Shown piece by piece: positions 1-64,000 of a stretch of DNA of 64,000 bases. The DNA is taken from positions 310,001 to 374,000 of the forward strand of contig NZ_JAMQOP010000004.1 of NCBI RefSeq assembly GCF_031624495.1, read 5' to 3'. The position numbers were made by a program, and so were the translations under genes. This stretch comes from Halogeometricum sp. S1BR25-6 (GTDB lineage: Archaea > Halobacteriota > Halobacteria > Halobacteriales > Haloferacaceae). Numbering within the stretch: position 1 is the stretch's first letter; the number at the start of each line of letters is the position of its first letter. The notes under the pieces are model-generated. The model saw nothing but the letters and a program-made list of their open reading frames with translations. It was not told the origin of the DNA and did no database searches.

Positions 1-217
1 CCTCGACGGTGGCCTCGACCAGCGTCTCCACCTGGTCGTACTCGGAGACGTCGCACTGCACGTACTCGCAGCCGAGTTCCTCGGCCGTCGCCCGCCCCGA
101 CTCCTCGGTACGATTGGAGACGACGACGTCCGCGCCGTGCTCCAGATACGTCTCCGCGATAGCCTTTCCGATGCCGGTCGAACCGCCGGTGACGATAGCT
201 ACGGTGTCGTCGAGCAT
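1..217 (-). CDS. SDR-family oxidoreductase (5' part, runs off window)
   Basis: Only the first 72 or so residues are in the window; the gene continues beyond base 1. The N-terminus carries the Rossmann dinucleotide motif of classical short-chain dehydrogenases, T-G-G-S-T-G-I-G at about residues 10-17, followed by the second beta strand (VVVSNR) and the conserved C-D-V acidic turn that contacts the adenine. The start is the ATG at 215-217, close to the glycine motif as is usual. The substrate cannot be told from this fragment. The next gene upstream (305-988) is on the same strand 87 bases away. Confidence 0.9.
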   Translation of the reverse strand, partial: MLDDTVAIVTGGSTGIGKAIAETYLEHGADVVVSNRTEESGRATAEELGCEYVQCDVSEYDQVETLVEATVE

Positions 218-304
218 AGCGGTCGGAGCATCGCCGCGTCGCGTCAAAAATCAGAGGGTACGGCCGTCGGGGTGCGCGCGCGTCGGCCGTCCCGCGGCGG
301 GGAG

Positions 305-988
305 TTACCGGCTGATGGCTCCTTTCACCGCCGCGGACGCCGAGAACAGTTTATTGGCCCGGTCCAGCGTGTAGTACGTCTGCACGTCGGGGCCGAACCT
401 GGCCTTGTAGTCGCAGATGCGGGGGATGTTCGCCCCGACGAGGTCGTAGCGCTCGCGCCCGCGGTCCATCGCGTCGCACATGATGTGCCAATCGAGCAGG
501 TCCGTCGCCTGCAGACCGGTGTCGCTCCGCCCGCCGCCCTTCCAGCGGTAGACCGTCGAATTCGAACAGAGCGTTATCATCCCGGTGGCGAACTCGCCGT
601 CGACGCGGTAGGCGTAGGGTCGGACGGCGCCCTCGGGCGTTCGCTCGTACAGGTCGACGACGAACGACTGGTCGACTTTCAGCGGCGCGCCCGTCTCGTC
701 GTGTCGGTCCGCCACCGCGCGGAACGTCTCCCGGAGCGTCTCCTTGCCGCCCACTTCGACCGTGTACTCGCTCTTGTCGGCGTTGCGGACGTTGCTCCGC
801 GCGTCGCGGCTGAACCTCTGTAGCAGATCCTCCCGGTCGGTCGTGAGGTCAACGGCGTACGTGTAGAACGGCGTCGCCTCGAAGTCGTTCCAGCCGAACG
901 GCCTGATGTCGCCGAACTCCGGCGTCGTGCGGACGAATGCCGAGTCGGGGTCGACGTGCTCGTCCACCCACGCCAGACACTCCGTCAC
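305..988 (-). pseudogene. FemAB/GNAT-fold peptidyl- or acyl-transferase-like protein, probably 5'-truncated
   Basis: The 227-residue frame matches the middle and C-terminal part of FemAB-like (BioF2/GNAT-fold) transferases found in haloarchaeal surface-polysaccharide clusters. Visible features are the F-S-R-D-A-R-S-N-V-R-N-A helix, the Y-R-W-K-G-G substrate loop and a C-terminal Y-K-A-R-F-G-P motif. Family members are usually about 330-350 residues, so about 100 N-terminal residues are missing. The only start is a GTG at 986-988; upstream the frame stays open for 14 codons and then meets a stop at 1031-1033 inside AT-rich DNA. The likeliest reading is a gene remnant; a short functional protein from the GTG is possible. 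Confidence 0.6.
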
Positions 989-1099
989 GAACTCGCGGCG
1001 GTACTGGACACGACGGGGCGAAATACCACTCTATTTTTCTATTTCATTACGAGAATATTTGTACCGAAGTTGTTTTGCCAGTGAGTTGTCGTGTCGACG

Positions 1100-2518
1100 T
1101 CAGAGCGGCGAGAAACTCCGGGCTAACCCCACCGCGCGGGTGCGGAGTCGACCGAACAGGAGGAGGATGGAACCGTACACGACCGCCGCGAGGAGCACCA
1201 CCCCGAAGAGTCGCGGCAGGGTGTCGGCGGGGAAGACGGCGGTGGCGCTGACGACGGCGGCGTACATCCCGACCGACGCGACGACGCACCACCCGACCTC
1301 GCGGTACGGAATTCGGAGGTCCATCAGCGACGAGAGATACTTCGCGCGGAGGAGCAGTCCGACGGTGAAGGAGGCCGTCGTGGCGACGGCCGCGCCCACG
1401 AGACCGAACTGGACGACCAGAACGACGTTCAACAGGAGGTTGAGTCCGATGGTCCAGACGGTCGCTCGCGCGACGAGGTTCGGCTTGTCCATTCCGAGCA
1501 GACAGCGCCCGACGAGCAGTTGGATCGCCTCGGGTATCTTCCCGGCGACGAGGACGACCAACGCCAACGACGCGACGGTGAACTCCGGACCGAACAGCAG
1601 TCCGAGGATGTTCGGCGCGAGGGCGACGACGCCGAAGAACGCCGGGACGACGAGGAGGATGCTGGGCGTGATGGCCGACGAGAGCAGTCGCTCGATGCGG
1701 TCCAGTTCCTCTCCGGAGTCCCAAGCGCTCGTCTGCGGGAGGACCGTCGTGCTCACCGACGTGGCGAGGATGGTCGTGATGGTCGACACCTTCCACGCCG
1801 TCTCGTAGGCGCCGACGGCCGACTGCGAGAGGAAGTAGCCGATGATCAACACGTCCATCCAGTTGTGCACCTGCAGACCGAGCGAGGGGACGAAGTTGTA
1901 CTTCGCGAACCCGAGCAGCGACCGCAGGCGGTCGAGCGACGGCCGGGTGAACGAAGTGTCTATCTTCGCGGCGATCCAGACGAGGCCGACGACGGACCCG
2001 AAGATGGTACCGTAGACGAGGCTCTCGACGCCGAACCCGAGGGCGAGGAGGGCCGCCCCGACGGCGACCCATCCCACCCGGTCGACCAGCATCGGGCCGG
2101 CTATCTCGCCGACCCGGAGTTCCCCCTTGAGCGTGGTGTTGAGGAGGCGCTTGCACTGCTTGGCGCAGACGGCCACCGCAAGCAGCGCCGCGACCTCTAT
2201 GCCGACGTAGCGGTCGATCGTAGCGGAGAACAGGAGGATGCCGCAGACGACGGCGCCGACGGTGACCGCGTAGAAGGCGACCGCGGTCGAGAACGTCTCC
2301 TCGCGGTCGGACGCACCGCTCAGTTGCTTCTCGACGCCGGTCCCGACGCCGAGGTCGGTCCCGACGATAGAGACGGTGAGGAGCGCCTGAAAGAGGAAGA
2401 AGGCGCCGAGCAGTTCGGGGCCGAGAACGCGGGCGAAGTAGACGTGACCGACGAATCCCGCCGCGGTCGTTCCGATGGAGGCGAAGAAGACGACGGTGCT
2501 GGAGCGCGAGACGTCCAT
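1100..2518 (-). CDS. Wzx-like polysaccharide flippase (lipopolysaccharide biosynthesis/MOP family)
   Basis: An integral membrane protein of 472 residues with about 12-14 hydrophobic segments. The N-terminus (SRSSTVVFFASIGTTAAGF, then YFARVLGPELLG) is the signature of oligosaccharide flippases of the MATE/MOP superfamily. These proteins turn lipid-linked glycans across the membrane for N-glycosylation or exopolysaccharide. The ATG at 2516-2518 is chosen because the family motif begins directly after it; the open frame extends further upstream without flippase-like sequence. It starts 5 bases after the stop of the DegT-like frame. It looks intact, unlike both neighbours. Confidence 0.88.
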   Translation of the reverse strand: MDVSRSSTVVFFASIGTTAAGFVGHVYFARVLGPELLGAFFLFQALLTVSIVGTDLGVGTGVEKQLSGASDREETFSTAVAFYAVTVGAVVCGILLFSATIDRYVGIEVAALLAVAVCAKQCKRLLNTTLKGELRVGEIAGPMLVDRVGWVAVGAALLALGFGVESLVYGTIFGSVVGLVWIAAKIDTSFTRPSLDRLRSLLGFAKYNFVPSLGLQVHNWMDVLIIGYFLSQSAVGAYETAWKVSTITTILATSVSTTVLPQTSAWDSGEELDRIERLLSSAITPSILLVVPAFFGVVALAPNILGLLFGPEFTVASLALVVLVAGKIPEAIQLLVGRCLLGMDKPNLVARATVWTIGLNLLLNVVLVVQFGLVGAAVATTASFTVGLLLRAKYLSSLMDLRIPYREVGWCVVASVGMYAAVVSATAVFPADTLPRLFGVVLLAAVVYGSILLLFGRLRTRAVGLARSFSPL

Positions 2519-2523
2519 GAAAC

Positions 2524-3120
2524 TCAGTCGTCCGTCCCTCCGATGAGTCGCCGGGCGTGCGCCTCGTCGGTCGGGCGGCGGAGCGGCAGGCAGACGACCG
2601 ACCGCGAGAGTCGGTTCGCGGTCGGGAAGGCCGCGTCGTCGGCTACCGCCTCGGGGAGTCCGGGCCACCGAAACGCATCGTCCACCCGGGAGACGAGCCG
2701 TTCGGCCCGTCTCCCGCCGGCGTCGACCACGACCGGGAAAACCCACGGACAGGCGCCGGACGGGAGGTCCTCGAAGACAGGCGCGACGCCCTCGCAGTCG
2801 GTCGCGGCCGACGCCCAGACGCGGTACGCCTCCCGGCGGTCGCGACGCACCGCCTCGGGGTCCGTCCGCCGCAGTTCCCGCCGGGTCGCCCACGACATCT
2901 CGCCGCGCCACGCGACGCCGTCCGTCCGAGAGCTGCCGGGAGAGCGTCGCGAACCAGGGTCCGAGTCGTCGCCGTTCGATAGCAGCAGTGACAGACCGAC
3001 GCGAAGCGCCTCCTTTCCGGAGGCGTGGTAGCTCGCCGTTCTGGGTTGTACGCGCACGAACTCGTGGACGCTGTGGGCGCGACGCCGAGCGGAGGGCGGC
3101 GCTCGTCTCGCTCCTCTCAT
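2524..3120 (-). pseudogene. DegT/DnrJ/EryC1/StrS-like aminotransferase remnant (internal deletion)
   Basis: The frame (198 residues) has an N-terminal stretch resembling the first helix of sugar aminotransferases (YHASGKEALRVGLSLL). It then jumps to a C-terminal part with the family's pattern GVAPVFEDLP-CPWVFPVVVD and a final ANRLSRSVVCLPL strand. DegT-family enzymes are about 360-400 residues and carry a PLP-binding Lys in the central large domain; that whole region is absent. The exact start is unclear: the first ATG is at 3118-3120, and a GTG at about residue 18 gives a more family-like start. It precedes the flippase on the same strand. Inferred to be a decayed gene of a surface-glycan cluster. 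Confidence 0.55.
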
Positions 3121-3461
3121 CGCTAGCCGGCAGGCGACCCCGGCGGATAGTTACGGGCGACTTACCGCTCGCTCAGTCGTCGCCGTCGGGCGCTTCCGGC
3201 CGTCGTCTGCGGTTCCCGACCCCGAGAGCGAACCCGAATCGGTCCGGAGGGCGGCGAAAGAGACGGGAGGGAGGCGACGCCGCTGGACAAAAACGAACGA
3301 ACCGGCGAAAGAAAGGTAGAATTACCGAACTATTATCGCGCTACGGCGCCATTAAATAGTAGAAATCTAACTATTTCGCCGAGAAGAGTGGGAGATGAAG
3401 CGGTCGGCCCCCGTGGGGCGCCGCGCGGTTTCGCGTCGAGTTCAGCGGGAAGGGCGACCGA
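3121..3461. other. Intergenic region without a supported gene
   Basis: About 340 bases between the molybdopterin-enzyme operon and the DegT-like remnant. Open frames here lack protein-like composition. The only clear structure is the inverted repeat at 3354-3376, listed separately. Confidence 0.5.
3354..3376. repeat. Inverted repeat AAATAGT-N9-ACTATTT
   Basis: Two perfect 7-base arms with a 9-base spacer, in AT-rich sequence 86 bases past the stop of the minus-strand operon that ends at 3462. It could be an operator for a promoter firing leftward or a structured 3' end of the operon transcript. The sequence alone does not decide. Confidence 0.4.
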
Positions 3462-5579
3462 TCAGTCCGACGTCGACGTTGACGTCGATTTCGGGTCCGA
3501 ATCCGAGTTCGGGTCTGCCGTTCGCACGTCGACCGTACGGGACTCCCGGCCGGCGAGGAGTCGGTCGGCCCACTCGGCGTCGAGGAAGACCGTTCCCTCG
3601 CGGACCTCCGCGGAGAGCGACGCGACGGCGTCGACCCGTTCGGCGCCGTCGAGAACGACTCGGCCGTCGTCGCGGATGCCGCGCGCCGCGGCGTCGTCGG
3701 GATGGACGAGGAGTTCGGGCGCGTCGCCGTCGTCCGGTCCGGAACGACCCTCGTTGAGTCGCGTTCGCGTGAGCACGACGAGACCGGAGGGCGAGTCGCC
3801 GACGTCTGTCTCTCCCCCTTCGGCGTCGTCCGTCTCGCGTATCGGAAGCAGCGGCGCGCGTTTCTCGCCGTTCATGAATCGGTCCCGGTGGAGCACGCCG
3901 ACCCCCTCGGTCGCTCCCTCCGGGAACGGCCAGCGCTGGCTGCCCGATTCGAGGCCCGCGTAGGACATGCCGGCGTACAGCGGGTTCACGCGCGTCAACT
4001 CCTTGAAGACCCCCTCGGGCGTCTCGGCCGCGAACGTGGTCCCGGTCAGCCGTTGGCCGAGTTCGCGCACGACGTCGATGTCGCGCCGGGCCGAGTCGGG
4101 GGGCGAGGCCGCCGCGCGCATCCGCTGGACCTGTCGGTCGAGGTTGGTCACCGTGCCGCCCTTCTCGGCCCACGCGCTCCCCGGCAGGACGACGTCGGCG
4201 TGTTCGACCGTCTCGCTCGGCGCGATGTCCTGCACGACGAGGAAGTCGAGCGTTTCGAACTTGCGCGCGACGAACTGCGTCTCCATCCGCGTCACCGCCG
4301 GATTCTCGCCGAGGACGTACGCGCCGCGCACGTCGTCGCCGAAGGCGCGAACGGCTTCGAGTTCCGACAGACCGGGGTCGGTCGGCGGGTCGGCGCCCCA
4401 CTCGGCGGCGACGCGTTCGCGCGCCTCGGAGTCGTCCACGGGGTCGAACCCGGGAAGCGTCGTCGGGCGGGCGCCGACGTCGTTGGCGCCCTGTTCGTTG
4501 TTGAGGCCGCGGAGGACGTTCATCCCGGCGCCGCGACGGCCGACGTTCCCGGTGAGGAGCAGGAGGTTCAGGAGGGCGTCCACCGTCTCCGTGCCGCGGT
4601 GGTCGGGCGCCTCCGCGCCCGTGCCGACGATGACCGCGGTGCCGTCCGCGTCGCCGATAGCGCGAGCCACCCGGCGTATCTTCTCTCGGTCCACGCCCGT
4701 CCGTTCGGCGCCGGCGTCGGCGTCGAACGCCTCGAAGGAGTCGACGAACGCCTCGAAGCCGGTCGTTCGCGCTTCGACGAACTCGCGGTCGACGGCGTCG
4801 AGTTCGAGCAGTTCCGCGACGAGGAGGTTCACGAGAAGCGCGTCGGTGCCGGGTCGAGCCGCGAGGTGGACGTCCGCCGCGCGCGTCGTCCGGTTCGCGC
4901 GCGGGTCGACGTGGACCAGCGTCGCGCCGTCGTTGACGGCGGGGCGAACGTAGCTGTCGAACGCGATTGGCTGTTGAGCCGCCGGGTTCGACCCGACGAC
5001 GAGGAACGCGTCGGCCTCCGAGATGTCCTCCAGCGTGTTCGTCATCGCGCCGCACCCGAAGCGGCGCGTCGTCGCCGTCACGGCCGAGCGGTGACAGATG
5101 CGCGCGCGGTTGTCGACGTTGTTCGTTCCCAGCATCCGCGCCAGCTTTCCGAACAAGTAGTTCTCCTCGTTCGTACAGCGCGGCGCGCCGAGGAAGGCCA
5201 GCGAATCCGGGCCGTGCGCGTCGACGAGGCCGCCGAGTTCTCGCTCGACGCGGCCAAGCGCCTCCTCCCACGAGGCCGGGACGAGTTCGCCGTCCTCCCG
5301 GACCAGCGGCGTCGTCAGTCGGTTCTCGTCGAGGCCGTCGAACGCCTCGATACCCTTCGGACAGAGGCGCCCCTCGGGGTTGACGGGCGCGCCTTCGCGG
5401 CCGACGGCGCCGCCGGTCCGGTCGCTGTAGCGGAGGCCGCACCCGACCGAGCAGGACGGACAGACGGTGTCGACGGGGGCGTACCGCCGGGAGTCGTCCC
5501 CGTCTCCGTCCGTGTCCGGCGGGACGTCGGCCTCGGCGTCGGACTCGCGTTCGGACGCCGGTTCGCGCTGCCGACTCAT
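3462..5579 (-). CDS. Molybdopterin oxidoreductase, formate dehydrogenase alpha-subunit type (second paralogue)
   Basis: A 705-residue cytoplasmic molybdopterin enzyme of the FdhF/NapA type. The N-terminal 4Fe-4S site is C40-x2-C43-x3-C47 with C73 in CPKG. The Mo-ligand position is Cys162 followed by His163 (ICHRS), the Cys-His pair of formate dehydrogenases, not selenocysteine. The RGLNNEQGANDVG segment matches the FDH cofactor-binding loop, and the C-terminal molydopterin dinucleotide domain runs from about residue 600. It ends in an Asp/Ser/Thr-rich tail. It is the last gene of a five-gene operon and is only moderately similar to the 6075-8453 paralogue. Substrate is inferred as formate but unproven. 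Confidence 0.85.
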   Translation of the reverse strand: MSRQREPASERESDAEADVPPDTDGDGDDSRRYAPVDTVCPSCSVGCGLRYSDRTGGAVGREGAPVNPEGRLCPKGIEAFDGLDENRLTTPLVREDGELVPASWEEALGRVERELGGLVDAHGPDSLAFLGAPRCTNEENYLFGKLARMLGTNNVDNRARICHRSAVTATTRRFGCGAMTNTLEDISEADAFLVVGSNPAAQQPIAFDSYVRPAVNDGATLVHVDPRANRTTRAADVHLAARPGTDALLVNLLVAELLELDAVDREFVEARTTGFEAFVDSFEAFDADAGAERTGVDREKIRRVARAIGDADGTAVIVGTGAEAPDHRGTETVDALLNLLLLTGNVGRRGAGMNVLRGLNNEQGANDVGARPTTLPGFDPVDDSEARERVAAEWGADPPTDPGLSELEAVRAFGDDVRGAYVLGENPAVTRMETQFVARKFETLDFLVVQDIAPSETVEHADVVLPGSAWAEKGGTVTNLDRQVQRMRAAASPPDSARRDIDVVRELGQRLTGTTFAAETPEGVFKELTRVNPLYAGMSYAGLESGSQRWPFPEGATEGVGVLHRDRFMNGEKRAPLLPIRETDDAEGGETDVGDSPSGLVVLTRTRLNEGRSGPDDGDAPELLVHPDDAAARGIRDDGRVVLDGAERVDAVASLSAEVREGTVFLDAEWADRLLAGRESRTVDVRTADPNSDSDPKSTSTSTSD

Positions 5580-5589
5580 TCGAATCGCG

Positions 5590-5874
5590 TCACTCCTCCT
5601 TCGGCGACTTCTTCGGGATGTCCCCGGTGAGGAAGTTGTAGACGACGCCCAGACCGGAGACGACGAAGACCAACAGCAGGTTCAGCGTCGCGTTCGGAAC
5701 GATGGTCTTCGTCCGGTAGATGCCGCTCCCGCACGAGGGACACTTCGCGTTCCCCGCGTCGAACCGCGTGTCACAGACGGTGCAGTCGTGTACGTCGTGT
5801 TCGTCGTCGCTCTCGACCCCGACGGGGCCGTTCGCGAGTCCGAAGAGCTTCTTGAACTGGTGGGTTCGTTTCAT
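5590..5874 (-). CDS. Small zinc-ribbon membrane protein
   Basis: A 94-residue protein with a zinc ribbon of two CxxC knuckles (CTVC and CPSC, about residues 31-49), followed by one hydrophobic segment (about residues 63-83, LNLLLVFVVSGLGVVYNFL) and a basic tail. It lies 10 bases from each neighbour inside the formate dehydrogenase operon. A role as membrane tether, electron-transfer accessory or maturation factor for the molybdopterin enzymes is inferred from position only; no family name is recognised. Confidence 0.75.
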   Translation of the reverse strand: MKRTHQFKKLFGLANGPVGVESDDEHDVHDCTVCDTRFDAGNAKCPSCGSGIYRTKTIVPNATLNLLLVFVVSGLGVVYNFLTGDIPKKSPKEE

Positions 5875-5884
5875 CGTTCGGTGT

Positions 5885-6055
5885 TCAGTCCCCGTCCGAG
5901 GGCTTCTCGACGCTCGAGTGCTCCGCCTCGACGTGGTCGCGCATCTCCTCCTCCGAGTCGAACGACTCGTGGCAGAACTGACACTCGTGGTCCTGCGCGG
6001 TGGGGTTGTCCGGGTCCTCTTCGGGCGTCTCTTTCTCGTTGTAGTCGTCTGTCAT
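5885..6055 (-). CDS. Small C2H2-type zinc-finger protein
   Basis: A 56-residue frame with ATG at 6053-6055 and stop at 5885-5887, sitting 19 bases after the large catalytic subunit gene and 10 bases before the zinc-ribbon gene. It has one C2H2-like finger, CQFCHESF...MRDHVEAEH, at about residues 25-46, in an acidic protein typical of haloarchaeal small zinc-finger proteins. Its tight position in the operon supports that it is translated. Function unknown; it may assist assembly or regulate the operon. Confidence 0.75.
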   Translation of the reverse strand: MTDDYNEKETPEEDPDNPTAQDHECQFCHESFDSEEEMRDHVEAEHSSVEKPSDGD

Positions 6056-6074
6056 AGCTGTGTTTGGGTCTGGT

Positions 6075-8453
6075 TCAGTCGTCGGCGCTCTCGGGGCTCG
6101 ACGTGTTCGCGTCGTCGTCGACGGCCGTGGGGCGGTCCCGCGGCACCACCTTCACGTCGGTCACCTTGAACTCCGGCACGTGCGCCTGCTCGTCGAGGTG
6201 GCTCTCGTCCGTCAGTTCGTTTACGACGTCGCTGCCGTCGCCGAGGACGTGCATCGGTACGAACACCACGTCCGGCCCGATGCGGTCGGTCACCTGCGCC
6301 ATCGCCTCTATCTCGCCCTTGCGCGAGGTGATGCGGACCGGGTCCTCGTCCGCGATGCCGAGCGACTCGGCCGTCTCGGGGTTGATTTCGACGAACAACT
6401 CGTCCGTGTACGAGCGGATACCCTCCTCGCGGTTGGTCATCGTCCCCGTGTGGTACTGGTAGAGGACGCGCCCCGTCGTCAGTTTGATCGGGTAGTCGCC
6501 GTCGTCCATGTCACGCTCGGCGGGACCGGTGATGTCCGTGGGGAACATGTGCGCCTTCCCGTCGGCCGTGTTGAACTGCTCTTTGTAGAGATGCGGCGTT
6601 CCGGGGTGGTCCTCGTCCCAGACGGGCCACTGGAGTTCCTCGCCGTTCTCGAGACGCTCGTGCGTGACGCCGCCGTAGATGGGCGTGAGGTCGTTTATCT
6701 CGTCCATGATGTCGCTGGGCGAGTCGTAGTCCCACTCGAACCCGAAGCGCTCGGCGAGTTCCTGGGTGATGAGCCAGTCCGCCTTGGCTTCGCCCGGCGG
6801 GTCGACGGCGCGCTTGACGAGTTGGACGTGCCGGGTCGAACTCGTGTACGTCCCGTTCGTCTCGACGTGGCCCGTCGCCGGCAGGACCACGTCGGCGTAC
6901 TCCGCCGTCTCCGTCAGGAAGATGTCCTGAACGGCGAGGAAATCGAGGCCTTCGAGGACCTCGTCGGCGTGTTGGACGTTCGGTTCGGAGATGACCGGGT
7001 TCTCGCCCTCGACGAACATCGACTTGATGTTGCCGCGGTCGGCGGCGAGGAACTGTTCGGTGATGGTCAGACCCACCTCGTCCGGCAGGTCGTCGACGCC
7101 GTAGTAGTCCTCGAACTTCTCGCGGACGTCGTCGTGGGTCACCTTCTGGTAGCCCGGGAAGTTGCCCGGGACGGGACCCATGTCGCCGCCGCCGCCCTGC
7201 ACGTTGTTCTGCCCGCGGAACGGCGCCAGCCCCGACTTCTCGGTGCCGACGTGGCCCGTCACTAAGGCGAGGTTCGCCATCGAGATGATGTTTTCCGTTC
7301 CGTGGCTGTGCTCGGTCAGCCCGAGCGTCCAGCAGAACGTACAGCTATCGGCCGTGGCGATGGCCTCGGCGGCGTTCTTCAGTTTCTCCGGCGGGACGCC
7401 CGTGTGCTCTTCGACGAACTCGGGGGTGAACTTCTCGACGCCCTCCTTCACCTCCTCGAAGCCGACGGTCCGGTTCTCGATGAACTCGTCGTCCTGCAGG
7501 TCCTCTTCGAGGATGTGCCGGGTCAGCCCGTTGATCCAGACCGTGTCGTAGCCGGGTTGGACGCGGGCGTACTGCGTCGCGTACTCGGCTATCTGCACCT
7601 TCCGGGGGTCGAAGACGTACGCCTCGGCGCCCTCTTTGAGATTCTGCTTGATGTCCGTCCCCAGCACGGGGTGGGCCTCGGTCGTGTTCGACCCCGTGAT
7701 GAGATAGCAGTCGGTGTTGCTCAGTGCCTCGGTGCCGACCGACCCGGCGCCGTACCCGACCGTCTGCGAGAGGCCCGCGACGGTCGGCGAGTGACAGAGG
7801 CGGTTGCAGTTGTCGATGTTGTTGGTCTTGAGGACCTGCCGGGACAGCTTCTGCATCAGGTAGTTCGCCTCGTTCGACGTCTTCGAGGAGGAGACGAGTC
7901 CGAGGGCGTCGGCTCCGTACTCGTCTTTCGTCTCCTGCAGTTCCTCGGCGACGCGGTCCAGCGCCTCGTCCCACGACGCTTCGCGGAACTCTCCGTCCTC
8001 CTTGATGAGCGGCGTCGTCAGGCGGTCCTCGTCGTCGGCGTAGCCGTAGCCGAACTTGCCCTTCACGCACGTCGAGATGCCGTTGATGGGGGCCTTCTCG
8101 GCGTTCGGCCGGATACCCAACACCTCGTCGTCCTTCGAGAGCACGTCGAACCGACAGCCGACGGCGCAGTAGCCGCAGGTGGTGTCGGTGACGTCGACGT
8201 CGTTGAGCCGGTAGTCGCTGATAGCGTCGGCCATGTCGAAGAGGCGCCCCTCCGACATCGTGTTCGCCGCGAACGACTCGGCGAGGTGCTCGGCCGGCGC
8301 GAACGGGCCGCCGTGCCCCTCGTCCGACCCGTGGCTCGTCGTCGTCTCGCCTCGCTCCTGGGCGGACTGTGCCATCTCCTTCGCCTGGGCCATGTAGCCC
8401 GCGACGCCGGATTTCTCCTCGGAGTTCGTCTCGTCCGGGTGCTGGTCGCTCAT
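6075..8453 (-). CDS. fdhF: Formate dehydrogenase alpha subunit (molybdopterin catalytic subunit)
   Basis: This 792-residue enzyme has the hallmarks of cytoplasmic NAD-linked FDH alpha subunits. It carries a 4Fe-4S site C93-x2-C96-x3-C100 with C129, a catalytic Cys220-His221 (RLCHSPT), the RGQNNVQGGGGDMG loop and a C-terminal dinucleotide-binding domain (KLTTGRVLYQYHTGTMT). It has a 90-residue acidic N-terminal extension before the first cysteine. In bacterial FdhA the NuoG-like Fe-S domains are fused to the N-terminus; here they are a separate protein encoded just upstream, overlapping by 4 bases. Start at 8451-8453. No FdhD maturation gene is in the window. Confidence 0.9.
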   Translation of the reverse strand: MSDQHPDETNSEEKSGVAGYMAQAKEMAQSAQERGETTTSHGSDEGHGGPFAPAEHLAESFAANTMSEGRLFDMADAISDYRLNDVDVTDTTCGYCAVGCRFDVLSKDDEVLGIRPNAEKAPINGISTCVKGKFGYGYADDEDRLTTPLIKEDGEFREASWDEALDRVAEELQETKDEYGADALGLVSSSKTSNEANYLMQKLSRQVLKTNNIDNCNRLCHSPTVAGLSQTVGYGAGSVGTEALSNTDCYLITGSNTTEAHPVLGTDIKQNLKEGAEAYVFDPRKVQIAEYATQYARVQPGYDTVWINGLTRHILEEDLQDDEFIENRTVGFEEVKEGVEKFTPEFVEEHTGVPPEKLKNAAEAIATADSCTFCWTLGLTEHSHGTENIISMANLALVTGHVGTEKSGLAPFRGQNNVQGGGGDMGPVPGNFPGYQKVTHDDVREKFEDYYGVDDLPDEVGLTITEQFLAADRGNIKSMFVEGENPVISEPNVQHADEVLEGLDFLAVQDIFLTETAEYADVVLPATGHVETNGTYTSSTRHVQLVKRAVDPPGEAKADWLITQELAERFGFEWDYDSPSDIMDEINDLTPIYGGVTHERLENGEELQWPVWDEDHPGTPHLYKEQFNTADGKAHMFPTDITGPAERDMDDGDYPIKLTTGRVLYQYHTGTMTNREEGIRSYTDELFVEINPETAESLGIADEDPVRITSRKGEIEAMAQVTDRIGPDVVFVPMHVLGDGSDVVNELTDESHLDEQAHVPEFKVTDVKVVPRDRPTAVDDDANTSSPESADD

Positions 8454-9415
8454 TCGTTCTCACTCATGTTCGGTCGCTCGTCCTTCTTCATGGGCGTCAT
8501 CTGACGGGGCTGGTGCTCGTAGTCCTCGCCGATGACCTTCCCGATGCTGTTCTTCTGGTTGAAGCCCGGAAGCGGGATGGTCGCCATGTCGGTCAGGCCC
8601 TGTTCGACGAGCGCCCCCGTCGGGCACACCGTCGCGCAGTGACCGCAGGAGACGCACGTCGAGTCCATCATCGTGTCCGCGCCGTTCTGGAACGCGATGC
8701 GCGTGTCCGGACCGCTCCCCTCGATGCGGAGGACGCCCTCCACCTGCACGTCGTTGCAGGCCTCGACGCAGCGGTTGCAGAGGATGCACTTGTTGCGGTC
8801 GATCTGGATGAACGGCGACGAGTCGTCGATGGGTTCGTACGCGTCCCGGTCGTCGAAGACGCCGTAGCGCGGGTCCTCGACGTCCTCCTCGATTGAGGCG
8901 TCCTGTAGTTCACAACGACCGTTCTGCCCGCAGGTCGTACACCGCAGGTTGTGGTCGCCGAGGATGAGGTCGAGGTTCACGCTGCGCGCCTCCTCGGCCT
9001 CCTCGGTGCTCGTGTGGACGGTGAGTCCGTCCTCGGCCGGGAAACTGCACGAGGGCACCATCCCGTGCTCGTCGGTGTCGACCATGCAGGTCCGACACTC
9101 GCTGCGCGGACCGATTCGGTCGGCGTCCTCGTTGTCCTCGTCGTAGTTGCAGAGGGCCGGAACGGAGCTATCGGGCTCTATCTCGTCGATAGCGTCGTAG
9201 ATGGTCGCCCCCTCGGGCAGCGTGACCGTCTGCCCGTCGACGGTAATCCGCGTCTCTTCGGTCCCTCGGGTCCCCACCGTGGGGTCGTTCGCCGTGCCGG
9301 TCTCGAAGTCGTCGGACACCGCGGTGCCCGGTTGCGGGTCCGCGACGTTCGGCACGGACGGGAGTGGTTCGGTCTCGGTACTGCTTGTTTGGCTCGCGGA
9401 TTGCTCCGTACTCAT
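8450..9415 (-). CDS. NuoG/FdhA-type iron-sulfur electron-transfer subunit (2Fe-2S plus three 4Fe-4S)
   Basis: A 321-residue protein equal to the detached N-terminal electron-transfer module of NAD-dependent formate dehydrogenase or NuoG. After a low-complexity leader of about 50 residues it has a 2Fe-2S ferredoxin domain (C89, C107, C110, C123) and a His-Cys3 4Fe-4S domain (H155, C159, C162, C168). A two-cluster ferredoxin domain follows (C210-C213-C216-C220 and C254-C257-C260-C264). It is the first gene of the minus-strand operon, and its stop overlaps the catalytic subunit start by 4 bases. It should pass electrons between the catalytic subunit and a soluble or quinone-linked acceptor that is not in the window. 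Confidence 0.9.
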   Translation of the reverse strand: MSTEQSASQTSSTETEPLPSVPNVADPQPGTAVSDDFETGTANDPTVGTRGTEETRITVDGQTVTLPEGATIYDAIDEIEPDSSVPALCNYDEDNEDADRIGPRSECRTCMVDTDEHGMVPSCSFPAEDGLTVHTSTEEAEEARSVNLDLILGDHNLRCTTCGQNGRCELQDASIEEDVEDPRYGVFDDRDAYEPIDDSSPFIQIDRNKCILCNRCVEACNDVQVEGVLRIEGSGPDTRIAFQNGADTMMDSTCVSCGHCATVCPTGALVEQGLTDMATIPLPGFNQKNSIGKVIGEDYEHQPRQMTPMKKDERPNMSENE

Positions 9416-10847
9416 GTTCTGTATCGGGTTCCGTGGTTCGGTTCGCCGTCCGCGCTAGTTCTCGGGATGCGGCGCGGTTCGCGCGAGTCCGCGCGCCCGT
9501 CCGACCGGGACGCGCGTGCGTCGGGTTATCGTACGTCCACCCCGACGCCGGCCCCGGTCCGGCACGAAAGACTCCGCCTCGGCGTTCGTCTCGTGGCCCG
9601 GCGGACGGCGCCCGACCGCCAGTCGAGAGCCGCGCCACGCCATCGGTTAATATTCTCGTCTATCAGCGCAAAAAAATTTGGGCCGGTGCAAACAAAGTCC
9701 CAGGTTCTCGTGCAGTCGGGTGACGGATATCGGCCGGGCGCACCCGGTCACCGCCGTACATAGGAGACGGTGGGGCGGTCGGCCGTCCAGAGACTACCAC
9801 GGCGGATAAAACGTATCGACGAACTCAGGTCGTCGCGAACGCCGGCGTCCATCTCGACCCTCGCCGACGAATCGGGGAGTAGACAAGACTGGCCGTCGAA
9901 TACCCTTCTCAAATTCGATATAAGTAGTTGTATAATAGAACTCGCCGCGTCGCGAGTTTGACGCGACGACCGATGACTGAAGGAGACTTCCGGAGTTCGA
10001 TATGAAGTGAGAGTCAGAACGTCTGAGAACACGGTTACGCTCTCATTACACGGTGTTAGAGTCCCGAGCGACGTGCTGACACGTGGAGTATGTCTGACTC
10101 TTTTCGTAGTTCGGCGTACTGAACGTTTATACGCCGTTTTCACCCGAATTGGAGCCGTTGAGTGTACATTCACGGAACTGAGTTCGAGAGGTTCAAAGTC
10201 GGAGCCAACTCGATCTGAATAGAGATACCACGGGAAAGGAGAAGTAATACAATAGAAGGGCCCATTTACCGGTAATAGCTGTCTAGAGCAGAAGTATAAG
10301 ATAGAAAGGCAAGACATTTAGATATGTACGTGTAGATAAAAGTTGAGAACGGAATTAGTAACTCGTTCGGCTGGCTATACCCCCGTCGGCAGGGTTGTAC
10401 AATTACTTCTATATCCCCGAGCGGTCTGATGACAGATTACGCTAGCAATTCTGTAATAGAGAACAGCATCTCACTCGCGCGAACCCGCTGGGTGTGCCGA
10501 GCGAGCGAAGGGGGCCACAGGGAAGCCGAGACGAGACGGCCTGCGAGTCGAATAGGAGAGTTTCCATTACATCACTAAATTCGTAATGTCCATAGCCACG
10601 TATCGGCGGTTGGGACGACCGTTGCGATTTGTTTCGTATTTCAGAACGTCGAGGTGAGAACGTGTAGCGTCCAGATAGCGGTCACAAAGAGACTATCAAA
10701 ATGTCCCCCCAATAGATATCGTCCGAGAATCCCCCTATGTGGTGATTTCTCCCCGTGTCGAATTCTTCTATAGAGAACAGATTCGGAGATAATATGGACG
10801 CGACCGCGTCCGAATCGTTAAGGTATGGGGTCGTGACGCAAAAAGTG
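9416..10847. other. Long intergenic region without a supported gene
   Basis: About 1.4 kb between the divergent formate dehydrogenase operon and the GH3 gene. Bases 9420-9640 are GC-rich and could be the operon leader; 9880-10480 and 10560-10790 are AT-rich. Short open frames exist but have no recognisable domain or haloarchaeal codon bias. A small hairpin at 9948-9968 with TATA-like sequence before it, and a GC-rich patch at 10475-10550, are the only visible structures. No tRNA fold was found. Confidence 0.5.
9948..9968. repeat. Hairpin CGTCGCG-N7-CGCGACG behind AT-rich TATA-like sequence
   Basis: Perfect 7-base arms separated by 7 bases, directly downstream of the AT-rich stretch 9916-9940 that contains GATATAAG and TATAATAG. 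This could mark a short untranslated RNA or an operator; no coding frame is associated. Confidence 0.35.
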
Positions 10848-13178
10848 ATGCAAACAGGTTCGACTAGCGGAGACGGCGACGCGTCGACGGAGCGTCGGGT
10901 GGCAGAACTGCTCGATCGGATGACACTCGAAGAGAAAGCGGCGCAGTTGGGGTCGGTGAACGCCGAGGCTATCCTCAACGACGACGGAACTCTCGACCGG
11001 AACGCCGTCGAGAAGCATCTCTCGGAGGGTATCGGGCATCTCACGCGACTCGGCGGCGAGGGAAGCCTCCCACCCGCCGAGGCGGCCGAGCGGACGAACG
11101 AACTTCAGACGTACCTCCGCGAGGAGACGCGACTCGGAATTCCGGCGATACCCCACGAGGAGTGTTTGAGCGGGTACATGGGGCCGGAGGGAACGGCGTT
11201 CCCGCAGATGCTCGGGATGGCGAGCACGTGGTCGCCCGACCTCCTCAAAGAAGTCACGGGGACGATTCGGACCCAGTTGGAGGCCATCGGCACGAAGCAC
11301 GCGCTGTCGCCGGTGCTCGACATCGCGCGCGACCACCGGTGGGGCCGCGTCGAGGAGACGTTCGGCGAGGACCCGTACCTCGTCGCGGCGATGGCGTGCG
11401 GGTACGTGAACGGCCTGCAAGGGGACGGAGACGGTATCACGGCGACGTTGAAACACTTCGCCGGTCACGGGGCCGGCGAGGGCGGGAAGAATCGTAGTTC
11501 GGTCAACGTGGGTCGGCGCGAACTCCGCGAGACGCACCTGTTCCCCTTCGAGGCGGCGATTCGGACGGCGGGCGCGAAGTCCGTCATGAACGCCTACCAC
11601 GACATCGATGGCGTCCCCTGCGCCAGCGACGAGTGGTTGCTGACGGACGTACTCCGGGGCGAGTGGGGCTTCGACGGCACCGTCGTCTCCGACTACTACA
11701 GCGTCGAGTTCCTGCGGAGCGAACACGGCGTCGCCGCCGACGAACGCGAAGCGGGTGTGATGGCCGTCGAGGCCGGCATCGACGTGGAACTCCCGTATAC
11801 GGACTGCTACGGCGAGCACCTCGCGGAGGCGGTCGAGGAGGGGGAACTCTCCGAGGCGACGCTCGACGCGGCGGTCCGACGAGTCCTCCGCGCGAAGGTC
11901 GAGCACGGACTCCTCGACGACTCGACGGTCGACGCAGACGCCGCTGCCGACCCGTTCGGCACCGACGAGGCCGAGGAACTAACCACCCGCGCGGCCCGCG
12001 AATCGATGACGCTCCTGAAGAACGAGGACGACCTGCTCCCCATCGCCGGCGGGGAGACGGATTCGGTGGCCGTCGTCGGTCCGAAGGCGGACGACGCCCA
12101 GGAACTCATGGGCGACTACGCCTACCCCGCCCACTACCCCGAGGAGGAGGTCGAACTCGACGCGACGACCCCGCTCGATGCGCTCCGAGCGCGCGGCGAC
12201 GAACACGGGTTCGACGTGCTGCACGAACAGGGCTGTACGACGACCGGACCCGAGACGGACGGCTTCGACGCGGCCGCCGACGCGGCCGAATCGGCGGACG
12301 TGGCGCTCGCGTTCGTCGGCGCGCGGTCGGCGGTCGACTTCTCCGACTCCGACAAGGAGCGCGTCAACATGCCGAGCGTCGCCACCAGCGGCGAGGGCTG
12401 TGACGTGGTCGACCTCGGCATCCCCGGCGTCCAGCAGGGACTCGTCGAGCGACTCCACGAGACGGGCACGCCCCTCGTCGTCGTCGTCGCCAGCGGGAAG
12501 CCCCACGCCATCGAGTGGATAGCCGAGGAGGTGCCGGCCGTACTCCAAGCGTGGCTCCCCGGCGAACGCGGCGGCGAGGGAATCGCTTCCGTCCTGTTCG
12601 GCGAGCACAACCCCGGCGGCCGCCTCCCCGTCTCGATTCCGCGAACCGTCGGTCAGCTTCCGGTCCACTACAGCAGGAAGCCGAACACGGCGAACGAGGA
12701 GTACGTCTACACCGAGAGCGCCCCGCTCTACCCGTTCGGTCACGGGCTGAGCTACACGGAGTTCGAGTACGGCGACCTCTCGCTGTCGAGCGACGAACTC
12801 GCCCCCGCGGGTACCGTCACGGCCGAGGTCACCGTCGCGAACGCGGGCGACCGCTCCGGACGCGAGGTAGTCCAACTGTACGCTCGCGCGGAGAACCCGG
12901 ACCAAGCGCGTCCGGTGCAGGAACTGGTCGGATTCGAGCGCGTCTCGCTCGACTCCGGCGAGTCCGCGCGCGTCGCTTTCGAGGTGGACGCGACCCAACT
13001 GGCCTACCACGACCGCGACTTCGACCTCGCGGTCGAGGAGGGACCCTACGAGTTCCGCGTCGGTCGCTCCGCCGCCGACGTCGTCTCCGCGGCGTCGTTC
13101 GAGGTGACCGGAACGAAGGAGGTGCCGCAGAACGGCCGGGCGTACTTCGCCGGGACGACCGTCTCGGACGCCGAGTAG
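10848..13178 (+). CDS. Glycoside hydrolase family 3 (beta-xylosidase/beta-glucosidase)
   Basis: A GH3 enzyme of about 776 residues. The N-terminal TIM barrel starts at RVAELLDRMTLEEKAAQL, with the substrate loop LKHFAGHG and the nucleophile Asp282 in VVSDYY. An alpha/beta sandwich domain follows (ARESMTLLKNEDDLLPI), and the C-terminal fibronectin-like domain (PFGHGLSYTEFEYGD onward) ends the protein. The frame is open from a start at 10755, but the ATG at 10848 places the start about 15 residues before the family's first helix and is preferred; ATG 10794 is a second option. No signal peptide, so it acts in the cytoplasm on imported oligosaccharides. In this xylan island beta-xylosidase activity is the likeliest. 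Confidence 0.88.
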   Translation: MQTGSTSGDGDASTERRVAELLDRMTLEEKAAQLGSVNAEAILNDDGTLDRNAVEKHLSEGIGHLTRLGGEGSLPPAEAAERTNELQTYLREETRLGIPAIPHEECLSGYMGPEGTAFPQMLGMASTWSPDLLKEVTGTIRTQLEAIGTKHALSPVLDIARDHRWGRVEETFGEDPYLVAAMACGYVNGLQGDGDGITATLKHFAGHGAGEGGKNRSSVNVGRRELRETHLFPFEAAIRTAGAKSVMNAYHDIDGVPCASDEWLLTDVLRGEWGFDGTVVSDYYSVEFLRSEHGVAADEREAGVMAVEAGIDVELPYTDCYGEHLAEAVEEGELSEATLDAAVRRVLRAKVEHGLLDDSTVDADAAADPFGTDEAEELTTRAARESMTLLKNEDDLLPIAGGETDSVAVVGPKADDAQELMGDYAYPAHYPEEEVELDATTPLDALRARGDEHGFDVLHEQGCTTTGPETDGFDAAADAAESADVALAFVGARSAVDFSDSDKERVNMPSVATSGEGCDVVDLGIPGVQQGLVERLHETGTPLVVVVASGKPHAIEWIAEEVPAVLQAWLPGERGGEGIASVLFGEHNPGGRLPVSIPRTVGQLPVHYSRKPNTANEEYVYTESAPLYPFGHGLSYTEFEYGDLSLSSDELAPAGTVTAEVTVANAGDRSGREVVQLYARAENPDQARPVQELVGFERVSLDSGESARVAFEVDATQLAYHDRDFDLAVEEGPYEFRVGRSAADVVSAASFEVTGTKEVPQNGRAYFAGTTVSDAE

Positions 13179-13269
13179 GTCGTCGGGTCGGCGAGTCGCC
13201 GGCCGCTCCGTTCGTCGCTGCGCTTCTCTTCTCCGCGCGTCCGCCGCCGTCCGCGCTCGAATCGACCGC

Positions 13270-14160
13270 TCAGACGACGACGGTGTCGTTGACGAGGCGA
13301 CCGATGTGGTCGATGTCGATGGAGACGCGGTCGCCCTCGTGGAGCGTGAACGACTCCGGCGGGACGAGCGCCGTGCCCGTGAGCAGCACGAGCGTCTCCG
13401 GGAGATTGTTGTGCCGCCGAAGGTACTCGACCAACTTCTCGCAGGTCGTCGCCATCTCGCTGGTCGAGGTGGAGTCCTCGTAGACGACCTCCTCGTCGCG
13501 TTCGATGGTCAGCGACATCTCCAAGTCGTGGGGGTCCTCGACGACCGACTCGGTAGCGACGCAGGGTCCGAGCGAGCAGCAGCGGTCGTACACCTTGGCC
13601 TGCGGGAGGTAGAGGGGGTTCTCACCCTCGATGGAGCGACTGGAGACGTCGTTGCCGATGGTGTAGCCGACGACCTCCTCCCGGTGGAGGACGACGCCGA
13701 GTTCCGGTTCGGGGACGTCCCACTCGGAGTCGCCGCGGATGCCGACGGCGTCGTGCGGGCCGACCGTCCGCGAGGGCGTCGCCTTCAGGAACAGTTCCGG
13801 GCGCTCGCTGTCGTAGACGTCGATGTACACCTCGGGCTTGCCGCTCTCGGCCTCGCGAGCCTGCTCGCTGATGCTGTAGGTGACGCCCGCGGCCCACACC
13901 TCTTCCGCCGAGACCGGCAAGAGCGCGTTCCCCTCGACGTCGTCGAGGTCGCGCCGAACGGCGTCCGGGATTCGGTCGCGAGCGATGTCGTCGATCGACC
14001 GATCGCTGGCGTTCGCCGCGCGGGCCAGTGCGGTGAACGAGCCGAGGTCGTCCGACGCCGTCGACAGGTCGTAGGCGTCCCCCTCGTCGTCGACGACGAC
14101 GAGCGAGTCGGAATCCGACCGCGACTCTCCACCGGGGAGTCGGTAATATCGCATACCCAT
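13270..14160 (-). CDS. xacE: Fumarylacetoacetate hydrolase family protein, likely 2-keto-3-deoxypentonate dehydratase (XacE-like)
   Basis: A 296-residue FAH-fold protein. The C-terminal catalytic domain begins near residue 85 (VWAAGVTYSISEQA) and has the metal-binding acidic residues in EPELGVVL and the GYTIGNDVSSR segment typical of the family. In Haloferax volcanii the homologous enzyme converts 2-keto-3-deoxyxylonate or -arabinonate to alpha-ketoglutarate semialdehyde. Xylonate dehydratase and the semialdehyde dehydrogenase are encoded nearby, which supports that role. It follows the GntP gene by 43 bases on the same strand. A TATA-like GTTAAAAACG lies about 20 bases before the ATG, so it may also have its own leaderless promoter. 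Confidence 0.78.
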   Translation of the reverse strand: MGMRYYRLPGGESRSDSDSLVVVDDEGDAYDLSTASDDLGSFTALARAANASDRSIDDIARDRIPDAVRRDLDDVEGNALLPVSAEEVWAAGVTYSISEQAREAESGKPEVYIDVYDSERPELFLKATPSRTVGPHDAVGIRGDSEWDVPEPELGVVLHREEVVGYTIGNDVSSRSIEGENPLYLPQAKVYDRCCSLGPCVATESVVEDPHDLEMSLTIERDEEVVYEDSTSTSEMATTCEKLVEYLRRHNNLPETLVLLTGTALVPPESFTLHEGDRVSIDIDHIGRLVNDTVVV

Positions 14161-14203
14161 TGATGATGAGGTTCCGTTAAAAACGTATCGGGGATCGGGT
14201 GCG

Positions 14204-15598
14204 CTACGAGAGCGGCACGAACGTCGAGAGCAGGAGGACGGAGACGATGCCGGTGAACGAGAGCACCGTCGTCAGCGCGGTCCACGTCTTCAACGTCTCC
14301 GCCTGCGTGAGTCCGCCGACCTCTTTCATCAGCCAGAAGCCCGAGTCGTTGTACCACGAGCAGATGATGCCGCCCGAGCCGATGGCCATGACGAGGTACG
14401 CCGGGTGGACGTTCAGTTGACTCGCGAGGGGAGCCATGATGCCGGCGGTGGTGAGCATCGCGGCCGTCGCGGAGCCCTGCGCGATGCGAACGATGGCGGC
14501 GATGAGCCACGCGGTGACGAGCAGCCCGATGCCGATACCCTGGAGGCTGCCAGCGATGTAGGAGCCGATTCCGGAGGCGGCCAACAGCGCGCCGAAGGCG
14601 CCGCCCATCGCCGTGATGGCGGCGATGTTACCCCCGCTCTTCAGCGCCTCGGTGAGTTCGTCTTCCCACTGCGAACGCGTCAAGTCGGACCATCGCAGGT
14701 ACGTCAGCGCCGCCGCGATGGCCGCGATGGTCAGCGCGACGTTCTTGTCCCCGATGAACGCGACGACGGGTTTGACCGTCGAGAGCATCGGATAGAGCGA
14801 TTCGAGCGTGTCGACGACGGTGAGCGAACTGACGAGCGTGATGGCGAGGAGGATAGGAAGCGCCGCCTCCAACGTGCCGGGGATGTTCTCCGCGGAGCGG
14901 TTCGCGCGCTCCATCAACTCCTCGGTCGAGGTACCCATCGCGTCGCGGAGGGGAATCTCGACGCGGCGGTTGATCCAGTGACCGAACACGAGTCCCGACA
15001 CCGTCGCTGACGGGAGGGCGACGGCGACGCCGACGAGCATGGTCATGCCGAGGTTGACGCCGATTTCGCTGGCGACGGCCAGCGGACCGGGCGTCGGCGG
15101 GATGAACACGTGCGCCGCGGACCCGCCGGCGCCGACGGCGACGAGGTACAGCGCGTAGTTCTTCCCGCGACGCGCGCGCATCGAACGAGCCAGCGGTGCG
15201 AGAAGGAAGAGGACGCTGTCGAAGAAGACGGGAATCGCGAGGACGGTACTGCTCCCCCAGAGGGCGTACTCGCTTCGGTCCTCGCCGAGGGCCGACTGGA
15301 AGCCGCGCACGATGCGCTGTGCGGACCCCGCCTCCAGCATCGCTTTCCCGATGATAGCCGCCATCAGGATGGGGATGCCGATACCGGCCATCCCGTTTCC
15401 GAACGCCGTCGCCGTCCGGGTGGCTGCGTCCGCCAACGCGAAGTCGGCGACGAACACCGAGTTGACGAGACCGACCGAGAGCGCCGCGAGCGTCAACCCG
15501 ACGAACGCCGGGAGGTCCCAGACGACCAAGAACAGTACCACGAAGACAAGACCCACGACGAACGTGAGCAAGGGGCTGTGCGCAAATTCGACTACCAT
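14204..15598 (-). CDS. GntP-family gluconate/aldonate permease
   Basis: A 464-residue integral membrane protein with about 12-14 hydrophobic segments, matching the GntP ion-symporter family. Conserved stretches include GIPILMAAIIGKAMLEAG, FFDSVLFLLAPLAR, HVFIPPTPGPLAVA and the C-terminal GSGGIICSWYNDSGFW signature. GntP proteins import gluconate and related sugar acids. The ATG at 15596-15598 is used because the frame upstream is charged and not membrane-like. It sits between an alcohol dehydrogenase and the FAH dehydratase on the same strand, suggesting uptake of an aldonate or ketodeoxy acid made from pentoses or uronates. Confidence 0.88.
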   Translation of the reverse strand: MVVEFAHSPLLTFVVGLVFVVLFLVVWDLPAFVGLTLAALSVGLVNSVFVADFALADAATRTATAFGNGMAGIGIPILMAAIIGKAMLEAGSAQRIVRGFQSALGEDRSEYALWGSSTVLAIPVFFDSVLFLLAPLARSMRARRGKNYALYLVAVGAGGSAAHVFIPPTPGPLAVASEIGVNLGMTMLVGVAVALPSATVSGLVFGHWINRRVEIPLRDAMGTSTEELMERANRSAENIPGTLEAALPILLAITLVSSLTVVDTLESLYPMLSTVKPVVAFIGDKNVALTIAAIAAALTYLRWSDLTRSQWEDELTEALKSGGNIAAITAMGGAFGALLAASGIGSYIAGSLQGIGIGLLVTAWLIAAIVRIAQGSATAAMLTTAGIMAPLASQLNVHPAYLVMAIGSGGIICSWYNDSGFWLMKEVGGLTQAETLKTWTALTTVLSFTGIVSVLLLSTFVPLS

Positions 15599-15689
15599 AG
15601 CACGGATTGCCGCTTCCGTAGCGCGTCGCAAAATAGTTTCTATTCGACTAGTATCATCATCTTCGAGCAGGGTGTCGCGGAGACGTTCC

Positions 15690-16736
15690 CTACTCGTCCC
15701 GCAGCACCGAGACGTCGAAGACGGGCTTGCACGTCCCGCCCGAGAGGAACGTCTCGAACGCCTCGTCGGCGTCGAGCAGGCTGAAACGGTCGTCGAGGAA
15801 CGTCGCGTGGTCCACGTCGCCCGACTCGATGAGCCGGAAGGAGTTCTCGAAGTCCTCGTACATCGACGCGTAGGAGCACTGGAGGTCTATCTCCGACCGG
15901 ACGAGCGGCGAGTACGGCATCGTCGTCTCGCCGGTCTGTCCGATGAGTACGATCTGTCCGCCCTTCCGGACCTGTTCGACGGCCATCGTGAGTCCGGACG
16001 GATGACCGGTCGTGTCGAACACCACGTCGTAGCCGATGCCGTCGGTCAGGTCCTCGCGGCGGGCCGCCATGTCGTCCGCCTCGACGTTGAGCGTCCGAAA
16101 TCCGAGTTCCTCGGCCAGCGGTAGTCGATACTCGGTGTCCTGTCCGACGCCCGCGACGACCACCTCGCCGCCCTGCGCGTCGGCGATCTGGGCGGTCAGT
16201 TGACCGATGGGGCCCGGACCGGCGACCAGCACTCTGTCTCCGGCGCCGACGCGCGAGTTCTGTATGACCGCGCGCGCGCCGATGCTCGTCGGTTCGACCA
16301 GCGCCGCGTGCTTCGGGTCGACGCCGTCGGGCACGGGGTGAAGCGCCGTCTCGGGCGCCGTGACGTAGCCCGCGTACGCGCCGTCGTGGTCGACGCCCGT
16401 TATCACGGCGTTCTGACAGACGTTCTCCTCGCCGATTTCGCACTGGTAGCAGTCGCCGCAGCCCCGAATTGGCCGCTCGACGACGCGGTCGCCGACCGCG
16501 AACTTCGTGACGGCGTCGCCCGTTTCGACGACGCGACCGGTGTACTCGTGGCCGATGATCGTCGGGAGGTTCATCCGCTCGAACGCCGACTCGAACTCGT
16601 AGATGCCGGCGTCGCTCCCGCAGAGTCCTGCGTAGTCGACTTCGATCAGCGCCTCGTCCGCCGCGGGCGTCGGTCGGTTGACGTCGACGAGTTCCATCGA
16701 GCCGTGACCGCGGCTGGTCTTGGTGAGTCCTCGCAT
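15690..16736 (-). CDS. Zinc-dependent medium-chain dehydrogenase (threonine/sorbitol dehydrogenase-like)
   Basis: A 348-residue medium-chain dehydrogenase. The catalytic zinc region is GLCGSDAG and GHEYTGRV; the structural zinc lobe is GCGDCYQCEIGEENVC; the Rossmann glycine motif is AGPGPIGQ. Family members oxidise sugar alcohols, threonine or sugar acids with NAD(P). It heads a probable minus-strand operon with GntP (gap 91 bases) and the FAH dehydratase and is divergent from the SDR at 16850. A role in an aldonate or uronate pathway, for example fructuronate/mannonate interconversion, is inferred from context only. Confidence 0.85.
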   Translation of the reverse strand: MRGLTKTSRGHGSMELVDVNRPTPAADEALIEVDYAGLCGSDAGIYEFESAFERMNLPTIIGHEYTGRVVETGDAVTKFAVGDRVVERPIRGCGDCYQCEIGEENVCQNAVITGVDHDGAYAGYVTAPETALHPVPDGVDPKHAALVEPTSIGARAVIQNSRVGAGDRVLVAGPGPIGQLTAQIADAQGGEVVVAGVGQDTEYRLPLAEELGFRTLNVEADDMAARREDLTDGIGYDVVFDTTGHPSGLTMAVEQVRKGGQIVLIGQTGETTMPYSPLVRSEIDLQCSYASMYEDFENSFRLIESGDVDHATFLDDRFSLLDADEAFETFLSGGTCKPVFDVSVLRDE

Positions 16737-16849
16737 GTATCCGACTCCCGTCGGGAGCGTTATCAGCGTGTCGGTCAGCGGAGCGGTCGCCCGTTCGGGA
16801 GCGGCGAGCGACCACAGGGATAAAGACAGATGCGGTTGTCGACCGAGGT

Positions 16850-17629
16850 ATGGATTCGTACGAGCACACGCCGGTCACCGTCGAGGACAAGCGCGCCGTC
16901 GTCGTCGGCGGGACCAGCGGCATCGGTGAGGCCATCGCGCTCGGGTTCGCGAGCGAGGGCGCCGACGTGGTGGCGACGAGTCGAAGCGAAGAGAAAGTGG
17001 AGTCGACCGCGGAGGCGATTCGGGACCGCGGGGCCGACACGGTGAGCGTGACCTGCGACGTGACGGACGCCGAGTCGCTCGAACGCGTCCGCGACCGAGC
17101 GGTCGAGGAACTCGGCGGCGTGGACATCGTCGTCGCCTCGCAGGGCGCCATCTCCCGGGAGTCGGTTCGGGACATCTCGGAGGAGGATTGGGACTTCGTG
17201 ACCGACGTGGCTCTCGACGGCGTCCGCCGGGTCACACAGGCGTTCGCACCGGCGCTCGAAGAGAGCGAGTCGGGAGCCATCGTCAACATCTCCTCGCTGG
17301 CGGCCACGCTCTCGATGTCGAACCTCCCCGCCTACTCCGCCGCGAAGGGCGGCGTCGAGGCGTTCACCCGCGCGTCCGCGAAGGAACTCTCTCCCGAAGT
17401 GCGCGTGAACGCCATCGCGCCGGGATTCGTCATCACGCCACAGAACGAGGACACGTACGCCGAGGGGACGGAGAAGCGGACGCGCATCGACGAGCGCACG
17501 CCCCTCGGACGAGTCGCCGACCGCGAGGAAATCGTCGGCGCGGCCGTCTACCTCGCCAGCGACGCCGCCTCTTACGTCACCGGCGAAGTCGCCACCGTCG
17601 ACGGCGGCTTCGGCGACAGCGCGTTCTGA
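16850..17629 (+). CDS. SDR-family dehydrogenase
   Basis: A classical short-chain dehydrogenase of 259 residues. It has GGTSGIG at about residues 20-26, CDVTD, the NISS catalytic Ser strand and Tyr-x-x-x-Lys in AYSAAKGGVE, ending with the usual VDGGF. Arg after the second strand (ATSRSEEK) suggests NADP preference. A TATA-like GGATAAAG lies about 30 bases upstream of the ATG at 16850. It is divergent from the medium-chain dehydrogenase. Possible roles are gluconate/ketogluconate or fructuronate reduction; the substrate is not determined by sequence. Confidence 0.88.
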   Translation: MDSYEHTPVTVEDKRAVVVGGTSGIGEAIALGFASEGADVVATSRSEEKVESTAEAIRDRGADTVSVTCDVTDAESLERVRDRAVEELGGVDIVVASQGAISRESVRDISEEDWDFVTDVALDGVRRVTQAFAPALEESESGAIVNISSLAATLSMSNLPAYSAAKGGVEAFTRASAKELSPEVRVNAIAPGFVITPQNEDTYAEGTEKRTRIDERTPLGRVADREEIVGAAVYLASDAASYVTGEVATVDGGFGDSAF

Positions 17630-17700
17630 GCGACGAGGTGCAAAAAAGGCGGCTGCGGCCGTCGAATCGGATTTATTCTTCGTCGGACTGCACGACGAAG

Positions 17701-18939
17701 CTACGCTTCGTCGAACAGCGTCTCGCCCTCGACCATGTGCTCGCCGACGGCGTCGAGGTCGAGCGTCAGGCCGAGACCCGGCTTCTCGGGAATCTCCATG
17801 CGGCCGTCCTCGATGAGGTTGTCTTCCTCGACGAGGTCCTCCCACCAGCCGAGTTCGTAGGAGTGGTACTCGACGGCCAGCGAGTTCGGGATGGCCGCGC
17901 CGACCTGCGCCGAGGCCATCGTCCCGATGGGCGAGGAGACGTTGTGCATCGCCACGGGGATGTAGTACATATCGGCGAGGTCGGCTATCTTCCGCGTCTC
18001 GCGCATGCCGCCGACGCGCGGGAGGTCGGGCGCGATGATGTCGACCGCCTGCGGTTGCAGCAGGGAGAGTTGGCCGAACTTCCGGTAGACGTTCTCCCCG
18101 ACGGCGATGGGCGTCGTCGTGGAGTCTGTCACCTTCTTCTGGACCTCGTGGTTTTCCGGCGGCACGGGGTCTTCGAGCCACCAGACGTCGTACGGTTCGA
18201 GTTCGCGGGCGAGGCGCTTTGCCGACCCACCGGTGAACGACCAGTGGCAGTCGAAGGCGACGTCCGCGCGGTCGCCGACGGCCTCGGTGACGGCCTCGAC
18301 GATTTCGACCTTGTGGTCGATTTCGGGGTTGCGCAGGTGGCGGTTCGCGCGGTCCTTCTCGTGACCCGAGGGCACGTCGAGGTCGAACTTGATGGCGTCG
18401 TAACCGAGGTCCTCGACGACGCGCACTCCCTCCTCGGCGCAGGCTTCGGGGTCCGCCTCGTTCTCGGTGTGGAGGTCGCAGTAGATGCGCACCTCGTCGC
18501 GGTACTTCCCGCCAACGAGTTGGTAGGCGGGCACGTCGAGGAGTTTCCCGGCGGCGTCGTGCAGAGCGATTTCGATGCCGGAGATAGCCGAGATGACCTT
18601 CCCGGAGACGGAACCCTCGCCGGACATCTTCTGAACGAGGTGCTCGTACAGACGGTCGATGTCGAGGGGGTTCTCGCCGACGAGGAACGGCTTCATCCGC
18701 TCGATGATGGCGTCGTCGCCGCCGCCCCAGTAGGACTCGCCGGTACCGACGACGCCGGCGTCGGTGTAGACGCGGACGAGAATCCACGGGTAGTTGCCGT
18801 CGACCATCGTCGTCTGTACGTCCGTAATCTCAGCGTCGCGGACGCCGCCGCGTTCGTTGGTGATGCCCATCGTCTCCGCGGAGAGGTCCCGCATCGTGTA
18901 CTCCGCGTTCGGGTCGCGTAGCTTCGCGTAGTCGACCAT
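17701..18939 (-). CDS. xacD: Xylonate dehydratase, enolase superfamily
   Basis: A 412-residue enolase-superfamily (mandelate racemase group) protein closely resembling the XacD xylonate dehydratase of Haloferax volcanii. Visible elements are the capping domain (residues about 30-150), the AIKFDLD strand, metal ligands in AFDCHWSF, WWLEDPVPPEN and VGENVYRKFG, and the general-base His in MHNVSSP. It dehydrates D-xylonate (possibly L-arabinonate and gluconate) to the 2-keto-3-deoxy acid, the second committed step of oxidative pentose degradation. Transcribed alone on the minus strand from ATG 18937-18939, with a TATA-like CTTTACTATC about 30 bases upstream. Confidence 0.87.
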   Translation of the reverse strand: MVDYAKLRDPNAEYTMRDLSAETMGITNERGGVRDAEITDVQTTMVDGNYPWILVRVYTDAGVVGTGESYWGGGDDAIIERMKPFLVGENPLDIDRLYEHLVQKMSGEGSVSGKVISAISGIEIALHDAAGKLLDVPAYQLVGGKYRDEVRIYCDLHTENEADPEACAEEGVRVVEDLGYDAIKFDLDVPSGHEKDRANRHLRNPEIDHKVEIVEAVTEAVGDRADVAFDCHWSFTGGSAKRLARELEPYDVWWLEDPVPPENHEVQKKVTDSTTTPIAVGENVYRKFGQLSLLQPQAVDIIAPDLPRVGGMRETRKIADLADMYYIPVAMHNVSSPIGTMASAQVGAAIPNSLAVEYHSYELGWWEDLVEEDNLIEDGRMEIPEKPGLGLTLDLDAVGEHMVEGETLFDEA

Positions 18940-19030
18940 TACGTGCGTATATCCCGAAACCCGATAGTAAAGCTTGCGGGTCCGGCTTCGGGACGGGGAC
19001 GGGACGAGAACGGACGGGTGGGAGCGGTTC

Positions 19031-20719
19031 TCAGTCGCCGTACTCGACGACCGTCTCGACGCCGTCTTTCGTGACCAGCACCCGCTGATTAGTCGCCACG
19101 TCCTCGAAGGTGCGCTCGGTGCCGTCGGGCCAGCGGACGGCGAAGTCGACCGTCTCGGCGCCGCCCGCGCCGACGTGGGAGACTCGTCCCTCTTGGGAGA
19201 GGAAGTCGGATCCGACGGTCTGCTGGACCGTCGTCGGCCCGCCGGGAGCGCCCGAGACGGTCACTTCGGCGCCGTAGACGGTCGACCCGTTCGCGTCGGC
19301 GACGCGGAAGTCGAGGCTGTCGGCGCCGGCGCCGACGCCGACGTTCTCGTAGACGGTCACCTCGCCGTCGTAGGGGGCGATGACCACGTCCATGTCGCCG
19401 TCGCGGTCGTAGTCGAACGAGACGAGTCCGCGCCCGTCGTGTTCGGTCAGGTTTCGTTCGGAGGCGTCGAGATTCTCGAAGCTGTTGCCGTCGCGTTCGA
19501 ACAGCATCGGGAGGGTGTAGTGCGGGTCGTCGCGGTCGATTCTGACGACGTTCTGCGTCGCATGTATCAGGTCCCTGTCGCCGTCGTTGTCGAGGTCGGT
19601 CAGACTGGCCGCCCACCCCCACCCGCCCTGCCGGACGCCGTAGGCCACGGCGCGGTCGGTGAGGTTGCCCGACCCGTCGTTCACCATCATCGTGTTCCCC
19701 TTCGTCCGCCCGGATTTGATGACGTAGCCGAACAGGAGTCTGAGCCGCTCGTACCGCTCCTTGTCCTCGACTTCGTCGAGAGGGAGGTAGATGTTCGTCG
19801 TGAACACGTCCTGCGCGCCGTCGCCGTTCACGTCCGCGATTTCGGAGGACATCCCGTTGCGGGAGGTGTTCCCGCGAATCGGGCGCGCCTCGAAGGTCCC
19901 GTTCCCCCGGTTCAGGTACACCACGTCGGTGTTGTAGTCGTTGGCGACGTGGACGTCCTGCCGGCCGTCGCCGTTCAAGTCGACGAAACTCGCCGCGAGG
20001 CTCCACCGCGCGGCGTCGCTCAGTTCCGAGTCCGCGACGCGTTCGAAGCCGTTGCCGGTGTTCTCGTAGAGGACGTTCGGGTTGCCGTTGTCCTCGCGGA
20101 CGTACTTGTGGAGTCCGAAGTAGCCCTCCGGCTTCCCGTACGTCCAGTCGCCCGACTGGTAGACGAGGAGGTCCAAGTCGCCGTCGCCGTCGTAGTCGGC
20201 GGCCGTCGCCCCCATCGGGTACGTCAGATTACCGAACTCCTCCCCGGAGCGCTCGAACGTCCCCCCGTCGTTGTGGAGGAGGACGGGTTCCGCGTGGGAG
20301 CGAAGCACCAGCAGGTCGTCCCAGCCGTCGCCGTCGTAGTCGAAGAACAGCGCCCCCTTGACCGCTCCGTCGAACGTCGGAAACGCGGCGTCGCGTTCGA
20401 ACGTGCCGTTGACGTTTCGGAACAGAACGGGGCGCTCGCCGCCGACGGCCAGCACGTCCTGCCAACCGTCGCGGTCGTAGTCGGCGACGTAGACGCCGTC
20501 GTCGCCGTTGCCGGCGCCGCCGCCGTCGGTCTGGTAGGCGAGGCCCGAGGCGTCCGTCCGCTCGCGGAAGTCGATAGTCGTGTCCGGGGCACCGGAGAGG
20601 GTGTCCGCGACGCCGCCGAGACAGCCCGACGAGAGAAGTAAGAGCGCGAGCGTCATCGCGGCGAGGCGCGTTCGAGTTCGGGTTTGGGTCCCGGTCGCCC
20701 CGGTGCGCGGCGGACTCAT
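19031..20719 (-). CDS. FG-GAP/VCBS repeat lipoprotein with C-terminal ASPIC/UnbV domain (CRTAC1-like)
   Basis: A 562-residue exported protein. It has a lipoprotein signal with Cys33 (LLLLSSGCLGG), then a beta-propeller built of at least seven Asp-rich calcium-binding loops (for example DYDRDGWQD, DYDGDGWDD, DLNGDGRQD, DLDNDGDRD). The last about 70 residues form an ASPIC/UnbV domain (FAVRWPDGTERTFEDV). CRTAC1-type proteins are extracellular and poorly understood. Its ATG overlaps by 4 bases the stop of the Dyp-like gene upstream, so the two are almost certainly co-translated. No link to sugar use is evident. Confidence 0.87.
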   Translation of the reverse strand: MSPPRTGATGTQTRTRTRLAAMTLALLLLSSGCLGGVADTLSGAPDTTIDFRERTDASGLAYQTDGGGAGNGDDGVYVADYDRDGWQDVLAVGGERPVLFRNVNGTFERDAAFPTFDGAVKGALFFDYDGDGWDDLLVLRSHAEPVLLHNDGGTFERSGEEFGNLTYPMGATAADYDGDGDLDLLVYQSGDWTYGKPEGYFGLHKYVREDNGNPNVLYENTGNGFERVADSELSDAARWSLAASFVDLNGDGRQDVHVANDYNTDVVYLNRGNGTFEARPIRGNTSRNGMSSEIADVNGDGAQDVFTTNIYLPLDEVEDKERYERLRLLFGYVIKSGRTKGNTMMVNDGSGNLTDRAVAYGVRQGGWGWAASLTDLDNDGDRDLIHATQNVVRIDRDDPHYTLPMLFERDGNSFENLDASERNLTEHDGRGLVSFDYDRDGDMDVVIAPYDGEVTVYENVGVGAGADSLDFRVADANGSTVYGAEVTVSGAPGGPTTVQQTVGSDFLSQEGRVSHVGAGGAETVDFAVRWPDGTERTFEDVATNQRVLVTKDGVETVVEYGD

Positions 20720-22020
20720 CGGTCGCTCGGGAGCGCGCGGTCCGCCCGCGGCGGCACGAGGAACGTGCTCCGCGAGAGCGTGCCGAGGTAGTCGACGATA
20801 CCGTGCCTGTCCGCGGGGACGTCCACGTCGTACTCCTCGACACTCATCGCCCGCCGGACCTCGACGAACTTTCGCGTGTCCGTCTGGACCGACGAGAAGT
20901 TGAACGCGGAGCCGTGCACGTCGTCCGTGGCGACGCCCTCCGAGCGCCGCAGAATCTGCGTCCGGAACTCCTCGTCGCGGGCGGAAGCCACCTTCTGCGC
21001 GTGGCCGACGATGCCGTGTTCGGCCGCGAGTTCCTCCAAATTCTCGACGTTCTCCTCGGTGATTTCGCTGTGGTCGCCGAGGGCGTCACCCACGTCACCC
21101 ACGTCCTCGTAGTCGTGGGCCGGGCAGTACATCTCCTTGGTCCGCTGCTCGTGCGGTTGGTCGTACCAGCGGTCGAGGTCCGTCCGCACGCGCGAGACGG
21201 CCAGCGTCGTCCCGCCGGCGAACGGACCCGTCGAGAGCGTCGCGGCGTCCTCGGCGGGGAGACTGTTGCTGAATCCCGCCCGGAACCCCATCGATAGCGG
21301 CGCGTCCTCGGGGATGTCCTCGTTGTCTATCTCCTGGGCTGGTCGCCCCTTCCCGAGGACGCCGGTCCGGCGCTCCGTCACGGTGAAGATATCGGACAGG
21401 CGGTGCTCCACCTCGACGCCGTTGAGTCGCTCCTTCTCCGCGAACAGGGCCTGCTCGGCGGCCAGGAGCACGGACGCGTAGTCGCTGTCGAGGAGCAGGA
21501 GGGCGTCGAAGTCGGCGGCCAGCGACTCGTCCTCGCCGAGTTCCGCGAGGACGGTCTCGGGTCGCTGGAGTTCGTCCAGTTCGATGCCCATCCGCTCCAG
21601 ATACCGGGGCGCGTACCCGACCATGAACAGCAGGCCGTCGTTGACGCTGCCGCTCGTGTCGAGGCCGCTCCCCCACTGAAAGGCGCGTTCCAACGTTCGG
21701 AGTGCCGCTTCGACCTGCTCTCGCTCCTCGTCGGTCGGCGGGACCGACCCCTCGTAGGAGAGACCGAGCAGCAACTGGTGTTGGCTCTGCGTCACGGTGC
21801 CGTGGACGCTGTTCACCAGATAGTCGTCCCACGCGTGCTGGCGCGCCGGCAGCGCGGACGGGTCCTCGGTCCCGCGGGGGTACTCCGGCCCCTCGGTCGT
21901 CTCCTCGTCGGGGGAGCGCTCCGCCTCCTGGCAGGCCGCGAGCGCGCTCGACCCGCCGATAGCGAGCGCCGCTTTCACCATGGTCCGGCGGGAGAGCCCC
22001 CGCGAATCGTCTCCAGTCAT
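20716..22020 (-). CDS. Tat-exported Dyp-type peroxidase-like lipoprotein
   Basis: A 434-residue protein with a twin-Arg leader (LSRRTMVKAAL) and lipobox Cys30 (ALAAC). The body resembles dye-decolourising peroxidases. It has a GFRAGFSNSLP segment in place of the Dyp GxxDG loop, the TTLAVSRVRTDLDRW strand-helix, a His in GHAQKV that may be the proximal haem ligand, and the C-terminal ILRRS and FNFSSVQTDTRKF stretches. The catalytic Asp of GxxDG is Ala here, so activity may differ from true Dyp enzymes. Paired with the UnbV lipoprotein gene by a 4-base overlap; both should sit outside the membrane. Function unknown. Confidence 0.7.
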   Translation of the reverse strand: MTGDDSRGLSRRTMVKAALAIGGSSALAACQEAERSPDEETTEGPEYPRGTEDPSALPARQHAWDDYLVNSVHGTVTQSQHQLLLGLSYEGSVPPTDEEREQVEAALRTLERAFQWGSGLDTSGSVNDGLLFMVGYAPRYLERMGIELDELQRPETVLAELGEDESLAADFDALLLLDSDYASVLLAAEQALFAEKERLNGVEVEHRLSDIFTVTERRTGVLGKGRPAQEIDNEDIPEDAPLSMGFRAGFSNSLPAEDAATLSTGPFAGGTTLAVSRVRTDLDRWYDQPHEQRTKEMYCPAHDYEDVGDVGDALGDHSEITEENVENLEELAAEHGIVGHAQKVASARDEEFRTQILRRSEGVATDDVHGSAFNFSSVQTDTRKFVEVRRAMSVEEYDVDVPADRHGIVDYLGTLSRSTFLVPPRADRALPSDR

Positions 22021-22124
22021 TCACTGGAGGTTTCGACTTGGACGATAAATCATTTTCGTCGGTACCGACGGCGCGGACCGAGCTAACCCTCACGTATTTA
22101 CACGACGGCACGTATCGTACCGCC

Positions 22125-23030
22125 ATGACCGCGAACGCGTCGAGACCGCTCGACGGTATCGAACCCGAATCCGTCACCCCCGAGGACGTCGACGACCGAG
22201 AGGTCCGGTCCGCCCTCGCGTCCGACACGCCCTCGGTGCGACAGCGCGGGGTGGCGGTCTGCGAATCGCTCGCCGCGGCGGACGTCGAGGCTGTCCGACC
22301 CCTCCTCGACGACGTCGCTCCGCTGGCGGGCGACGACAACGCCGCCGTCGCCCTGCGGGCCGTTTCAGTCCTCGACACCGTCGCCCGGGCGGACCCCGCG
22401 GCGCTCGACGGCGCGACGTCGGGCCTCGTCGACGCGGCGGACAGCGAAATCGTCGACGTCCAGTTGACCGCGGCCGCCGCGCTCGGGGTGCTCGTCGTGA
22501 AGCGACCGGACCTCGTCGCCCCGTTCGTCGGCGAACTCGTCGCGGCGATTCGCGCCACCGAACCCGACCCCACCCCGGACGACTTCAGCGCCGTCGAGGA
22601 CCCGGTGACCCGGCGGACGCTCGAAGAACACGAGGAGTCCGAGCGCCAGCGGCGGACCTCCGGCCGCCGGACGCTCGTCAACGTGGTCGTCGCCGTCTGC
22701 GAGGAGGAACCGGAGTCGGCGCTCGGTACGGTCGAGGGACTGCTGGGTCTCTTGGACGACGTGGACCCGTCAGTCGTCGGCGGCGCCGTCGACGCCCTCG
22801 GCGAACTGGCCGTGGCCGACCCCGAGGCCGTCGCCCCCGCGAGGGACGAACTGCGCGCCCGTCTCGACCATCCACGAACGTTCGTGCGCGCGCGCGTCGT
22901 CCGGGCGCTCGGACGCCTCGGCGACGAGGAGGCCGTCCCGAAGCTTCGGACCGTCGCCGAAACCGACGACGACGAGAACGTGCGGGAGATAGCGGCCGAG
23001 ACGGCCGCGTTCTTGGCAGAAGAGTCCTGA
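22125..23030 (+). CDS. HEAT-repeat protein
   Basis: A cytoplasmic, acidic 301-residue protein made of helical HEAT/Armadillo-like repeats, for example SALASDTPSVRQRGVAVCES near the start and RVVRALGRLGDEEAVPKLRT near the end. The ATG at 22125 is preferred over the open frame from 22038 because the upstream residues are not protein-like and a TATA-like ACGTATTTAC lies about 35 bases before it. It is divergent from the Dyp-like gene (105 bases apart). Such proteins are usually scaffolds; no partner is identified. Confidence 0.8.
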   Translation: MTANASRPLDGIEPESVTPEDVDDREVRSALASDTPSVRQRGVAVCESLAAADVEAVRPLLDDVAPLAGDDNAAVALRAVSVLDTVARADPAALDGATSGLVDAADSEIVDVQLTAAAALGVLVVKRPDLVAPFVGELVAAIRATEPDPTPDDFSAVEDPVTRRTLEEHEESERQRRTSGRRTLVNVVVAVCEEEPESALGTVEGLLGLLDDVDPSVVGGAVDALGELAVADPEAVAPARDELRARLDHPRTFVRARVVRALGRLGDEEAVPKLRTVAETDDDENVREIAAETAAFLAEES

Positions 23031-23056
23031 ATCGGGCGTCCGGAGACGACCGTCCC

Positions 23057-23290
23057 TCACTCGTCCATGGCGCGCTTCGTGCAGTACCAGTAGGTCGTGC
23101 TGAAGAAGGCGAACCCGACGACAACGAGGACCAGGTCGACGACAAGAAGCGGGTACGACCGGTCGCCGGGTTCGACGAAGAGCAAGGAGAGTCCGAGGAG
23201 GAAGCCCGACGCGATGAGGAGCGCCAGGATGACCTTCATCTGCTTGCGCTGCGCGCAGACGAGGTCGAGCAGCGCCGACGTTTTGGACAT
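23057..23290 (-). CDS. Small two-helix membrane protein
   Basis: A 77-residue protein with two hydrophobic segments (about residues 20-39, VILALLIASGFLLGLSLLF, and 46-65, PLLVVDLVLVVVGFAFFS), and a short basic/acidic C-terminus. It resembles short haloarchaeal membrane proteins of unknown function. It is convergent with the HEAT-repeat gene, 26 bases apart. No motif suggests a role. Confidence 0.65.
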   Translation of the reverse strand: MSKTSALLDLVCAQRKQMKVILALLIASGFLLGLSLLFVEPGDRSYPLLVVDLVLVVVGFAFFSTTYWYCTKRAMDE

Positions 23291-23392
23291 GACTGCTGGT
23301 CGGCGGACTCACGTAAAAAATCCGGCGGTCGTTCGGCCGACGGAGCCGCGCTCCCCCGCGGCCGGGAGTTAGTCTCCGCTCGCGTCGGCTGA

Positions 23393-25489
23393 TCAGTCGC
23401 TCTCTGTGTCCGTCTCCTCGTCGTCGTGGTCGTCGTCCTCCTTCTCGTCTCCTTTTTCCTTCTTCTCGTCGTGCCCCCGCTTCTCTCCGTTCTCGTCGTC
23501 GCCGCGCCCCTCGGACTCGTCCCCGTCCGACGACGATTCGAGTTCGACCGTCACCGCGCCGTGGTCCTCGTCCACCGTCGCGACCGTGGTTCCCGATAGC
23601 GCGCCCTTCTGGGCGGTCACTTCGTAGCTTCCCTTGAAGCCGTTCGCCGCGAAGACGCCCTCCTCGTCCGTCTCGCCGCGCTCTTCGGTCCACCACTCCT
23701 CGAAGACGAGTTGCCGGTACATCTCGCCGTGCGGGCGGATGCTCCAGTCGGCGTCGTAGTACGCGCCGGTCGGCCGCCAGTGGTCCTCCTCCCAGAATCC
23801 CCACGAGACGACGCCCTCGACGGCGGGTTGGCTGAACGCCACCGTCAGGAAGTCGCGCAGGTAGTCCGTCTGCACCTCGACGTCCTGGGCGTTCCGCCGG
23901 CTGAATATCTGGATGTCGAACTCGGTGACGAGGAGGGGGACGCCGAACTCCGAGAACGCCTCGAAACCGTCGATGAGGTTCCCCACGTCGAGCATCTGGT
24001 TGTACTGCTGTTGGTGGTGGCCCATGAAGCCGATGCCGTCGAGCGGGTAGTCGTTCTCGACGAGATGCTCGACGTAGTCGAGGTACTGGCTCCGCTGCCA
24101 CTGCCCGCCGACGGCGCCCATCTCGTTGGTGTACAGGGCGTGGTCCGTCGCCTCGTCCGCCGCGGCCCACCACTCCGCGACGGCGTCCCAGCCGAGTTCC
24201 TCCATGTCGCGGAAGTTGGACTGCCAGATAGGGTGGTTGTGCATGTCCCACTCGGTTACTTCCTCCTCGAACTCGTGGGCGTGGTTCCGAATCTTCTCGG
24301 AGACGATGGCTCGAATCTCCTCGGCCGAGAGGAACTCGCCGTTCTCCATCGCCATCCCGCCGCCGCCGTCGGCGGTGAACTGCTCCCAGAGGAGGTAGTG
24401 GCCGCGCACCGGGTAGTCGCGGTCGTTGAGCCATTCGAGCGTCGCCAGCGTCGTCTCGTTGTCGATGTCCCATCCCTCCTCGCTCTCCCAGGCGGGGTAC
24501 TTCAGGCCGTTCTCGACGGTGGCCTTGTTGAAGTCCTCCAAGAAGGTGCTCCGGTACCTCTCGTCGTCGGGGTCGTCGCCCGTGATGTGCGCCACCGAGA
24601 CGGCGCTCCCGAAGTCGAACGCGTGTTCGGTCATCTCGACGTCCACCGTCGCGTCGGTCATCGGTTCGCCGCCGGGAGCGAGGACGCGCACCTCGAAGTC
24701 CCGCTTGCGCGTCTCTTCGATGCGGTCGGCCGCCTCCTCGCGCCACGCCGCGTCGAGAGAGCGCCCCTCATAGTCGTACGGCGGAAGTGTGTCGAGCGTC
24801 ACCTCCGCGTCGCCGTAGTCGAACAGCGCGATACCGCCGACATCGACGGTCTGCTCGCCGTAGCAGGTCCAGAACTCCAGCGCCGGCGCGGCGTCCGCCG
24901 TCGGCGCCGCGCCCACTTGTATCGGGAAGAAGTAGCGCATCCACCGGTCCCACGGTTCGACGTGCGTCCCCCGCTGGACGAAGTTCGCGCTCGTCGCGTC
25001 GGCCCCGTCCTCGTCGGTGTAGTGGTAGGCGAAGTTCGCCGCCACCTCGGCGTCCGGCGCGTCGCTCCGGAGGTACGCGACGGCCAACAGCAGGTCGCCC
25101 TCCTCGAACGAGCGGTCCGATATCTCCCCGCGATAGGCGTAGTCCGACGGACTCCCGCCGTCGGCGGGGAGTTCGAGCCGCTCGCCCATTGTGATGGGGA
25201 TGGCGTCGGAGTCGACCGAAATCGTCGACTCGTCGCCGCCGACCAGCGAGAACGCCTCGATGGCCTCCTCCTCCGTCGTTCCGTAGACGTACTCCCCCGC
25301 CGGGAGCTGTTTCTGTTGTCTGCTCGACGCCGTCAGTTCCTCTCGGAGCGTCGCGTGGTACGCGCCGAGCGAGTCGTCCGACTGTGCGCCCGCCGCGGCC
25401 GTTCCGAACGCCGCCGAGACGCCCAGGACGCCCATCGACTTGAGGAACGGTCGCCGTCCGCTTCGGAAATTAGCATTATCGTCTGACAT
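23393..25489 (-). CDS. Tat-exported GH10 endo-xylanase-like protein with N-terminal beta-sandwich and charged tail
   Basis: A 698-residue protein with a Tat leader (GRRPFLKSMG). The N-terminal beta-sandwich (about residues 40-270) is of the type that precedes many GH10 domains, and the GH10 barrel runs from about residue 290 to 610. GH10 marks are FNKATVENGLKYPAWE, RGHYLLWEQF and the nucleophile Glu523 in LLVTEFDIQ. At the acid/base position (canonical WDVVNE) the sequence is WDMHNHP, with His419 replacing Glu. The last about 45 residues are a Lys/Asp/Glu-rich low-complexity tail. ATG at 25487-25489 is chosen over an upstream start because of the leader. The promoter carries a palindrome around its TATA box. 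Confidence 0.87.
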   Translation of the reverse strand: MSDDNANFRSGRRPFLKSMGVLGVSAAFGTAAAGAQSDDSLGAYHATLREELTASSRQQKQLPAGEYVYGTTEEEAIEAFSLVGGDESTISVDSDAIPITMGERLELPADGGSPSDYAYRGEISDRSFEEGDLLLAVAYLRSDAPDAEVAANFAYHYTDEDGADATSANFVQRGTHVEPWDRWMRYFFPIQVGAAPTADAAPALEFWTCYGEQTVDVGGIALFDYGDAEVTLDTLPPYDYEGRSLDAAWREEAADRIEETRKRDFEVRVLAPGGEPMTDATVDVEMTEHAFDFGSAVSVAHITGDDPDDERYRSTFLEDFNKATVENGLKYPAWESEEGWDIDNETTLATLEWLNDRDYPVRGHYLLWEQFTADGGGGMAMENGEFLSAEEIRAIVSEKIRNHAHEFEEEVTEWDMHNHPIWQSNFRDMEELGWDAVAEWWAAADEATDHALYTNEMGAVGGQWQRSQYLDYVEHLVENDYPLDGIGFMGHHQQQYNQMLDVGNLIDGFEAFSEFGVPLLVTEFDIQIFSRRNAQDVEVQTDYLRDFLTVAFSQPAVEGVVSWGFWEEDHWRPTGAYYDADWSIRPHGEMYRQLVFEEWWTEERGETDEEGVFAANGFKGSYEVTAQKGALSGTTVATVDEDHGAVTVELESSSDGDESEGRGDDENGEKRGHDEKKEKGDEKEDDDHDDEETDTESD

Positions 25490-25506
25490 AAACTGCGTTG
25501 CGGCAG

Positions 25507-25531
25507 ACACAATCATATTATATAATTGTGT
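25507..25531 (-). promoter_or_regulatory. Operator-like palindrome over the TATA box of the GH10 gene
   Basis: Perfect arms ACACAAT and ATTGTGT separated by 11 AT-rich bases containing TATATAATA. It ends 17 bases before the GH10 start codon, so the TATA box is inside the palindrome and the transcript would be nearly leaderless. A near copy with the same 11-base spacer lies at 27821-27845 before the oligosaccharide transporter. Confidence 0.65.
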
Positions 25532-25602
25532 GGAACTAACGACAGGTCGGAAATAACAGAGATGCTAAATTGTGAAGCGGCGCACCGCGCCGCTCCGCCG
25601 CG

Positions 25603-27669
25603 TCATTCCGACGGAACCCGACCCCGTTCGTCGGGGACGCCCGAGTGCTCGTAGAAGTACGCGGCGAGCGTGTCCCGCCAGCGCTCCGCCTGCGCCACCT
25701 GCTCGTCGAACCGCTCCGCGACGTGGCGATACCGCCTCTCGTCCACCCGGCCCTCCAGCGTACCCCACAGGTCGCGCAGTCGCTCGGTCTCTTCGACGCC
25801 GGCGAACAGGTTGTCGTAGAGTCGCTGAGCGACGGTCGTCCCGTCCGAGAGTTCGTGCTCCCACGGGAGGTGATGGAAGAACAGGAGGAGTTCCTCGGGG
25901 CAGGTCTCGACGGACTCGTAGCGCTCCGCGACCGGGTCCCGGTACTGCGGGGCGTAGCCGCTCCCCGCGCTCGTCCGGTCGACGCCGACGCCGTCCTCGG
26001 TGACGCCGTGGTAACCGGGCCACTCCCCCGGCGACGGGTCGTAGTGATTTTCGAGTAAGGCCTCGCCGTTGTACATCATGTGCATCAGGCCGAGACCCCC
26101 CGTCTCGTAGTCGATGCACGCCTCCCAGGAGTCTCTGAGAATCTCGGAAACGGTGTCGACGACGGCCTCGTCGGACCCGAACGTCTGCCGGACCCACTCC
26201 TCGGTTATCTTCTCGACGGAGCGGTCGGGGTTCCAGACGGCGCGCCCGAACGCGTAGAGGTTCGACTGCATCAAGTAGTGGCCGGTCCAGGTGTGGTCCT
26301 CGCCGACGCTGCCGACGCCGACGACGCCCTCGCCGTCGCCGCGGAACAGCGACTTCACCGGCGTCCCCGCGCCGTCGGCGTGCGTGTCGAACTCGAACAC
26401 TTCCTCCCACATAGGGAGGTGGTAGGTCGCGTGGACCCCCTGACCGGTGTACTCGCCGGTTATCTGAAACTCCAGTCCGAGGTCCGTCTCCGGCATCGCG
26501 CCGAACAGCGTCGACACCGGTTCTCGGGGCTGGAAGTCGATGGGGCCGTTCTTCACCTGCACGGTGACGTTGTCGGCGAACTCGCCGTCCAGCGGTTCGA
26601 ACGTGTCGTACGCCTGCACCGCGCGGTCTTCGTGGGAGCCGTAGACGAACGCGCGCCACCAGAGGCGGCCGTCGTGGGGTTCCAGCGCCGCCGCGATGGC
26701 GTTCGCGCCGTCGACGTGGTCGCGGTCGTAGTCGTACGGACCGGGTTGCCCCTCGGAGTCGGCCTTCACGAGGAAGCCCCCGAAGTCGGGTATCAGGTCG
26801 TACACCTCGTCGGCCTTCCGTCGCCACCACTCTCGAACCTCGTCGTCGAGGGGGTCGGCGGTGTCGAGGCCGCCGACGAGCATCGGCGACGCGAAGTTCA
26901 CCGAGAGGTACGTCCGGATGCCGTACCGCCGGAAGACCGAGACGAGTCCGGTCATCGCCTCCAGCCGTTGCGACTCCAACAACTGCCAGCCCTCGAAGGC
27001 GTCGAACGCCTCGCTAGCGCTCGGTCGCGGCGGCTTCTCGGTGTTGACGTTGTTGAGCACGACGCCGTTGATTCCCACCGAGGCGAGCAACCGGGCGTAG
27101 TCCTCGTATCGCTCCCGCAGGTCGGGCAGGCGCTCCCAGTCGAAGATGGACTCGCCGCCGTACCCGCGCTCGACCGACCGGTGGAACGGCGTGTCCCAGT
27201 GGTCGATGAGCCGATTGGCGTACGCCGGTTCCTCGCGGACGTCAAGGTCGTCGATGGGGTCGCCGACGCTCATCAGTCGGAGGAGGTGGAAGGTGCCGTA
27301 CACCAGCCCTCGGTCCGTCGGCGCGGTGACGACGACGCAGCGCTGGCCCTCCCACTCGACGGTTCTGAGGAGAAACCCCCCGTCGGTTAGACTCCCGACT
27401 TCGTCGACCGAGACCGAGTCGGCGACCATCCGCATGTCGTCGGGCGTACCGATAGCGAGGAATCCCCCGGCCGTCGACGGCGGGTGCTGCCAGAGGTGCG
27501 GGTCGTCACCGAGGAGGCTGGGAATCGCTCGCCGGAGTTCGTCGCGAACCGCGCTCAGTTCGGGGGATTTCTCGGCGACGTACGCGTGTCGACACAGTCG
27601 TCGGTACGAGTCGAGGCGGTCCGCGTCCGCGCGGTCGTACCGGAGCCAGCAGTCGTCGTAGTCGTTCAT
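25603..27669 (-). CDS. Alpha-glucuronidase, glycoside hydrolase family 67
   Basis: This 688-residue enzyme matches GH67 along its whole length. The catalytic acid is Glu306 in KADSEGQPGP; the base pair is Asp378 (GPIDFQPREP) and Glu406 (QITGEYTGQG), with the same 28-residue spacing as in characterised GH67 enzymes. It removes 4-O-methylglucuronic acid from the end of xylo-oligosaccharides. There is no signal peptide, so it acts on imported aldouronic acids, consistent with the divergent oligosaccharide transporter. The ATG at 27667-27669 is chosen; the open frame runs 63 codons further upstream, across the promoter. TATA-like GTTTTATCGG lies about 30 bases upstream. Confidence 0.95.
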   Translation of the reverse strand: MNDYDDCWLRYDRADADRLDSYRRLCRHAYVAEKSPELSAVRDELRRAIPSLLGDDPHLWQHPPSTAGGFLAIGTPDDMRMVADSVSVDEVGSLTDGGFLLRTVEWEGQRCVVVTAPTDRGLVYGTFHLLRLMSVGDPIDDLDVREEPAYANRLIDHWDTPFHRSVERGYGGESIFDWERLPDLRERYEDYARLLASVGINGVVLNNVNTEKPPRPSASEAFDAFEGWQLLESQRLEAMTGLVSVFRRYGIRTYLSVNFASPMLVGGLDTADPLDDEVREWWRRKADEVYDLIPDFGGFLVKADSEGQPGPYDYDRDHVDGANAIAAALEPHDGRLWWRAFVYGSHEDRAVQAYDTFEPLDGEFADNVTVQVKNGPIDFQPREPVSTLFGAMPETDLGLEFQITGEYTGQGVHATYHLPMWEEVFEFDTHADGAGTPVKSLFRGDGEGVVGVGSVGEDHTWTGHYLMQSNLYAFGRAVWNPDRSVEKITEEWVRQTFGSDEAVVDTVSEILRDSWEACIDYETGGLGLMHMMYNGEALLENHYDPSPGEWPGYHGVTEDGVGVDRTSAGSGYAPQYRDPVAERYESVETCPEELLLFFHHLPWEHELSDGTTVAQRLYDNLFAGVEETERLRDLWGTLEGRVDERRYRHVAERFDEQVAQAERWRDTLAAYFYEHSGVPDERGRVPSE

Positions 27670-27820
27670 CGGGTGCGACCGTCGACTCGTCGGCGTCCGA
27701 TAAAACGATGGTGATGGTTCGAACCGTCGACGGGCGGACGGACAGGAAGTCGTCGAGAGGGCCCGAGAGCGGGGCTGAGGCCCGACCGATTTCTGTTCAA
27801 TGTACCACCTTAACGATGAT

Positions 27821-27845
27821 CCACAATACTTATAAACCATTATGG
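27821..27845 (+). promoter_or_regulatory. Operator-like palindrome over the TATA box of the oligosaccharide transporter
   Basis: Arms CCACAAT and ATTATGG (6 of 7 paired) separated by 11 bases that contain CTTATAAAC. It ends 16 bases before the substrate-binding protein ATG. Spacer, position relative to TATA and distance to the start codon match the palindrome before the GH10 gene. Confidence 0.65.
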
Positions 27846-27861
27846 ACAAGAATGCCATGTT

Positions 27862-29676
27862 ATGTCATCCAGGAGCGGGCGTGGCGAGTACGACAGAACA
27901 ATCAGCCGGCGGCGGATGCTGGCGGCGGCGGGTGCGTCTGGTGTGGCCGCGCTCGCCGGCTGTTCGGGCGGCGACGGAGGCGAAGGAGAGGGTGAATCGG
28001 GAACCGGCGGGTCCGGCGGGTCCGGAGGGACCGACGCCGGGACGAACGGTTCTTCGGGCGGGTCGGTGGCGGACGCGACGTTCGTCAACGCCTACACCGG
28101 GAATCCGGTCGACCTACACTTCAACTCCTCGGCGACGCAGAACTTCAGTTGGCCGGCCGGCCGAGCGGTGTTCGCGCCGTACCTGAAGTACTCCTTCAAC
28201 GAGAAGTCGTTCCTGATGGGAGCGCTCTCGGACCTCCAGATACAGGACCAGGAAGTCACGCTGACCTTCCGGGACGACCTCATGTGGGACAACGGCGACG
28301 AGTGGACGACCGAGGACTTCGAGGTCCAGATTCAACTGGCCCAGAAGACGGGAAGCTCCCTCTGGGGATACGTCGACGACTACGAAATCGTCGACGACCA
28401 CACGGCCAAACTGCTGCTCTCGGGGCCGACGAACCCACAGATAATCAAGTTCGAGCTGACGAACTTCTTCGTCGACACGAAGAAGGAGACCCACGAGCAG
28501 TGGCTCGACCAAGAGGCGTCGGCGTTCCTGCAGTGGGCGTGGGAAGACCCCGTGGCGAGCGGGATGTTCTCGTTCGTGAACAAGGACCAGCAGGCGTTCG
28601 AGTTCGAGCGCAACCCGCAGTTCTACAAGTCCGACAACGTCAACTTCAGCTCCTATCTCATCGAGAGCTACGGGGGCAACACCGCCCAGCACCAAGCGCT
28701 CATCTCGGGGAGCGAAGTCGACGCGGCGACGAGTCTGTTCACGCCGCCGGAGATTGCGGACCGCTTCCCCGACCACGTCGTTGAGGTGAACATCCCGGCG
28801 AAGTGGGGGTACGGCATCGTCTTCAACCACAAAGACCCCGACTTTGGCACCCGAGCGGTCCGACAGGCCATCGCGCACGTCATCAATCGGAACGCCGTGG
28901 TGCAGAACGCGGGGCCGCGCACGAAGTTCGTGGCACCGACACCGTGCGGCATCGCGCCGCGCGACCAAGAACAGTGGCTCGGCGATTGGTTCGACGACTT
29001 CGAGACGTACGGCCCGGAGTCCTCGAACACCGAGCAGGCGACCAAACTGCTGGAAGAGGCCGGTTACTCCAAGCAGGGCGGTAAGTGGCAGAGCAAAGAG
29101 GGCGGCACCCTCGGCGGCGAGTACTACTCGCCCGCGGGGTGGACCGACTGGACGACGATGACCCAGACGGTCGTCAGTCAACTCAACGAGTTCGGCTTCG
29201 ACTTCTCCATCAGCACCAAGCCGACGAACGACTGGTTCGGTCAGTACTCCAACAGCAACTTCAAGATGGGGAGCCTCTACTGGCTGCCGGGCGGGTCGCG
29301 CTCGGCGTTCCCCTACTTCCCGCTGTACTACCAACTGTGGGCGACCGACATCGGCGGCGGTCACGGCTACCGCGAGAAGGCCGAATCCGAACAGACGATT
29401 CCCGCCCGCGGCGGCGGCGAGATGACGATCAACCCGCTCGAAGTGACGAAACAGATCGCCCGACAGCCCAGCAACGAGGAGGCGAGACAGTACGTCCAGC
29501 AGTCGGCGTGGCACAATCACATCGAACTGCCGTTCCTCGGACTGGTCTCCAAGTTCGAGCAGTCGTGGGTCACGAACGACGACTGGACGGTTGCCTCCGA
29601 GGGGAGCACCAACCGGCGCGTCAAGTGGCCGCCGTTCTGGTGGGTCCACGAGGGCGACCTGCAGTACAAGCAATAG
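27862..29676 (+). CDS. ABC transporter substrate-binding lipoprotein, family 5 (oligosaccharide/peptide type)
   Basis: A 604-residue Tat lipoprotein (SRRRMLAAAG, lipobox Cys34 in ALAGC) followed by a Gly/Ser/Asp-rich linker. A family-5 solute-binding domain (SBP_bac_5) of the Dpp/Opp type follows. In thermophiles and haloarchaea several such proteins bind xylo-, cello- or manno-oligosaccharides rather than peptides. The position, divergent from GH67 and followed by its permeases and fused ATPase, points to aldouronic acids or xylo-oligosaccharides. First gene of a four-gene plus-strand operon; the ATG at 27862 lies 16 bases after the TATA/operator palindrome. Confidence 0.88.
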   Translation: MSSRSGRGEYDRTISRRRMLAAAGASGVAALAGCSGGDGGEGEGESGTGGSGGSGGTDAGTNGSSGGSVADATFVNAYTGNPVDLHFNSSATQNFSWPAGRAVFAPYLKYSFNEKSFLMGALSDLQIQDQEVTLTFRDDLMWDNGDEWTTEDFEVQIQLAQKTGSSLWGYVDDYEIVDDHTAKLLLSGPTNPQIIKFELTNFFVDTKKETHEQWLDQEASAFLQWAWEDPVASGMFSFVNKDQQAFEFERNPQFYKSDNVNFSSYLIESYGGNTAQHQALISGSEVDAATSLFTPPEIADRFPDHVVEVNIPAKWGYGIVFNHKDPDFGTRAVRQAIAHVINRNAVVQNAGPRTKFVAPTPCGIAPRDQEQWLGDWFDDFETYGPESSNTEQATKLLEEAGYSKQGGKWQSKEGGTLGGEYYSPAGWTDWTTMTQTVVSQLNEFGFDFSISTKPTNDWFGQYSNSNFKMGSLYWLPGGSRSAFPYFPLYYQLWATDIGGGHGYREKAESEQTIPARGGGEMTINPLEVTKQIARQPSNEEARQYVQQSAWHNHIELPFLGLVSKFEQSWVTNDDWTVASEGSTNRRVKWPPFWWVHEGDLQYKQ

Positions 29677-29706
29677 CCGCGTGACCACCCGACACTATCC
29701 ACCAAT

Positions 29707-30705
29707 ATGAATTACTACCTCCGACGCACGCTCAGGATTCCGTTGACCGTTCTCGCCGTCGCGACGCTCACCTTCGGGCTCATCCGACTGCTCCCCGGCG
29801 GGCCGTTCACCCAGCTCAGAATCCAACTCATCCGGCAGGGAGTCCCCGTCGAACAGGTCAACGCACGCATCGAGGCCCTGCAGAACATCCGGCCGGACGC
29901 CCCGCTCTGGCAGCAGTATCTCGATTACCTCGTGGGCGTCGCTCAGTTGAACCTGGGGCAATCCATCTCGCTCAACCAACCCGTCATGGAGGTTCTCGCC
30001 CGCGCCATCCCGTGGACCATCTTCCTCGTTGTGACGTCCACGGTGTTGATGTTCGTCATCGGAGTTCTGATCGGCGCCGTGCAGGCGTACTGGGAAGGCT
30101 CCGCCTTCGACCAGATGGCCTCGGGGGGCTCCATCTTCCTGATGGCGGTTCCCTACTACATCTTCGCGGTCGTCTTCCTGTTCTTCCTCGCCTTCCAGTT
30201 CAACCTGTTCCCGACGGGGAACGCGGTCGACAGGGGGGTCGAAGCGTCCCTCAGCGTCGAGTACTTCGCGAGCGTGCTGCATCACGCCGCCCTGCCGATC
30301 CTCTCGTTCACCATCGGGGGAATCGGCTCCACCGCGCTCAACATGCGCGGGAACGGAATTCAGGTGCTCGGCGAGGAGTACGTCGAAGTCGCACGCCTCC
30401 GCGGTCTCTCGGATAGCCGCATCGCCACCCGGTACGTCGCGAAGAACGCCATCCTTCCCATGTACACCGGACTGCTGTTGCTCATCGGCTTCCGCCTCGG
30501 CGGCACCGTCGTTCTCGAACAGATATTCTCCTACCCCGGACTCGGCTACTACCTCATCGCCGCGGTGAACGCGAACGACTACCCGCTGATGATGGGCTGT
30601 TTCCTCGTCATCACCGTTACGCTCGTCGTCGCGGTCTACGTCGCCGACCTGACGTACGGTCTCATCGATCCGCGCATCAGCGCAGGTGATTCCGATGGCT
30701 ACTGA
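29707..30705 (+). CDS. ABC transporter permease, DppB/OppB type
   Basis: A 332-residue membrane protein with about six transmembrane segments. The N-terminus has the DppB signature (YLRRTLRIPLTVLAVATLTF, LLPGGPF) and the EAA loop is EYVEVARLRGLSDSRI, which contacts the ATPase. It follows the binding protein by 30 bases and overlaps the next permease by 11 bases. Confidence 0.92.
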   Translation: MNYYLRRTLRIPLTVLAVATLTFGLIRLLPGGPFTQLRIQLIRQGVPVEQVNARIEALQNIRPDAPLWQQYLDYLVGVAQLNLGQSISLNQPVMEVLARAIPWTIFLVVTSTVLMFVIGVLIGAVQAYWEGSAFDQMASGGSIFLMAVPYYIFAVVFLFFLAFQFNLFPTGNAVDRGVEASLSVEYFASVLHHAALPILSFTIGGIGSTALNMRGNGIQVLGEEYVEVARLRGLSDSRIATRYVAKNAILPMYTGLLLLIGFRLGGTVVLEQIFSYPGLGYYLIAAVNANDYPLMMGCFLVITVTLVVAVYVADLTYGLIDPRISAGDSDGY

Positions 30706-31720
30706 GGCGGACTCCACGTCCTCCTCGGACGATATCGACTGGCGCTCGGAGTCGTCGTCGGTCGAGATGAGCCGCCGCGACCGACTCGAGGAGTTCTACC
30801 GCCACTCGATATACGAACCCGCCGTCGTCGCGTGGTCGGACCGCCGCACCCGCGTCGGTATGGTCATCCTCAGCGTCTACCTGCTCATGGCGCTCGTCGA
30901 GGTTCTCGGCCTGTGGCGCAACCCCTCGCCCAGTCAGGCTGAGCGGCTTCTCCCGCCGTTCCAGAACTGGGCGTACCCGCTCGGAACGACCCAGTCAGGA
31001 GTCGACCTGCTGGCGCTCATCATCGATTCGACGCCGTTCATCCTGCTGATGGTGCTCGCAGGCGGCGTTTGGGCCACCGGCATCGCCGTCCTCGTCGGCA
31101 CCGTCTCCGGATACAAAGGCGGCGCCGTCGACACCGTCATCACGTCCGTCTCGGACTTCTTCATGGCGATTCCGGGGCTCCCGCTCGTCATCATCCTCGC
31201 CATCACGTTCAGTCCGGAGAACCCCATCTTCCTCGGGATGATACTCACCATCAACTACTGGGCGGGGCTGGGGCGGTCCATCCGTTCGCAGGTGCTGTCG
31301 ATTCGCGAGGCGAGCTACGTCGAGGCCGCACGCACGATGGGCACGGGGACGTCCAGAATCATTCTCAAGGACGTCATGCCCAACATCATGCCGTACGTGA
31401 TGGTCAACTTCGTGCTCGCCGCGCGGTACACCATCTTCGCCTCGGTCGGCCTGTACTTCATCGGCGTGCTGCCGTACACGGGTCAAAACTGGGGCGTCAC
31501 GCTGAACAACGCGTACAACCAGGGCGGCCTGTTCACCATGCAGGCGCTCCACTGGCTGCTCGTGCCCATCGTCGCCATCGTCGGACTTGCCTTCGGTCTC
31601 ATCCTCGTGAGTCAGGGGATGGACCGCATCTTCAACCCGCGGGTGCGCACCCGGTTGACCGGCGAGTCCGAGTCCGTCGACGAGGAGAGCGAGAACGAGA
31701 CCACTTCCACGTGGGCCTGA
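30695..31720 (+). CDS. ABC transporter permease, DppC/OppC type
   Basis: A 341-residue membrane protein with an acidic cytoplasmic N-terminus, about six transmembrane segments and the EAA loop EASYVEAARTMGTGTSRII. The ATG at 30695 is preferred; a GTG at 30686 in the same frame would add three residues. It overlaps the DppB-type gene and is followed after 6 bases by the fused ATPase. Together they form the membrane channel of the oligosaccharide transporter. Confidence 0.92.
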   Translation: MATEADSTSSSDDIDWRSESSSVEMSRRDRLEEFYRHSIYEPAVVAWSDRRTRVGMVILSVYLLMALVEVLGLWRNPSPSQAERLLPPFQNWAYPLGTTQSGVDLLALIIDSTPFILLMVLAGGVWATGIAVLVGTVSGYKGGAVDTVITSVSDFFMAIPGLPLVIILAITFSPENPIFLGMILTINYWAGLGRSIRSQVLSIREASYVEAARTMGTGTSRIILKDVMPNIMPYVMVNFVLAARYTIFASVGLYFIGVLPYTGQNWGVTLNNAYNQGGLFTMQALHWLLVPIVAIVGLAFGLILVSQGMDRIFNPRVRTRLTGESESVDEESENETTSTWA

Positions 31721-31726
31721 TATAAC

Positions 31727-34027
31727 ATGGCAATCAACACAGACACGAACACGTCATCGGCCGACGACGCGGCATCGCAAGGGGTCGTCAACGACCCCAT
31801 CTTAGAGGTACGGGACGCGCACGTCACCTACAGCGGCGGCGACACGTACGTCATGGAGGACGTGAACGTCGACATCGACCGCCACGAAGTGCTCGGCATC
31901 GTCGGCGAGTCGGGGTCGGGCAAGTCCATGTTCGCATCGGCGCTCATGGACGCCGTGCCGGACCCGGGCCTCCTCACGGGACAGATAACGTACAACCGCG
32001 AGGACGGGAGTTCGGTCGACGTGCTCGAACTCTCCGACGAGGAACTCCGCAAGTTCCGCTGGGAGGAGGTGTCGATGGTGTTCCAGGGGGCGATGAGTTC
32101 GTTCAACCCGACGATGAAGATCAGCGCCCACTTCAAGGAGACGCTGAAGGCGCACGATAAGAACGTCTCCGAGGGGCTGGACTTCGCGCGCGAACTCTTA
32201 GAGAACCTCTACCTCGAACCGAACCGGGTGCTCGACTCCTACCCGCACGAGCTATCGGGCGGCATGCAACAACGGGCACTCATCGCCCTGAGCATGGTGC
32301 TCGACCCGGAGGTGCTGGTGATGGACGAACCGACCGCGGCGCTGGACCTGCTGATGCAGCGGTCGATCCTGCAACTGCTCGACAACCTGCAGAGTCAGTA
32401 CGACCTCACCATCATCTTCATCACGCACGACCTGCCGCTCATCGCCTCCTTGGCCGACCGGATGGCCATCATCTACGCGTTCCAGTTCGCCGAGATCGGC
32501 CCGCGCGACGAGATCATCGGCGACTCCGCCCATCCGTACACGAGGGCGCTGCTGAACGCGACGCCGAACCTCGACGCGCCGTTGGAGGAGATGCAACCCA
32601 TCGAGGGCGAGGGGCCGGCGCCGGTGAACGTGCCGCAGGGCTGCCGGTACCACCCGCGGTGTCCGCTCGCCACCGACGAGTGCCGGGAGGTCGACCCGCC
32701 GCTGGCGGCCGTCGGCGACGGCGGCACCCACCGCACCGCCTGTCACCACTGGCAGGAGGCACAAGAGGAGATTCCGCTCAACTTCGGCGAGGACGCGGCG
32801 ACCATCAAGGAGGGACAGGTCCCCGGGTCCGGGTCCGAATCCGGGTCCGCGAGGTCGACGGGCGGCAAGGCGACCCGGCCGGACGAGACGTCCCTACTCT
32901 CATTGGACGACGTCGAGGTGCACTTCGAGAAAGAGCAGGGACTGCTCGACCGGTTCCGGAGCGACGCGAGCGTCGTCCGCGCCGTCGACGGTATCTCGCT
33001 GGACATCGAAGAGCAGGACCTCGTCTGCCTGCTCGGCGAGTCCGGATGCGGGAAGACCACGCTCGGGAAGACGATGATCGGCCTGCAGCGTCCGACCGGC
33101 GGGTCGATACGGTACCGGGGGCAGGACATCTGGGAGGCGAAGGACGACGGAGGGAACGCCGAGATATCTCATGAGGAGATTCGCCGCGCCCTGCAGATCA
33201 TCCATCAGGACCCCGGAAGCGCGCTCAACCCCAACCGACGCATCGCGAATATCCTCTCGGAACCGCTGCGACACACGCACCCGAACATCAGTCAGGCCGA
33301 GCGACGCGAGCGGATGCACTCGCTGTTGGAGCGCGTCGGGATGACGCCGGCGGGCGACTTCCTCGACCGCTACCCGCACCAACTGTCGGGCGGCGAGAAG
33401 CAGCGTGTGGTGCTCGCGCGGGCACTGTTGATGAATCCGAACGCCATCCTGGCCGACGAGGCCATCAGCGCCGTCGACGTCTCCCTGCGCATCGAGATAA
33501 TGGACCTGATGCTCGAACTGCAGGAGGAGTTCGACACGTCGTTCCTGTTCATCAGTCACGACCTCTCGAACGCGCGGTACTTCGCCGAGCACGGCGACGG
33601 GCGCATCGCGGTGATGTACCTCGGCGAAATCGTCGAGATAGGCACCGCGGAGCGTCTCATCCACGACCCGCGGCACCCCTACACGGAGGTGCTGCGGTGG
33701 GCGACGCCGAACCTCGACTTGGACGCGATGGAGGCCGAGGACCCGCCGATTCGGCAGATAGACGTTCCGGACCCGGTGAACCCGCCGTCCGGGTGTCGCT
33801 TCCACACGCGGTGCCCGGTCGCGCGCGAGGCGTGCCGCGAGGAGCACCCGACGTTGGCGGACGTCGACGACGGCGACGGGAAGGCGGCCTGCTTCCGCGA
33901 GGACCCGAACCACCGCTACTGGGACAGCGAACCGCTCGAAGGGGCCGCCGAGAGCAAAGAGGAGTTCTTCGCCAACGCGGCCGCCGAGACGGCCGACGCG
34001 AACTCCGAGACGGCGAACTCGGACTGA
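31727..34027 (+). CDS. Fused double ABC ATPase (DppD-DppF fusion)
   Basis: A 766-residue protein with two complete oligopeptide-type ATPase halves. The first (residues about 20-340) has Walker A GESGSGKS, signature LSGGMQQ and DEPTAALD. The second (about 385-740) has GESGCGKT, LSGGEKQ and DEAISAVD, where the usual Pro of the Walker B segment is Ala. Each half ends in the cysteine-rich oligo_HPN region (CRYHPRCPLATDEC, CRFHTRCPVAREAC). One polypeptide thus powers the DppB/DppC pair. Fusions of D and F are common in haloarchaea. Last gene of the operon. Confidence 0.93.
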   Translation: MAINTDTNTSSADDAASQGVVNDPILEVRDAHVTYSGGDTYVMEDVNVDIDRHEVLGIVGESGSGKSMFASALMDAVPDPGLLTGQITYNREDGSSVDVLELSDEELRKFRWEEVSMVFQGAMSSFNPTMKISAHFKETLKAHDKNVSEGLDFARELLENLYLEPNRVLDSYPHELSGGMQQRALIALSMVLDPEVLVMDEPTAALDLLMQRSILQLLDNLQSQYDLTIIFITHDLPLIASLADRMAIIYAFQFAEIGPRDEIIGDSAHPYTRALLNATPNLDAPLEEMQPIEGEGPAPVNVPQGCRYHPRCPLATDECREVDPPLAAVGDGGTHRTACHHWQEAQEEIPLNFGEDAATIKEGQVPGSGSESGSARSTGGKATRPDETSLLSLDDVEVHFEKEQGLLDRFRSDASVVRAVDGISLDIEEQDLVCLLGESGCGKTTLGKTMIGLQRPTGGSIRYRGQDIWEAKDDGGNAEISHEEIRRALQIIHQDPGSALNPNRRIANILSEPLRHTHPNISQAERRERMHSLLERVGMTPAGDFLDRYPHQLSGGEKQRVVLARALLMNPNAILADEAISAVDVSLRIEIMDLMLELQEEFDTSFLFISHDLSNARYFAEHGDGRIAVMYLGEIVEIGTAERLIHDPRHPYTEVLRWATPNLDLDAMEAEDPPIRQIDVPDPVNPPSGCRFHTRCPVAREACREEHPTLADVDDGDGKAACFREDPNHRYWDSEPLEGAAESKEEFFANAAAETADANSETANSD

Positions 34028-34157
34028 ACGCGGTCGTCCGAACGGACCGCCTCGGTCGAGGTCGAATCGAGGCGTCTGCACGCCCCCTCATTCTTCCGTC
34101 GGACGCCCGCCGAGGGTGACGACGCTATTATTACTCGGGGCGAGATACACCGCGGGT

Positions 34158-34514
34158 ATGCAACGATACGAACCGGAGTGCGTCGACGGCGTCCTCTACC
34201 TCGTCGCGGACGGGGACAAGGACCGACTGGAGGTCGGCACCATCGACGACGTCGTGGACGCCGTCGGCGGAGAGACGTACGTCATCGAGTACGACGAGCG
34301 TCAGCGGACCCAGCCGTGGTTAGACACCGACGAGGGCGTCCTCGAAGTCGACGTGCGCGAGACGGCGACGTCGCTGAACCACACCCCCGAGACGGTGTCG
34401 GACCTCCGCGAGCACGACATGAGCACCGAACAGTACGGCCTGCCCGCCCGGACCGTCGAGTTCGCGGACCGCCTCGTCGACATCCTCGAACGCCAGGGCA
34501 GAGAAGAGGAGTAG
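34158..34514 (+). CDS. Small acidic haloarchaeal protein of unknown function
   Basis: A cytoplasmic acidic protein of 118 residues; no domain is recognised. It alternates short strands and helices (CVDGVLYLVADGDKDRLEV at the start, FADRLVDILERQ at the end). The ATG at 34158 lies about 25 bases after the AT-rich TATTATTACTC, which fits a leaderless promoter, and supports this start over an earlier in-frame one at 34116. It is convergent with the xylose dehydrogenase gene, with 9 bases between the stops. Confidence 0.7.
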   Translation: MQRYEPECVDGVLYLVADGDKDRLEVGTIDDVVDAVGGETYVIEYDERQRTQPWLDTDEGVLEVDVRETATSLNHTPETVSDLREHDMSTEQYGLPARTVEFADRLVDILERQGREEE

Positions 34515-34523
34515 ACCGGAAAC

Positions 34524-35615
34524 TCAGTTCACCGAGACCGTCTCGCCCGTCTCGGCCGCCTCGTAGATGGCCGCCAGCGCCCGCATGTCGAGGAGGCCGT
34601 GTTCGGCGTCCGCCACGAACGGCTTCTCTCTGAGGACCCGGTCGGCGAAGTAGTCCAACTCCTCGGTCATCTCGTCGCCGAACACGTCGCTGCGCTCGTC
34701 GTCTATCTCGATTTCGCGCCCGTCCGCCGTTCGGTAGCGGAGATGCTGGTCTGACATCCCGAGGTAGGAGTGCTCCAAGGAGAGTTCGCCCTCGGTGCCG
34801 ACGATGCGGAGGTGCCCCGAGAGGGAGGCGTTCTGGCTGGCGGTGCAGGCGGCGTAGGTGCCGTCGTCGTACTGGACCGTAAACGTCGCGTACTGGTCGG
34901 GCACCTTCTCGAACGCTTCGTCCTCCGAACGCATCTGTGCCGTCACGCTCACCGGGTCGGCGTCGAGGACGAACCGCGCGGTGTTCAGCGGGTAGACGCC
35001 GAGGTCCATCACCGACGCGCCGTAGCCGGCGAGTTCGGGGTCGAGGCGCCACTGGTCGGGACTACCGGAGACGAACTCCAGCATCTGCTGGCCCATGTGT
35101 CCGTGAACGAGCACCGGGTCGCCGACGGCGCCGTTTCGGACGAGTTCGCGCATCCGGCGCACCTGCGGGTCCGTCTGCATCCGGTAGGCGACCATCAGCG
35201 GGACGTCCTCGGTGGCCGCGACGAGTTCCTCGGCGCGTTCGCTCGTCGCCTCCATCGGTTTCTCGCAGAGAATCGCCTTCCCGTGTTCGGCCGCCGCCTC
35301 GGCGTACGGGAGGTGTTTGGCGTTCGGCGTGCAGACGTAGACGGCGTCGTACGCCTCGACGGCCTCGCCGTCGACGAACTCGTCGTAGGTGAGCGTCGCC
35401 TCGACGGTGTCGACGTCGTCGGCGACGTCCCGACCCTTCTCGCGACTGCTGCTGACGAGTACCGTCGTCTCGCAGAACTTCGAGTCCTCGGCGGCGGGTA
35501 TCGTCTGCTCGCGCGTCCACCATCCGAGACCGACCATGGCGAGGCGGAGCGTCCCGTCCTCCAACTCCTCCCAGTCGCGGTCCAAGAGACCGTGTAGGTA
35601 ATCATCGACTGACAT
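34524..35615 (-). CDS. xacA: D-xylose 1-dehydrogenase (Gfo/Idh/MocA family)
   Basis: A 363-residue Gfo/Idh/MocA-family protein. It strongly resembles the NADP-dependent xylose dehydrogenase that starts xylose oxidation in Haloferax volcanii. Shared elements include RLAMVGLGWWTREQTIPAA (Rossmann motif), CETTVLVSSSREK, the catalytic Lys-containing CEKPMEA and VMDLGVYPLNTARF. It should oxidise D-xylose to xylonolactone. Start ATG 35613-35615; the upstream extension to 35642 is less likely. It is divergent from the semialdehyde dehydrogenase that ends the same pathway, with 170 bases between the two starts. Confidence 0.85.
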   Translation of the reverse strand: MSVDDYLHGLLDRDWEELEDGTLRLAMVGLGWWTREQTIPAAEDSKFCETTVLVSSSREKGRDVADDVDTVEATLTYDEFVDGEAVEAYDAVYVCTPNAKHLPYAEAAAEHGKAILCEKPMEATSERAEELVAATEDVPLMVAYRMQTDPQVRRMRELVRNGAVGDPVLVHGHMGQQMLEFVSGSPDQWRLDPELAGYGASVMDLGVYPLNTARFVLDADPVSVTAQMRSEDEAFEKVPDQYATFTVQYDDGTYAACTASQNASLSGHLRIVGTEGELSLEHSYLGMSDQHLRYRTADGREIEIDDERSDVFGDEMTEELDYFADRVLREKPFVADAEHGLLDMRALAAIYEAAETGETVSVN

Positions 35616-35785
35616 GGTATCGAGGTTCGGGGCGACTGGCAAAAGTGTAGTGGACCGACGGCGTGAATCCTAGACGGGTCGGAGAGCGGGCGGTCCGACG
35701 GACGAGCGAGGGCGACGAAGCGCCCCCGTGACACGCGGTGACAGAACCGTAAGAATAGTATGAGAGAACGCTGAACGGGTAGGTG

Positions 35786-37231
35786 ATGACGACAGAGAAA
35801 AACTACGTGGACGGAGAGTGGGTGGACGCCGCTACCGGCGACACCCTCGACGTACAGAACCCGGCGAATCCGAGCGAGACCGTCGCGACGTACCAGCAGT
35901 CCGACGAATCGGACGCGAAGGAGGCCGTCGAGGCCGCCGTCGCAGCGAAAGAAGAGTGGGCGAACACGCCCGGTCCCGAACGCGGACGCATCCTCCGCGA
36001 GGCCGGAACGCTCCTCGGACAGCGCAAGGAGGAACTGACCGACAAACTGGTCGCAGAAGAGGGGAAAGCGCGCGGCGAGGCGTCCGGTGAGGTACAGCGC
36101 GCGATAGACATCTTCCACTACTTCTCGGCGAAGGCGTCCGACCTCGGCGGCACCGTGAAGGGGGCGAGCGGACCGGACACGAACCTCTACACGCGCGAGA
36201 TGCCCGTCGGCGTCGCCGCCCTCGTCACGCCGTGGAACTACCCCATCGCCATCCCGGCGTGGAAACTCGCCCCCGCGCTGGCGGCGGGCAACACCGTCGT
36301 TCTCAAGCCCGCGTCGCTGGCGCCCGGCGTCGTCGTCGAAATCGCCCGCGCCCTGGACGAGGCGGGCCTGCCCGACGGCGTGCTCAACGTCGTCACCGGC
36401 CCCGGCAGCGCGGTCGGCAGCGAGTTCATCGAGAACGAGGGTACCGACGCCGTCTCCTTCACCGGCAGCAGTCAGGTGGGCGAGATGGTGTACGAGCAGG
36501 CGACGGACGCGGGCAAGCGCGTCCAGACCGAACTCGGCGGGAAGAACCCGACGGTCGTGATGGACTCCGCCGACCCCGCGGAAGCCGCGGACATCGTCGC
36601 GAACGGCGGGTTCGGGACGACCGGCCAGTCCTGCACCGCCTGCTCCCGCGCCGTCGTCCACGAGGACGTCTACGACGAGTTCGTCGACGAACTCGTGGAC
36701 CGCGCCGAGTCCATCGACATCGGCCCCGGCAACGAACACGAGATGGGTCCGCAGGTCAGCGAGGACGAACTGAACTCCACGCTGGAGTACATCGATATCG
36801 CGCAGAACGAGGGCGCGACGCTCGCGGCGGGCGGAGACGTCCCCGAGGGTGACAACGTGGAAGAGGGCCACTTCGTCGAGCCAACCGTCTTCACCGACGT
36901 GGAGAACGACATGCGCATCGCCCAAGAGGAGGTGTTCGGCCCCGTCGTCGCCGTCATCAAGGTGTCCGACTACGAGGAGGGCCTGGAAGTCGCCAACGAC
37001 GTGGAGTTCGGCCTCTCGACGAGCATCGTCACCGACGACCACACGGAGGCAAACCGCTTCGTCGAGGAGGCGGAAGCGGGCGTCGTGAAGGTCAACGACA
37101 AGACGACCGGACTGGAACTGCACGTTCCCTTCGGCGGCGTCAAGCGCTCCTCCTCGGAGACGTGGCGCGAGCAGGGCGACGCCGGACTCGACTTCTACAC
37201 CATCGAGAAGACCGTCTACGACAGCTACTGA
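35786..37231 (+). CDS. xacF: Alpha-ketoglutarate semialdehyde dehydrogenase (ALDH superfamily)
   Basis: A 481-residue aldehyde dehydrogenase with catalytic Cys283 (GQSCTACSR) and general-base Glu249 (TELGGKNP). The NAD(P) site is at TPWNYPIAIPAWKLAPAL and the C-terminal oligomerisation strand at PFGGVKRSS. Overall it matches the haloarchaeal enzyme that converts alpha-ketoglutarate semialdehyde to alpha-ketoglutarate, the last step of oxidative xylose and arabinose breakdown. ATG 35786 is preceded by an in-frame GTG at 35783. Divergent from the xylose dehydrogenase, which fits a shared control region. Confidence 0.87.
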   Translation: MTTEKNYVDGEWVDAATGDTLDVQNPANPSETVATYQQSDESDAKEAVEAAVAAKEEWANTPGPERGRILREAGTLLGQRKEELTDKLVAEEGKARGEASGEVQRAIDIFHYFSAKASDLGGTVKGASGPDTNLYTREMPVGVAALVTPWNYPIAIPAWKLAPALAAGNTVVLKPASLAPGVVVEIARALDEAGLPDGVLNVVTGPGSAVGSEFIENEGTDAVSFTGSSQVGEMVYEQATDAGKRVQTELGGKNPTVVMDSADPAEAADIVANGGFGTTGQSCTACSRAVVHEDVYDEFVDELVDRAESIDIGPGNEHEMGPQVSEDELNSTLEYIDIAQNEGATLAAGGDVPEGDNVEEGHFVEPTVFTDVENDMRIAQEEVFGPVVAVIKVSDYEEGLEVANDVEFGLSTSIVTDDHTEANRFVEEAEAGVVKVNDKTTGLELHVPFGGVKRSSSETWREQGDAGLDFYTIEKTVYDSY

Positions 37232-37262
37232 GGGCCCCGACGCGGGCCTTCGTGGCGTCGCG

Positions 37263-37280
37263 GATTCATTCACATGAATC
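37263..37280. promoter_or_regulatory. Palindrome GATTCAT-TCAC-ATGAATC before a TATA-like box
   Basis: Perfect 7-base arms with a 4-base centre, directly followed by CATTAAATAG (about 37280-37289), a TATA-like box about 25 bases before the UspA-family ATG at 37312. The palindrome covers the position of the BRE element. It could be an operator for the UspA/uxuA transcript or a hairpin in the 3' region of the preceding gene. Confidence 0.5.
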
Positions 37281-37311
37281 ATTAAATAGGTCGCCCCCGA
37301 ACTCGCGGTGT

Positions 37312-37764
37312 ATGAGAGACGCACTCGTAGTGATGGAGGATCGAGAGGGATGTGCAGCGTTACTCCGTGAGGCCGCGGCCTACGCCGCCGGGGCGGGAAC
37401 CGACCTCGTCCTGTACTCGCCGCTGACCGGCGAGGAGTACAAGGAGGCCATCGAGACGCTCGACGAAATCGGACGCATCGAGAACCGCGACTACAGCGAC
37501 GAGGAGGCCCTCGGCGTCGCGCGGCAGTTCGCCGAGCGGATGGCGAAGGAGACCCTCGACGGCGACGTGGCGTGGTCCGTCGTCGCCGACGTGAACGAGG
37601 AACTGGAGGCGCGTCACGTCATCGACGCCGCGGAGAGCCGAGACTGCGACCACGTGTTCACCCTCGGTCGCCGTCGGTCGCCGACGGGGAAGGCCGTCTT
37701 CGGCGACGAGACCCAGCGGCTCATCCTGAACTTCGAGGGATACGTGACGGTGAAGGTGGAGTGA
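37312..37764 (+). CDS. Universal stress protein family (UspA-like)
   Basis: A 150-residue protein with the UspA alpha/beta fold: an N-terminal strand DALVVMEDREG, a helix REAAAYAAGAGTDLVLYSP and a C-terminal nucleotide-loop-like GRRRSPTGKAVFGDETQRL matching the ATP-binding G-x2-G-x9-G-S/T motif. Start ATG 37312 follows a TATA-like box. Its TGA overlaps by one base the ATG of the mannonate dehydratase gene, so the two are translated together; a link of a stress/nucleotide sensor to uronate catabolism is implied but its role is unknown. Confidence 0.82.
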   Translation: MRDALVVMEDREGCAALLREAAAYAAGAGTDLVLYSPLTGEEYKEAIETLDEIGRIENRDYSDEEALGVARQFAERMAKETLDGDVAWSVVADVNEELEARHVIDAAESRDCDHVFTLGRRRSPTGKAVFGDETQRLILNFEGYVTVKVE

Positions 37765-38729
37765 TGGATACGACGCTGATGCTTCCGCCGCGTCCGGACC
37801 GGCGGTGGACGCTCGCGCGGCAACTGGGACTCTCGACCGCGGTCGTCCGGTTCTGGGGTGAGGAGGAGTGGTGGACGTACGACTCGCTGTTGAAGACGAG
37901 AAACCGCTTCGCCGACCACGGCCTCTCGCTCGACGTCGTCGAAGACCGGCCGCCGATGACGAAGACGGTGCTCGGCGAGGAGGGCCGAGACGGGGAGATA
38001 GCGACGGTCAAGGAGTTGCTCCGGAACATGGGACGGGCCGGAATCGGCGTCTACTCGTGGGTGTGGACGGAGAACCCGGTCGGCGTGATTCGGACTTCGG
38101 ACGCCGTCCGCCTGCGCGGCGACTCGCGGACGACGGCGTACGACCACGAGCAGTCCGAACGCGGACCGGACCACCCCGCCGAGATATCGGAGGCGGAACT
38201 GTGGGAGAACTTGGCATACTTCTTAGAGGAGGTCGTCCCCGTCGCGGAGGAGGCGGGCGTGAAACTCGCGCTTCACCCCGACGACCCGCCGGTCGAGTCG
38301 GCGCGCGGCGTGCCGCGCCTCGTGAACTCCGTCGAGAACGTGCGGCGCATCCTCGACATCTCCGACAGCCCGAACCACGGGCTCACGTTCTGTCAGGGCA
38401 ACTTCTCGGCGATGGGCGCCGACGTACCCGCGACGATTCGGGAGTTCGGCGACCGCATCCACTTCGTCCATTTCCGCGACGTGGAGGGCGAGGCGGAGTC
38501 GTTCGTCGAGACGTGGCACGACGAGGGGCAGACGGACATGCCGGCGGCGATGGACGCCTACCGGGAGGTCGGTTTCGACGGTCCCATCCGCCCCGACCAC
38601 GTCCCGAAGATGCTCGGCGAGGAGGACCGAGAGGGGGCGGCCTCCGGCTACACCGACATGGGTCGACTGTTCGCCGTCGGCTACATGAAGGGGCTGACGG
38701 AGCGAGCGGAGCGCTCCGAGACGCGGTAG
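37764..38729 (+). CDS. uxuA: Mannonate dehydratase
   Basis: A 321-residue TIM-barrel enzyme of the UxuA family. Marks are KLALHPDDPP (metal-binding His), NHGLTFCQGNFSAMG (metal Cys region), VHFRDVEG and the C-terminal RPDHVPKM. It dehydrates D-mannonate to 2-keto-3-deoxygluconate. It is shorter than the E. coli enzyme (394) but all ligand motifs are present. The ATG overlaps the UspA stop by one base, and glucuronate isomerase follows after 66 bases, giving two steps of the glucuronate route. The reductase for fructuronate is not obvious in the window; the SDR at 16850 or the ADH at 15690 are candidates. Confidence 0.92.
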   Translation: MDTTLMLPPRPDRRWTLARQLGLSTAVVRFWGEEEWWTYDSLLKTRNRFADHGLSLDVVEDRPPMTKTVLGEEGRDGEIATVKELLRNMGRAGIGVYSWVWTENPVGVIRTSDAVRLRGDSRTTAYDHEQSERGPDHPAEISEAELWENLAYFLEEVVPVAEEAGVKLALHPDDPPVESARGVPRLVNSVENVRRILDISDSPNHGLTFCQGNFSAMGADVPATIREFGDRIHFVHFRDVEGEAESFVETWHDEGQTDMPAAMDAYREVGFDGPIRPDHVPKMLGEEDREGAASGYTDMGRLFAVGYMKGLTERAERSETR

Positions 38730-38795
38730 TCGGTCCCCGTTTCCCGTTTCGAGGCCCGCGCGAACTTTTTTATCGCCCGGCGCAGAGACTCGCGT

Positions 38796-40163
38796 ATGGG
38801 ACTCATCGACGAGGGCTACCTACTGGAGACGGACGCGGCGGCGGCGCTCTACGACGCTATCGAGGACCTCCCGATAGTCGACCCGCACAACCACATCGAC
38901 ATGGCCGAGGTCGTCGAGAACAAAGCGTGGAGCGACGTCTGGGCGGTCGAAGGCGCGACCGACCACTACGTCTGGCAACTCATGCGCAAGCGCGGCGTTC
39001 CCGAGGAGAAGGTGACCGGCGACGCGAGCAACCGCGAGAAGTGGACTGCCCTCGCCGAGGTGTTCCCCGACTTCGCCGGTAACCCGACGTACGAGTGGGT
39101 CCACCTCGACCTGCAGCGCCGATTCGGTATCGAGAAACCCCTGAACGCGGAGACGGCCGACGAGATATGGGAGGAGACGAAACGGCAACTGGCCGAACCC
39201 GAGAAGCGACCGCAGGCGGTCCTCCGGGAGATGGACGTCGAGGTGCTCTGCAGCAGCGACGACCCGACCTCCCGCCTCGAGTACCACGAACGCGCGGAGA
39301 CCGAAGTGGAGGGCGTCGAGATACGGCCCACGTGGCGCCCCGACCGGGCGCTGAAGATAGAGAACCCGGAGTGGTCGACGTTCGTCGCCGAACTGGACGA
39401 GGCGACCGAGAGCGGCGTCGAGACGTTCGGGGGCTTTCTCGCCGCCCTCGCGGAGACGCACGAGTATTTCGCCGAGCACGGCTGCGTCGCCTGCGACGTC
39501 GGCACGGGGACGACGCCGGTATCGAGGCCGGTCGACCGCGAACGCGCCGCCGGCGTGTACAAAAAGGCGCGCCGCGGCGACGACGTCGACGAGGATGCGG
39601 TGCGCGATTTCAAGGCGTACCTCCTCGGATTCGTCGGCCGCCTGAACGCCGACGCCGGGTGGGTGACGCAGTTGCACGTCGGGGCGGTCCGGGACTACCG
39701 CGAGTCGCTGTACGAGTCGGTCGGGGCGAACGCCGGCGGCGACGTCTCGACGCAGGACGTCGACCTCGTCGACAAGTTGGACCACTTCCTCGACGAGTTC
39801 GACGGGGAGATGGAGATAGTCCTCTACACGCTCGACCCGACGCATTACCCGAGTGCGACGGTGCTCGCCCGGACGTACCCGAACGTGAGCGTCGGACCGG
39901 CGTGGTGGTTCAACGACAGTCCGTTCGGCATCGAGAACCAACTGGAACGCGTCGCGGCGGTGGACCTGCTCGCCAACTACGCCGGCATGGTCAGCGACTC
40001 GCGGAAACTCGTCTCCTACGGGTCGCGCTTCGAGATGTTCCGGCGCTCGCTGGCGAACGTCGTCGGGAGGATGGTCGAACGCGGGCGAATTCCCCGCAAG
40101 AACGCCGAACGACTCGTCGAGCACGTGGCGTACGACCGGCCGAAGGAGCTGTACGGACTCTGA
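38796..40163 (+). CDS. uxaC: Glucuronate isomerase
   Basis: A 455-residue amidohydrolase-superfamily enzyme of the UxaC family. The His-x-His metal motif is in IVDPHNHIDM, TWRPDRALK is the substrate-binding strand, and the C-terminal NDSPFGIENQLERVAAVDLL and SDSRKLVSYGSRFEMFRR are typical. It isomerises D-glucuronate to fructuronate, using glucuronate freed by the GH67 enzyme. A TATA-like ACTTTTTTATC about 30 bases before the ATG suggests its own leaderless promoter as well as read-through from uxuA. Confidence 0.93.
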   Translation: MGLIDEGYLLETDAAAALYDAIEDLPIVDPHNHIDMAEVVENKAWSDVWAVEGATDHYVWQLMRKRGVPEEKVTGDASNREKWTALAEVFPDFAGNPTYEWVHLDLQRRFGIEKPLNAETADEIWEETKRQLAEPEKRPQAVLREMDVEVLCSSDDPTSRLEYHERAETEVEGVEIRPTWRPDRALKIENPEWSTFVAELDEATESGVETFGGFLAALAETHEYFAEHGCVACDVGTGTTPVSRPVDRERAAGVYKKARRGDDVDEDAVRDFKAYLLGFVGRLNADAGWVTQLHVGAVRDYRESLYESVGANAGGDVSTQDVDLVDKLDHFLDEFDGEMEIVLYTLDPTHYPSATVLARTYPNVSVGPAWWFNDSPFGIENQLERVAAVDLLANYAGMVSDSRKLVSYGSRFEMFRRSLANVVGRMVERGRIPRKNAERLVEHVAYDRPKELYGL

Positions 40164-40402
40164 ACCGATGGACGACGTCCGGAGTCCGTCGTACCGACGC
40201 AGCGGATGACGGACCCAAGTGGTAACGAACACGAGTGACGGCCGAACACGGAATCCACGTTAACGCGCTAGCGCAGGGCTTCATCCGTACCGAAAATCGG
40301 GCAGACGAAAGAATCGGCCGACGACACGAACGACGGCAAGCCGCGGAGCGGCGACCCGCCGACCGAAACGATTAGTAGCTCCCCCGAACGTGTACAAACG
40401 CC

Positions 40403-40433
40403 CGTCGAACGCTCCACGGGAGCGTCGTCGACG
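40403..40433. repeat. Long hairpin, 13 base pairs with 2-base bulge
   Basis: Inner arms ACGCTCC (40409-40415) and GGAGCGT (40419-40425) close a 3-base loop. Outer arms CGTCGA (40403-40408) and TCGACG (40428-40433) extend the stem with a 2-base bulge at 40426-40427. Stable enough to form in RNA on either strand. Confidence 0.5.
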
Positions 40434-40468
40434 GCTCTCTGGTAACGTAGCTCCGAACGCGCTGTCCC

Positions 40469-40492
40469 GGCGCCACCTGCCCCGGTGGCGCC
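40469..40492. repeat. Perfect 9-bp hairpin GGCGCCACC-N6-GGTGGCGCC
   Basis: Two perfect 9-base arms around the loop TGCCCC. Lies 35 bases after the first hairpin in a region with no coding frame, so it is not explained by protein sequence. Terminator or part of a structured RNA. Confidence 0.5.
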
Positions 40493-40605
40493 ACTCTCAC
40501 ACCGCCGAGCGACGCGTCCGCCCGGCCGGTCCCCGACCGTGCGCTCCGCATCTTTCGTTCTCTATTTCAGAATTATATTCACACGCTGCTCGGGGAGTCG
40601 ATACA

Positions 40606-40618
40606 ACAATAGTATTGT
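40606..40618. promoter_or_regulatory. AT-rich palindrome ACAATA-G-TATTGT
   Basis: A perfect 6-base inverted repeat with a one-base centre. Nearly the same sequence (ACAATACTATTG) occurs at 55163-55174. Promoter-like AT-rich sequence lies at 40555-40620. It could be an operator; which transcript it would serve is unclear because both flanking genes end here. Confidence 0.35.
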
Positions 40619-40709
40619 AACGGTGGGCAGGGGACAGAACGATTCGGTCGAAGCGAGTGGAGGGGGCGCGAGCGTTTCGGCCCCTCCGTTCTGAGAGGGG
40701 GAACGCCCG

Positions 40710-41465
40710 TCAGTAGTTGATGTTGAGTTCCACCACGTTCGCCGCGCTGAGAACCCGTTCCGGGAGTTCGCCGTGGAGGTCGTCGTCGCTGACGCGACTC
40801 GCCGGCGCGGAGACGCTGATGGCCCCCAGCACCTCACCGGACGACGCCTTCACCGGAGCGGCGAGACACCGAAGCCCCGCCAGTCGCTCGCCGTCGTCGA
40901 TAGCGTACCCGCGTTCTCGGACGTCGTCGAGGGCCTCGAACAGTTCCTCACGGGTGCCGATGCTCTTCGACGTCTCCTGTTCGAGTCCGCGTCGGTCGAC
41001 GATTTCGTCGACGCGCGACTCGGGGAGGTGAGCGAGGATGGCCTTTCCGAGCGCCGTCGTGTGCAGGTACGCGCGCATGCCCGCGTACGTGTCCAAGTCG
41101 ACGGCGTCCTCCCCCTTCGAGCGCATCAGGTAGACGGCCATCCCCTGCTCTTCGACCACCAGGTTGGCCAGTTCGCCCGTCTCGTCCGCGAGCGCCTTTA
41201 TTTCGGGTTCGGCGACCTGGTAGAACTCCATCGACTTCCGCACGTAGCCGCCGACTTCGAGGAACTTCAGCCCGAGTTGATACTCGTCGCCCCGTTTCAG
41301 CACGTAGCCGTGCTCCCGCAGCGTCGTCAGGTGGTTGTGCACGCCGCTCTTCCCCATATCGAGATTGTTCGCCAGTTCAGTCACCCCGCAGCGACCCCGC
41401 TCTCGCAGCTCGTCGACGAGAGCGAGCGTCTTCTCGGTCGTCCGCACCGGGTGTTTGGCGTTCAT
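40710..41465 (-). CDS. IclR-family transcriptional regulator (XacR-like)
   Basis: A 251-residue IclR-type regulator. The N-terminal winged helix-turn-helix (about residues 8-70) includes [20 protein letters not shown]; the C-terminal ligand-binding domain includes [23 protein letters not shown] and the conserved Cys in GLRCLAAPV. In Haloferax volcanii an IclR-family protein (XacR) controls xylose and arabinose genes. This is the only DNA-binding regulator seen inside the island and is the natural candidate to control it. Divergent from the GH4 gene, 137 bases between starts, suggesting joint control. Confidence 0.92.
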
Positions 41466-41602
41466 AGCTAACCATCACCATCTTTACAGCATAAGCGTTC
41501 TGGTCTAGAGAACACTCGCGGGAAACGCGGTCGACGGAGACGGAGGGACCGAGGGTCCTCCGCTCCGGTACCACTTTGTGACCGCGGGTCCGTTTCAGCC
41601 GT

Positions 41603-43084
41603 ATGGACGCAGCTATCGGAGACCACGGTCGGGAGCCGTCGGAATCGCGGTCGACCACCGGTGAGCGTCTCGACGCGGACAATCTCACCGTCGCGTACGT
41701 CGGCGGCGGCAGTCGCCAGTGGGTGCCGAACCTCGTCCAGGACCTCGCTCTCTCGCCCTTCGACGGGACCGTTCGCCTGTACGACGTCGACGTCGAGAGC
41801 GCCGAGCGAAACGCCGAGTTCGGCAACTGGGTCGGGGAGCGAGCGGCGGCCACCGCGGAGTGGGAGTACACGGCGACGGACGACCTCGGTGAGGCACTGA
41901 CCGGCGCGGACGTCGTCCTTCTCTCGACGCAGTACGACCCCACGGAGACGTTCGTCCACGACCTCGACCTGCCGAAGGAGTACGGCATCTACGGGGCGGT
42001 GGCGGCGACCATCGGGCCGGGGGGAATCCTCCGTGCGATGCGTACCATCCCGACGTACCGGAAGTTTGCGGCCGCGATTCGCGAGCGCTGCCCGGACGCG
42101 TGGGTGTTCAACTTCACCAATCCCGTCCACTTCGTCACGCGCGCCCTGTACGACGAGTACCCCGACATCAACGCCGTCGGGATGTGCCACGAGGTGCTCC
42201 ACGGCCGCGACCGACTGGCGGAGTTGGCCGGCGAACACCTCGGGATGGACGCCGACCGGAGCGATATCTCGGTGAACGTGAAAGGGATAAATCACTTCAC
42301 GTGGATCGACGAGGCGTACTGCGACGGCGTCGACCTGTGGCCCCTGCTGGACGAACTGGCATGCGGCGAGGAGGGAAACCGGCGGTTCGCGCCCGCGGAC
42401 CTCGAGGACGAGAGCCCGTTCGCCGACCCGTGGCAGGTGTCGTGGGAACTGTACCGCCGGTTCGGCCTGCTCCCGTTCGCGGGCGACCGCCACATCGTCG
42501 AGTACGCGACGTGGTTCCTGCAGGGCGGCGAGGAGGGGCTGAACCGCTGGGGCGTCAAGCGGACGGGCAGCGACTTCCGGGCGAAGCACTGGACGCCCGC
42601 CGAGTCCGAGCAGACGACGGACGTGGAGGCGTGGCTCTCGGGCGACAGGGAGTTCGAACTCGAAGCCTCCGGGGAGGTGCTCCTCGACGTCCTCGGCGCC
42701 CTCGCCGGGGGCGACGACGTCGTCACGAACGTCAACCTCCCCAACCGAGGGCAGGTGGACGGTATCGAACGCGACACTGTGGTGGAGACGAACGCCCTCG
42801 TCCGCGCCGGCGAGATTCGGCCGTTGAGCGCGGGCGGGTTCCCGCGCCCCGTGCGCTCGTTGGTGCAGGGTCACGTCGACACCATCGAGACCATCACCGA
42901 AGCCTCGCGGACCGGGGACGTCGACCGCGCGTTCCGCGGGTTCCTCCTCGACCCGCAGGTCCGAACGCTGCAGACGGAGGCGGCGCGCGACCTGTTCGCC
43001 GAACTCGTCGCCGTCGAGGAGACGTACCTCGACGGGTGGGACCTCGGGGCGTCCGAGACGCTCGCGGAGGCGGACGCGTACTGA
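41603..43084 (+). CDS. Glycoside hydrolase family 4 (NAD/metal-dependent), possibly alpha-glucuronidase or galacturonidase
   Basis: A 493-residue GH4 enzyme. It has the NAD-binding VAYVGGGSRQWVPNLVQDL, the NFTNPVHF strand, a Cys-His metal site in GMCHEVLHG and GINHFTW with the second metal-site His. GH4 enzymes use NAD and a divalent metal to cleave glycosides by an oxidation-elimination mechanism. The residue pattern after the metal Cys (CHEV) differs from the CHS of alpha-galactosidases. The uronate genes next door suggest a uronosidase, but sequence does not prove it. An acidic N-terminal extension of about 28 residues precedes the fold. Confidence 0.85.
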   Translation: MDAAIGDHGREPSESRSTTGERLDADNLTVAYVGGGSRQWVPNLVQDLALSPFDGTVRLYDVDVESAERNAEFGNWVGERAAATAEWEYTATDDLGEALTGADVVLLSTQYDPTETFVHDLDLPKEYGIYGAVAATIGPGGILRAMRTIPTYRKFAAAIRERCPDAWVFNFTNPVHFVTRALYDEYPDINAVGMCHEVLHGRDRLAELAGEHLGMDADRSDISVNVKGINHFTWIDEAYCDGVDLWPLLDELACGEEGNRRFAPADLEDESPFADPWQVSWELYRRFGLLPFAGDRHIVEYATWFLQGGEEGLNRWGVKRTGSDFRAKHWTPAESEQTTDVEAWLSGDREFELEASGEVLLDVLGALAGGDDVVTNVNLPNRGQVDGIERDTVVETNALVRAGEIRPLSAGGFPRPVRSLVQGHVDTIETITEASRTGDVDRAFRGFLLDPQVRTLQTEAARDLFAELVAVEETYLDGWDLGASETLAEADAY

Positions 43085-43195
43085 GTCGAACGGCCGAAGG
43101 ACGACGCGAGGGTGCCGAAGCGGCCCGCGGACCGGAGCGCCGGCGATTCCGGTTCCGAGACGCTTGATCATGGGTGATTTTACATACGAGACGTG

Positions 43196-43735
43196 ATGGC
43201 AGACGACAGCGTGGGAGACGACTGTAGCCGGCGGATTAGCCGTCGGAAGATGTTGACCGTCGCCGGGACGTTGGGCGGCGCGGCGCCGAACCTCGGGTGT
43301 TCCGGGTCCGCGTACTGCGAACCCGCGATGGCCGAGCACATCGCCGCCCGCGACGACTGGGACGTGGCGACGCTCTCGCTGTCGGTGAACATGGCGAACA
43401 CCGGCGGATTCCCGGTCGAGGAGTTCGAGGCGCGCGCCGAACCGTTCGTGAACACCGTCGCGGCGGCGCACCCCGACAAACCCGTCGCGTGCGTCACCCT
43501 CTTTCCGTACTTCGACGACGTGACGGAGTCGGGCGACGGCGAGCACGCGGAAGCGTACCGGGAGACGTTGCGAACCGTCGTCGCGAAGTCGCCGCACCAG
43601 AATCTCTCCGTCGTCGAGGGACCGGACCTGCTCCCCCTCACAGGGTTGTCGGCGGACCTCCTCCACCCGGGGGACGAGGGGATGAGGGCCATCGGCGAGG
43701 GACTGTCGCGGCACCTGCGAGCGGTGACCGCGTGA
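43196..43735 (+). pseudogene. Tat leader joined to the C-terminal half of an SGNH/GDSL-like hydrolase
   Basis: This 179-residue frame begins with a good twin-Arg leader (SRRISRRKMLTVAGTLGGAA). It then runs straight into sequence from the middle of an SGNH hydrolase (GCSGSAYCEPAMAEHIAARD, VATLSLSVNMAN) and ends with the catalytic Asp-x-x-His block (DLLHPGDEG). The block I GDS serine that should lie near the N-terminus of the catalytic domain is missing, so the product cannot be a normal hydrolase. The likeliest history is an in-frame internal deletion joining a signal peptide to the C-terminal half, or a domain fusion. ATG at 43196. Confidence 0.6.
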
Positions 43736-43808
43736 GCGGACCGAGGGCAAAGGGGTCGAACCCGCCGCGTCCCCGGGATTCAAGTCGTCGTCGGTCGTCC
43801 ACGACGCC

Positions 43809-44738
43809 ATGACAACCGACACGCGAAGCGTCGTCGTCACCGGCGCACTCGGCGGTGCGGGGCGGTGGGTCGTGCGGCAACTGCTCGACGACGGATACGG
43901 GGTCGTCGGTCTCGACCAGCGACTCCCGTCCGGGGACGTTCCGGAGGGCGCGAACTTCTTCGAGGTGGACCTGACGGACCGCGGCGAGACGGCGGAACTG
44001 TTCGCCGAGTTCGACCCCGACGCCGTCGCGCATCTGGCCGCGATTCCGGACCCGACGAACCACGCCGGCGCGCGGGTGTTCTCGAACAACGTCCTGAGCA
44101 CGTACAACGTTCTCGACGCCGCCGGGCGGACGGGCGCGCGGGTCGCGTGGGCCTCCAGCGAATCGGCGTACGGTTTCCCGTTCGCCGAGCGCCGCTCCGC
44201 GCCCGACTACGTCCCCATCGACGAGGAGCACCCGCTCAGACCGCAGGACCCCTACGGCGTCTCGAAGGAGGCGGGGGAGGCCGTCGCCGCGCGGACCGCC
44301 CGCCGGTACGGCGTTCCCGTGGCCTCGATTCGGCCCTCGTGGGTCCAGTATCCCGGCCGGTATCAGGCGACGGGGAACCGCGAGGGGTTCGACATCGAGA
44401 CGCTTCGGGACCTCCCGTCGGGCGTCTCACAGCACGGCGGCGCCGGCAACTTCTGGTCGTACATCGACGTGCGCGACCTCGCGTCGATGTTCTCGGCGGC
44501 GCTAACGGCCGACATCGAGGGGCACGAGGCGTACCTCTGTCACGCCGCGGAGAACTACCTCGGTCTGAACACCGCCGACCTGCTCGGCGCTCTCTTCGGC
44601 GACGACGCCCCGCCGTGCGACGTTGACGGCGACGAGTGCGCGTTCACTACGGCGAAGGCCGAACGCGAGTTGGGGTGGGCGCCGGAGCACGTCTGGCAGG
44701 AGGCGACAGACGAGAACGTCGACGGCCCCGCGTTCTAA
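43809..44738 (+). CDS. Extended SDR (NAD-dependent epimerase/dehydratase family), possible L-arabinose or uronate dehydrogenase
   Basis: A 309-residue extended SDR with TGALGGAGRWV at the N-terminus, the Asp after the second strand (GLDQR) favouring NAD, the SSESAYG serine strand and catalytic Tyr-x-x-x-Lys in PYGVSKEAGE. In Haloferax volcanii L-arabinose 1-dehydrogenase is an extended SDR of about this size, and uronate dehydrogenases belong to the same family. The context (GH51 arabinofuranosidase, sugar transporter ATPase 376 bases downstream) makes either plausible. The 73-base gap from the SGNH remnant suggests it is transcribed in the same direction. Confidence 0.8.
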   Translation: MTTDTRSVVVTGALGGAGRWVVRQLLDDGYGVVGLDQRLPSGDVPEGANFFEVDLTDRGETAELFAEFDPDAVAHLAAIPDPTNHAGARVFSNNVLSTYNVLDAAGRTGARVAWASSESAYGFPFAERRSAPDYVPIDEEHPLRPQDPYGVSKEAGEAVAARTARRYGVPVASIRPSWVQYPGRYQATGNREGFDIETLRDLPSGVSQHGGAGNFWSYIDVRDLASMFSAALTADIEGHEAYLCHAAENYLGLNTADLLGALFGDDAPPCDVDGDECAFTTAKAERELGWAPEHVWQEATDENVDGPAF

Positions 44739-45114
44739 CGGCTCAGAATCTCGGGAGCTATTTCGAGAACGCGTCCACGACGGACCCTCCCTCGACCGCT
44801 CGCCCTTCCGTGGCGGCGACGGCGAGGAAATCGCTCTGCCGGGTGTACGTTCAGACCCGGACCTCTCCGTAGCGACGAACGAGACTCTCGTCGGTGGAAG
44901 ACAGCCGACCCGTATCGCATCTTCGCACGGACACTCCGACGTCGGTGAACGGTACCGAAACGGTCCGAAGGTGAGCACTCAATCGCCGTCACGTGATAGA
45001 AATATGTCTGAATCAGTGATACTTTCTCTGCCGTACTGAATCATCCAACCGATGACTAGTGAGAGTCAACCCCAATGGTTATGTAACACATGGCGTAGTA
45101 GTTAACGGGTAATC
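44739..45114. other. Intergenic region with promoter-like sequence, no gene
   Basis: 376 bases before the MalK-type ATPase. No supported frame. AT-rich DNA from about 44990, with GGTTATGTAAC at about 45077 and GTAGTTAACG at about 45097, could hold the ATPase promoter. Confidence 0.45.
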
Positions 45115-46254
45115 ATGAGCGAAGTACGATTCGAACGCGTGCGGAAGGTGTACGAGGGCGACATCGTGGCGGTCGACGACTTCTCTCTCGACATCGAAGA
45201 CGGAGAGTTCGTCACGGTCGTCGGTCCCTCCGGGTCGGGGAAGTCGACGCTGCTGCGGATGCTCGCCGGCCTCGAAGAGATATCCAGCGGATCCATCAGC
45301 ATCGGCGACCGAGTGGTGAACAACGTCCCGGCGCAGGACCGCAACGTGGCGATGGTGTTCCAGAACTACGCGCTGTACCCCCACATGACGGTCAGGAAGA
45401 ACATGTCGTACGGGCTGAAGCTCACCTCGGACCTCTCGGACGACGAGATAGCCGACCGCGTCGAGGAAGCGGCGGAGATGATGGGTATCGAGGACCAACT
45501 CGGCAAAAAACCCGCCGCGCTCTCGGGCGGACAGCAACAGCGCGTCGCGACCGGTCGCGCCATCGTTCGGGAGCCTGAGGTGTTCCTGATGGACGAACCG
45601 CTCTCGAACCTGGACGCGAAGCTCCGTGCGCACATGCGGACAGAGCTCCAACGGATACAGGACGACTTGGAGACGACGACGGTGTACGTGACGCACGACC
45701 AGGAGGAGGCGCTCACGATGTCCGACCGAGTGGTGATCCTCGACGGCGGTGACCTCCAGCAGGTGGGAACGCCCAAGGAGGTGTTCAACCGGCCGGCCAA
45801 CCTGTTCGTCGCCGACTTCATCGGGTCGCCGTCGATGAACTTCTTCGACGTGGAACTGAGCGGCGCCACGCTGGAGAGCGAGGCGTTCTCCTACGAGGTG
45901 TCCGCCGAGACTCGGGACCGAATCCGCGAGCGAGCCGTCTCGGACAGCCTCGTGCTCGGCGTCCGTCCGGAGCACTTCCACTTCGCCGACCGGGAGTCTA
46001 CCGACACGATATCGGCACGGCTCGACGTCCACGAACCCGTCGGCGACGACAACTACTTCTACCTCCGGTCGAACGGCATCGAGTTCACGATGCGCGTGAT
46101 GGGTGACTACCGGTACGACGAGGGCGACGAAATCGGCGTCACGTTCGACGAGGGGAAGATGCACATCTTCGACCGCGCGAGCGGCAACAACGTGATGGTC
46201 GACACCGGTCGAGACGCCGAGACGGAGCGCGAACCCACCGCACAGCGGACGTAA
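45115..46254 (+). CDS. Sugar ABC transporter ATPase, MalK/UgpC type (XacK-like)
   Basis: A 379-residue ATPase of the carbohydrate-uptake CUT1 group: Walker A GPSGSGKST, Q-loop FQNYALYPHMTVRKN, signature LSGGQQQR, Walker B LMDEPLSNLDAKLR, switch His in VTHDQEEA, and C-terminal TOBE domain (LGVRPEHFHF). It closely resembles XacJ/XacK of the Haloferax xylose/arabinose transporter. Its partner permeases and binding protein are on the opposite strand at 47135-50303, so the transporter is split between two convergent transcripts. One such ATPase can serve several permeases. Confidence 0.92.
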   Translation: MSEVRFERVRKVYEGDIVAVDDFSLDIEDGEFVTVVGPSGSGKSTLLRMLAGLEEISSGSISIGDRVVNNVPAQDRNVAMVFQNYALYPHMTVRKNMSYGLKLTSDLSDDEIADRVEEAAEMMGIEDQLGKKPAALSGGQQQRVATGRAIVREPEVFLMDEPLSNLDAKLRAHMRTELQRIQDDLETTTVYVTHDQEEALTMSDRVVILDGGDLQQVGTPKEVFNRPANLFVADFIGSPSMNFFDVELSGATLESEAFSYEVSAETRDRIRERAVSDSLVLGVRPEHFHFADRESTDTISARLDVHEPVGDDNYFYLRSNGIEFTMRVMGDYRYDEGDEIGVTFDEGKMHIFDRASGNNVMVDTGRDAETEREPTAQRT

Positions 46255-46448
46255 ACCGCTTCGAGGGCGGGTCCGGCGGCCGCCCTTAACGCGCCGCGGT
46301 TCCGACCGCGACTCGCTCATCCGGCCGGACGCCCCCTCCGCGCGGACTCCGCCTCCCCGCACTCTCCGTCGGCGTCACCCTCCGCGTAGCTCAAACGCCG
46401 TAGTCGCAGTCGACCGCAGCCGTGAGTTACCGGTCGGACCGCGTAGAC

Positions 46449-47102
46449 CTACCGGCGGGCGCTCTCGTAGGGCGACCAGTGGTCCTCCGCCGCCTTCGAC
46501 TTCGGGGGCGGGCCGAGCAGCGCGTCGAGGTGAAACGCGGCGGCCATACCGCCGAAGACAACCACGAACGCGATCGTCAGCGCGCCGGTGACGGCGAAGA
46601 GGAGAACCGTTCCCAGTCCGATCATGACGCCGCTGACCGCGTTCTGTCCGGTCCACCTGACGCCGGCCCTGACCGCGGCTTCGAGGTCCTCGCCGGCGAC
46701 GAGGCCCGCGAAGGTCGGAATCAACACCAGCGCCGTGTACGCCGCCGCGTAGGTGGTAAGAACACCGAGAACGAGCGCGACGGTCGACCGCGTGGTGAGG
46801 TAGCGCCGGGCGTACAGCACCGCGATAGCCGCGAAGGCGAGCGGAACTCCCGAGAGCAGCGCGGCCGAGAGACCGTGGCGTTTGAGCGTCGCCGCGACCC
46901 GCTCTCGGTCGAACGTGTACCCTTCGCGGAGCGACCCGACCGCCGCGTACGCACCGAGCGTCGCGGGGCCGACGGTGACGAGCGGGAGCGAACAGAGGAA
47001 CCAGAGCACGCTCACCGCGACCAGCCGCGGGCCGTGCTCGTAGAAGAACCGCGCCGCGGAAACGAACGACCGGTACACCGTCTTCGTGTCAGCGTCCCTC
47101 AT
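46449..47102 (-). CDS. Membrane protein of the YesL/DUF624-like type
   Basis: A 217-residue protein with four to five hydrophobic segments. The N-terminal FVSAARFFYEHGPRLVAVSVLWFLCSLPLVTVGPATLGAY is the typical layout of YesL-like (DUF624) proteins: two helices with a Pro-leu-val-thr-vGPA turn. These are usually encoded beside bacterial oligosaccharide transporters. Start ATG 47100-47102; the open frame extends far upstream through the permease gene in another frame and that part is not real. It follows the MalG-type permease by 32 bases in the same operon. Role unknown, perhaps transporter-associated. Confidence 0.8.
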   Translation of the reverse strand: MRDADTKTVYRSFVSAARFFYEHGPRLVAVSVLWFLCSLPLVTVGPATLGAYAAVGSLREGYTFDRERVAATLKRHGLSAALLSGVPLAFAAIAVLYARRYLTTRSTVALVLGVLTTYAAAYTALVLIPTFAGLVAGEDLEAAVRAGVRWTGQNAVSGVMIGLGTVLLFAVTGALTIAFVVVFGGMAAAFHLDALLGPPPKSKAAEDHWSPYESARR

Positions 47103-47134
47103 TACCCGACGAGGGGCGTGGAACGTTAACAGTG

Positions 47135-48013
47135 TTACGTCACGCCCTGCATCTCGACGGCGGTCATGAGCTGTTCTTGTAGCAGGAGGAACAGGATGAA
47201 CAACGGACCCGAGGCGACGACGGCAGAGGCCATCGTTAGCGCGGGCTGGATGGTGAAGTTGTCCCGGAGGACGACCACCCCGATGGGCAGCGTGTAGGCG
47301 GCCTCGCTCTGAAGCACGATGAGCGGCCAGAGGAACTGGTTCCAGCTCCAGACGAACATGAACAGCGCGAGCGCGGTCAGGATGGACTTCGACAGCGGAA
47401 GGATCATCCGGGTGTAGATACGGAAGTTGGAGAAGCCATCGAGTTGGGCCGCCTCCTGCAGTTCGTACGGGATGTCGCGGAAGAACTGGACGAGGAGGAA
47501 CACGCCGAGCGGTCCGGCCGCGAACGGCAGGATGACCGCGAGGTAGTTGTTGATCAGTCCCAGTTCCGCGATGACCAAGTACAGCGGGATGATGTTGACG
47601 AACCCGGGAACCATGAAGCTCGCCACGATGAGCGCGAGCAGGTAGCGCTGTCCTGTCCAGTCGAGGCGGGTCAGGGAGAACGCGATCATCGAGTCGACCA
47701 CCAGCACGAGTATCGTCGTGGTCGAGGAGATAATCAGCGTGTTGAGCCCCCACTGGAGGATCTGCGAGGTGGCGAACAGTTCGACGTACGACCCGAACGT
47801 GACCGGGCTGGGTATCCAGCTCATCCCCGTGGCGACGGCCGCCTCGGGCGTCTTGAGCGACGTGGAGATCATGTACGCGTAGGGGACGAGGAACAGCAGG
47901 GCCGCCCCGTACATCGCGACGTGGACGAGGACGGTCCGGGTCGAGAAGCCGGTCGTCGTGGACGACTCGACCCCCTCCTGACGACGTCCCTGGTCCGCGG
48001 TCGCTTCACTCAT
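47135..48013 (-). CDS. Sugar ABC transporter permease, MalG type (XacI-like)
   Basis: A 292-residue inner-membrane permease with six transmembrane segments. The EAA loop is ELQEAAQLDGFSNFRIYTRMILP and a C-terminal MalG-type segment is present. Its start overlaps the MalF-type gene's stop by 8 bases, and the YesL-like gene follows. Part of the CUT1 transporter with 48006-50303. Confidence 0.92.
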   Translation of the reverse strand: MSEATADQGRRQEGVESSTTTGFSTRTVLVHVAMYGAALLFLVPYAYMISTSLKTPEAAVATGMSWIPSPVTFGSYVELFATSQILQWGLNTLIISSTTTILVLVVDSMIAFSLTRLDWTGQRYLLALIVASFMVPGFVNIIPLYLVIAELGLINNYLAVILPFAAGPLGVFLLVQFFRDIPYELQEAAQLDGFSNFRIYTRMILPLSKSILTALALFMFVWSWNQFLWPLIVLQSEAAYTLPIGVVVLRDNFTIQPALTMASAVVASGPLFILFLLLQEQLMTAVEMQGVT

Positions 48014-48917
48014 TGTCGCCTCCGAGCAGGTAGTAGTTCGCGATCGAAACGCCGACGAGAATCGCCGTCAGCACGTACCCGATGGCGGACGCGTAGCCGA
48101 AGCTCCGTTGGTTGAACGCCGCCTGATACAGATACATCACGAGCGTCTCCGTGGCCTGCCCCGGACCGCCCGCGGTCATCACGTACGGCTGGCCGTACAC
48201 TTGGAACGCCCAGATCAGGTTGATGACGATGACGAAGAAGATGGCGCCGCGCATCTGCGGGACGGTCACGTCCCGGAACTGCCGCCACGTGCCCGCGCCG
48301 TCGAGTCTGGCCGCCTCGTAGAGATACTCCGGAACGCTCTGTCTCGCCGACAGCAGGATGACGAAGCTGAACCCGACCAGCCACCAGACGGTCGTCAGCG
48401 CGATGGCGGGCATCGCGAACAGCCGCGACTGGAGCCACTGCGGGGGATTCGCCATCACCATGCCGAGGTAGTAGTTGATGACGCCGTACTGCGTCGAGTA
48501 GAGGTCGGTCCAGAGGATGGCCGCGACCGACACCGTCAGGATGTAGGGGCTGAAGAAGACGGCCCGCAGGAACCCCTGCCCCTTGATGTCGCGGTTGACG
48601 CCCAGCGCGAGGCCGAGGCCGACCAGGAGAATCGAGGGGACGGTGAGGAGCGCGAAGTACACCGTGTTGACGAGCGCGTTTCGGAACTGCGGGTCCGCCA
48701 ACAGCTGCGCGTAGTTCTCCAGCCCGACGAACGTCGACTCGGCGGGCGCGAGCGCGTTCCAGTCGAAGAGGCTCATGTATCCGCCGATCAGGAGCGGGAG
48801 GAGCAGGAACACGCCGAAGATGATCAGGTAGGGCGACGCGAACAGGACGCCCTCCAGCAGTTCTCGCCCCGAACGACTCTCGGGGGTTAGTCCGTCGGAT
48901 TCGTCTGTCGTTGCCAT
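48006..48917 (-). CDS. Sugar ABC transporter permease, MalF type (XacH-like)
   Basis: A 303-residue permease with six transmembrane segments and the EAA loop YLYEAARLDGAGTWRQFRDVTVP. The N-terminus (LFASPYLIIFGVFLLLPLLIGGYMS, split here by hydrophobic runs) is typical of MalF/UgpA proteins. It lies between the binding-protein gene (57 bases upstream) and the MalG-type gene it overlaps. Confidence 0.92.
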   Translation of the reverse strand: MATTDESDGLTPESRSGRELLEGVLFASPYLIIFGVFLLLPLLIGGYMSLFDWNALAPAESTFVGLENYAQLLADPQFRNALVNTVYFALLTVPSILLVGLGLALGVNRDIKGQGFLRAVFFSPYILTVSVAAILWTDLYSTQYGVINYYLGMVMANPPQWLQSRLFAMPAIALTTVWWLVGFSFVILLSARQSVPEYLYEAARLDGAGTWRQFRDVTVPQMRGAIFFVIVINLIWAFQVYGQPYVMTAGGPGQATETLVMYLYQAAFNQRSFGYASAIGYVLTAILVGVSIANYYLLGGDNE

Positions 48918-48974
48918 GGTGTTGGTGTGTGGGTTGTGAGTCGTGAGTCGGTTGCTGTATCCGGGCGAGTCGAA

Positions 48975-50303
48975 TCATTGGACGGCCGCGTTCCACGCTT
49001 CGACGCCCTGCCGAACGGCCGCGTCGACGGGTGTGTTCTGGGCGTAGGCGTCGGTGATCCACGTCCAGTTGCTCGTCGCGTACATGTCGGCGTTTCCGAG
49101 TTGCGGCCAGTAGGCGAGTTGCCCGTCTTCCGCCATCTCCGCGTAGGACTGCAGGGTCTTGTCCCAGAGCGCCGACTGCCGGAGGTCGTCGCTGTTGAGA
49201 ATGGGGTTGTACGCCGGGAGGTGGCCGGCCTGCGCGCCCCACGAAGGGTTCTCCTGGGTGATCCACTCCGCAGCGTCGACCGAGAGCTGCACCCGCTCGT
49301 CGCTCAGGTTCGGCTGTTTGGGAACGACGATAGTGTGGCTGTCCGCTGTCGACCGAAGCTGCTGAGCCTCCGGGAAGACGCGGGGTTTGTCGAATCCCCA
49401 CTCGTAGTTCTGCTCCTGCATGACGGTCACGTACCACGTCCCGTTGACGGTCATCGCGATCGACCCGTTTCGGATGCCTCGGGCCACCCGGTCGGCGGAG
49501 ATGTCGGCGTTGTCCCAGCCCCGTTCGCCGGAGATACTTGCCAGAAAATCGAGCGAGCGAGTCCCGGCCTCGCCCCCGAACGTCGCCTCCGTGTGGGCGT
49601 CGTTGAACATGCTGCCCTCGTACTGGTTGAGTCCCATGAACCACTGTCTGAAGCCGCCGCCGCCGCCCCAGTAGGGGTCGGGGCTGAACGGAAGCGCGTC
49701 GGTGTTCTCCAGGATGGCGTTGCACGCCTCGCGGAACTTCGGGAAACTGTCGATGGGGGGTTCCACTCCCGCCTCGCGGAGGAGGTCGACGTTGTAGTAC
49801 AGCCCCACGGGGTGGGAGTCCATGGGGACGGCGTACTGACCGCCGTCGATACGACAGGAGTCGAGGATGGTCTCCACGTAGTCGTTCGAGTCCAAGTTGT
49901 CGCTGATGTCGACGAGCGCGTCCTGAAACTGCCGGAGGTACGACGCGTGCGAGATAGCGATGTCGGGGGGTTTTCCGCCGGTCATCGACGTGAACAGCCG
50001 GGTGTAGTGTTCGGCCCACGGGGTCCGCTGACGGTTGATCCGAACGTCTTCGCCGAGCGGCCGTTCCCGATTGAACTTGTCGATGATCGACGCCATTATC
50101 TCTCCGTCGCCGCCGCCGAACAGCGTCCAGTAGTCGAGGACGGTTTCGTCGCTGCCCTGTCCGCCGGCGACACCGATGCACCCGCTGAGGCCGCCGACGC
50201 CGGCCGCACCCGCCGCGGCGAGGAACCGGCGACGACCGAGCCGGGATGATTCGCTCCGGCGACTGCTGCCGTCTTCCGCGCGCTTCGTGGTGCCAGGTAC
50301 CAT
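48975..50303 (-). CDS. Sugar ABC transporter substrate-binding lipoprotein, family 1 (XacG-like)
   Basis: A 442-residue Tat lipoprotein: twin-Arg leader LGRRRFLAAAG and lipobox Cys42 (GGLSGC), then a family-1 solute-binding fold (VLDYWTLFGGGDGEIM, GKPPDIAISH, VGLYYNVDLLREAG, MTVNGTWYV). It resembles XacG, the xylose/arabinose binding protein of Haloferax. First gene of the minus-strand operon; ATG 50301-50303 is preceded by a strong TATA-like element. The open frame extends 73 codons further but crosses the promoter. Confidence 0.9.
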   Translation of the reverse strand: MVPGTTKRAEDGSSRRSESSRLGRRRFLAAAGAAGVGGLSGCIGVAGGQGSDETVLDYWTLFGGGDGEIMASIIDKFNRERPLGEDVRINRQRTPWAEHYTRLFTSMTGGKPPDIAISHASYLRQFQDALVDISDNLDSNDYVETILDSCRIDGGQYAVPMDSHPVGLYYNVDLLREAGVEPPIDSFPKFREACNAILENTDALPFSPDPYWGGGGGFRQWFMGLNQYEGSMFNDAHTEATFGGEAGTRSLDFLASISGERGWDNADISADRVARGIRNGSIAMTVNGTWYVTVMQEQNYEWGFDKPRVFPEAQQLRSTADSHTIVVPKQPNLSDERVQLSVDAAEWITQENPSWGAQAGHLPAYNPILNSDDLRQSALWDKTLQSYAEMAEDGQLAYWPQLGNADMYATSNWTWITDAYAQNTPVDAAVRQGVEAWNAAVQ

Positions 50304-50321
50304 TACTGTAGAAACGCGATG

Positions 50322-50338
50322 CTTAATTATAATAAAGG
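50322..50338 (-). promoter_or_regulatory. TATA-like promoter element of the sugar-transporter operon
   Basis: Read on the minus strand, CTTTATTATAATTAAG lies about 20-35 bases before the binding-protein ATG at 50303, the spacing expected for a haloarchaeal TATA box and short leader. It is flanked by GAAAC (50311-50315) and GTTTC (50340-50344), an imperfect outer inverted repeat. Confidence 0.6.
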
Positions 50339-50506
50339 TTGTTTCTCCCGCGAGAGTATGTCCGCTCGGTTTAGGGACGCGTCGGCCGTCCCCCGTCGGG
50401 GGATTGGCCGCGGACACGGGTGCCGGCGACACCGTCGGACTCGAACACCCGAACGGTCCAGCCACGAGTGCAAAGGGTGATGTACGACCCCCGAGGGAGT
50501 GGTACC

Positions 50507-53215
50507 ATGCAGCGCACGACACTCAGACGCGAACCGACGCGCGAACTCTCCGGCGACTGGGAGTTCGCGACCGACCCGGAGGATGCGGGCCGAGCGGAGG
50601 GGTGGCACCGCCCCGACGCGGCGTGGGACGACGCCCGCGAGGTGTCGGTCCCCCACGCCTGGCAGGAGGAGGCGGACCTGCGGGAGTACGTCGGCGTCGG
50701 GTGGTACCGACGGACGGTCGACATCGACGCGATGGAGGACAACCGGCGGGCGGTGTTGTACTTCGGCGCCGCCGACTACGACGCCACGGTCTGGGTCAAC
50801 GGCGAACGCGTCGGCCGCGACCGCGAGGGGTACCTCCCCTTCCGGTTCGACGTCACGGACGCGCTTGTCGCCGGGGAGAATACGGTCGCCGTCCGCGTCG
50901 AGGACCCCGAGGACCTCTCGGAGATTCCGCACGGAAAGCAGGGGGCACCGTGGTACACCCGCGTCAGCGGACTGTGGCAGCGAGTCGACCTCGTGGTCGT
51001 CCCGGAGACGCGAGTCCGCGACGTCCGCGTCACGCCCGACCTGAGCGACGACACCGTCCAAGTCGACGTTCGCGCGGAGACCCCCGACGGAGCGTCGTCC
51101 GCGGACCTCTCGGCGGACGTGCGGGTTCGCTCGGAGGGGGTGACGGTCGCGAGTCGAACCGGTCCGGTCGACGGCGACGGGACGGCGAAGGCGACGCTCT
51201 CGCTCGACGACCCCGACTACTGGACCCCCGACGACCCGCACTTGTACGAAGTCGCGGTCGGTCTCGACCGCGGCGACGACCGAATCGACGCGTACGCCGA
51301 CACGTTCGGCATGCGGAGCGTCGAGCGGTCGGGGGAGGAACTGCTCCTCAACGGCAACCCGCTGTCCGTCCGGGGAGCGCTCGACCAGGCGTACTACCCG
51401 GACACGCTCTATCGCCCCGCCGACCTCGACACGTTCGAAGACGAGATACGCGCCGCGAAGGAGATGGGGTTCAACCTCCTCAGAAAACACATCAAACCCG
51501 CCCACCCGCGTTTTCTCGAACTCGCCGACGAGATGGGGATGCTCGTCTGGGAGGAGCCGGCGAACCCGAGCGCCTACACCGACGCGTCCCGGGAGGCCGT
51601 CCGGAGCCAGTTCGCCGGACTGGTCGAACGGGACTTCAACCGGCCGAGCGTCGTCGCGTGGAGCCTCTACAACGAGGAGTGGGGAATCGGGGGTCGCTAC
51701 GACGACGAGGAGGAGTCGCTGTGGACCGACGGCGAGAAGCAGGCGTTCCTCGCGAGGTTCTTCGAGTCGGCACGCGAACGCGACCCGACCCGACTGGTGT
51801 GCGACAACTCCGGGTGGGCGCACGTCGTCACCGACCTCAACGACTACCACGAGTACTTCGTCGTCCCCGACCGCGCCGACGCGTGGCGCGAGCGACTCGA
51901 CCACATCGTCGAGAACCCCGCCGAGAACTACGGCGGATACGAGGACCACGGCGGGGGCGGCCCCGCGCCCGAGCGAACGCCGCTTCTGGTCTCCGAGTTC
52001 GGGACGTGGGGGCTTCCCTCGGTCGACGCGCTCGAAGCCCACTACGGCGGCGAACCCCACTGGTACCGACACGAGTTCCTCTCGGGGCCGAAGTCGCCCG
52101 CGGGCGTCCGGGACCGGTTCGAGGCGAGCCACCTCTCGGACACCTTCGACAGCCTCGACGACGTTGCCGACGCGTGGCAGCGCCGCGAACTTCGCTCGGT
52201 CGCCGAGAGCATCGCGGACATGCGACTCCACGACGGCGTCGCGGGGTACGTCCTCACCGAGTTGACCGACATCGAGTGGGAGTTCAACGGTCTCCTGGAT
52301 TACCTCCGCGAGGAGAAGATACCCGCCGACGCGTTCGCGCGGGCCAACGCGCCGGTCGCGGTGCAGGTCCGCCCCGACGCGCACGTCTGCTGGGACGACG
52401 GGCGAGTCGAGACCGACCTCGCGGTCGTCAACGACACCGACGAACGCATCGAGGGGAGCCTCCGGTGGGAAGCGCTCGGCGAGGGGGGCGAGACGGGCGA
52501 AGTCGACGTCTCGGTCGAGCCGTTCGAACGCGAACGAGTCGCGGACGCGGTTTCGGTCGACGCCCCGTCCGTCGACGGAGTCCGGGAAGGGTCGGTGAGC
52601 GTCGAACTCGTCGGAGCGGGCGTCGACGCCGTGGACGAGGCGTCGGTCACGGTCGTCTCGCGCGACGTCGGGTTCGGCGACCGCGCCGTCTACACCGACC
52701 ACGACGGCCTCCGAGAGGCGCTCGCCGACTCGGACGGGCCGTCGGTCGTCGACAGCCCCGCGGACGGCGACGTGGCGTTCGTCACCCGACTCGACGACGC
52801 GACCCGCGAGTTCGTCGAGGACGGCGGCGCGGCGGCGCTGCTCCCCGACTCCGAGGGTCGGATGGCGGGGGGCGAGGAGTTTTCCGTCGTCGACCTCCCG
52901 GAGGCGGAGAGTTGGAACCTCTGTGCGTCCTTCGTCACGCAGACGCTCCTCGCCGACGTCGACGTCGTGCCGGGGTGGGCGTTCGAGGGGCTCTACCCCT
53001 ACGCGTACGTTTCGGACCCCGCCCCCGGCGACGAGGTGCTCGCGGGGTACACCGAGGGATGGCTGGCGAACACCGGGGCAGTCGCGCTCTCGCGGCCGAC
53101 GGGGGAGGGCCGACTGGGTACGTGTACCCTTCGCGTCGTCGAGAGATACGGCTCGCATCCCACCGCAACCGCGGTGCTCGCTGCGCTCGCCGACGAACTC
53201 CACGACGAGAGCTGA
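50507..53215 (+). CDS. Glycoside hydrolase family 2 (beta-galactosidase/beta-glucuronidase type)
   Basis: A GH2 enzyme of about 902 residues. It has a sugar-binding jelly roll (RELSGDWEF ... YDATVWVNGERVGRDREGY), an immunoglobulin-like domain, and a catalytic barrel with acid/base Glu390 in SLYNEEWG and nucleophile Glu497 in VSEFGTWG. About 300 further residues form beta-rich and Asp/Val-rich C-terminal domains. No signal peptide. ATG 50507 is used; ATG 50480 in frame is an alternative. Divergent from the transporter binding-protein gene (about 200 bases apart). Beta-galactosidase, beta-glucuronidase or beta-xylosidase specificity cannot be decided from sequence. Confidence 0.88.
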   Translation: MQRTTLRREPTRELSGDWEFATDPEDAGRAEGWHRPDAAWDDAREVSVPHAWQEEADLREYVGVGWYRRTVDIDAMEDNRRAVLYFGAADYDATVWVNGERVGRDREGYLPFRFDVTDALVAGENTVAVRVEDPEDLSEIPHGKQGAPWYTRVSGLWQRVDLVVVPETRVRDVRVTPDLSDDTVQVDVRAETPDGASSADLSADVRVRSEGVTVASRTGPVDGDGTAKATLSLDDPDYWTPDDPHLYEVAVGLDRGDDRIDAYADTFGMRSVERSGEELLLNGNPLSVRGALDQAYYPDTLYRPADLDTFEDEIRAAKEMGFNLLRKHIKPAHPRFLELADEMGMLVWEEPANPSAYTDASREAVRSQFAGLVERDFNRPSVVAWSLYNEEWGIGGRYDDEEESLWTDGEKQAFLARFFESARERDPTRLVCDNSGWAHVVTDLNDYHEYFVVPDRADAWRERLDHIVENPAENYGGYEDHGGGGPAPERTPLLVSEFGTWGLPSVDALEAHYGGEPHWYRHEFLSGPKSPAGVRDRFEASHLSDTFDSLDDVADAWQRRELRSVAESIADMRLHDGVAGYVLTELTDIEWEFNGLLDYLREEKIPADAFARANAPVAVQVRPDAHVCWDDGRVETDLAVVNDTDERIEGSLRWEALGEGGETGEVDVSVEPFERERVADAVSVDAPSVDGVREGSVSVELVGAGVDAVDEASVTVVSRDVGFGDRAVYTDHDGLREALADSDGPSVVDSPADGDVAFVTRLDDATREFVEDGGAAALLPDSEGRMAGGEEFSVVDLPEAESWNLCASFVTQTLLADVDVVPGWAFEGLYPYAYVSDPAPGDEVLAGYTEGWLANTGAVALSRPTGEGRLGTCTLRVVERYGSHPTATAVLAALADELHDES

Positions 53216-53323
53216 ATCGAGCGTACGGCGCGTGGCACGGTGCGCACCGTGCGACGCGACATCGGGGAGTCGGAAACGGAAGAGTGGAAGAGATGCTGAG
53301 TCGAGGACGGCGGGTCCGTTCGA

Positions 53324-54826
53324 CTATCGAACGGTGATACCGGCGACCGTCCCGGGTTCGAGGTCCGCGACGAGTCGGTCGTCCTCGACCGAGACGTCGA
53401 GTTCCCGGCGCGTGAACTCCTCGGCGTTGTCGGCGGTGACCGCCACGTCGAGGTCGTTGTCGGCGAACAGCACCTCCGCGTCCACGTCGGCCGCGTCCAC
53501 GTCGACCCCCTCGAGGGCGACTTCGACCGTGCGGGCGTCCCGGACGTCGAGGTTGGTGAGCGTGACGTACGTCCCGTCGTCGCCGAGCGACGCCGAGGCG
53601 CCGACCAGCGGAAGTTCCTCGTCGTCGACGTCGCGGGCGGGCGCGTCGACGGACGTAGTGACCGCGTCGTTCCCCTTGTGGGGGGCGTACAGGTCGAACA
53701 CGCGGTAGGTGGGTCGCGCCCACGCGTCGTCGCCGTCGGTCTCGACGAGACACTGGAGCACGTTCACCGTCTGGGCGATGTTCGACATCGTCATCACGTC
53801 GGCGTGGTGGTTGAAGATGTCGAGCACCGCGGCGGCCGACAGCGCGTCGAGGGCGGTTCCGGGCTGTTCGAGGCCGTTCTCCGAGACGGCCTCCGTGTGC
53901 CACGTGCCCCACTCGTCGATGATGATGCCGATGTCGTCGGTGGTCGCGACCGCGTCGACCGCCGCGGCGATGCGCTCGATGTGGTGGCTCATCTCGAGCG
54001 CCTCGACCAGCATCTGGTCGTAGTCCTCCTCGTCGGTCTCGGAGTCGACGATGCTCATCGTCCGGCCGTAGTAGTGGTGGAGGGTGAGATGGTCGAGCGG
54101 GAAGTGGACGCCCCACGCGCTGTTGCCGACCTCTTCCATGAACCGGTGGTTCCACTCGTGGTCCTCGAAGCCGCACGCGATGAGTTCGAGGTCGTCTTCG
54201 AGCATCAGGTTGTCCATACTCCCGACGTACGTCGCAAATCGGCGGTACTCGCGGGCGTACTGTTCGGGACTCATCCGTCCGCCGCAGCCCCAGTTCTCGT
54301 TTCCGAGACCCCAGAACTTCACCCCGTACCCGTCCTCGTGGCCGTTCTCCCGACGGCGGTCGGCGAGTTCGGTGTCGCCCTCGTAGTTGCAGTACTCGAC
54401 CCAATCGGCCGCCTCCTGCGGGTCCCCCGACCCGACGTTGGCCGCGAGGTAGGGTTCGGTACCGAGGCGTTCGCAGAGTCGCAGGAACTCGTCGGTCCCG
54501 AACTCGTTGGTCTCCTCCGGCACTTCGTCGACGTCCTGCGCCCAGAAGAGGTTGCGGCGGCGGGGTCGGTCCTCGACGGGGCCGACGCCGTCCTCCCAGT
54601 GGTAGTCGTCCGCGAAACAGCCACCGGGCCACCGAAGTACGGGCATCTCCAGCGATTCGAGAAGCGAGACGACGTCGTCGCGGTAACCGTCCTCGTCGTC
54701 GCTCTCGCTCCGCCAGACGCCGTCGTAGATACACCGACCGAGGTGTTCGGAGAAGTGACCGTGGACTTCAGGTTCGATCCGGTCGATAACCGCTTGGGTA
54801 TGGACTGTAACCTGCGCGTTCGTCAT
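53324..54826 (-). CDS. Alpha-L-arabinofuranosidase, glycoside hydrolase family 51
   Basis: A 500-residue GH51 enzyme. The barrel starts at IEPEVHGHFSEHLGRCIYDG, with MPVLRWPGGCFADDYHWEDG, acid/base Glu177 in GLGNENWG and nucleophile Glu305 in IIDEWGTW; the C-terminal beta-sandwich covers residues 400-500. It releases L-arabinose from arabinoxylan oligosaccharides in the cytoplasm. The ATG at 54824-54826 has a TATA-like CATTTATGAC about 25 bases upstream, supporting a leaderless start; two earlier in-frame starts are less likely. Convergent with the GH2 gene. Confidence 0.95.
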   Translation of the reverse strand: MTNAQVTVHTQAVIDRIEPEVHGHFSEHLGRCIYDGVWRSESDDEDGYRDDVVSLLESLEMPVLRWPGGCFADDYHWEDGVGPVEDRPRRRNLFWAQDVDEVPEETNEFGTDEFLRLCERLGTEPYLAANVGSGDPQEAADWVEYCNYEGDTELADRRRENGHEDGYGVKFWGLGNENWGCGGRMSPEQYAREYRRFATYVGSMDNLMLEDDLELIACGFEDHEWNHRFMEEVGNSAWGVHFPLDHLTLHHYYGRTMSIVDSETDEEDYDQMLVEALEMSHHIERIAAAVDAVATTDDIGIIIDEWGTWHTEAVSENGLEQPGTALDALSAAAVLDIFNHHADVMTMSNIAQTVNVLQCLVETDGDDAWARPTYRVFDLYAPHKGNDAVTTSVDAPARDVDDEELPLVGASASLGDDGTYVTLTNLDVRDARTVEVALEGVDVDAADVDAEVLFADNDLDVAVTADNAEEFTRRELDVSVEDDRLVADLEPGTVAGITVR

Positions 54827-55769
54827 GCGATGGTCCGGTGCTTTCCCCGAGGTCATAAATGAATCGATAGTTCGTGGTATTTCGAGGCGGCGTCCGCGGA
54901 TCACGGTCCGTACGGCGGAGAAGGCTAACCGTTCGGCGCGAGCATCGATTGACAGTCGTTAGCAGTATTCGTTCTGTCATCAAGAACGCCGCAGCGCTGA
55001 TGAATTATCGCTAAAATCGCGGGATAGCCCCCTTGAATGGGACTGTATCAGCCGAAGGAACTGTTCTCAATAAAAGAACTGAGATCGGACGGGTGTCCCG
55101 GAGGGAGTCGGGAGAACTGCTCGGAAAGCGTTCGGAGACCGGACGGTCAAGATGAATATGGAACAATACTATTGCTGTAATGTATGGGGACCAGAAAAGG
55201 AACGAGAGGTGAAAGCGAATATCACGAGGATTGGCATCATAGCACAAGTATTGTTCTTTAAACGAGAACGTGAGATGAAGAGATAATTACCGGCGGTTTC
55301 TTGATTGTGTCCAACTTTATATATCGGATTACGGATCGGTGCGAGGGAGTGCACTCAAAAACTCCGGGACTGAGCTCGCGAGATGTGAAGAGAATTCATA
55401 TACGTGCTACGAGTCGTTTGAAAGTGATACCTGAGATTTTATACGAGTGTAGTGCATATTACAGAACTTTCTTTGGTAAATATACGGATATTTGTTATTA
55501 TTCTCTTCATTTCTTGCATAGAAGGTAGTTGTACCTCGCTGTGAGGTGACAGAGATAGTTGCACAAGCTGCGCGAGAGACACGATAGAAAACAACGCTTT
55601 CGTAATATAGTAGCTGAGTACGGTCGCCCGCGGGATATTCCGTCACATATAGAAGGACAAAATGTGGTCTCGGGTCGGCGGCACGCCGAGGGCCGAGTGG
55701 GACCCGGTCGGCGCCGGTCCAGAAGGAAACCGAGAAATAGCGGCGCGGCGACGGATAGCGGGAACACTC
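54827..55769. other. AT-rich gene-poor region
   Basis: About 940 bases between the GH51 start and the halocyanin gene, markedly AT-rich from 55000 to 55640. Short frames are present but show no domain or haloarchaeal codon bias. A 10-base inverted repeat pair at 55161/55247 is the clearest structure. Confidence 0.5.
55161..55256. repeat. Inverted repeat pair GAACAATACT / AGTATTGTTC
   Basis: Perfect 10-base arms at 55161-55170 and 55247-55256, separated by 76 bases. The left arm continues as ACAATACTATTG, close to the palindrome at 40606-40618. The 96-base unit could be a degenerate miniature element or a pair of operator half-sites; no target-site duplication is evident. Confidence 0.4.
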
Positions 55770-56264
55770 GTGAACGACGAACGCACTTCCAGGCGGCACC
55801 TCCTGCGGGCCGTCGCCGCGATGCTCGCCGCCGGACCGTCCCTCGCCGGATGTGTCGGCGGGGAAACGGGGGCCGAACAGGCGGAGACGACGGCCCGAGG
55901 CGACACCGAACCGAACGACCGGACGTTCGACGGGTGGTTAGAGGGCGTCGCGAACGCGGACACTCTCGTCGACCGGACGGACGCTTCGGACGTCCGCGTG
56001 CACGTCGGTACCGAAGGGGACGGCGGCTACTTCGCCTTCGCTCCCGTCGTCGTGCGCGTCTCTCCGGGGACGACGGTCACGTGGGAGTGGACGGGGGCCG
56101 GCGGCGCGCACAACGTCGTCGCGGAGGACGGGTCGTTCAGGAGCGAACTCACGGGCGGCGAGGGAACGACGTTCTCGCACGCGTTCGACGCGCCGGGCGT
56201 CGCGAAGTACGCCTGTCTGCCGCACCAGTCGATGGGGATGAAAGGCGTCGTCGTCGTCGAGTAA
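55770..56264 (+). CDS. Halocyanin-like blue copper lipoprotein
   Basis: A 164-residue protein (GTG start at 55770) with a Tat lipoprotein leader (TSRRHLLRAV, Cys28 in SLAGC). It has a single plastocyanin-fold halocyanin domain. Copper ligands are visible as His in GGAHNVV and Cys, His, Met in YACLPHQSMGMKG. It carries electrons on the outer face of the membrane. An in-frame ATG at 55662 would add 36 non-leader-like residues ahead of the twin-Arg motif, so the GTG is preferred. Confidence 0.9.
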   Translation: MNDERTSRRHLLRAVAAMLAAGPSLAGCVGGETGAEQAETTARGDTEPNDRTFDGWLEGVANADTLVDRTDASDVRVHVGTEGDGGYFAFAPVVVRVSPGTTVTWEWTGAGGAHNVVAEDGSFRSELTGGEGTTFSHAFDAPGVAKYACLPHQSMGMKGVVVVE

Positions 56265-56318
56265 GTCGGTCGAACGCGCCGCAGGGACCGTTCGCGGAAA
56301 CCGCGGCGTCCGCCGAAG

Positions 56319-56531
56319 TCAGTCGTCCGCCGCGGTCGCGGGGTCGTCGGGACCGGCGGTCTCAGGACTGCGGTCGTTCGCCGCATCCCCGACGTAGACG
56401 TCCTGTCGATATCGGCAGTTGTGACAGAAAAACTGGGCGTAACCGGCGGACTGGGTGCCGCTGAACAGCAGTTCGTCGCCGCACACCGAACACCACTGCG
56501 GAGGAATGTCTCGGGGACGTTCGAGGCTCAT
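56319..56531 (-). CDS. Small zinc-ribbon protein
   Basis: A 70-residue protein with two zinc knuckles, CSVCG (about residues 14-18) and CHNC (36-39), and an acidic, Asp/Ala-rich tail. It resembles the many haloarchaeal micro-zinc-finger proteins. Convergent with halocyanin. An inverted repeat AACTAT-TCAG-ATAGTT lies 60 bases before its start. Confidence 0.75.
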   Translation of the reverse strand: MSLERPRDIPPQWCSVCGDELLFSGTQSAGYAQFFCHNCRYRQDVYVGDAANDRSPETAGPDDPATAADD

Positions 56532-56849
56532 CCCCGGATAGATACTCCGAAGAGAATGTCAATGTATGGGTAGAGGATGTCGAGAAATTCAACTATTCAG
56601 ATAGTTTTGAGAGCGACTGAGCGTCCCCGATACGAGACCCGGACGTCGCGGAGAACAGCGGACGTTCGGTCGCACGACCTGCAGAGTATTCCTGCAGATT
56701 GAGTGTAGGTACTACTATTGAGAATTTCGTGCTAACTGTTATACCACTCGAGCTATCATATAGACGTGTAGTCGCAGTCGTTCGGCGCGACGCGTTCGGT
56801 GGTTCCCGACGCGGCGATGCTCGAAACGCTGTCGACAGGGAGAACACCT
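56532..56849. other. Divergent intergenic region with palindrome, no gene
   Basis: 318 bases between the zinc-ribbon and HalOD1 genes, AT-rich in part. No coding frame is supported. It contains the palindrome at 56591-56606. Confidence 0.45.
56591..56606. promoter_or_regulatory. Palindrome AACTAT-TCAG-ATAGTT
   Basis: Perfect 6-base arms with a 4-base centre, 60 bases upstream of the zinc-ribbon start codon on the minus strand. Operator or short hairpin. Confidence 0.35.
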
Positions 56850-57134
56850 ATGTCACAATCGTCATCCAACGAAAGAACTGCCGCGGTGGGAGACCCACAG
56901 ATTCGCGAGAGCGCGACGCTGGAAATCGTGTCGCTCGTCGCAGAGGCGAAGGGCTGCCGACCGTGGGAGCTTCAACCGCTCTCGCGCGTGACCGATCCCG
57001 ACGCCATCGAGGACCTGTTGAAGGCATCCTCGGACGCGAGCTTCGAGATCAGTTTCGACTACGAGGGCGGGCGCGTGACGGTGACGCCTGACGGCGAAAT
57101 CGCCTACGAGTTCTCCGAAAAACCTCCGACGTAA
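56850..57134 (+). CDS. HalOD1 output-domain protein
   Basis: A 94-residue protein consisting of one HalOD1 domain (residues about 20-90). Characteristic elements are IVSLVAEAKGCRPWELQPLSRV-like helix and turn, then an alpha-beta part ending in the strand pair GRVTVTPDGEIAYEF. HalOD1 is a stand-alone haloarchaeal output domain found in signalling contexts; its target is unknown. ATG at 56850. Convergent with the zinc-dependent dehydrogenase. Confidence 0.85.
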   Translation: MSQSSSNERTAAVGDPQIRESATLEIVSLVAEAKGCRPWELQPLSRVTDPDAIEDLLKASSDASFEISFDYEGGRVTVTPDGEIAYEFSEKPPT

Positions 57135-57217
57135 CCCGCGTCGGACGGCGGGAATGAGACACCGTTCGGCGATCTGGGCATCTTTTTAGTGATTCGGAAC
57201 GACGCGTGAGCGACCGT

Positions 57218-58255
57218 TCAGGGCTTGACGAGGACTTTCACCGCCTCGCGGTCGTCCATCGCGGCGTAGCCCTCCGGAACGCCCTCCAAGTCGACCGTCT
57301 TCGTGAACACCGGGGAGGGGTCGAGCGTCCCCTGCAGCACGTCCGCCATCAGTTCGTCCGCGTAGGCGCGGACGGGGGCGACGCCGCCGCGGAGAGAGAT
57401 GTTGTTCCCGAAGAACTCGTGGAGGTCGAGGCCGTCGCCCATCCCGTGCGGGACGCCGACGTAGCCGACGGTCCCCCCCGGACGGCAGACGCCCGTGGCC
57501 GTCTTCATCGCCGAGGTGGCGCCGACGCACTCCAGGACGTGGTTCACGCCGCCGGTCGTCATCTCGTTCACGCGGTCGATAGCCTCCTCGCCGCGTTCGG
57601 TGACGAGGTCCGTCGCGCCGAACTCCTCGGCGATATCGAGGCGGTCCTCGTGGTGGCCGATGGCGATGATGCGCTCGGCGCCGAGTCGCCGCGCCGCGAG
57701 GACGCCGCAGAGTCCGACGGCCCCGTCGCCGACGACGGCGCAGGTCGAACCCGCTTCGACGCCCGCGTTGACCGCGGCGTGGTGGCCCGTTCCCATCACG
57801 TCCGTCAGGGGAAGCAGGGCTCTGAGGGTGTCCTCGTCGTCGGCGTGGCGGTCCGGGACGCGGACCAGCGTGCCGTCGGCGCGGGGACAGCGGACCATCT
57901 CCCCCTGCGCGCCACCGTTGTCCCCGCCCCACGAACCGCCGTCAGTGCAGGAGGTGTGGAGTCCTTTGCGACAGTACTCGCACTTCCCGCAACTGATGAC
58001 GAACGGCGCGAACACGCGGTCGCCGGGTTCGACCGACCGAACCTTCTCGCCGACTTCCTCGACGATGCCCATCGGTTCGTGTCCGACGGGCGAGGGGGCG
58101 TCTCGGTCGCTCTGGCCGCGGTAGAACCAGAGGTCCGACCCGCAGACGGCGGTGTGGGTCACGCGGACGATGGCTCCCCGCGGCGAGTCGAGTTCGGGGT
58201 CTTCGACGTCTTCGACGCGGACGTCCTCGGGGCCGTGGTAGACTGCTGCGCGCAT
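57218..58255 (-). CDS. Zinc-dependent alcohol dehydrogenase (medium-chain)
   Basis: A 345-residue medium-chain dehydrogenase: catalytic zinc in AVCGSDLWFYR and GHEPMG, structural zinc in CGKCEYCRKGLHTSC, nucleotide loop VVGDGAVGLCG. A long loop with GGSWGGDNGGAQGE follows the structural zinc, as in the glutathione-independent formaldehyde-dehydrogenase-like and other MDR subgroups. Start ATG 58253-58255. The HTH-10 regulator is encoded 115 bases upstream on the same strand and may control it. Substrate unknown. Confidence 0.87.
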   Translation of the reverse strand: MRAAVYHGPEDVRVEDVEDPELDSPRGAIVRVTHTAVCGSDLWFYRGQSDRDAPSPVGHEPMGIVEEVGEKVRSVEPGDRVFAPFVISCGKCEYCRKGLHTSCTDGGSWGGDNGGAQGEMVRCPRADGTLVRVPDRHADDEDTLRALLPLTDVMGTGHHAAVNAGVEAGSTCAVVGDGAVGLCGVLAARRLGAERIIAIGHHEDRLDIAEEFGATDLVTERGEEAIDRVNEMTTGGVNHVLECVGATSAMKTATGVCRPGGTVGYVGVPHGMGDGLDLHEFFGNNISLRGGVAPVRAYADELMADVLQGTLDPSPVFTKTVDLEGVPEGYAAMDDREAVKVLVKP

Positions 58256-58370
58256 ACGTCGACTGCGCGAGAGAGACGCAAAAATCTCCGCACTGCGGCC
58301 GTGCTTTCTGACAGCGACGCGGGCGCGACTCCGCGCGCCGTCCGGGCCGAACGTCACTCGTTCGCCGCCC

Positions 58371-59090
58371 TCAGAGCGCCGCGTCGACGAACTGCTCGAC
58401 GATGAGGTCCTCCGCCGTCCGCAGTCGGTACTGCACGGTCGACCGGGGCGCGTCCAGCAGCGACGCCAACTCCGCGACGGTCACGTCCCGCGGGCGGGAG
58501 TAGTAGCCGTGTTCGACGGCCGTTTCGAGCACCTCCCAGTGCGCGGGCGACAACTGCGCGGCGACCCGCGAGTCGACGTCCCAGTTGCCGGCGCGGGAGA
58601 GGTGCGACACTTCGAGGGCGAGTCCCTCCCGGAGGTCCGACTCGATGGCGTCGTACAGGTCGCCGATGGGTTGTTCGCCCGGATAGAGGATGCGCCAACG
58701 GTACTCGCCGTCGGTGCGCCGGGACTCGAAGACGACGCCGTCGCCGAGGTGGTCGACGACGTGGTGCGGGATAGAGTGACAGCGGTGAACTTCCTCCCGG
58801 TAGGTGTAGACCGTTCGGGCGTTCGTCTTCCGGTCGAGGACGTGGTACATCCGAGCGGTGTCGCAGTTCACCACGTCGAAGCACTCGTTGCAGCGGTCCT
58901 CGTCGAGGAACAGGTCGTCGAACGACGCCAGCGCCTCCTTCTCCCCCCGGACGTGGTCGATGCGCCACATCCGGTCGTGGGTCGTGAAACAGGTCGAAGA
59001 GCGCGTGGTGAGCGCCGGGTACTCGAAGAAGAGGTCCATCAGGTCGTCCGCGCCCCGTTCGAACGTGACGACGAACTCGAACTCTCGCAT
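58371..59090 (-). CDS. HTH-10 (bacterio-opsin activator-type) transcriptional regulator
   Basis: A 239-residue regulator with the C-terminal HTH-10 domain (about residues 180-235: LSPAHWEVLETAVEHGYYSRP, then VTVAELASLLDAPRSTVQYRLR). The N-terminal about 170 residues form a cysteine- and histidine-containing sensor region (CNECFDVVNC; HRCHSIPHHVV) that could bind metal or haem. Family members are activators or repressors of neighbouring genes; the alcohol dehydrogenase immediately downstream is the obvious target. A palindrome TTAGC-N4-GCTAA lies 26 bases before the start. Confidence 0.88.
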   Translation of the reverse strand: MREFEFVVTFERGADDLMDLFFEYPALTTRSSTCFTTHDRMWRIDHVRGEKEALASFDDLFLDEDRCNECFDVVNCDTARMYHVLDRKTNARTVYTYREEVHRCHSIPHHVVDHLGDGVVFESRRTDGEYRWRILYPGEQPIGDLYDAIESDLREGLALEVSHLSRAGNWDVDSRVAAQLSPAHWEVLETAVEHGYYSRPRDVTVAELASLLDAPRSTVQYRLRTAEDLIVEQFVDAAL

Positions 59091-59115
59091 GGGACGGGCT
59101 TTCGACCGGACGAAC

Positions 59116-59129
59116 TTAGCTTGTGCTAA
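59116..59129 (-). promoter_or_regulatory. Palindrome TTAGC-TTGT-GCTAA at the HTH-10 gene promoter
   Basis: Perfect 5-base arms, 26 bases before the regulator's ATG at 59090. A partial copy (AGCAGGTGCTAAC) is at about 59202-59214. Possible autoregulatory site. Confidence 0.35.
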
Positions 59130-59330
59130 CTTACTCGACCGCTCGGACGAAGAATGAGAAGCGCTCGAATGGGATGATAATTCGGTGCCGATATCGGGTC
59201 TAGCAGGTGCTAACGACAGGTCGATGGACGTGGTGGACCGAGTAACTATCGTGAATCAGACGACAGACGTTCGAGAGACCCGATCGCCGCCGGCCGACGC
59301 ACCCGAACGGAACGACGCGGAGAGAGACCG

Positions 59331-59708
59331 ATGAACGGAGACGTGACGCGGTACGAGAGCGACACCCTCGACGCCACCGCGGGGTACGGCGTCCGGAAGC
59401 GAAACTTCCAACTCGTCTTCTTCGACGGGAAGTTCCCGACCCGCGCGGACGCCGACGGGATGGACCTCGAAGAACAGACCGCCGACGCCCTCGAACACGT
59501 CGAGACGGCGGTCCGGCGCGCCGGCGTGAAGATGGACGACGTGCTTCGGACGACCGTCTACACGACGGAGGCGGACCGCACCGACGACATCGAGGCGGCG
59601 TACGAGACGTACTTCGCGGACCGACGACCCGCGATGACCGTCGTCGGAGTGGCCGACCTGCCGGACGGCGCGGCGGTCCAAATCGAGGCGACGGCCGTCG
59701 AGCGCTGA
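59331..59708 (+). CDS. Rid-family (YjgF/RidA-like) protein lacking the catalytic arginine
   Basis: A 125-residue Rid-fold protein (FFDGKFPTRAD, TADALEHVETAVRRAGVKMDDVLRT in two runs, VQIEATAV at the end). In deaminating RidA enzymes an Arg in the P-A-R motif binds the imine/enamine substrate; here the aligned position is Met102 (RRPAMTVV). It therefore belongs to the non-RidA Rid groups with unknown role. Plus strand, 71 bases before the iron-type binding-protein gene. Confidence 0.85.
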   Translation: MNGDVTRYESDTLDATAGYGVRKRNFQLVFFDGKFPTRADADGMDLEEQTADALEHVETAVRRAGVKMDDVLRTTVYTTEADRTDDIEAAYETYFADRRPAMTVVGVADLPDGAAVQIEATAVER

Positions 59709-59724
59709 CGGCGGGACACTACGT

Positions 59725-59740
59725 TTTAGGCGCACCGAAA
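59725..59740 (+). promoter_or_regulatory. Iron-box-like site TTTAGG-CGCA-CCGAAA
   Basis: An imperfect copy (one mismatch in the right arm) of the perfect TTTAGG-N4-CCTAAA box 36 bases downstream; center-to-center spacing is 36 bases. Likely a second regulator site of the same promoter. Confidence 0.5.
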
Positions 59741-59760
59741 AACCGGAACGGTTTTGTTGT

Positions 59761-59776
59761 TTTAGGGTTGCCTAAA
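59761..59776 (+). promoter_or_regulatory. Iron-box-like palindrome TTTAGG-GTTG-CCTAAA
   Basis: A perfect 6-base inverted repeat matching the TTAGG-N4-CCTAA pattern recognised by DtxR/IdeR-type metal regulators, known in haloarchaea as iron-dependent repressors. It ends 3 bases before the ATG of the binding protein at 59780, so a bound repressor would cover the transcription start of a leaderless gene. Confidence 0.7.
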
Positions 59777-59779
59777 TCT

Positions 59780-61000
59780 ATGGCACGAGACGACGAGGAG
59801 TTCGAGCGGCCGACGCGACGGAGATACCTGGCGTACGGCGGGGCGCTGGTGGGCGCCGGACTGCTTACCGGGTGCGCGGGAAGTGAGTCCGAGTCGACGG
59901 CGACGAACGCAACCGCAACCGCGGCGGGAACGGGGACGTCGACCGGCACCGCAACCGAAGCGAACGAATCGACCGCGACGAGCGAGGAGTCCTACGCGGT
60001 GTCGATGGAACCGATGGGCGAGATGGCGTTCGACTCGGTACCGGAGCGCTGGGTTGCCTACGACGGCGGCTACGCGGACATGGCCGTTGCGCTCGGACGC
60101 GGCGACGCAATCGCCGGTATCGGCGGCGCCGACCGCTACTACACCGACGCGTACGACGAACTGCCCGGCGTGGGCGTGAACGAGGCGGCGCTGGAGAGCC
60201 ACCCGGAGGTTCGGACCAAAGAGGAGTTCTACGAACTCGACGCGGACGTGCACCTGTACGACCCGTACATGCTCGTCAACTGGTTCGATTGGAGCGAGGG
60301 AGACGTCGAGGAGGTTGCGACGAACGTCGCGCCGTTCTTCGGGAACCTCATCTTTCGGCGCTCGGACGAGTGGCACGACTACCGCTACTACACGCTGTAC
60401 GAGGCGTTCGAGAAGGTGGCCCGGTTGTTCCGGGAGACGGAGCGCTACGAGGCGTTCGCCTCGCTGCACGAGGAGTTTCTCTCCGACCTGCGGTCGCGAC
60501 TGCCGCCGGAGTCCGAACGACCGAACGTGTTTCTCACTTACGAGGGCACCGACGAACCCGAGACGTTCTCGTCGTACCGCCTGCACGACAAGGGGACGAG
60601 CAAGAAGCAGTGGCGCGACTTGGGCGTCGCGGACGCCCTCGACGGCACGGACATCGAGAACCTGAGCACGACCAACCGCGGCGAACTCGACTACGAGACC
60701 CTGCTCGAAGTCGACCCGGACGTGATACTGATTCGCGGGCACGAACGCGACTCGGCGGCCGAGTTCCGCGAGACGGTGCTGGCGTACATGCGCGACCACG
60801 CCGTCGGCGGCGAACTGACGGCCGTACAGGAGGGGCGCGTCTACCGGGGCGGGTACCTCAACCAGGGGCCCATCCACAACCTCTTTCTGACCGAACGCGC
60901 CGCGAAGCAGCTCTATCCGGACGAGTTCGGCGAAGTGACCGGCGACGCGGACCTGTTCGACCGCCGGCGGGTCGCCGACATCATCAACGGGGAGTTCTGA
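59780..61000 (+). CDS. Iron/siderophore-type ABC substrate-binding lipoprotein
   Basis: A 406-residue Tat lipoprotein (TRRRYLAYGGAL, lipobox Cys32 in LLTGC) with a Thr/Ala/Gly/Ser-rich linker, then a class III (BtuF/FhuD-type) binding fold (RWVAYDGGYADMAVALGRGDAIAGIGG, VDPDVILIRGH, AVQEGRVYRGGYLN). Two TTTAGG-like boxes directly upstream support iron-repressed expression, hence iron-siderophore or haem uptake. Its permease and ATPase are not in the window. Start ATG 59780. Confidence 0.85.
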   Translation: MARDDEEFERPTRRRYLAYGGALVGAGLLTGCAGSESESTATNATATAAGTGTSTGTATEANESTATSEESYAVSMEPMGEMAFDSVPERWVAYDGGYADMAVALGRGDAIAGIGGADRYYTDAYDELPGVGVNEAALESHPEVRTKEEFYELDADVHLYDPYMLVNWFDWSEGDVEEVATNVAPFFGNLIFRRSDEWHDYRYYTLYEAFEKVARLFRETERYEAFASLHEEFLSDLRSRLPPESERPNVFLTYEGTDEPETFSSYRLHDKGTSKKQWRDLGVADALDGTDIENLSTTNRGELDYETLLEVDPDVILIRGHERDSAAEFRETVLAYMRDHAVGGELTAVQEGRVYRGGYLNQGPIHNLFLTERAAKQLYPDEFGEVTGDADLFDRRRVADIINGEF

Positions 61001-61084
61001 GCGGTCGCGGACGCCGGCCCTCGGTTCCCCGCCGCTTCGGCCCGAAACAAAGCACCTATTGGTCCGCCCGGAGTCGTCCGGTGC

Positions 61085-62155
61085 ATGAGCGATACGAGTG
61101 TGAAGAACGAAGAATCGATTCGTAACGACGGGCGAGCGGGTCCGCTCCGAATCGCCGTCGTCGGCGGCGGCTACATCGGGACGACGGTCGGCGACCAGTT
61201 CGTCGAACACGAGGACGCGAGCGTCGTCGCCCTCGTCGACATCGACGAGTCGGTGCTGGCGGAGGCCGGCGAGGAGTTGGGGGTCGACGCGGACTCCCGC
61301 TACGACGACTACGAGACGATGCTGGACGCGGAGTCGCTGGACGCCGTCCTCATCGGGACGCCGCACACGCTGCACTACGACCAGATTCTCGCCGCGTTCG
61401 ACCGCGACCTGCACGTCTTCTGCGACAAGCCGCTGACGACGGACCTCGACCAGGCGCGCGACCTCGTAGAGCGAGACGAGAAGCGCGAGGAGGTGCTGAT
61501 GGTCGGCTACCAGCGTCACCTCTACGAGGCGTTCATCCGGGCCCGCGAACTGTGGGACGAGGAGGACCGCGAACCGCGCTGGATAACCGCGGAGGTGTCG
61601 CAGGACTGGGTCGACCGCTTCGAGGGCGCGTGGCGGCAGAACCCCGCGCTCTCCGGCGGCGGCTACCTGTACGACACGGGGAGCCACCTGCTCGACGGCG
61701 TGCTCTGGAGCACCCGACTCACCCCCGAGGCCGTCTCGGCGAACATGCAGTTCATCGACGACGAGAAGGAGGTCGACGGCCGCGCGAACGTCACGATTCG
61801 GTTCACGAACGGCGCCACGGCGTCGTTCTCGCTGTCGGGCGAGACGCCCTGCATGCGCGAGCACATCCGGATGTGGGACGAGCAGGGGGCGATAGCGCTC
61901 AACAGCAAGGACTGGGAGCCCAGCGAGTACGTCGAGATAGACGAGGAGAGCGGTGAACACCGCCCGCGCCTCCCGCGCGCCGACCAGCAGACGAAGGCCG
62001 AGGCGTTCCTCGAAGCGATCGAGACGGGCGAGGAACCCGCGGCGACGGCGCTCGACGGCCTCCGGGTGACTGCCGTCACCGAGGCGGCCTACGAGTCCGC
62101 CCGGAGCGACGGGTCGTTCGTCGCCGTCGACCCCGAGGACGTGGCGCTGGACTGA
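61085..62155 (+). CDS. Gfo/Idh/MocA-family oxidoreductase
   Basis: A 356-residue NAD(P)-dependent oxidoreductase with the Rossmann GGGYIGTTVGDQF, the catalytic Lys in CDKPLTTDL and YDTGSHLLDG in the substrate domain. Family members act on sugars, inositols or UDP-sugars. It is only distantly related to the xylose dehydrogenase at 34524. A TATA-like box is not obvious. Substrate unknown. Confidence 0.88.
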   Translation: MSDTSVKNEESIRNDGRAGPLRIAVVGGGYIGTTVGDQFVEHEDASVVALVDIDESVLAEAGEELGVDADSRYDDYETMLDAESLDAVLIGTPHTLHYDQILAAFDRDLHVFCDKPLTTDLDQARDLVERDEKREEVLMVGYQRHLYEAFIRARELWDEEDREPRWITAEVSQDWVDRFEGAWRQNPALSGGGYLYDTGSHLLDGVLWSTRLTPEAVSANMQFIDDEKEVDGRANVTIRFTNGATASFSLSGETPCMREHIRMWDEQGAIALNSKDWEPSEYVEIDEESGEHRPRLPRADQQTKAEAFLEAIETGEEPAATALDGLRVTAVTEAAYESARSDGSFVAVDPEDVALD

Positions 62156-62190
62156 ACTCGACCGACACGCAGAGGGCGGAGGGCGTTGTT

Positions 62191-62808
62191 CTATTCCACG
62201 CCGCCGACGCCCGAGGCGGCGTCCGGCAGGTCGTGCGCCGTCGCGTCGAGTCCGAGGGCTTCGAGCGCCTCCGCGAGGTGTTCGTCCTTGGCGTAGTCCG
62301 CGCCGTCGGCCTCGCGTATCTCCTGGGTCTTCGCGAGCACCTCGGCGCGCCGGTCGTCGGGGATGTCGTATTTGTCCGTCGAGAGTTCGATGACGAGACC
62401 GTTGTTGTCGTGGGTGTACAGCGAGTAGAAGATGCCCCGGTCGAAGATGTTGTAGTTGCGGCCGTCGTCCTCGATGGCCTGCACCATCTCGCCGAACTCC
62501 TCGGGGGCGACGCTGAAACAGAGGTGGTGGACGGAACCGACGCCGCCGCGTTGGCCCCCGCGGTTGGACTGCCGGTCGTCGCTGACGAAGAACGTCACGA
62601 TGCGGCCGTCGCCGGTGTCAAAGAACAGGTGCGTCTGCGAGGGGTCGTCGAGGTTCGGTTGCCGGAGGACGAGGCGCATCCCCAGGAGGTCGCGGTAGAA
62701 CGCGACGGTGTCCTCCTCGTTGCTTCCCCAGATGGTCACGTGGTCGGTGCCGGTGGTGTGGAAGGGGCTGTCCGGGAGGTCCGCGGTGACGGGATTCTCT
62801 TCACTCAT
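62191..62808 (-). CDS. VOC-superfamily (glyoxalase/ring-cleavage dioxygenase-like) protein
   Basis: A 205-residue vicinal-oxygen-chelate protein. The first module (TTGTDHVTIWGSNEEDTVAFYRDLLG, split over two strands) provides a metal His, the central VHHLCFSV a second His, and GLVIELSTD a Glu ligand; this is a two-module extradiol-dioxygenase or glyoxalase layout in a single short chain. Start ATG 62806-62808; the open frame extends 100 codons upstream through the divergent gene's promoter and is not real there. Divergent from the FAD protein. Confidence 0.85.
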   Translation of the reverse strand: MSEENPVTADLPDSPFHTTGTDHVTIWGSNEEDTVAFYRDLLGMRLVLRQPNLDDPSQTHLFFDTGDGRIVTFFVSDDRQSNRGGQRGGVGSVHHLCFSVAPEEFGEMVQAIEDDGRNYNIFDRGIFYSLYTHDNNGLVIELSTDKYDIPDDRRAEVLAKTQEIREADGADYAKDEHLAEALEALGLDATAHDLPDAASGVGGVE

Positions 62809-62977
62809 ATCAGGACGTACACGCGGAACGACAATAAGTCGGGTAGTAACATTCGAGTCTCCCCGTGCGGTGCGTGCCGGTCCGTTCGGCCGCCCGTCGG
62901 CGACGACCCCCGTCGGTACCGGCGAGAACCCATAGCCGTACAAACACATTTTGCGCTGAAGCGAGTGTCCCCCGGAC

Positions 62978-63565
62978 ATGGCAAACGTAATCGTCGTCGG
63001 AGGCGGTCCCGCCGGTCTGAGCGCCGCGATGTTCGCGCGGAAGAACGGTCTCGAAACCACCGTGTTCGACACCGACAAGACGTGGATGCACAAGGCCCAC
63101 CTGTTCAACTATCCCGGAATCGGCTCGCAGGACGGAACCGTGTTCATGGAGACGCTCCGCCGGCAGGTGGACGCGTTCGGCGTCGAACGCGAGGAGGCCG
63201 AGGTGACCGACGTGTCGTCGGACGGCGACGGCTTCACCGTCACCGTCGACGGCGAGGACCACGAGGCCGACTACGTCGTCCTCGCGACCGGCGCGAACCG
63301 CGACCTCGCGGAGTCGCTGGGCTGTGACCTCACCGACGAGGACACCGTCGACGTCGGCGTGACGATGGAGACGAGCGTCGAGGGCGCCTACGCCACGGGC
63401 GCGATGGTCCGCACCGAGGAGTGGCAGGCCGTCATCGCCGCCGGCGACGGCGCCGCCGCCGCGCTCAACATCCTCTCGACGGAGAAGGGCGAGAACTACC
63501 ACGACTTCGACGTGCCGGCCGACGCCGACGAGACGTTCGGCGGCATGGTCGACGAGGACGTCTGA
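62978..63565 (+). CDS. Small FAD-dependent (thioredoxin-reductase-like) oxidoreductase
   Basis: A 195-residue protein with an FAD-binding motif VVGGGPAGLSAAMFARKNG, a central linker NYPGIGSQDG and C-terminal ATGAMVRTEEWQAVIAAGDGAAA-type FAD-closing segment (kept in short runs here). It lacks the NADPH domain and the redox CxxC of thioredoxin reductases, so it is a minimal FAD subgroup common in haloarchaea. A TATA-like box is not clear. Role unknown. Confidence 0.85.
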   Translation: MANVIVVGGGPAGLSAAMFARKNGLETTVFDTDKTWMHKAHLFNYPGIGSQDGTVFMETLRRQVDAFGVEREEAEVTDVSSDGDGFTVTVDGEDHEADYVVLATGANRDLAESLGCDLTDEDTVDVGVTMETSVEGAYATGAMVRTEEWQAVIAAGDGAAAALNILSTEKGENYHDFDVPADADETFGGMVDEDV

Positions 63566-63666
63566 GCGGTCGCCGCGCGGACCCGTTTCTCTCTTTATTT
63601 CGACAGTTTCGCCCCGTCCGAACGGAAACTGCAAAGAGCGTCGGACGCGGTGGGAGTACCGGACCC

Positions 63667-64000
63667 GTGCGATACCACCGAAGCGCAGTGCTCGTCGGCC
63701 TCGTCGTTCTCGCCCTCGCGGGGAGCATCCTGCTCGGCGCGCCCGGGAGCGAGGAGACGGTGCTGCCGCGGGAGAACCAACTCATCCAACCGGAGGACAC
63801 CGGGACGCAGGTGTGGCCGTACACCAGTCGGAGTCGGTCCGTGACGGGCCGAACCCTCGCGCTCAACGTCCTCATCGTCGGCGACCCCGACCGGACGAAG
63901 CGGGCGCTGACGAACCGCGCGGAGACGAACTGGACGACCGTCGAGGGTGACGAGGCCACTGCCGGCGAGTCGGAGTGGCAACCGGCCCGCGGCGCGTCGC
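63667..64000 (+). CDS. Membrane-anchored protein of unknown function (5' part)
   Basis: A frame from a GTG at 63667 that runs off the window end. It begins with one hydrophobic segment (VLVGLVVLALAGSILLGAP, about residues 8-26), followed by an extracellular-looking region (LALNVLIVGDPDRTKRALTNR). Composition and codon bias are those of real haloarchaeal genes. Family not recognised. Confidence 0.6.
   Translation, partial: MRYHRSAVLVGLVVLALAGSILLGAPGSEETVLPRENQLIQPEDTGTQVWPYTSRSRSVTGRTLALNVLIVGDPDRTKRALTNRAETNWTTVEGDEATAGESEWQPARGAS

Follow-up and report, generated by a model that had tools for sequence, protein, structure and literature searches.

Palindromes over the BRE/TATA regions of a xylanase and a Dpp-type importer promoter in a haloarchaeal xylan island, and a distinct palindrome associated with its XacR-type regulator

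The window analyzed here is a stretch of 64,000 nucleotides from Halogeometricum sp. S1BR25-6 (contig NZ_JAMQOP010000004.1, positions 310,001 to 374,000), carrying an island of xylan-related genes. The genes of the island and the two palindromes from which this analysis starts are the following:

10755-13178: GH3 gene (open reading frame; ATG likely at 10794)
23393-25489, minus strand: GH10 xylanase, secreted, with the Tat-type N-terminus RRPFLKS (PF00331, E 2e-31)
25507-25531: perfect palindrome ACACAAT-N11-ATTGTGT (ACACAATCATATTATATAATTGTGT), over the BRE/TATA region of the GH10 promoter
25603-27669, minus strand: GH67 alpha-glucuronidase, between the two promoters (PF07488/07477/03648)
27821-27845: imperfect palindrome CCACAAT-N11-ATTATGG (CCACAATACTTATAAACCATTATGG), over the BRE/TATA region of the importer (solute-binding protein) promoter
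27862-29676, plus strand: Dpp/Opp-type solute-binding protein (SBP_bac_5, PF00496), first gene of the importer operon
29707-30705 and 30686-31720, plus strand: importer permeases (from open reading frames and translations)
31727-34027, plus strand: fused importer ATPase (from open reading frames and translations)
40710-41465, minus strand: IclR regulator, predicted to be of the XacR type (PF01614/PF09339; 83-85% to proteins annotated XacR)
53324-54904, minus strand: GH51 arabinofuranosidase

Apart from some losses and rearrangements, the island is syntenic, from GH3 past the importer and as far as iclR, in G419 (same genus), G405 (Halogranum rubrum), G202 (genus Halogranum) and G245 (Candidatus Halobonum, another genus), and the importer permeases and ATPase are syntenic in all four. 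Orthologues of the solute-binding protein were identified at 17 named haloarchaeal loci, and GH10 homologues are present in 42 of the 392 genomes of the order. The Pfam matches uphold the GH10 and Dpp-type assignments made in a preliminary description of this DNA.

That description had also singled out the two palindromes, and their coordinates, spacers and promoter geometry proved exact. Both have a spacer of 11 bases, within which TATAA begins, read in gene direction, at position 3 in the GH10 palindrome and position 4 in the importer palindrome. The former ends 17 bases from the GH10 ATG (25489, minus strand) and the latter 16 bases from the importer ATG (27862, plus strand), so that both overlap a predicted BRE/TATA at leaderless distance from the start codon. 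The arms pair perfectly at the GH10 site and in six of seven positions at the importer site, where one pair is C.A. Since the left arm of the importer site lies over the BRE/TATA region, the left and right arms are not equally informative. The pattern is, as previously noted, absent upstream of the other island genes, including GH67, which has its own promoter and no palindrome there in the upstream alignment.

Both palindromes are real and not products of chance. Allowing at most one mismatch, CACAAT-N11-ATTGTG occurs twice in the window against 0.02 occurrences expected from window shuffles, and sites with zero or one mismatch in the whole 4.5 Mb genome comprise the GH10 and importer palindromes only. 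At two mismatches the same genome contains 26 matches to the pattern and 26 to a reversed-pattern control. The pattern recurs at orthologous promoters: two of the three sites with at most one mismatch in G419, the closest relative with the island, lie at the GH10 and importer promoters, and the sole site in Halobonum lies at its importer promoter. Exact CACAAT-N11-ATTRTG matches in the 392 genomes, barring the window genome and Halobonum, are few and scattered, and we discarded the idea of a genome-wide regulon.

Conservation differs between the two promoters. At GH10, the G419 palindrome is kept as CACAAT-N11-GTTGTG, and CACAATTATATAA-YAYG-RTTGTG is retained between the window genome and G419, the single close comparison. 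Identical alignment columns amount to 21 of 27 in the palindrome and 50 of 76 upstream; because the G419 flanks have not fully diverged, this is only suggestive of local constraint. The palindrome is not a general feature of GH10 genes: homologues outside the genus lack it, and those from other families retain an A+T box with no right arm. Four GH10 homologues (L021, L022, L024, L025), all without the CACAAT palindrome in their promoters, share a conserved GGAGTG-N4-CACTCC inverted repeat directly before the ATG.

Over BRE and TATA, the promoters of importer orthologues share an ungapped block whose consensus is close to ATCCACAATGTTTATKACYAAYTATGG. The Halogranum site is degenerate (CACAAT-N11-ACTATA). 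In an analysis of 11 rows from 11 other taxa, with the window's genus left out, mean information in this block was 1.47 bits per base for the left arm, 1.25 for the spacer with TATA and 0.84 for the right arm, whereas the flanks had approximately 0.3. The palindrome axis gave a complementarity of 0.57, compared to 0.26 (sd 0.10) elsewhere, ranking second of 45 axes (z of about 3). The alignment suggests a right arm at the importer site that is weaker but conserved and shares the dyad axis. As the predicted BRE falls on the left arm, some of the importer conservation reflects core-promoter constraint. A position weight matrix built from importer promoters (with one training row shifted by one base) scores the GH10 palindrome poorly, because its TATA sits two bases differently.

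The left arm and TATA also occur beyond the full palindrome. The G202 genome has just two copies of CAYAATNYTTATNA, both on the same contig, one at the importer and the other at a GH11 xylanase, and Halocatena pleomorpha likewise has both. This pairing speaks for a possible coupling of secreted xylanase to importer, although the GH11 genes have not retained the right arm. The related CCAYAATRTTTATNA was found at 32 sites in the 392 genomes, about eight of them at importer or GH11 genes. Nine lie in promoters of an unrelated conserved family of approximately 220-aa proteins, and others at other genes; we accordingly rejected this string as a xylan-only signature, since genes other than those for xylan also carry the left arm with TATA.

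The occurrence of left arm and TATA at unrelated promoters sustains an explanation without a dedicated operator, to which we assign a modest probability. CACAAT-TTAT would be a strong BRE/TATA variant serving highly expressed secreted or surface proteins, to which the importer adds a conserved element downstream of TATA, the near-symmetry being partly coincidental. The nine sites at the unrelated family, the far stronger conservation of the left arm and the GH10 homologues of other families that have an A+T box without the right arm are what such a core-promoter element would produce. It accounts less readily for a full two-armed pattern that, in the window's genome, is unique to the GH10 and importer promoters, for the restriction of CAYAATRTTTAT to importer orthologues in 0.78 Mb of haloarchaeal loci, and for a right arm conserved above its flanks with the dyad axis preserved. 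The 220-aa family itself (L235, L241-L244, L246-L249) has CCACAATRTTTATTA, comprising the same left arm and TATA, conserved upstream, and its members share the sequence motif FAQTLxxLKxDGSNILLVG.

The preliminary description had proposed the IclR protein encoded at 40710-41465 as a possible reader of the palindromes. Several lines of sequence evidence place this regulator in the XacR type: it has IclR domains, its orthologues in Halobacterium hubeiense and Haloprofundus halobius, encoded among xylose dehydrogenase and pentose genes, bear the name XacR, and its own setting is one of pentose genes; an NCBIfam search matched no XacR model. Its gene is associated with a palindrome of its own, GTTCT-N7-AGAAC, located in the window as follows:

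10448-10464 and 10762-10778: two one-mismatch sites, upstream of GH3
40557-40573: further GTTCT-N7-AGAAC palindrome
41497-41513: predicted autoregulatory site, abutting the BRE/TATA of the iclR gene
54971-54987, 55063-55079 and 55253-55269: three exact sites, upstream of GH51

This palindrome is present in the gene's own promoter in 15 of 15 distinct IclR orthologues (73-100% identity) and in none of 10 paralogues; in the orthologues it ends directly ahead of the TATA box, roughly 47-51 bases from the ATG. Four of the genome's seven exact copies fall within the window, which has eight sites at up to one mismatch (1.4 expected): one at iclR, three upstream of GH51, two upstream of GH3 and two between uxaC and iclR. 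The GH3 genes of G419, Halogranum and Halobacterium hubeiense likewise have exact copies upstream. The 400 bp upstream of GH10 and of the importer contain no GTTCT-N7-AGAAC site with up to two mismatches, and the iclR promoter contains no CACAAT palindrome. The presence of the former motif at iclR, GH3 and GH51 and its absence at GH10 and the importer imply that the two motifs mark different gene sets.

Direct binding of the IclR/XacR protein to the CACAAT palindromes in competition with TBP has in its favor that the island encodes no other recognized, conserved DNA-binding protein, that its gene is syntenic in G419, Halogranum, G202 and Halobonum, and that XacR is a dual regulator, with a negative semi-palindrome in the xacR promoter (PMC6085418). 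We nevertheless judge it improbable. Its orthologue group is tied to the other palindrome, which is missing near GH10 and the importer, and haloarchaeal sugar IclR proteins are described as activators (PMC11519228). Moreover, the CACAAT site does not co-occur with the XacR orthologue across genomes: in G414, of the same genus, the IclR protein is present (94%) while GH10, the importer and the palindrome at the orthologous promoter are absent, and in Halomarina (G206) the importer element is present and the best IclR match reaches 50%. A second IclR protein beside the cluster was also discarded as the binder, as the window-genome sequences compared yielded no orthologue of it. That second protein is represented by a pair, 87% identical, in Halomarina (L213) and Haladaptatus pallidirubidus (L202:29105-29869); it is tied to the same xylan cluster, and in Haladaptatus its gene is divergent to GH67.

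The island's IclR protein would probably constitute a second, separate layer of regulation, with the GTTCT-N7-AGAAC sites of iclR, GH3 and GH51 as its targets. As an XacR-like dual regulator, it may repress its own gene through the site abutting BRE/TATA and activate GH3 and GH51 through the distal sites. XacR itself reportedly plays a dual role.

For the CACAAT palindromes, rarity combined with conservation at orthologous promoters supports a shared TATA-overlapping element. This agrees with the part of the earlier proposal that called for a common operator coordinating xylanase secretion with import; the choice of IclR as the reader is not supported. With confidence that we regard as evenly balanced, we interpret the palindromes as a shared operator for a putative dimeric transcription factor, most likely a repressor. 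The half-site arms lie 17 bp apart center to center, a spacing that is unusual for a simple helix-turn-helix dimer and counts against an operator. Steric repression of TBP and TFB appears the likeliest mechanism at the shared element, by analogy with proteins that bind over BRE/TATA and block TFB/TBP, one of the two main modes of archaeal repression (PMC6085418). The putative repressor, lying across BRE and TATA, would prevent TFB and TBP from reaching the GH10 and importer operon promoters until released by an inducer, probably a xylan breakdown product. Its release at both promoters would switch on together the secretion of the enzyme and the uptake of its products, presumably xylo-oligosaccharides carried by the importer.

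An activator that uses the same palindrome to help TBP and TFB load, rather than to block them, seems to us unlikely. The TATA box lies inside the palindrome, whereas archaeal activator sites are usually located upstream of BRE. An activator would be in keeping with the known haloarchaeal sugar regulators XacR, RhcR, GacR and MscR, which are activators (PMC11519228). XacR is required for xacE activation (PMC10448506).

A more specific and distinctly tentative reading envisages a haloarchaeal regulator, not yet described, that clamps TATA via half-sites set widely apart (CACAAT-N11-ATTRTG), so coupling a secreted xylanase to one and the same Dpp-type oligosaccharide importer, in parallel to a GTTCT-N7-AGAAC XacR regulon; as part of this same reading, the coupled xylanase would be GH10 in this genus and the non-homologous GH11 in Halogranum and Halocatena.

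Among known systems, the CACAAT palindrome resembles SPS2 of the sptA promoter of Natrinema J7-2, a semi-palindrome that covers the BRE region and is predicted to obstruct TFB/TBP (PMC6085418), but SPS2 has a different half-site and spacing (TTCTT-N10-AAGAA), and the CACAAT palindrome is known here from sequence alone. It is plausible that the CACAAT palindrome constitutes a new operator of an already known TATA/BRE-overlapping type. XacR of Haloferax volcanii, as cited in PMC10448506 and PMC6085418, matches the island's regulator in being an IclR protein encoded beside pentose genes and in having a palindrome in the promoter of its own gene. The two systems differ: the CACAAT palindrome does not lie at iclR, the iclR palindrome GTTCT-N7-AGAAC has another sequence, and the H. 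volcanii XacR site is described as covering the WW motif, whereas the window's iclR site abuts BRE/TATA. In the literature covered, from which subscription journals are for the most part absent, no regulator of haloarchaeal extracellular xylan breakdown turned up. The analysis yields two concrete cis elements, one common to the xylanase and importer promoters and the other assigned to an XacR-type regulator, and corrects the pairing of candidate protein with DNA site.

Elsewhere in the window, an ACCCG-N13-CGGGT-like inverted repeat (ACCCGCAAGCTTTACTATCGGGTTTCGGGATATACG) flanks the TATA box upstream of position 18939, at the gene for an MR/MLE enzyme (17701-18939, minus strand), and is near-identical in G419, G405 and G202.
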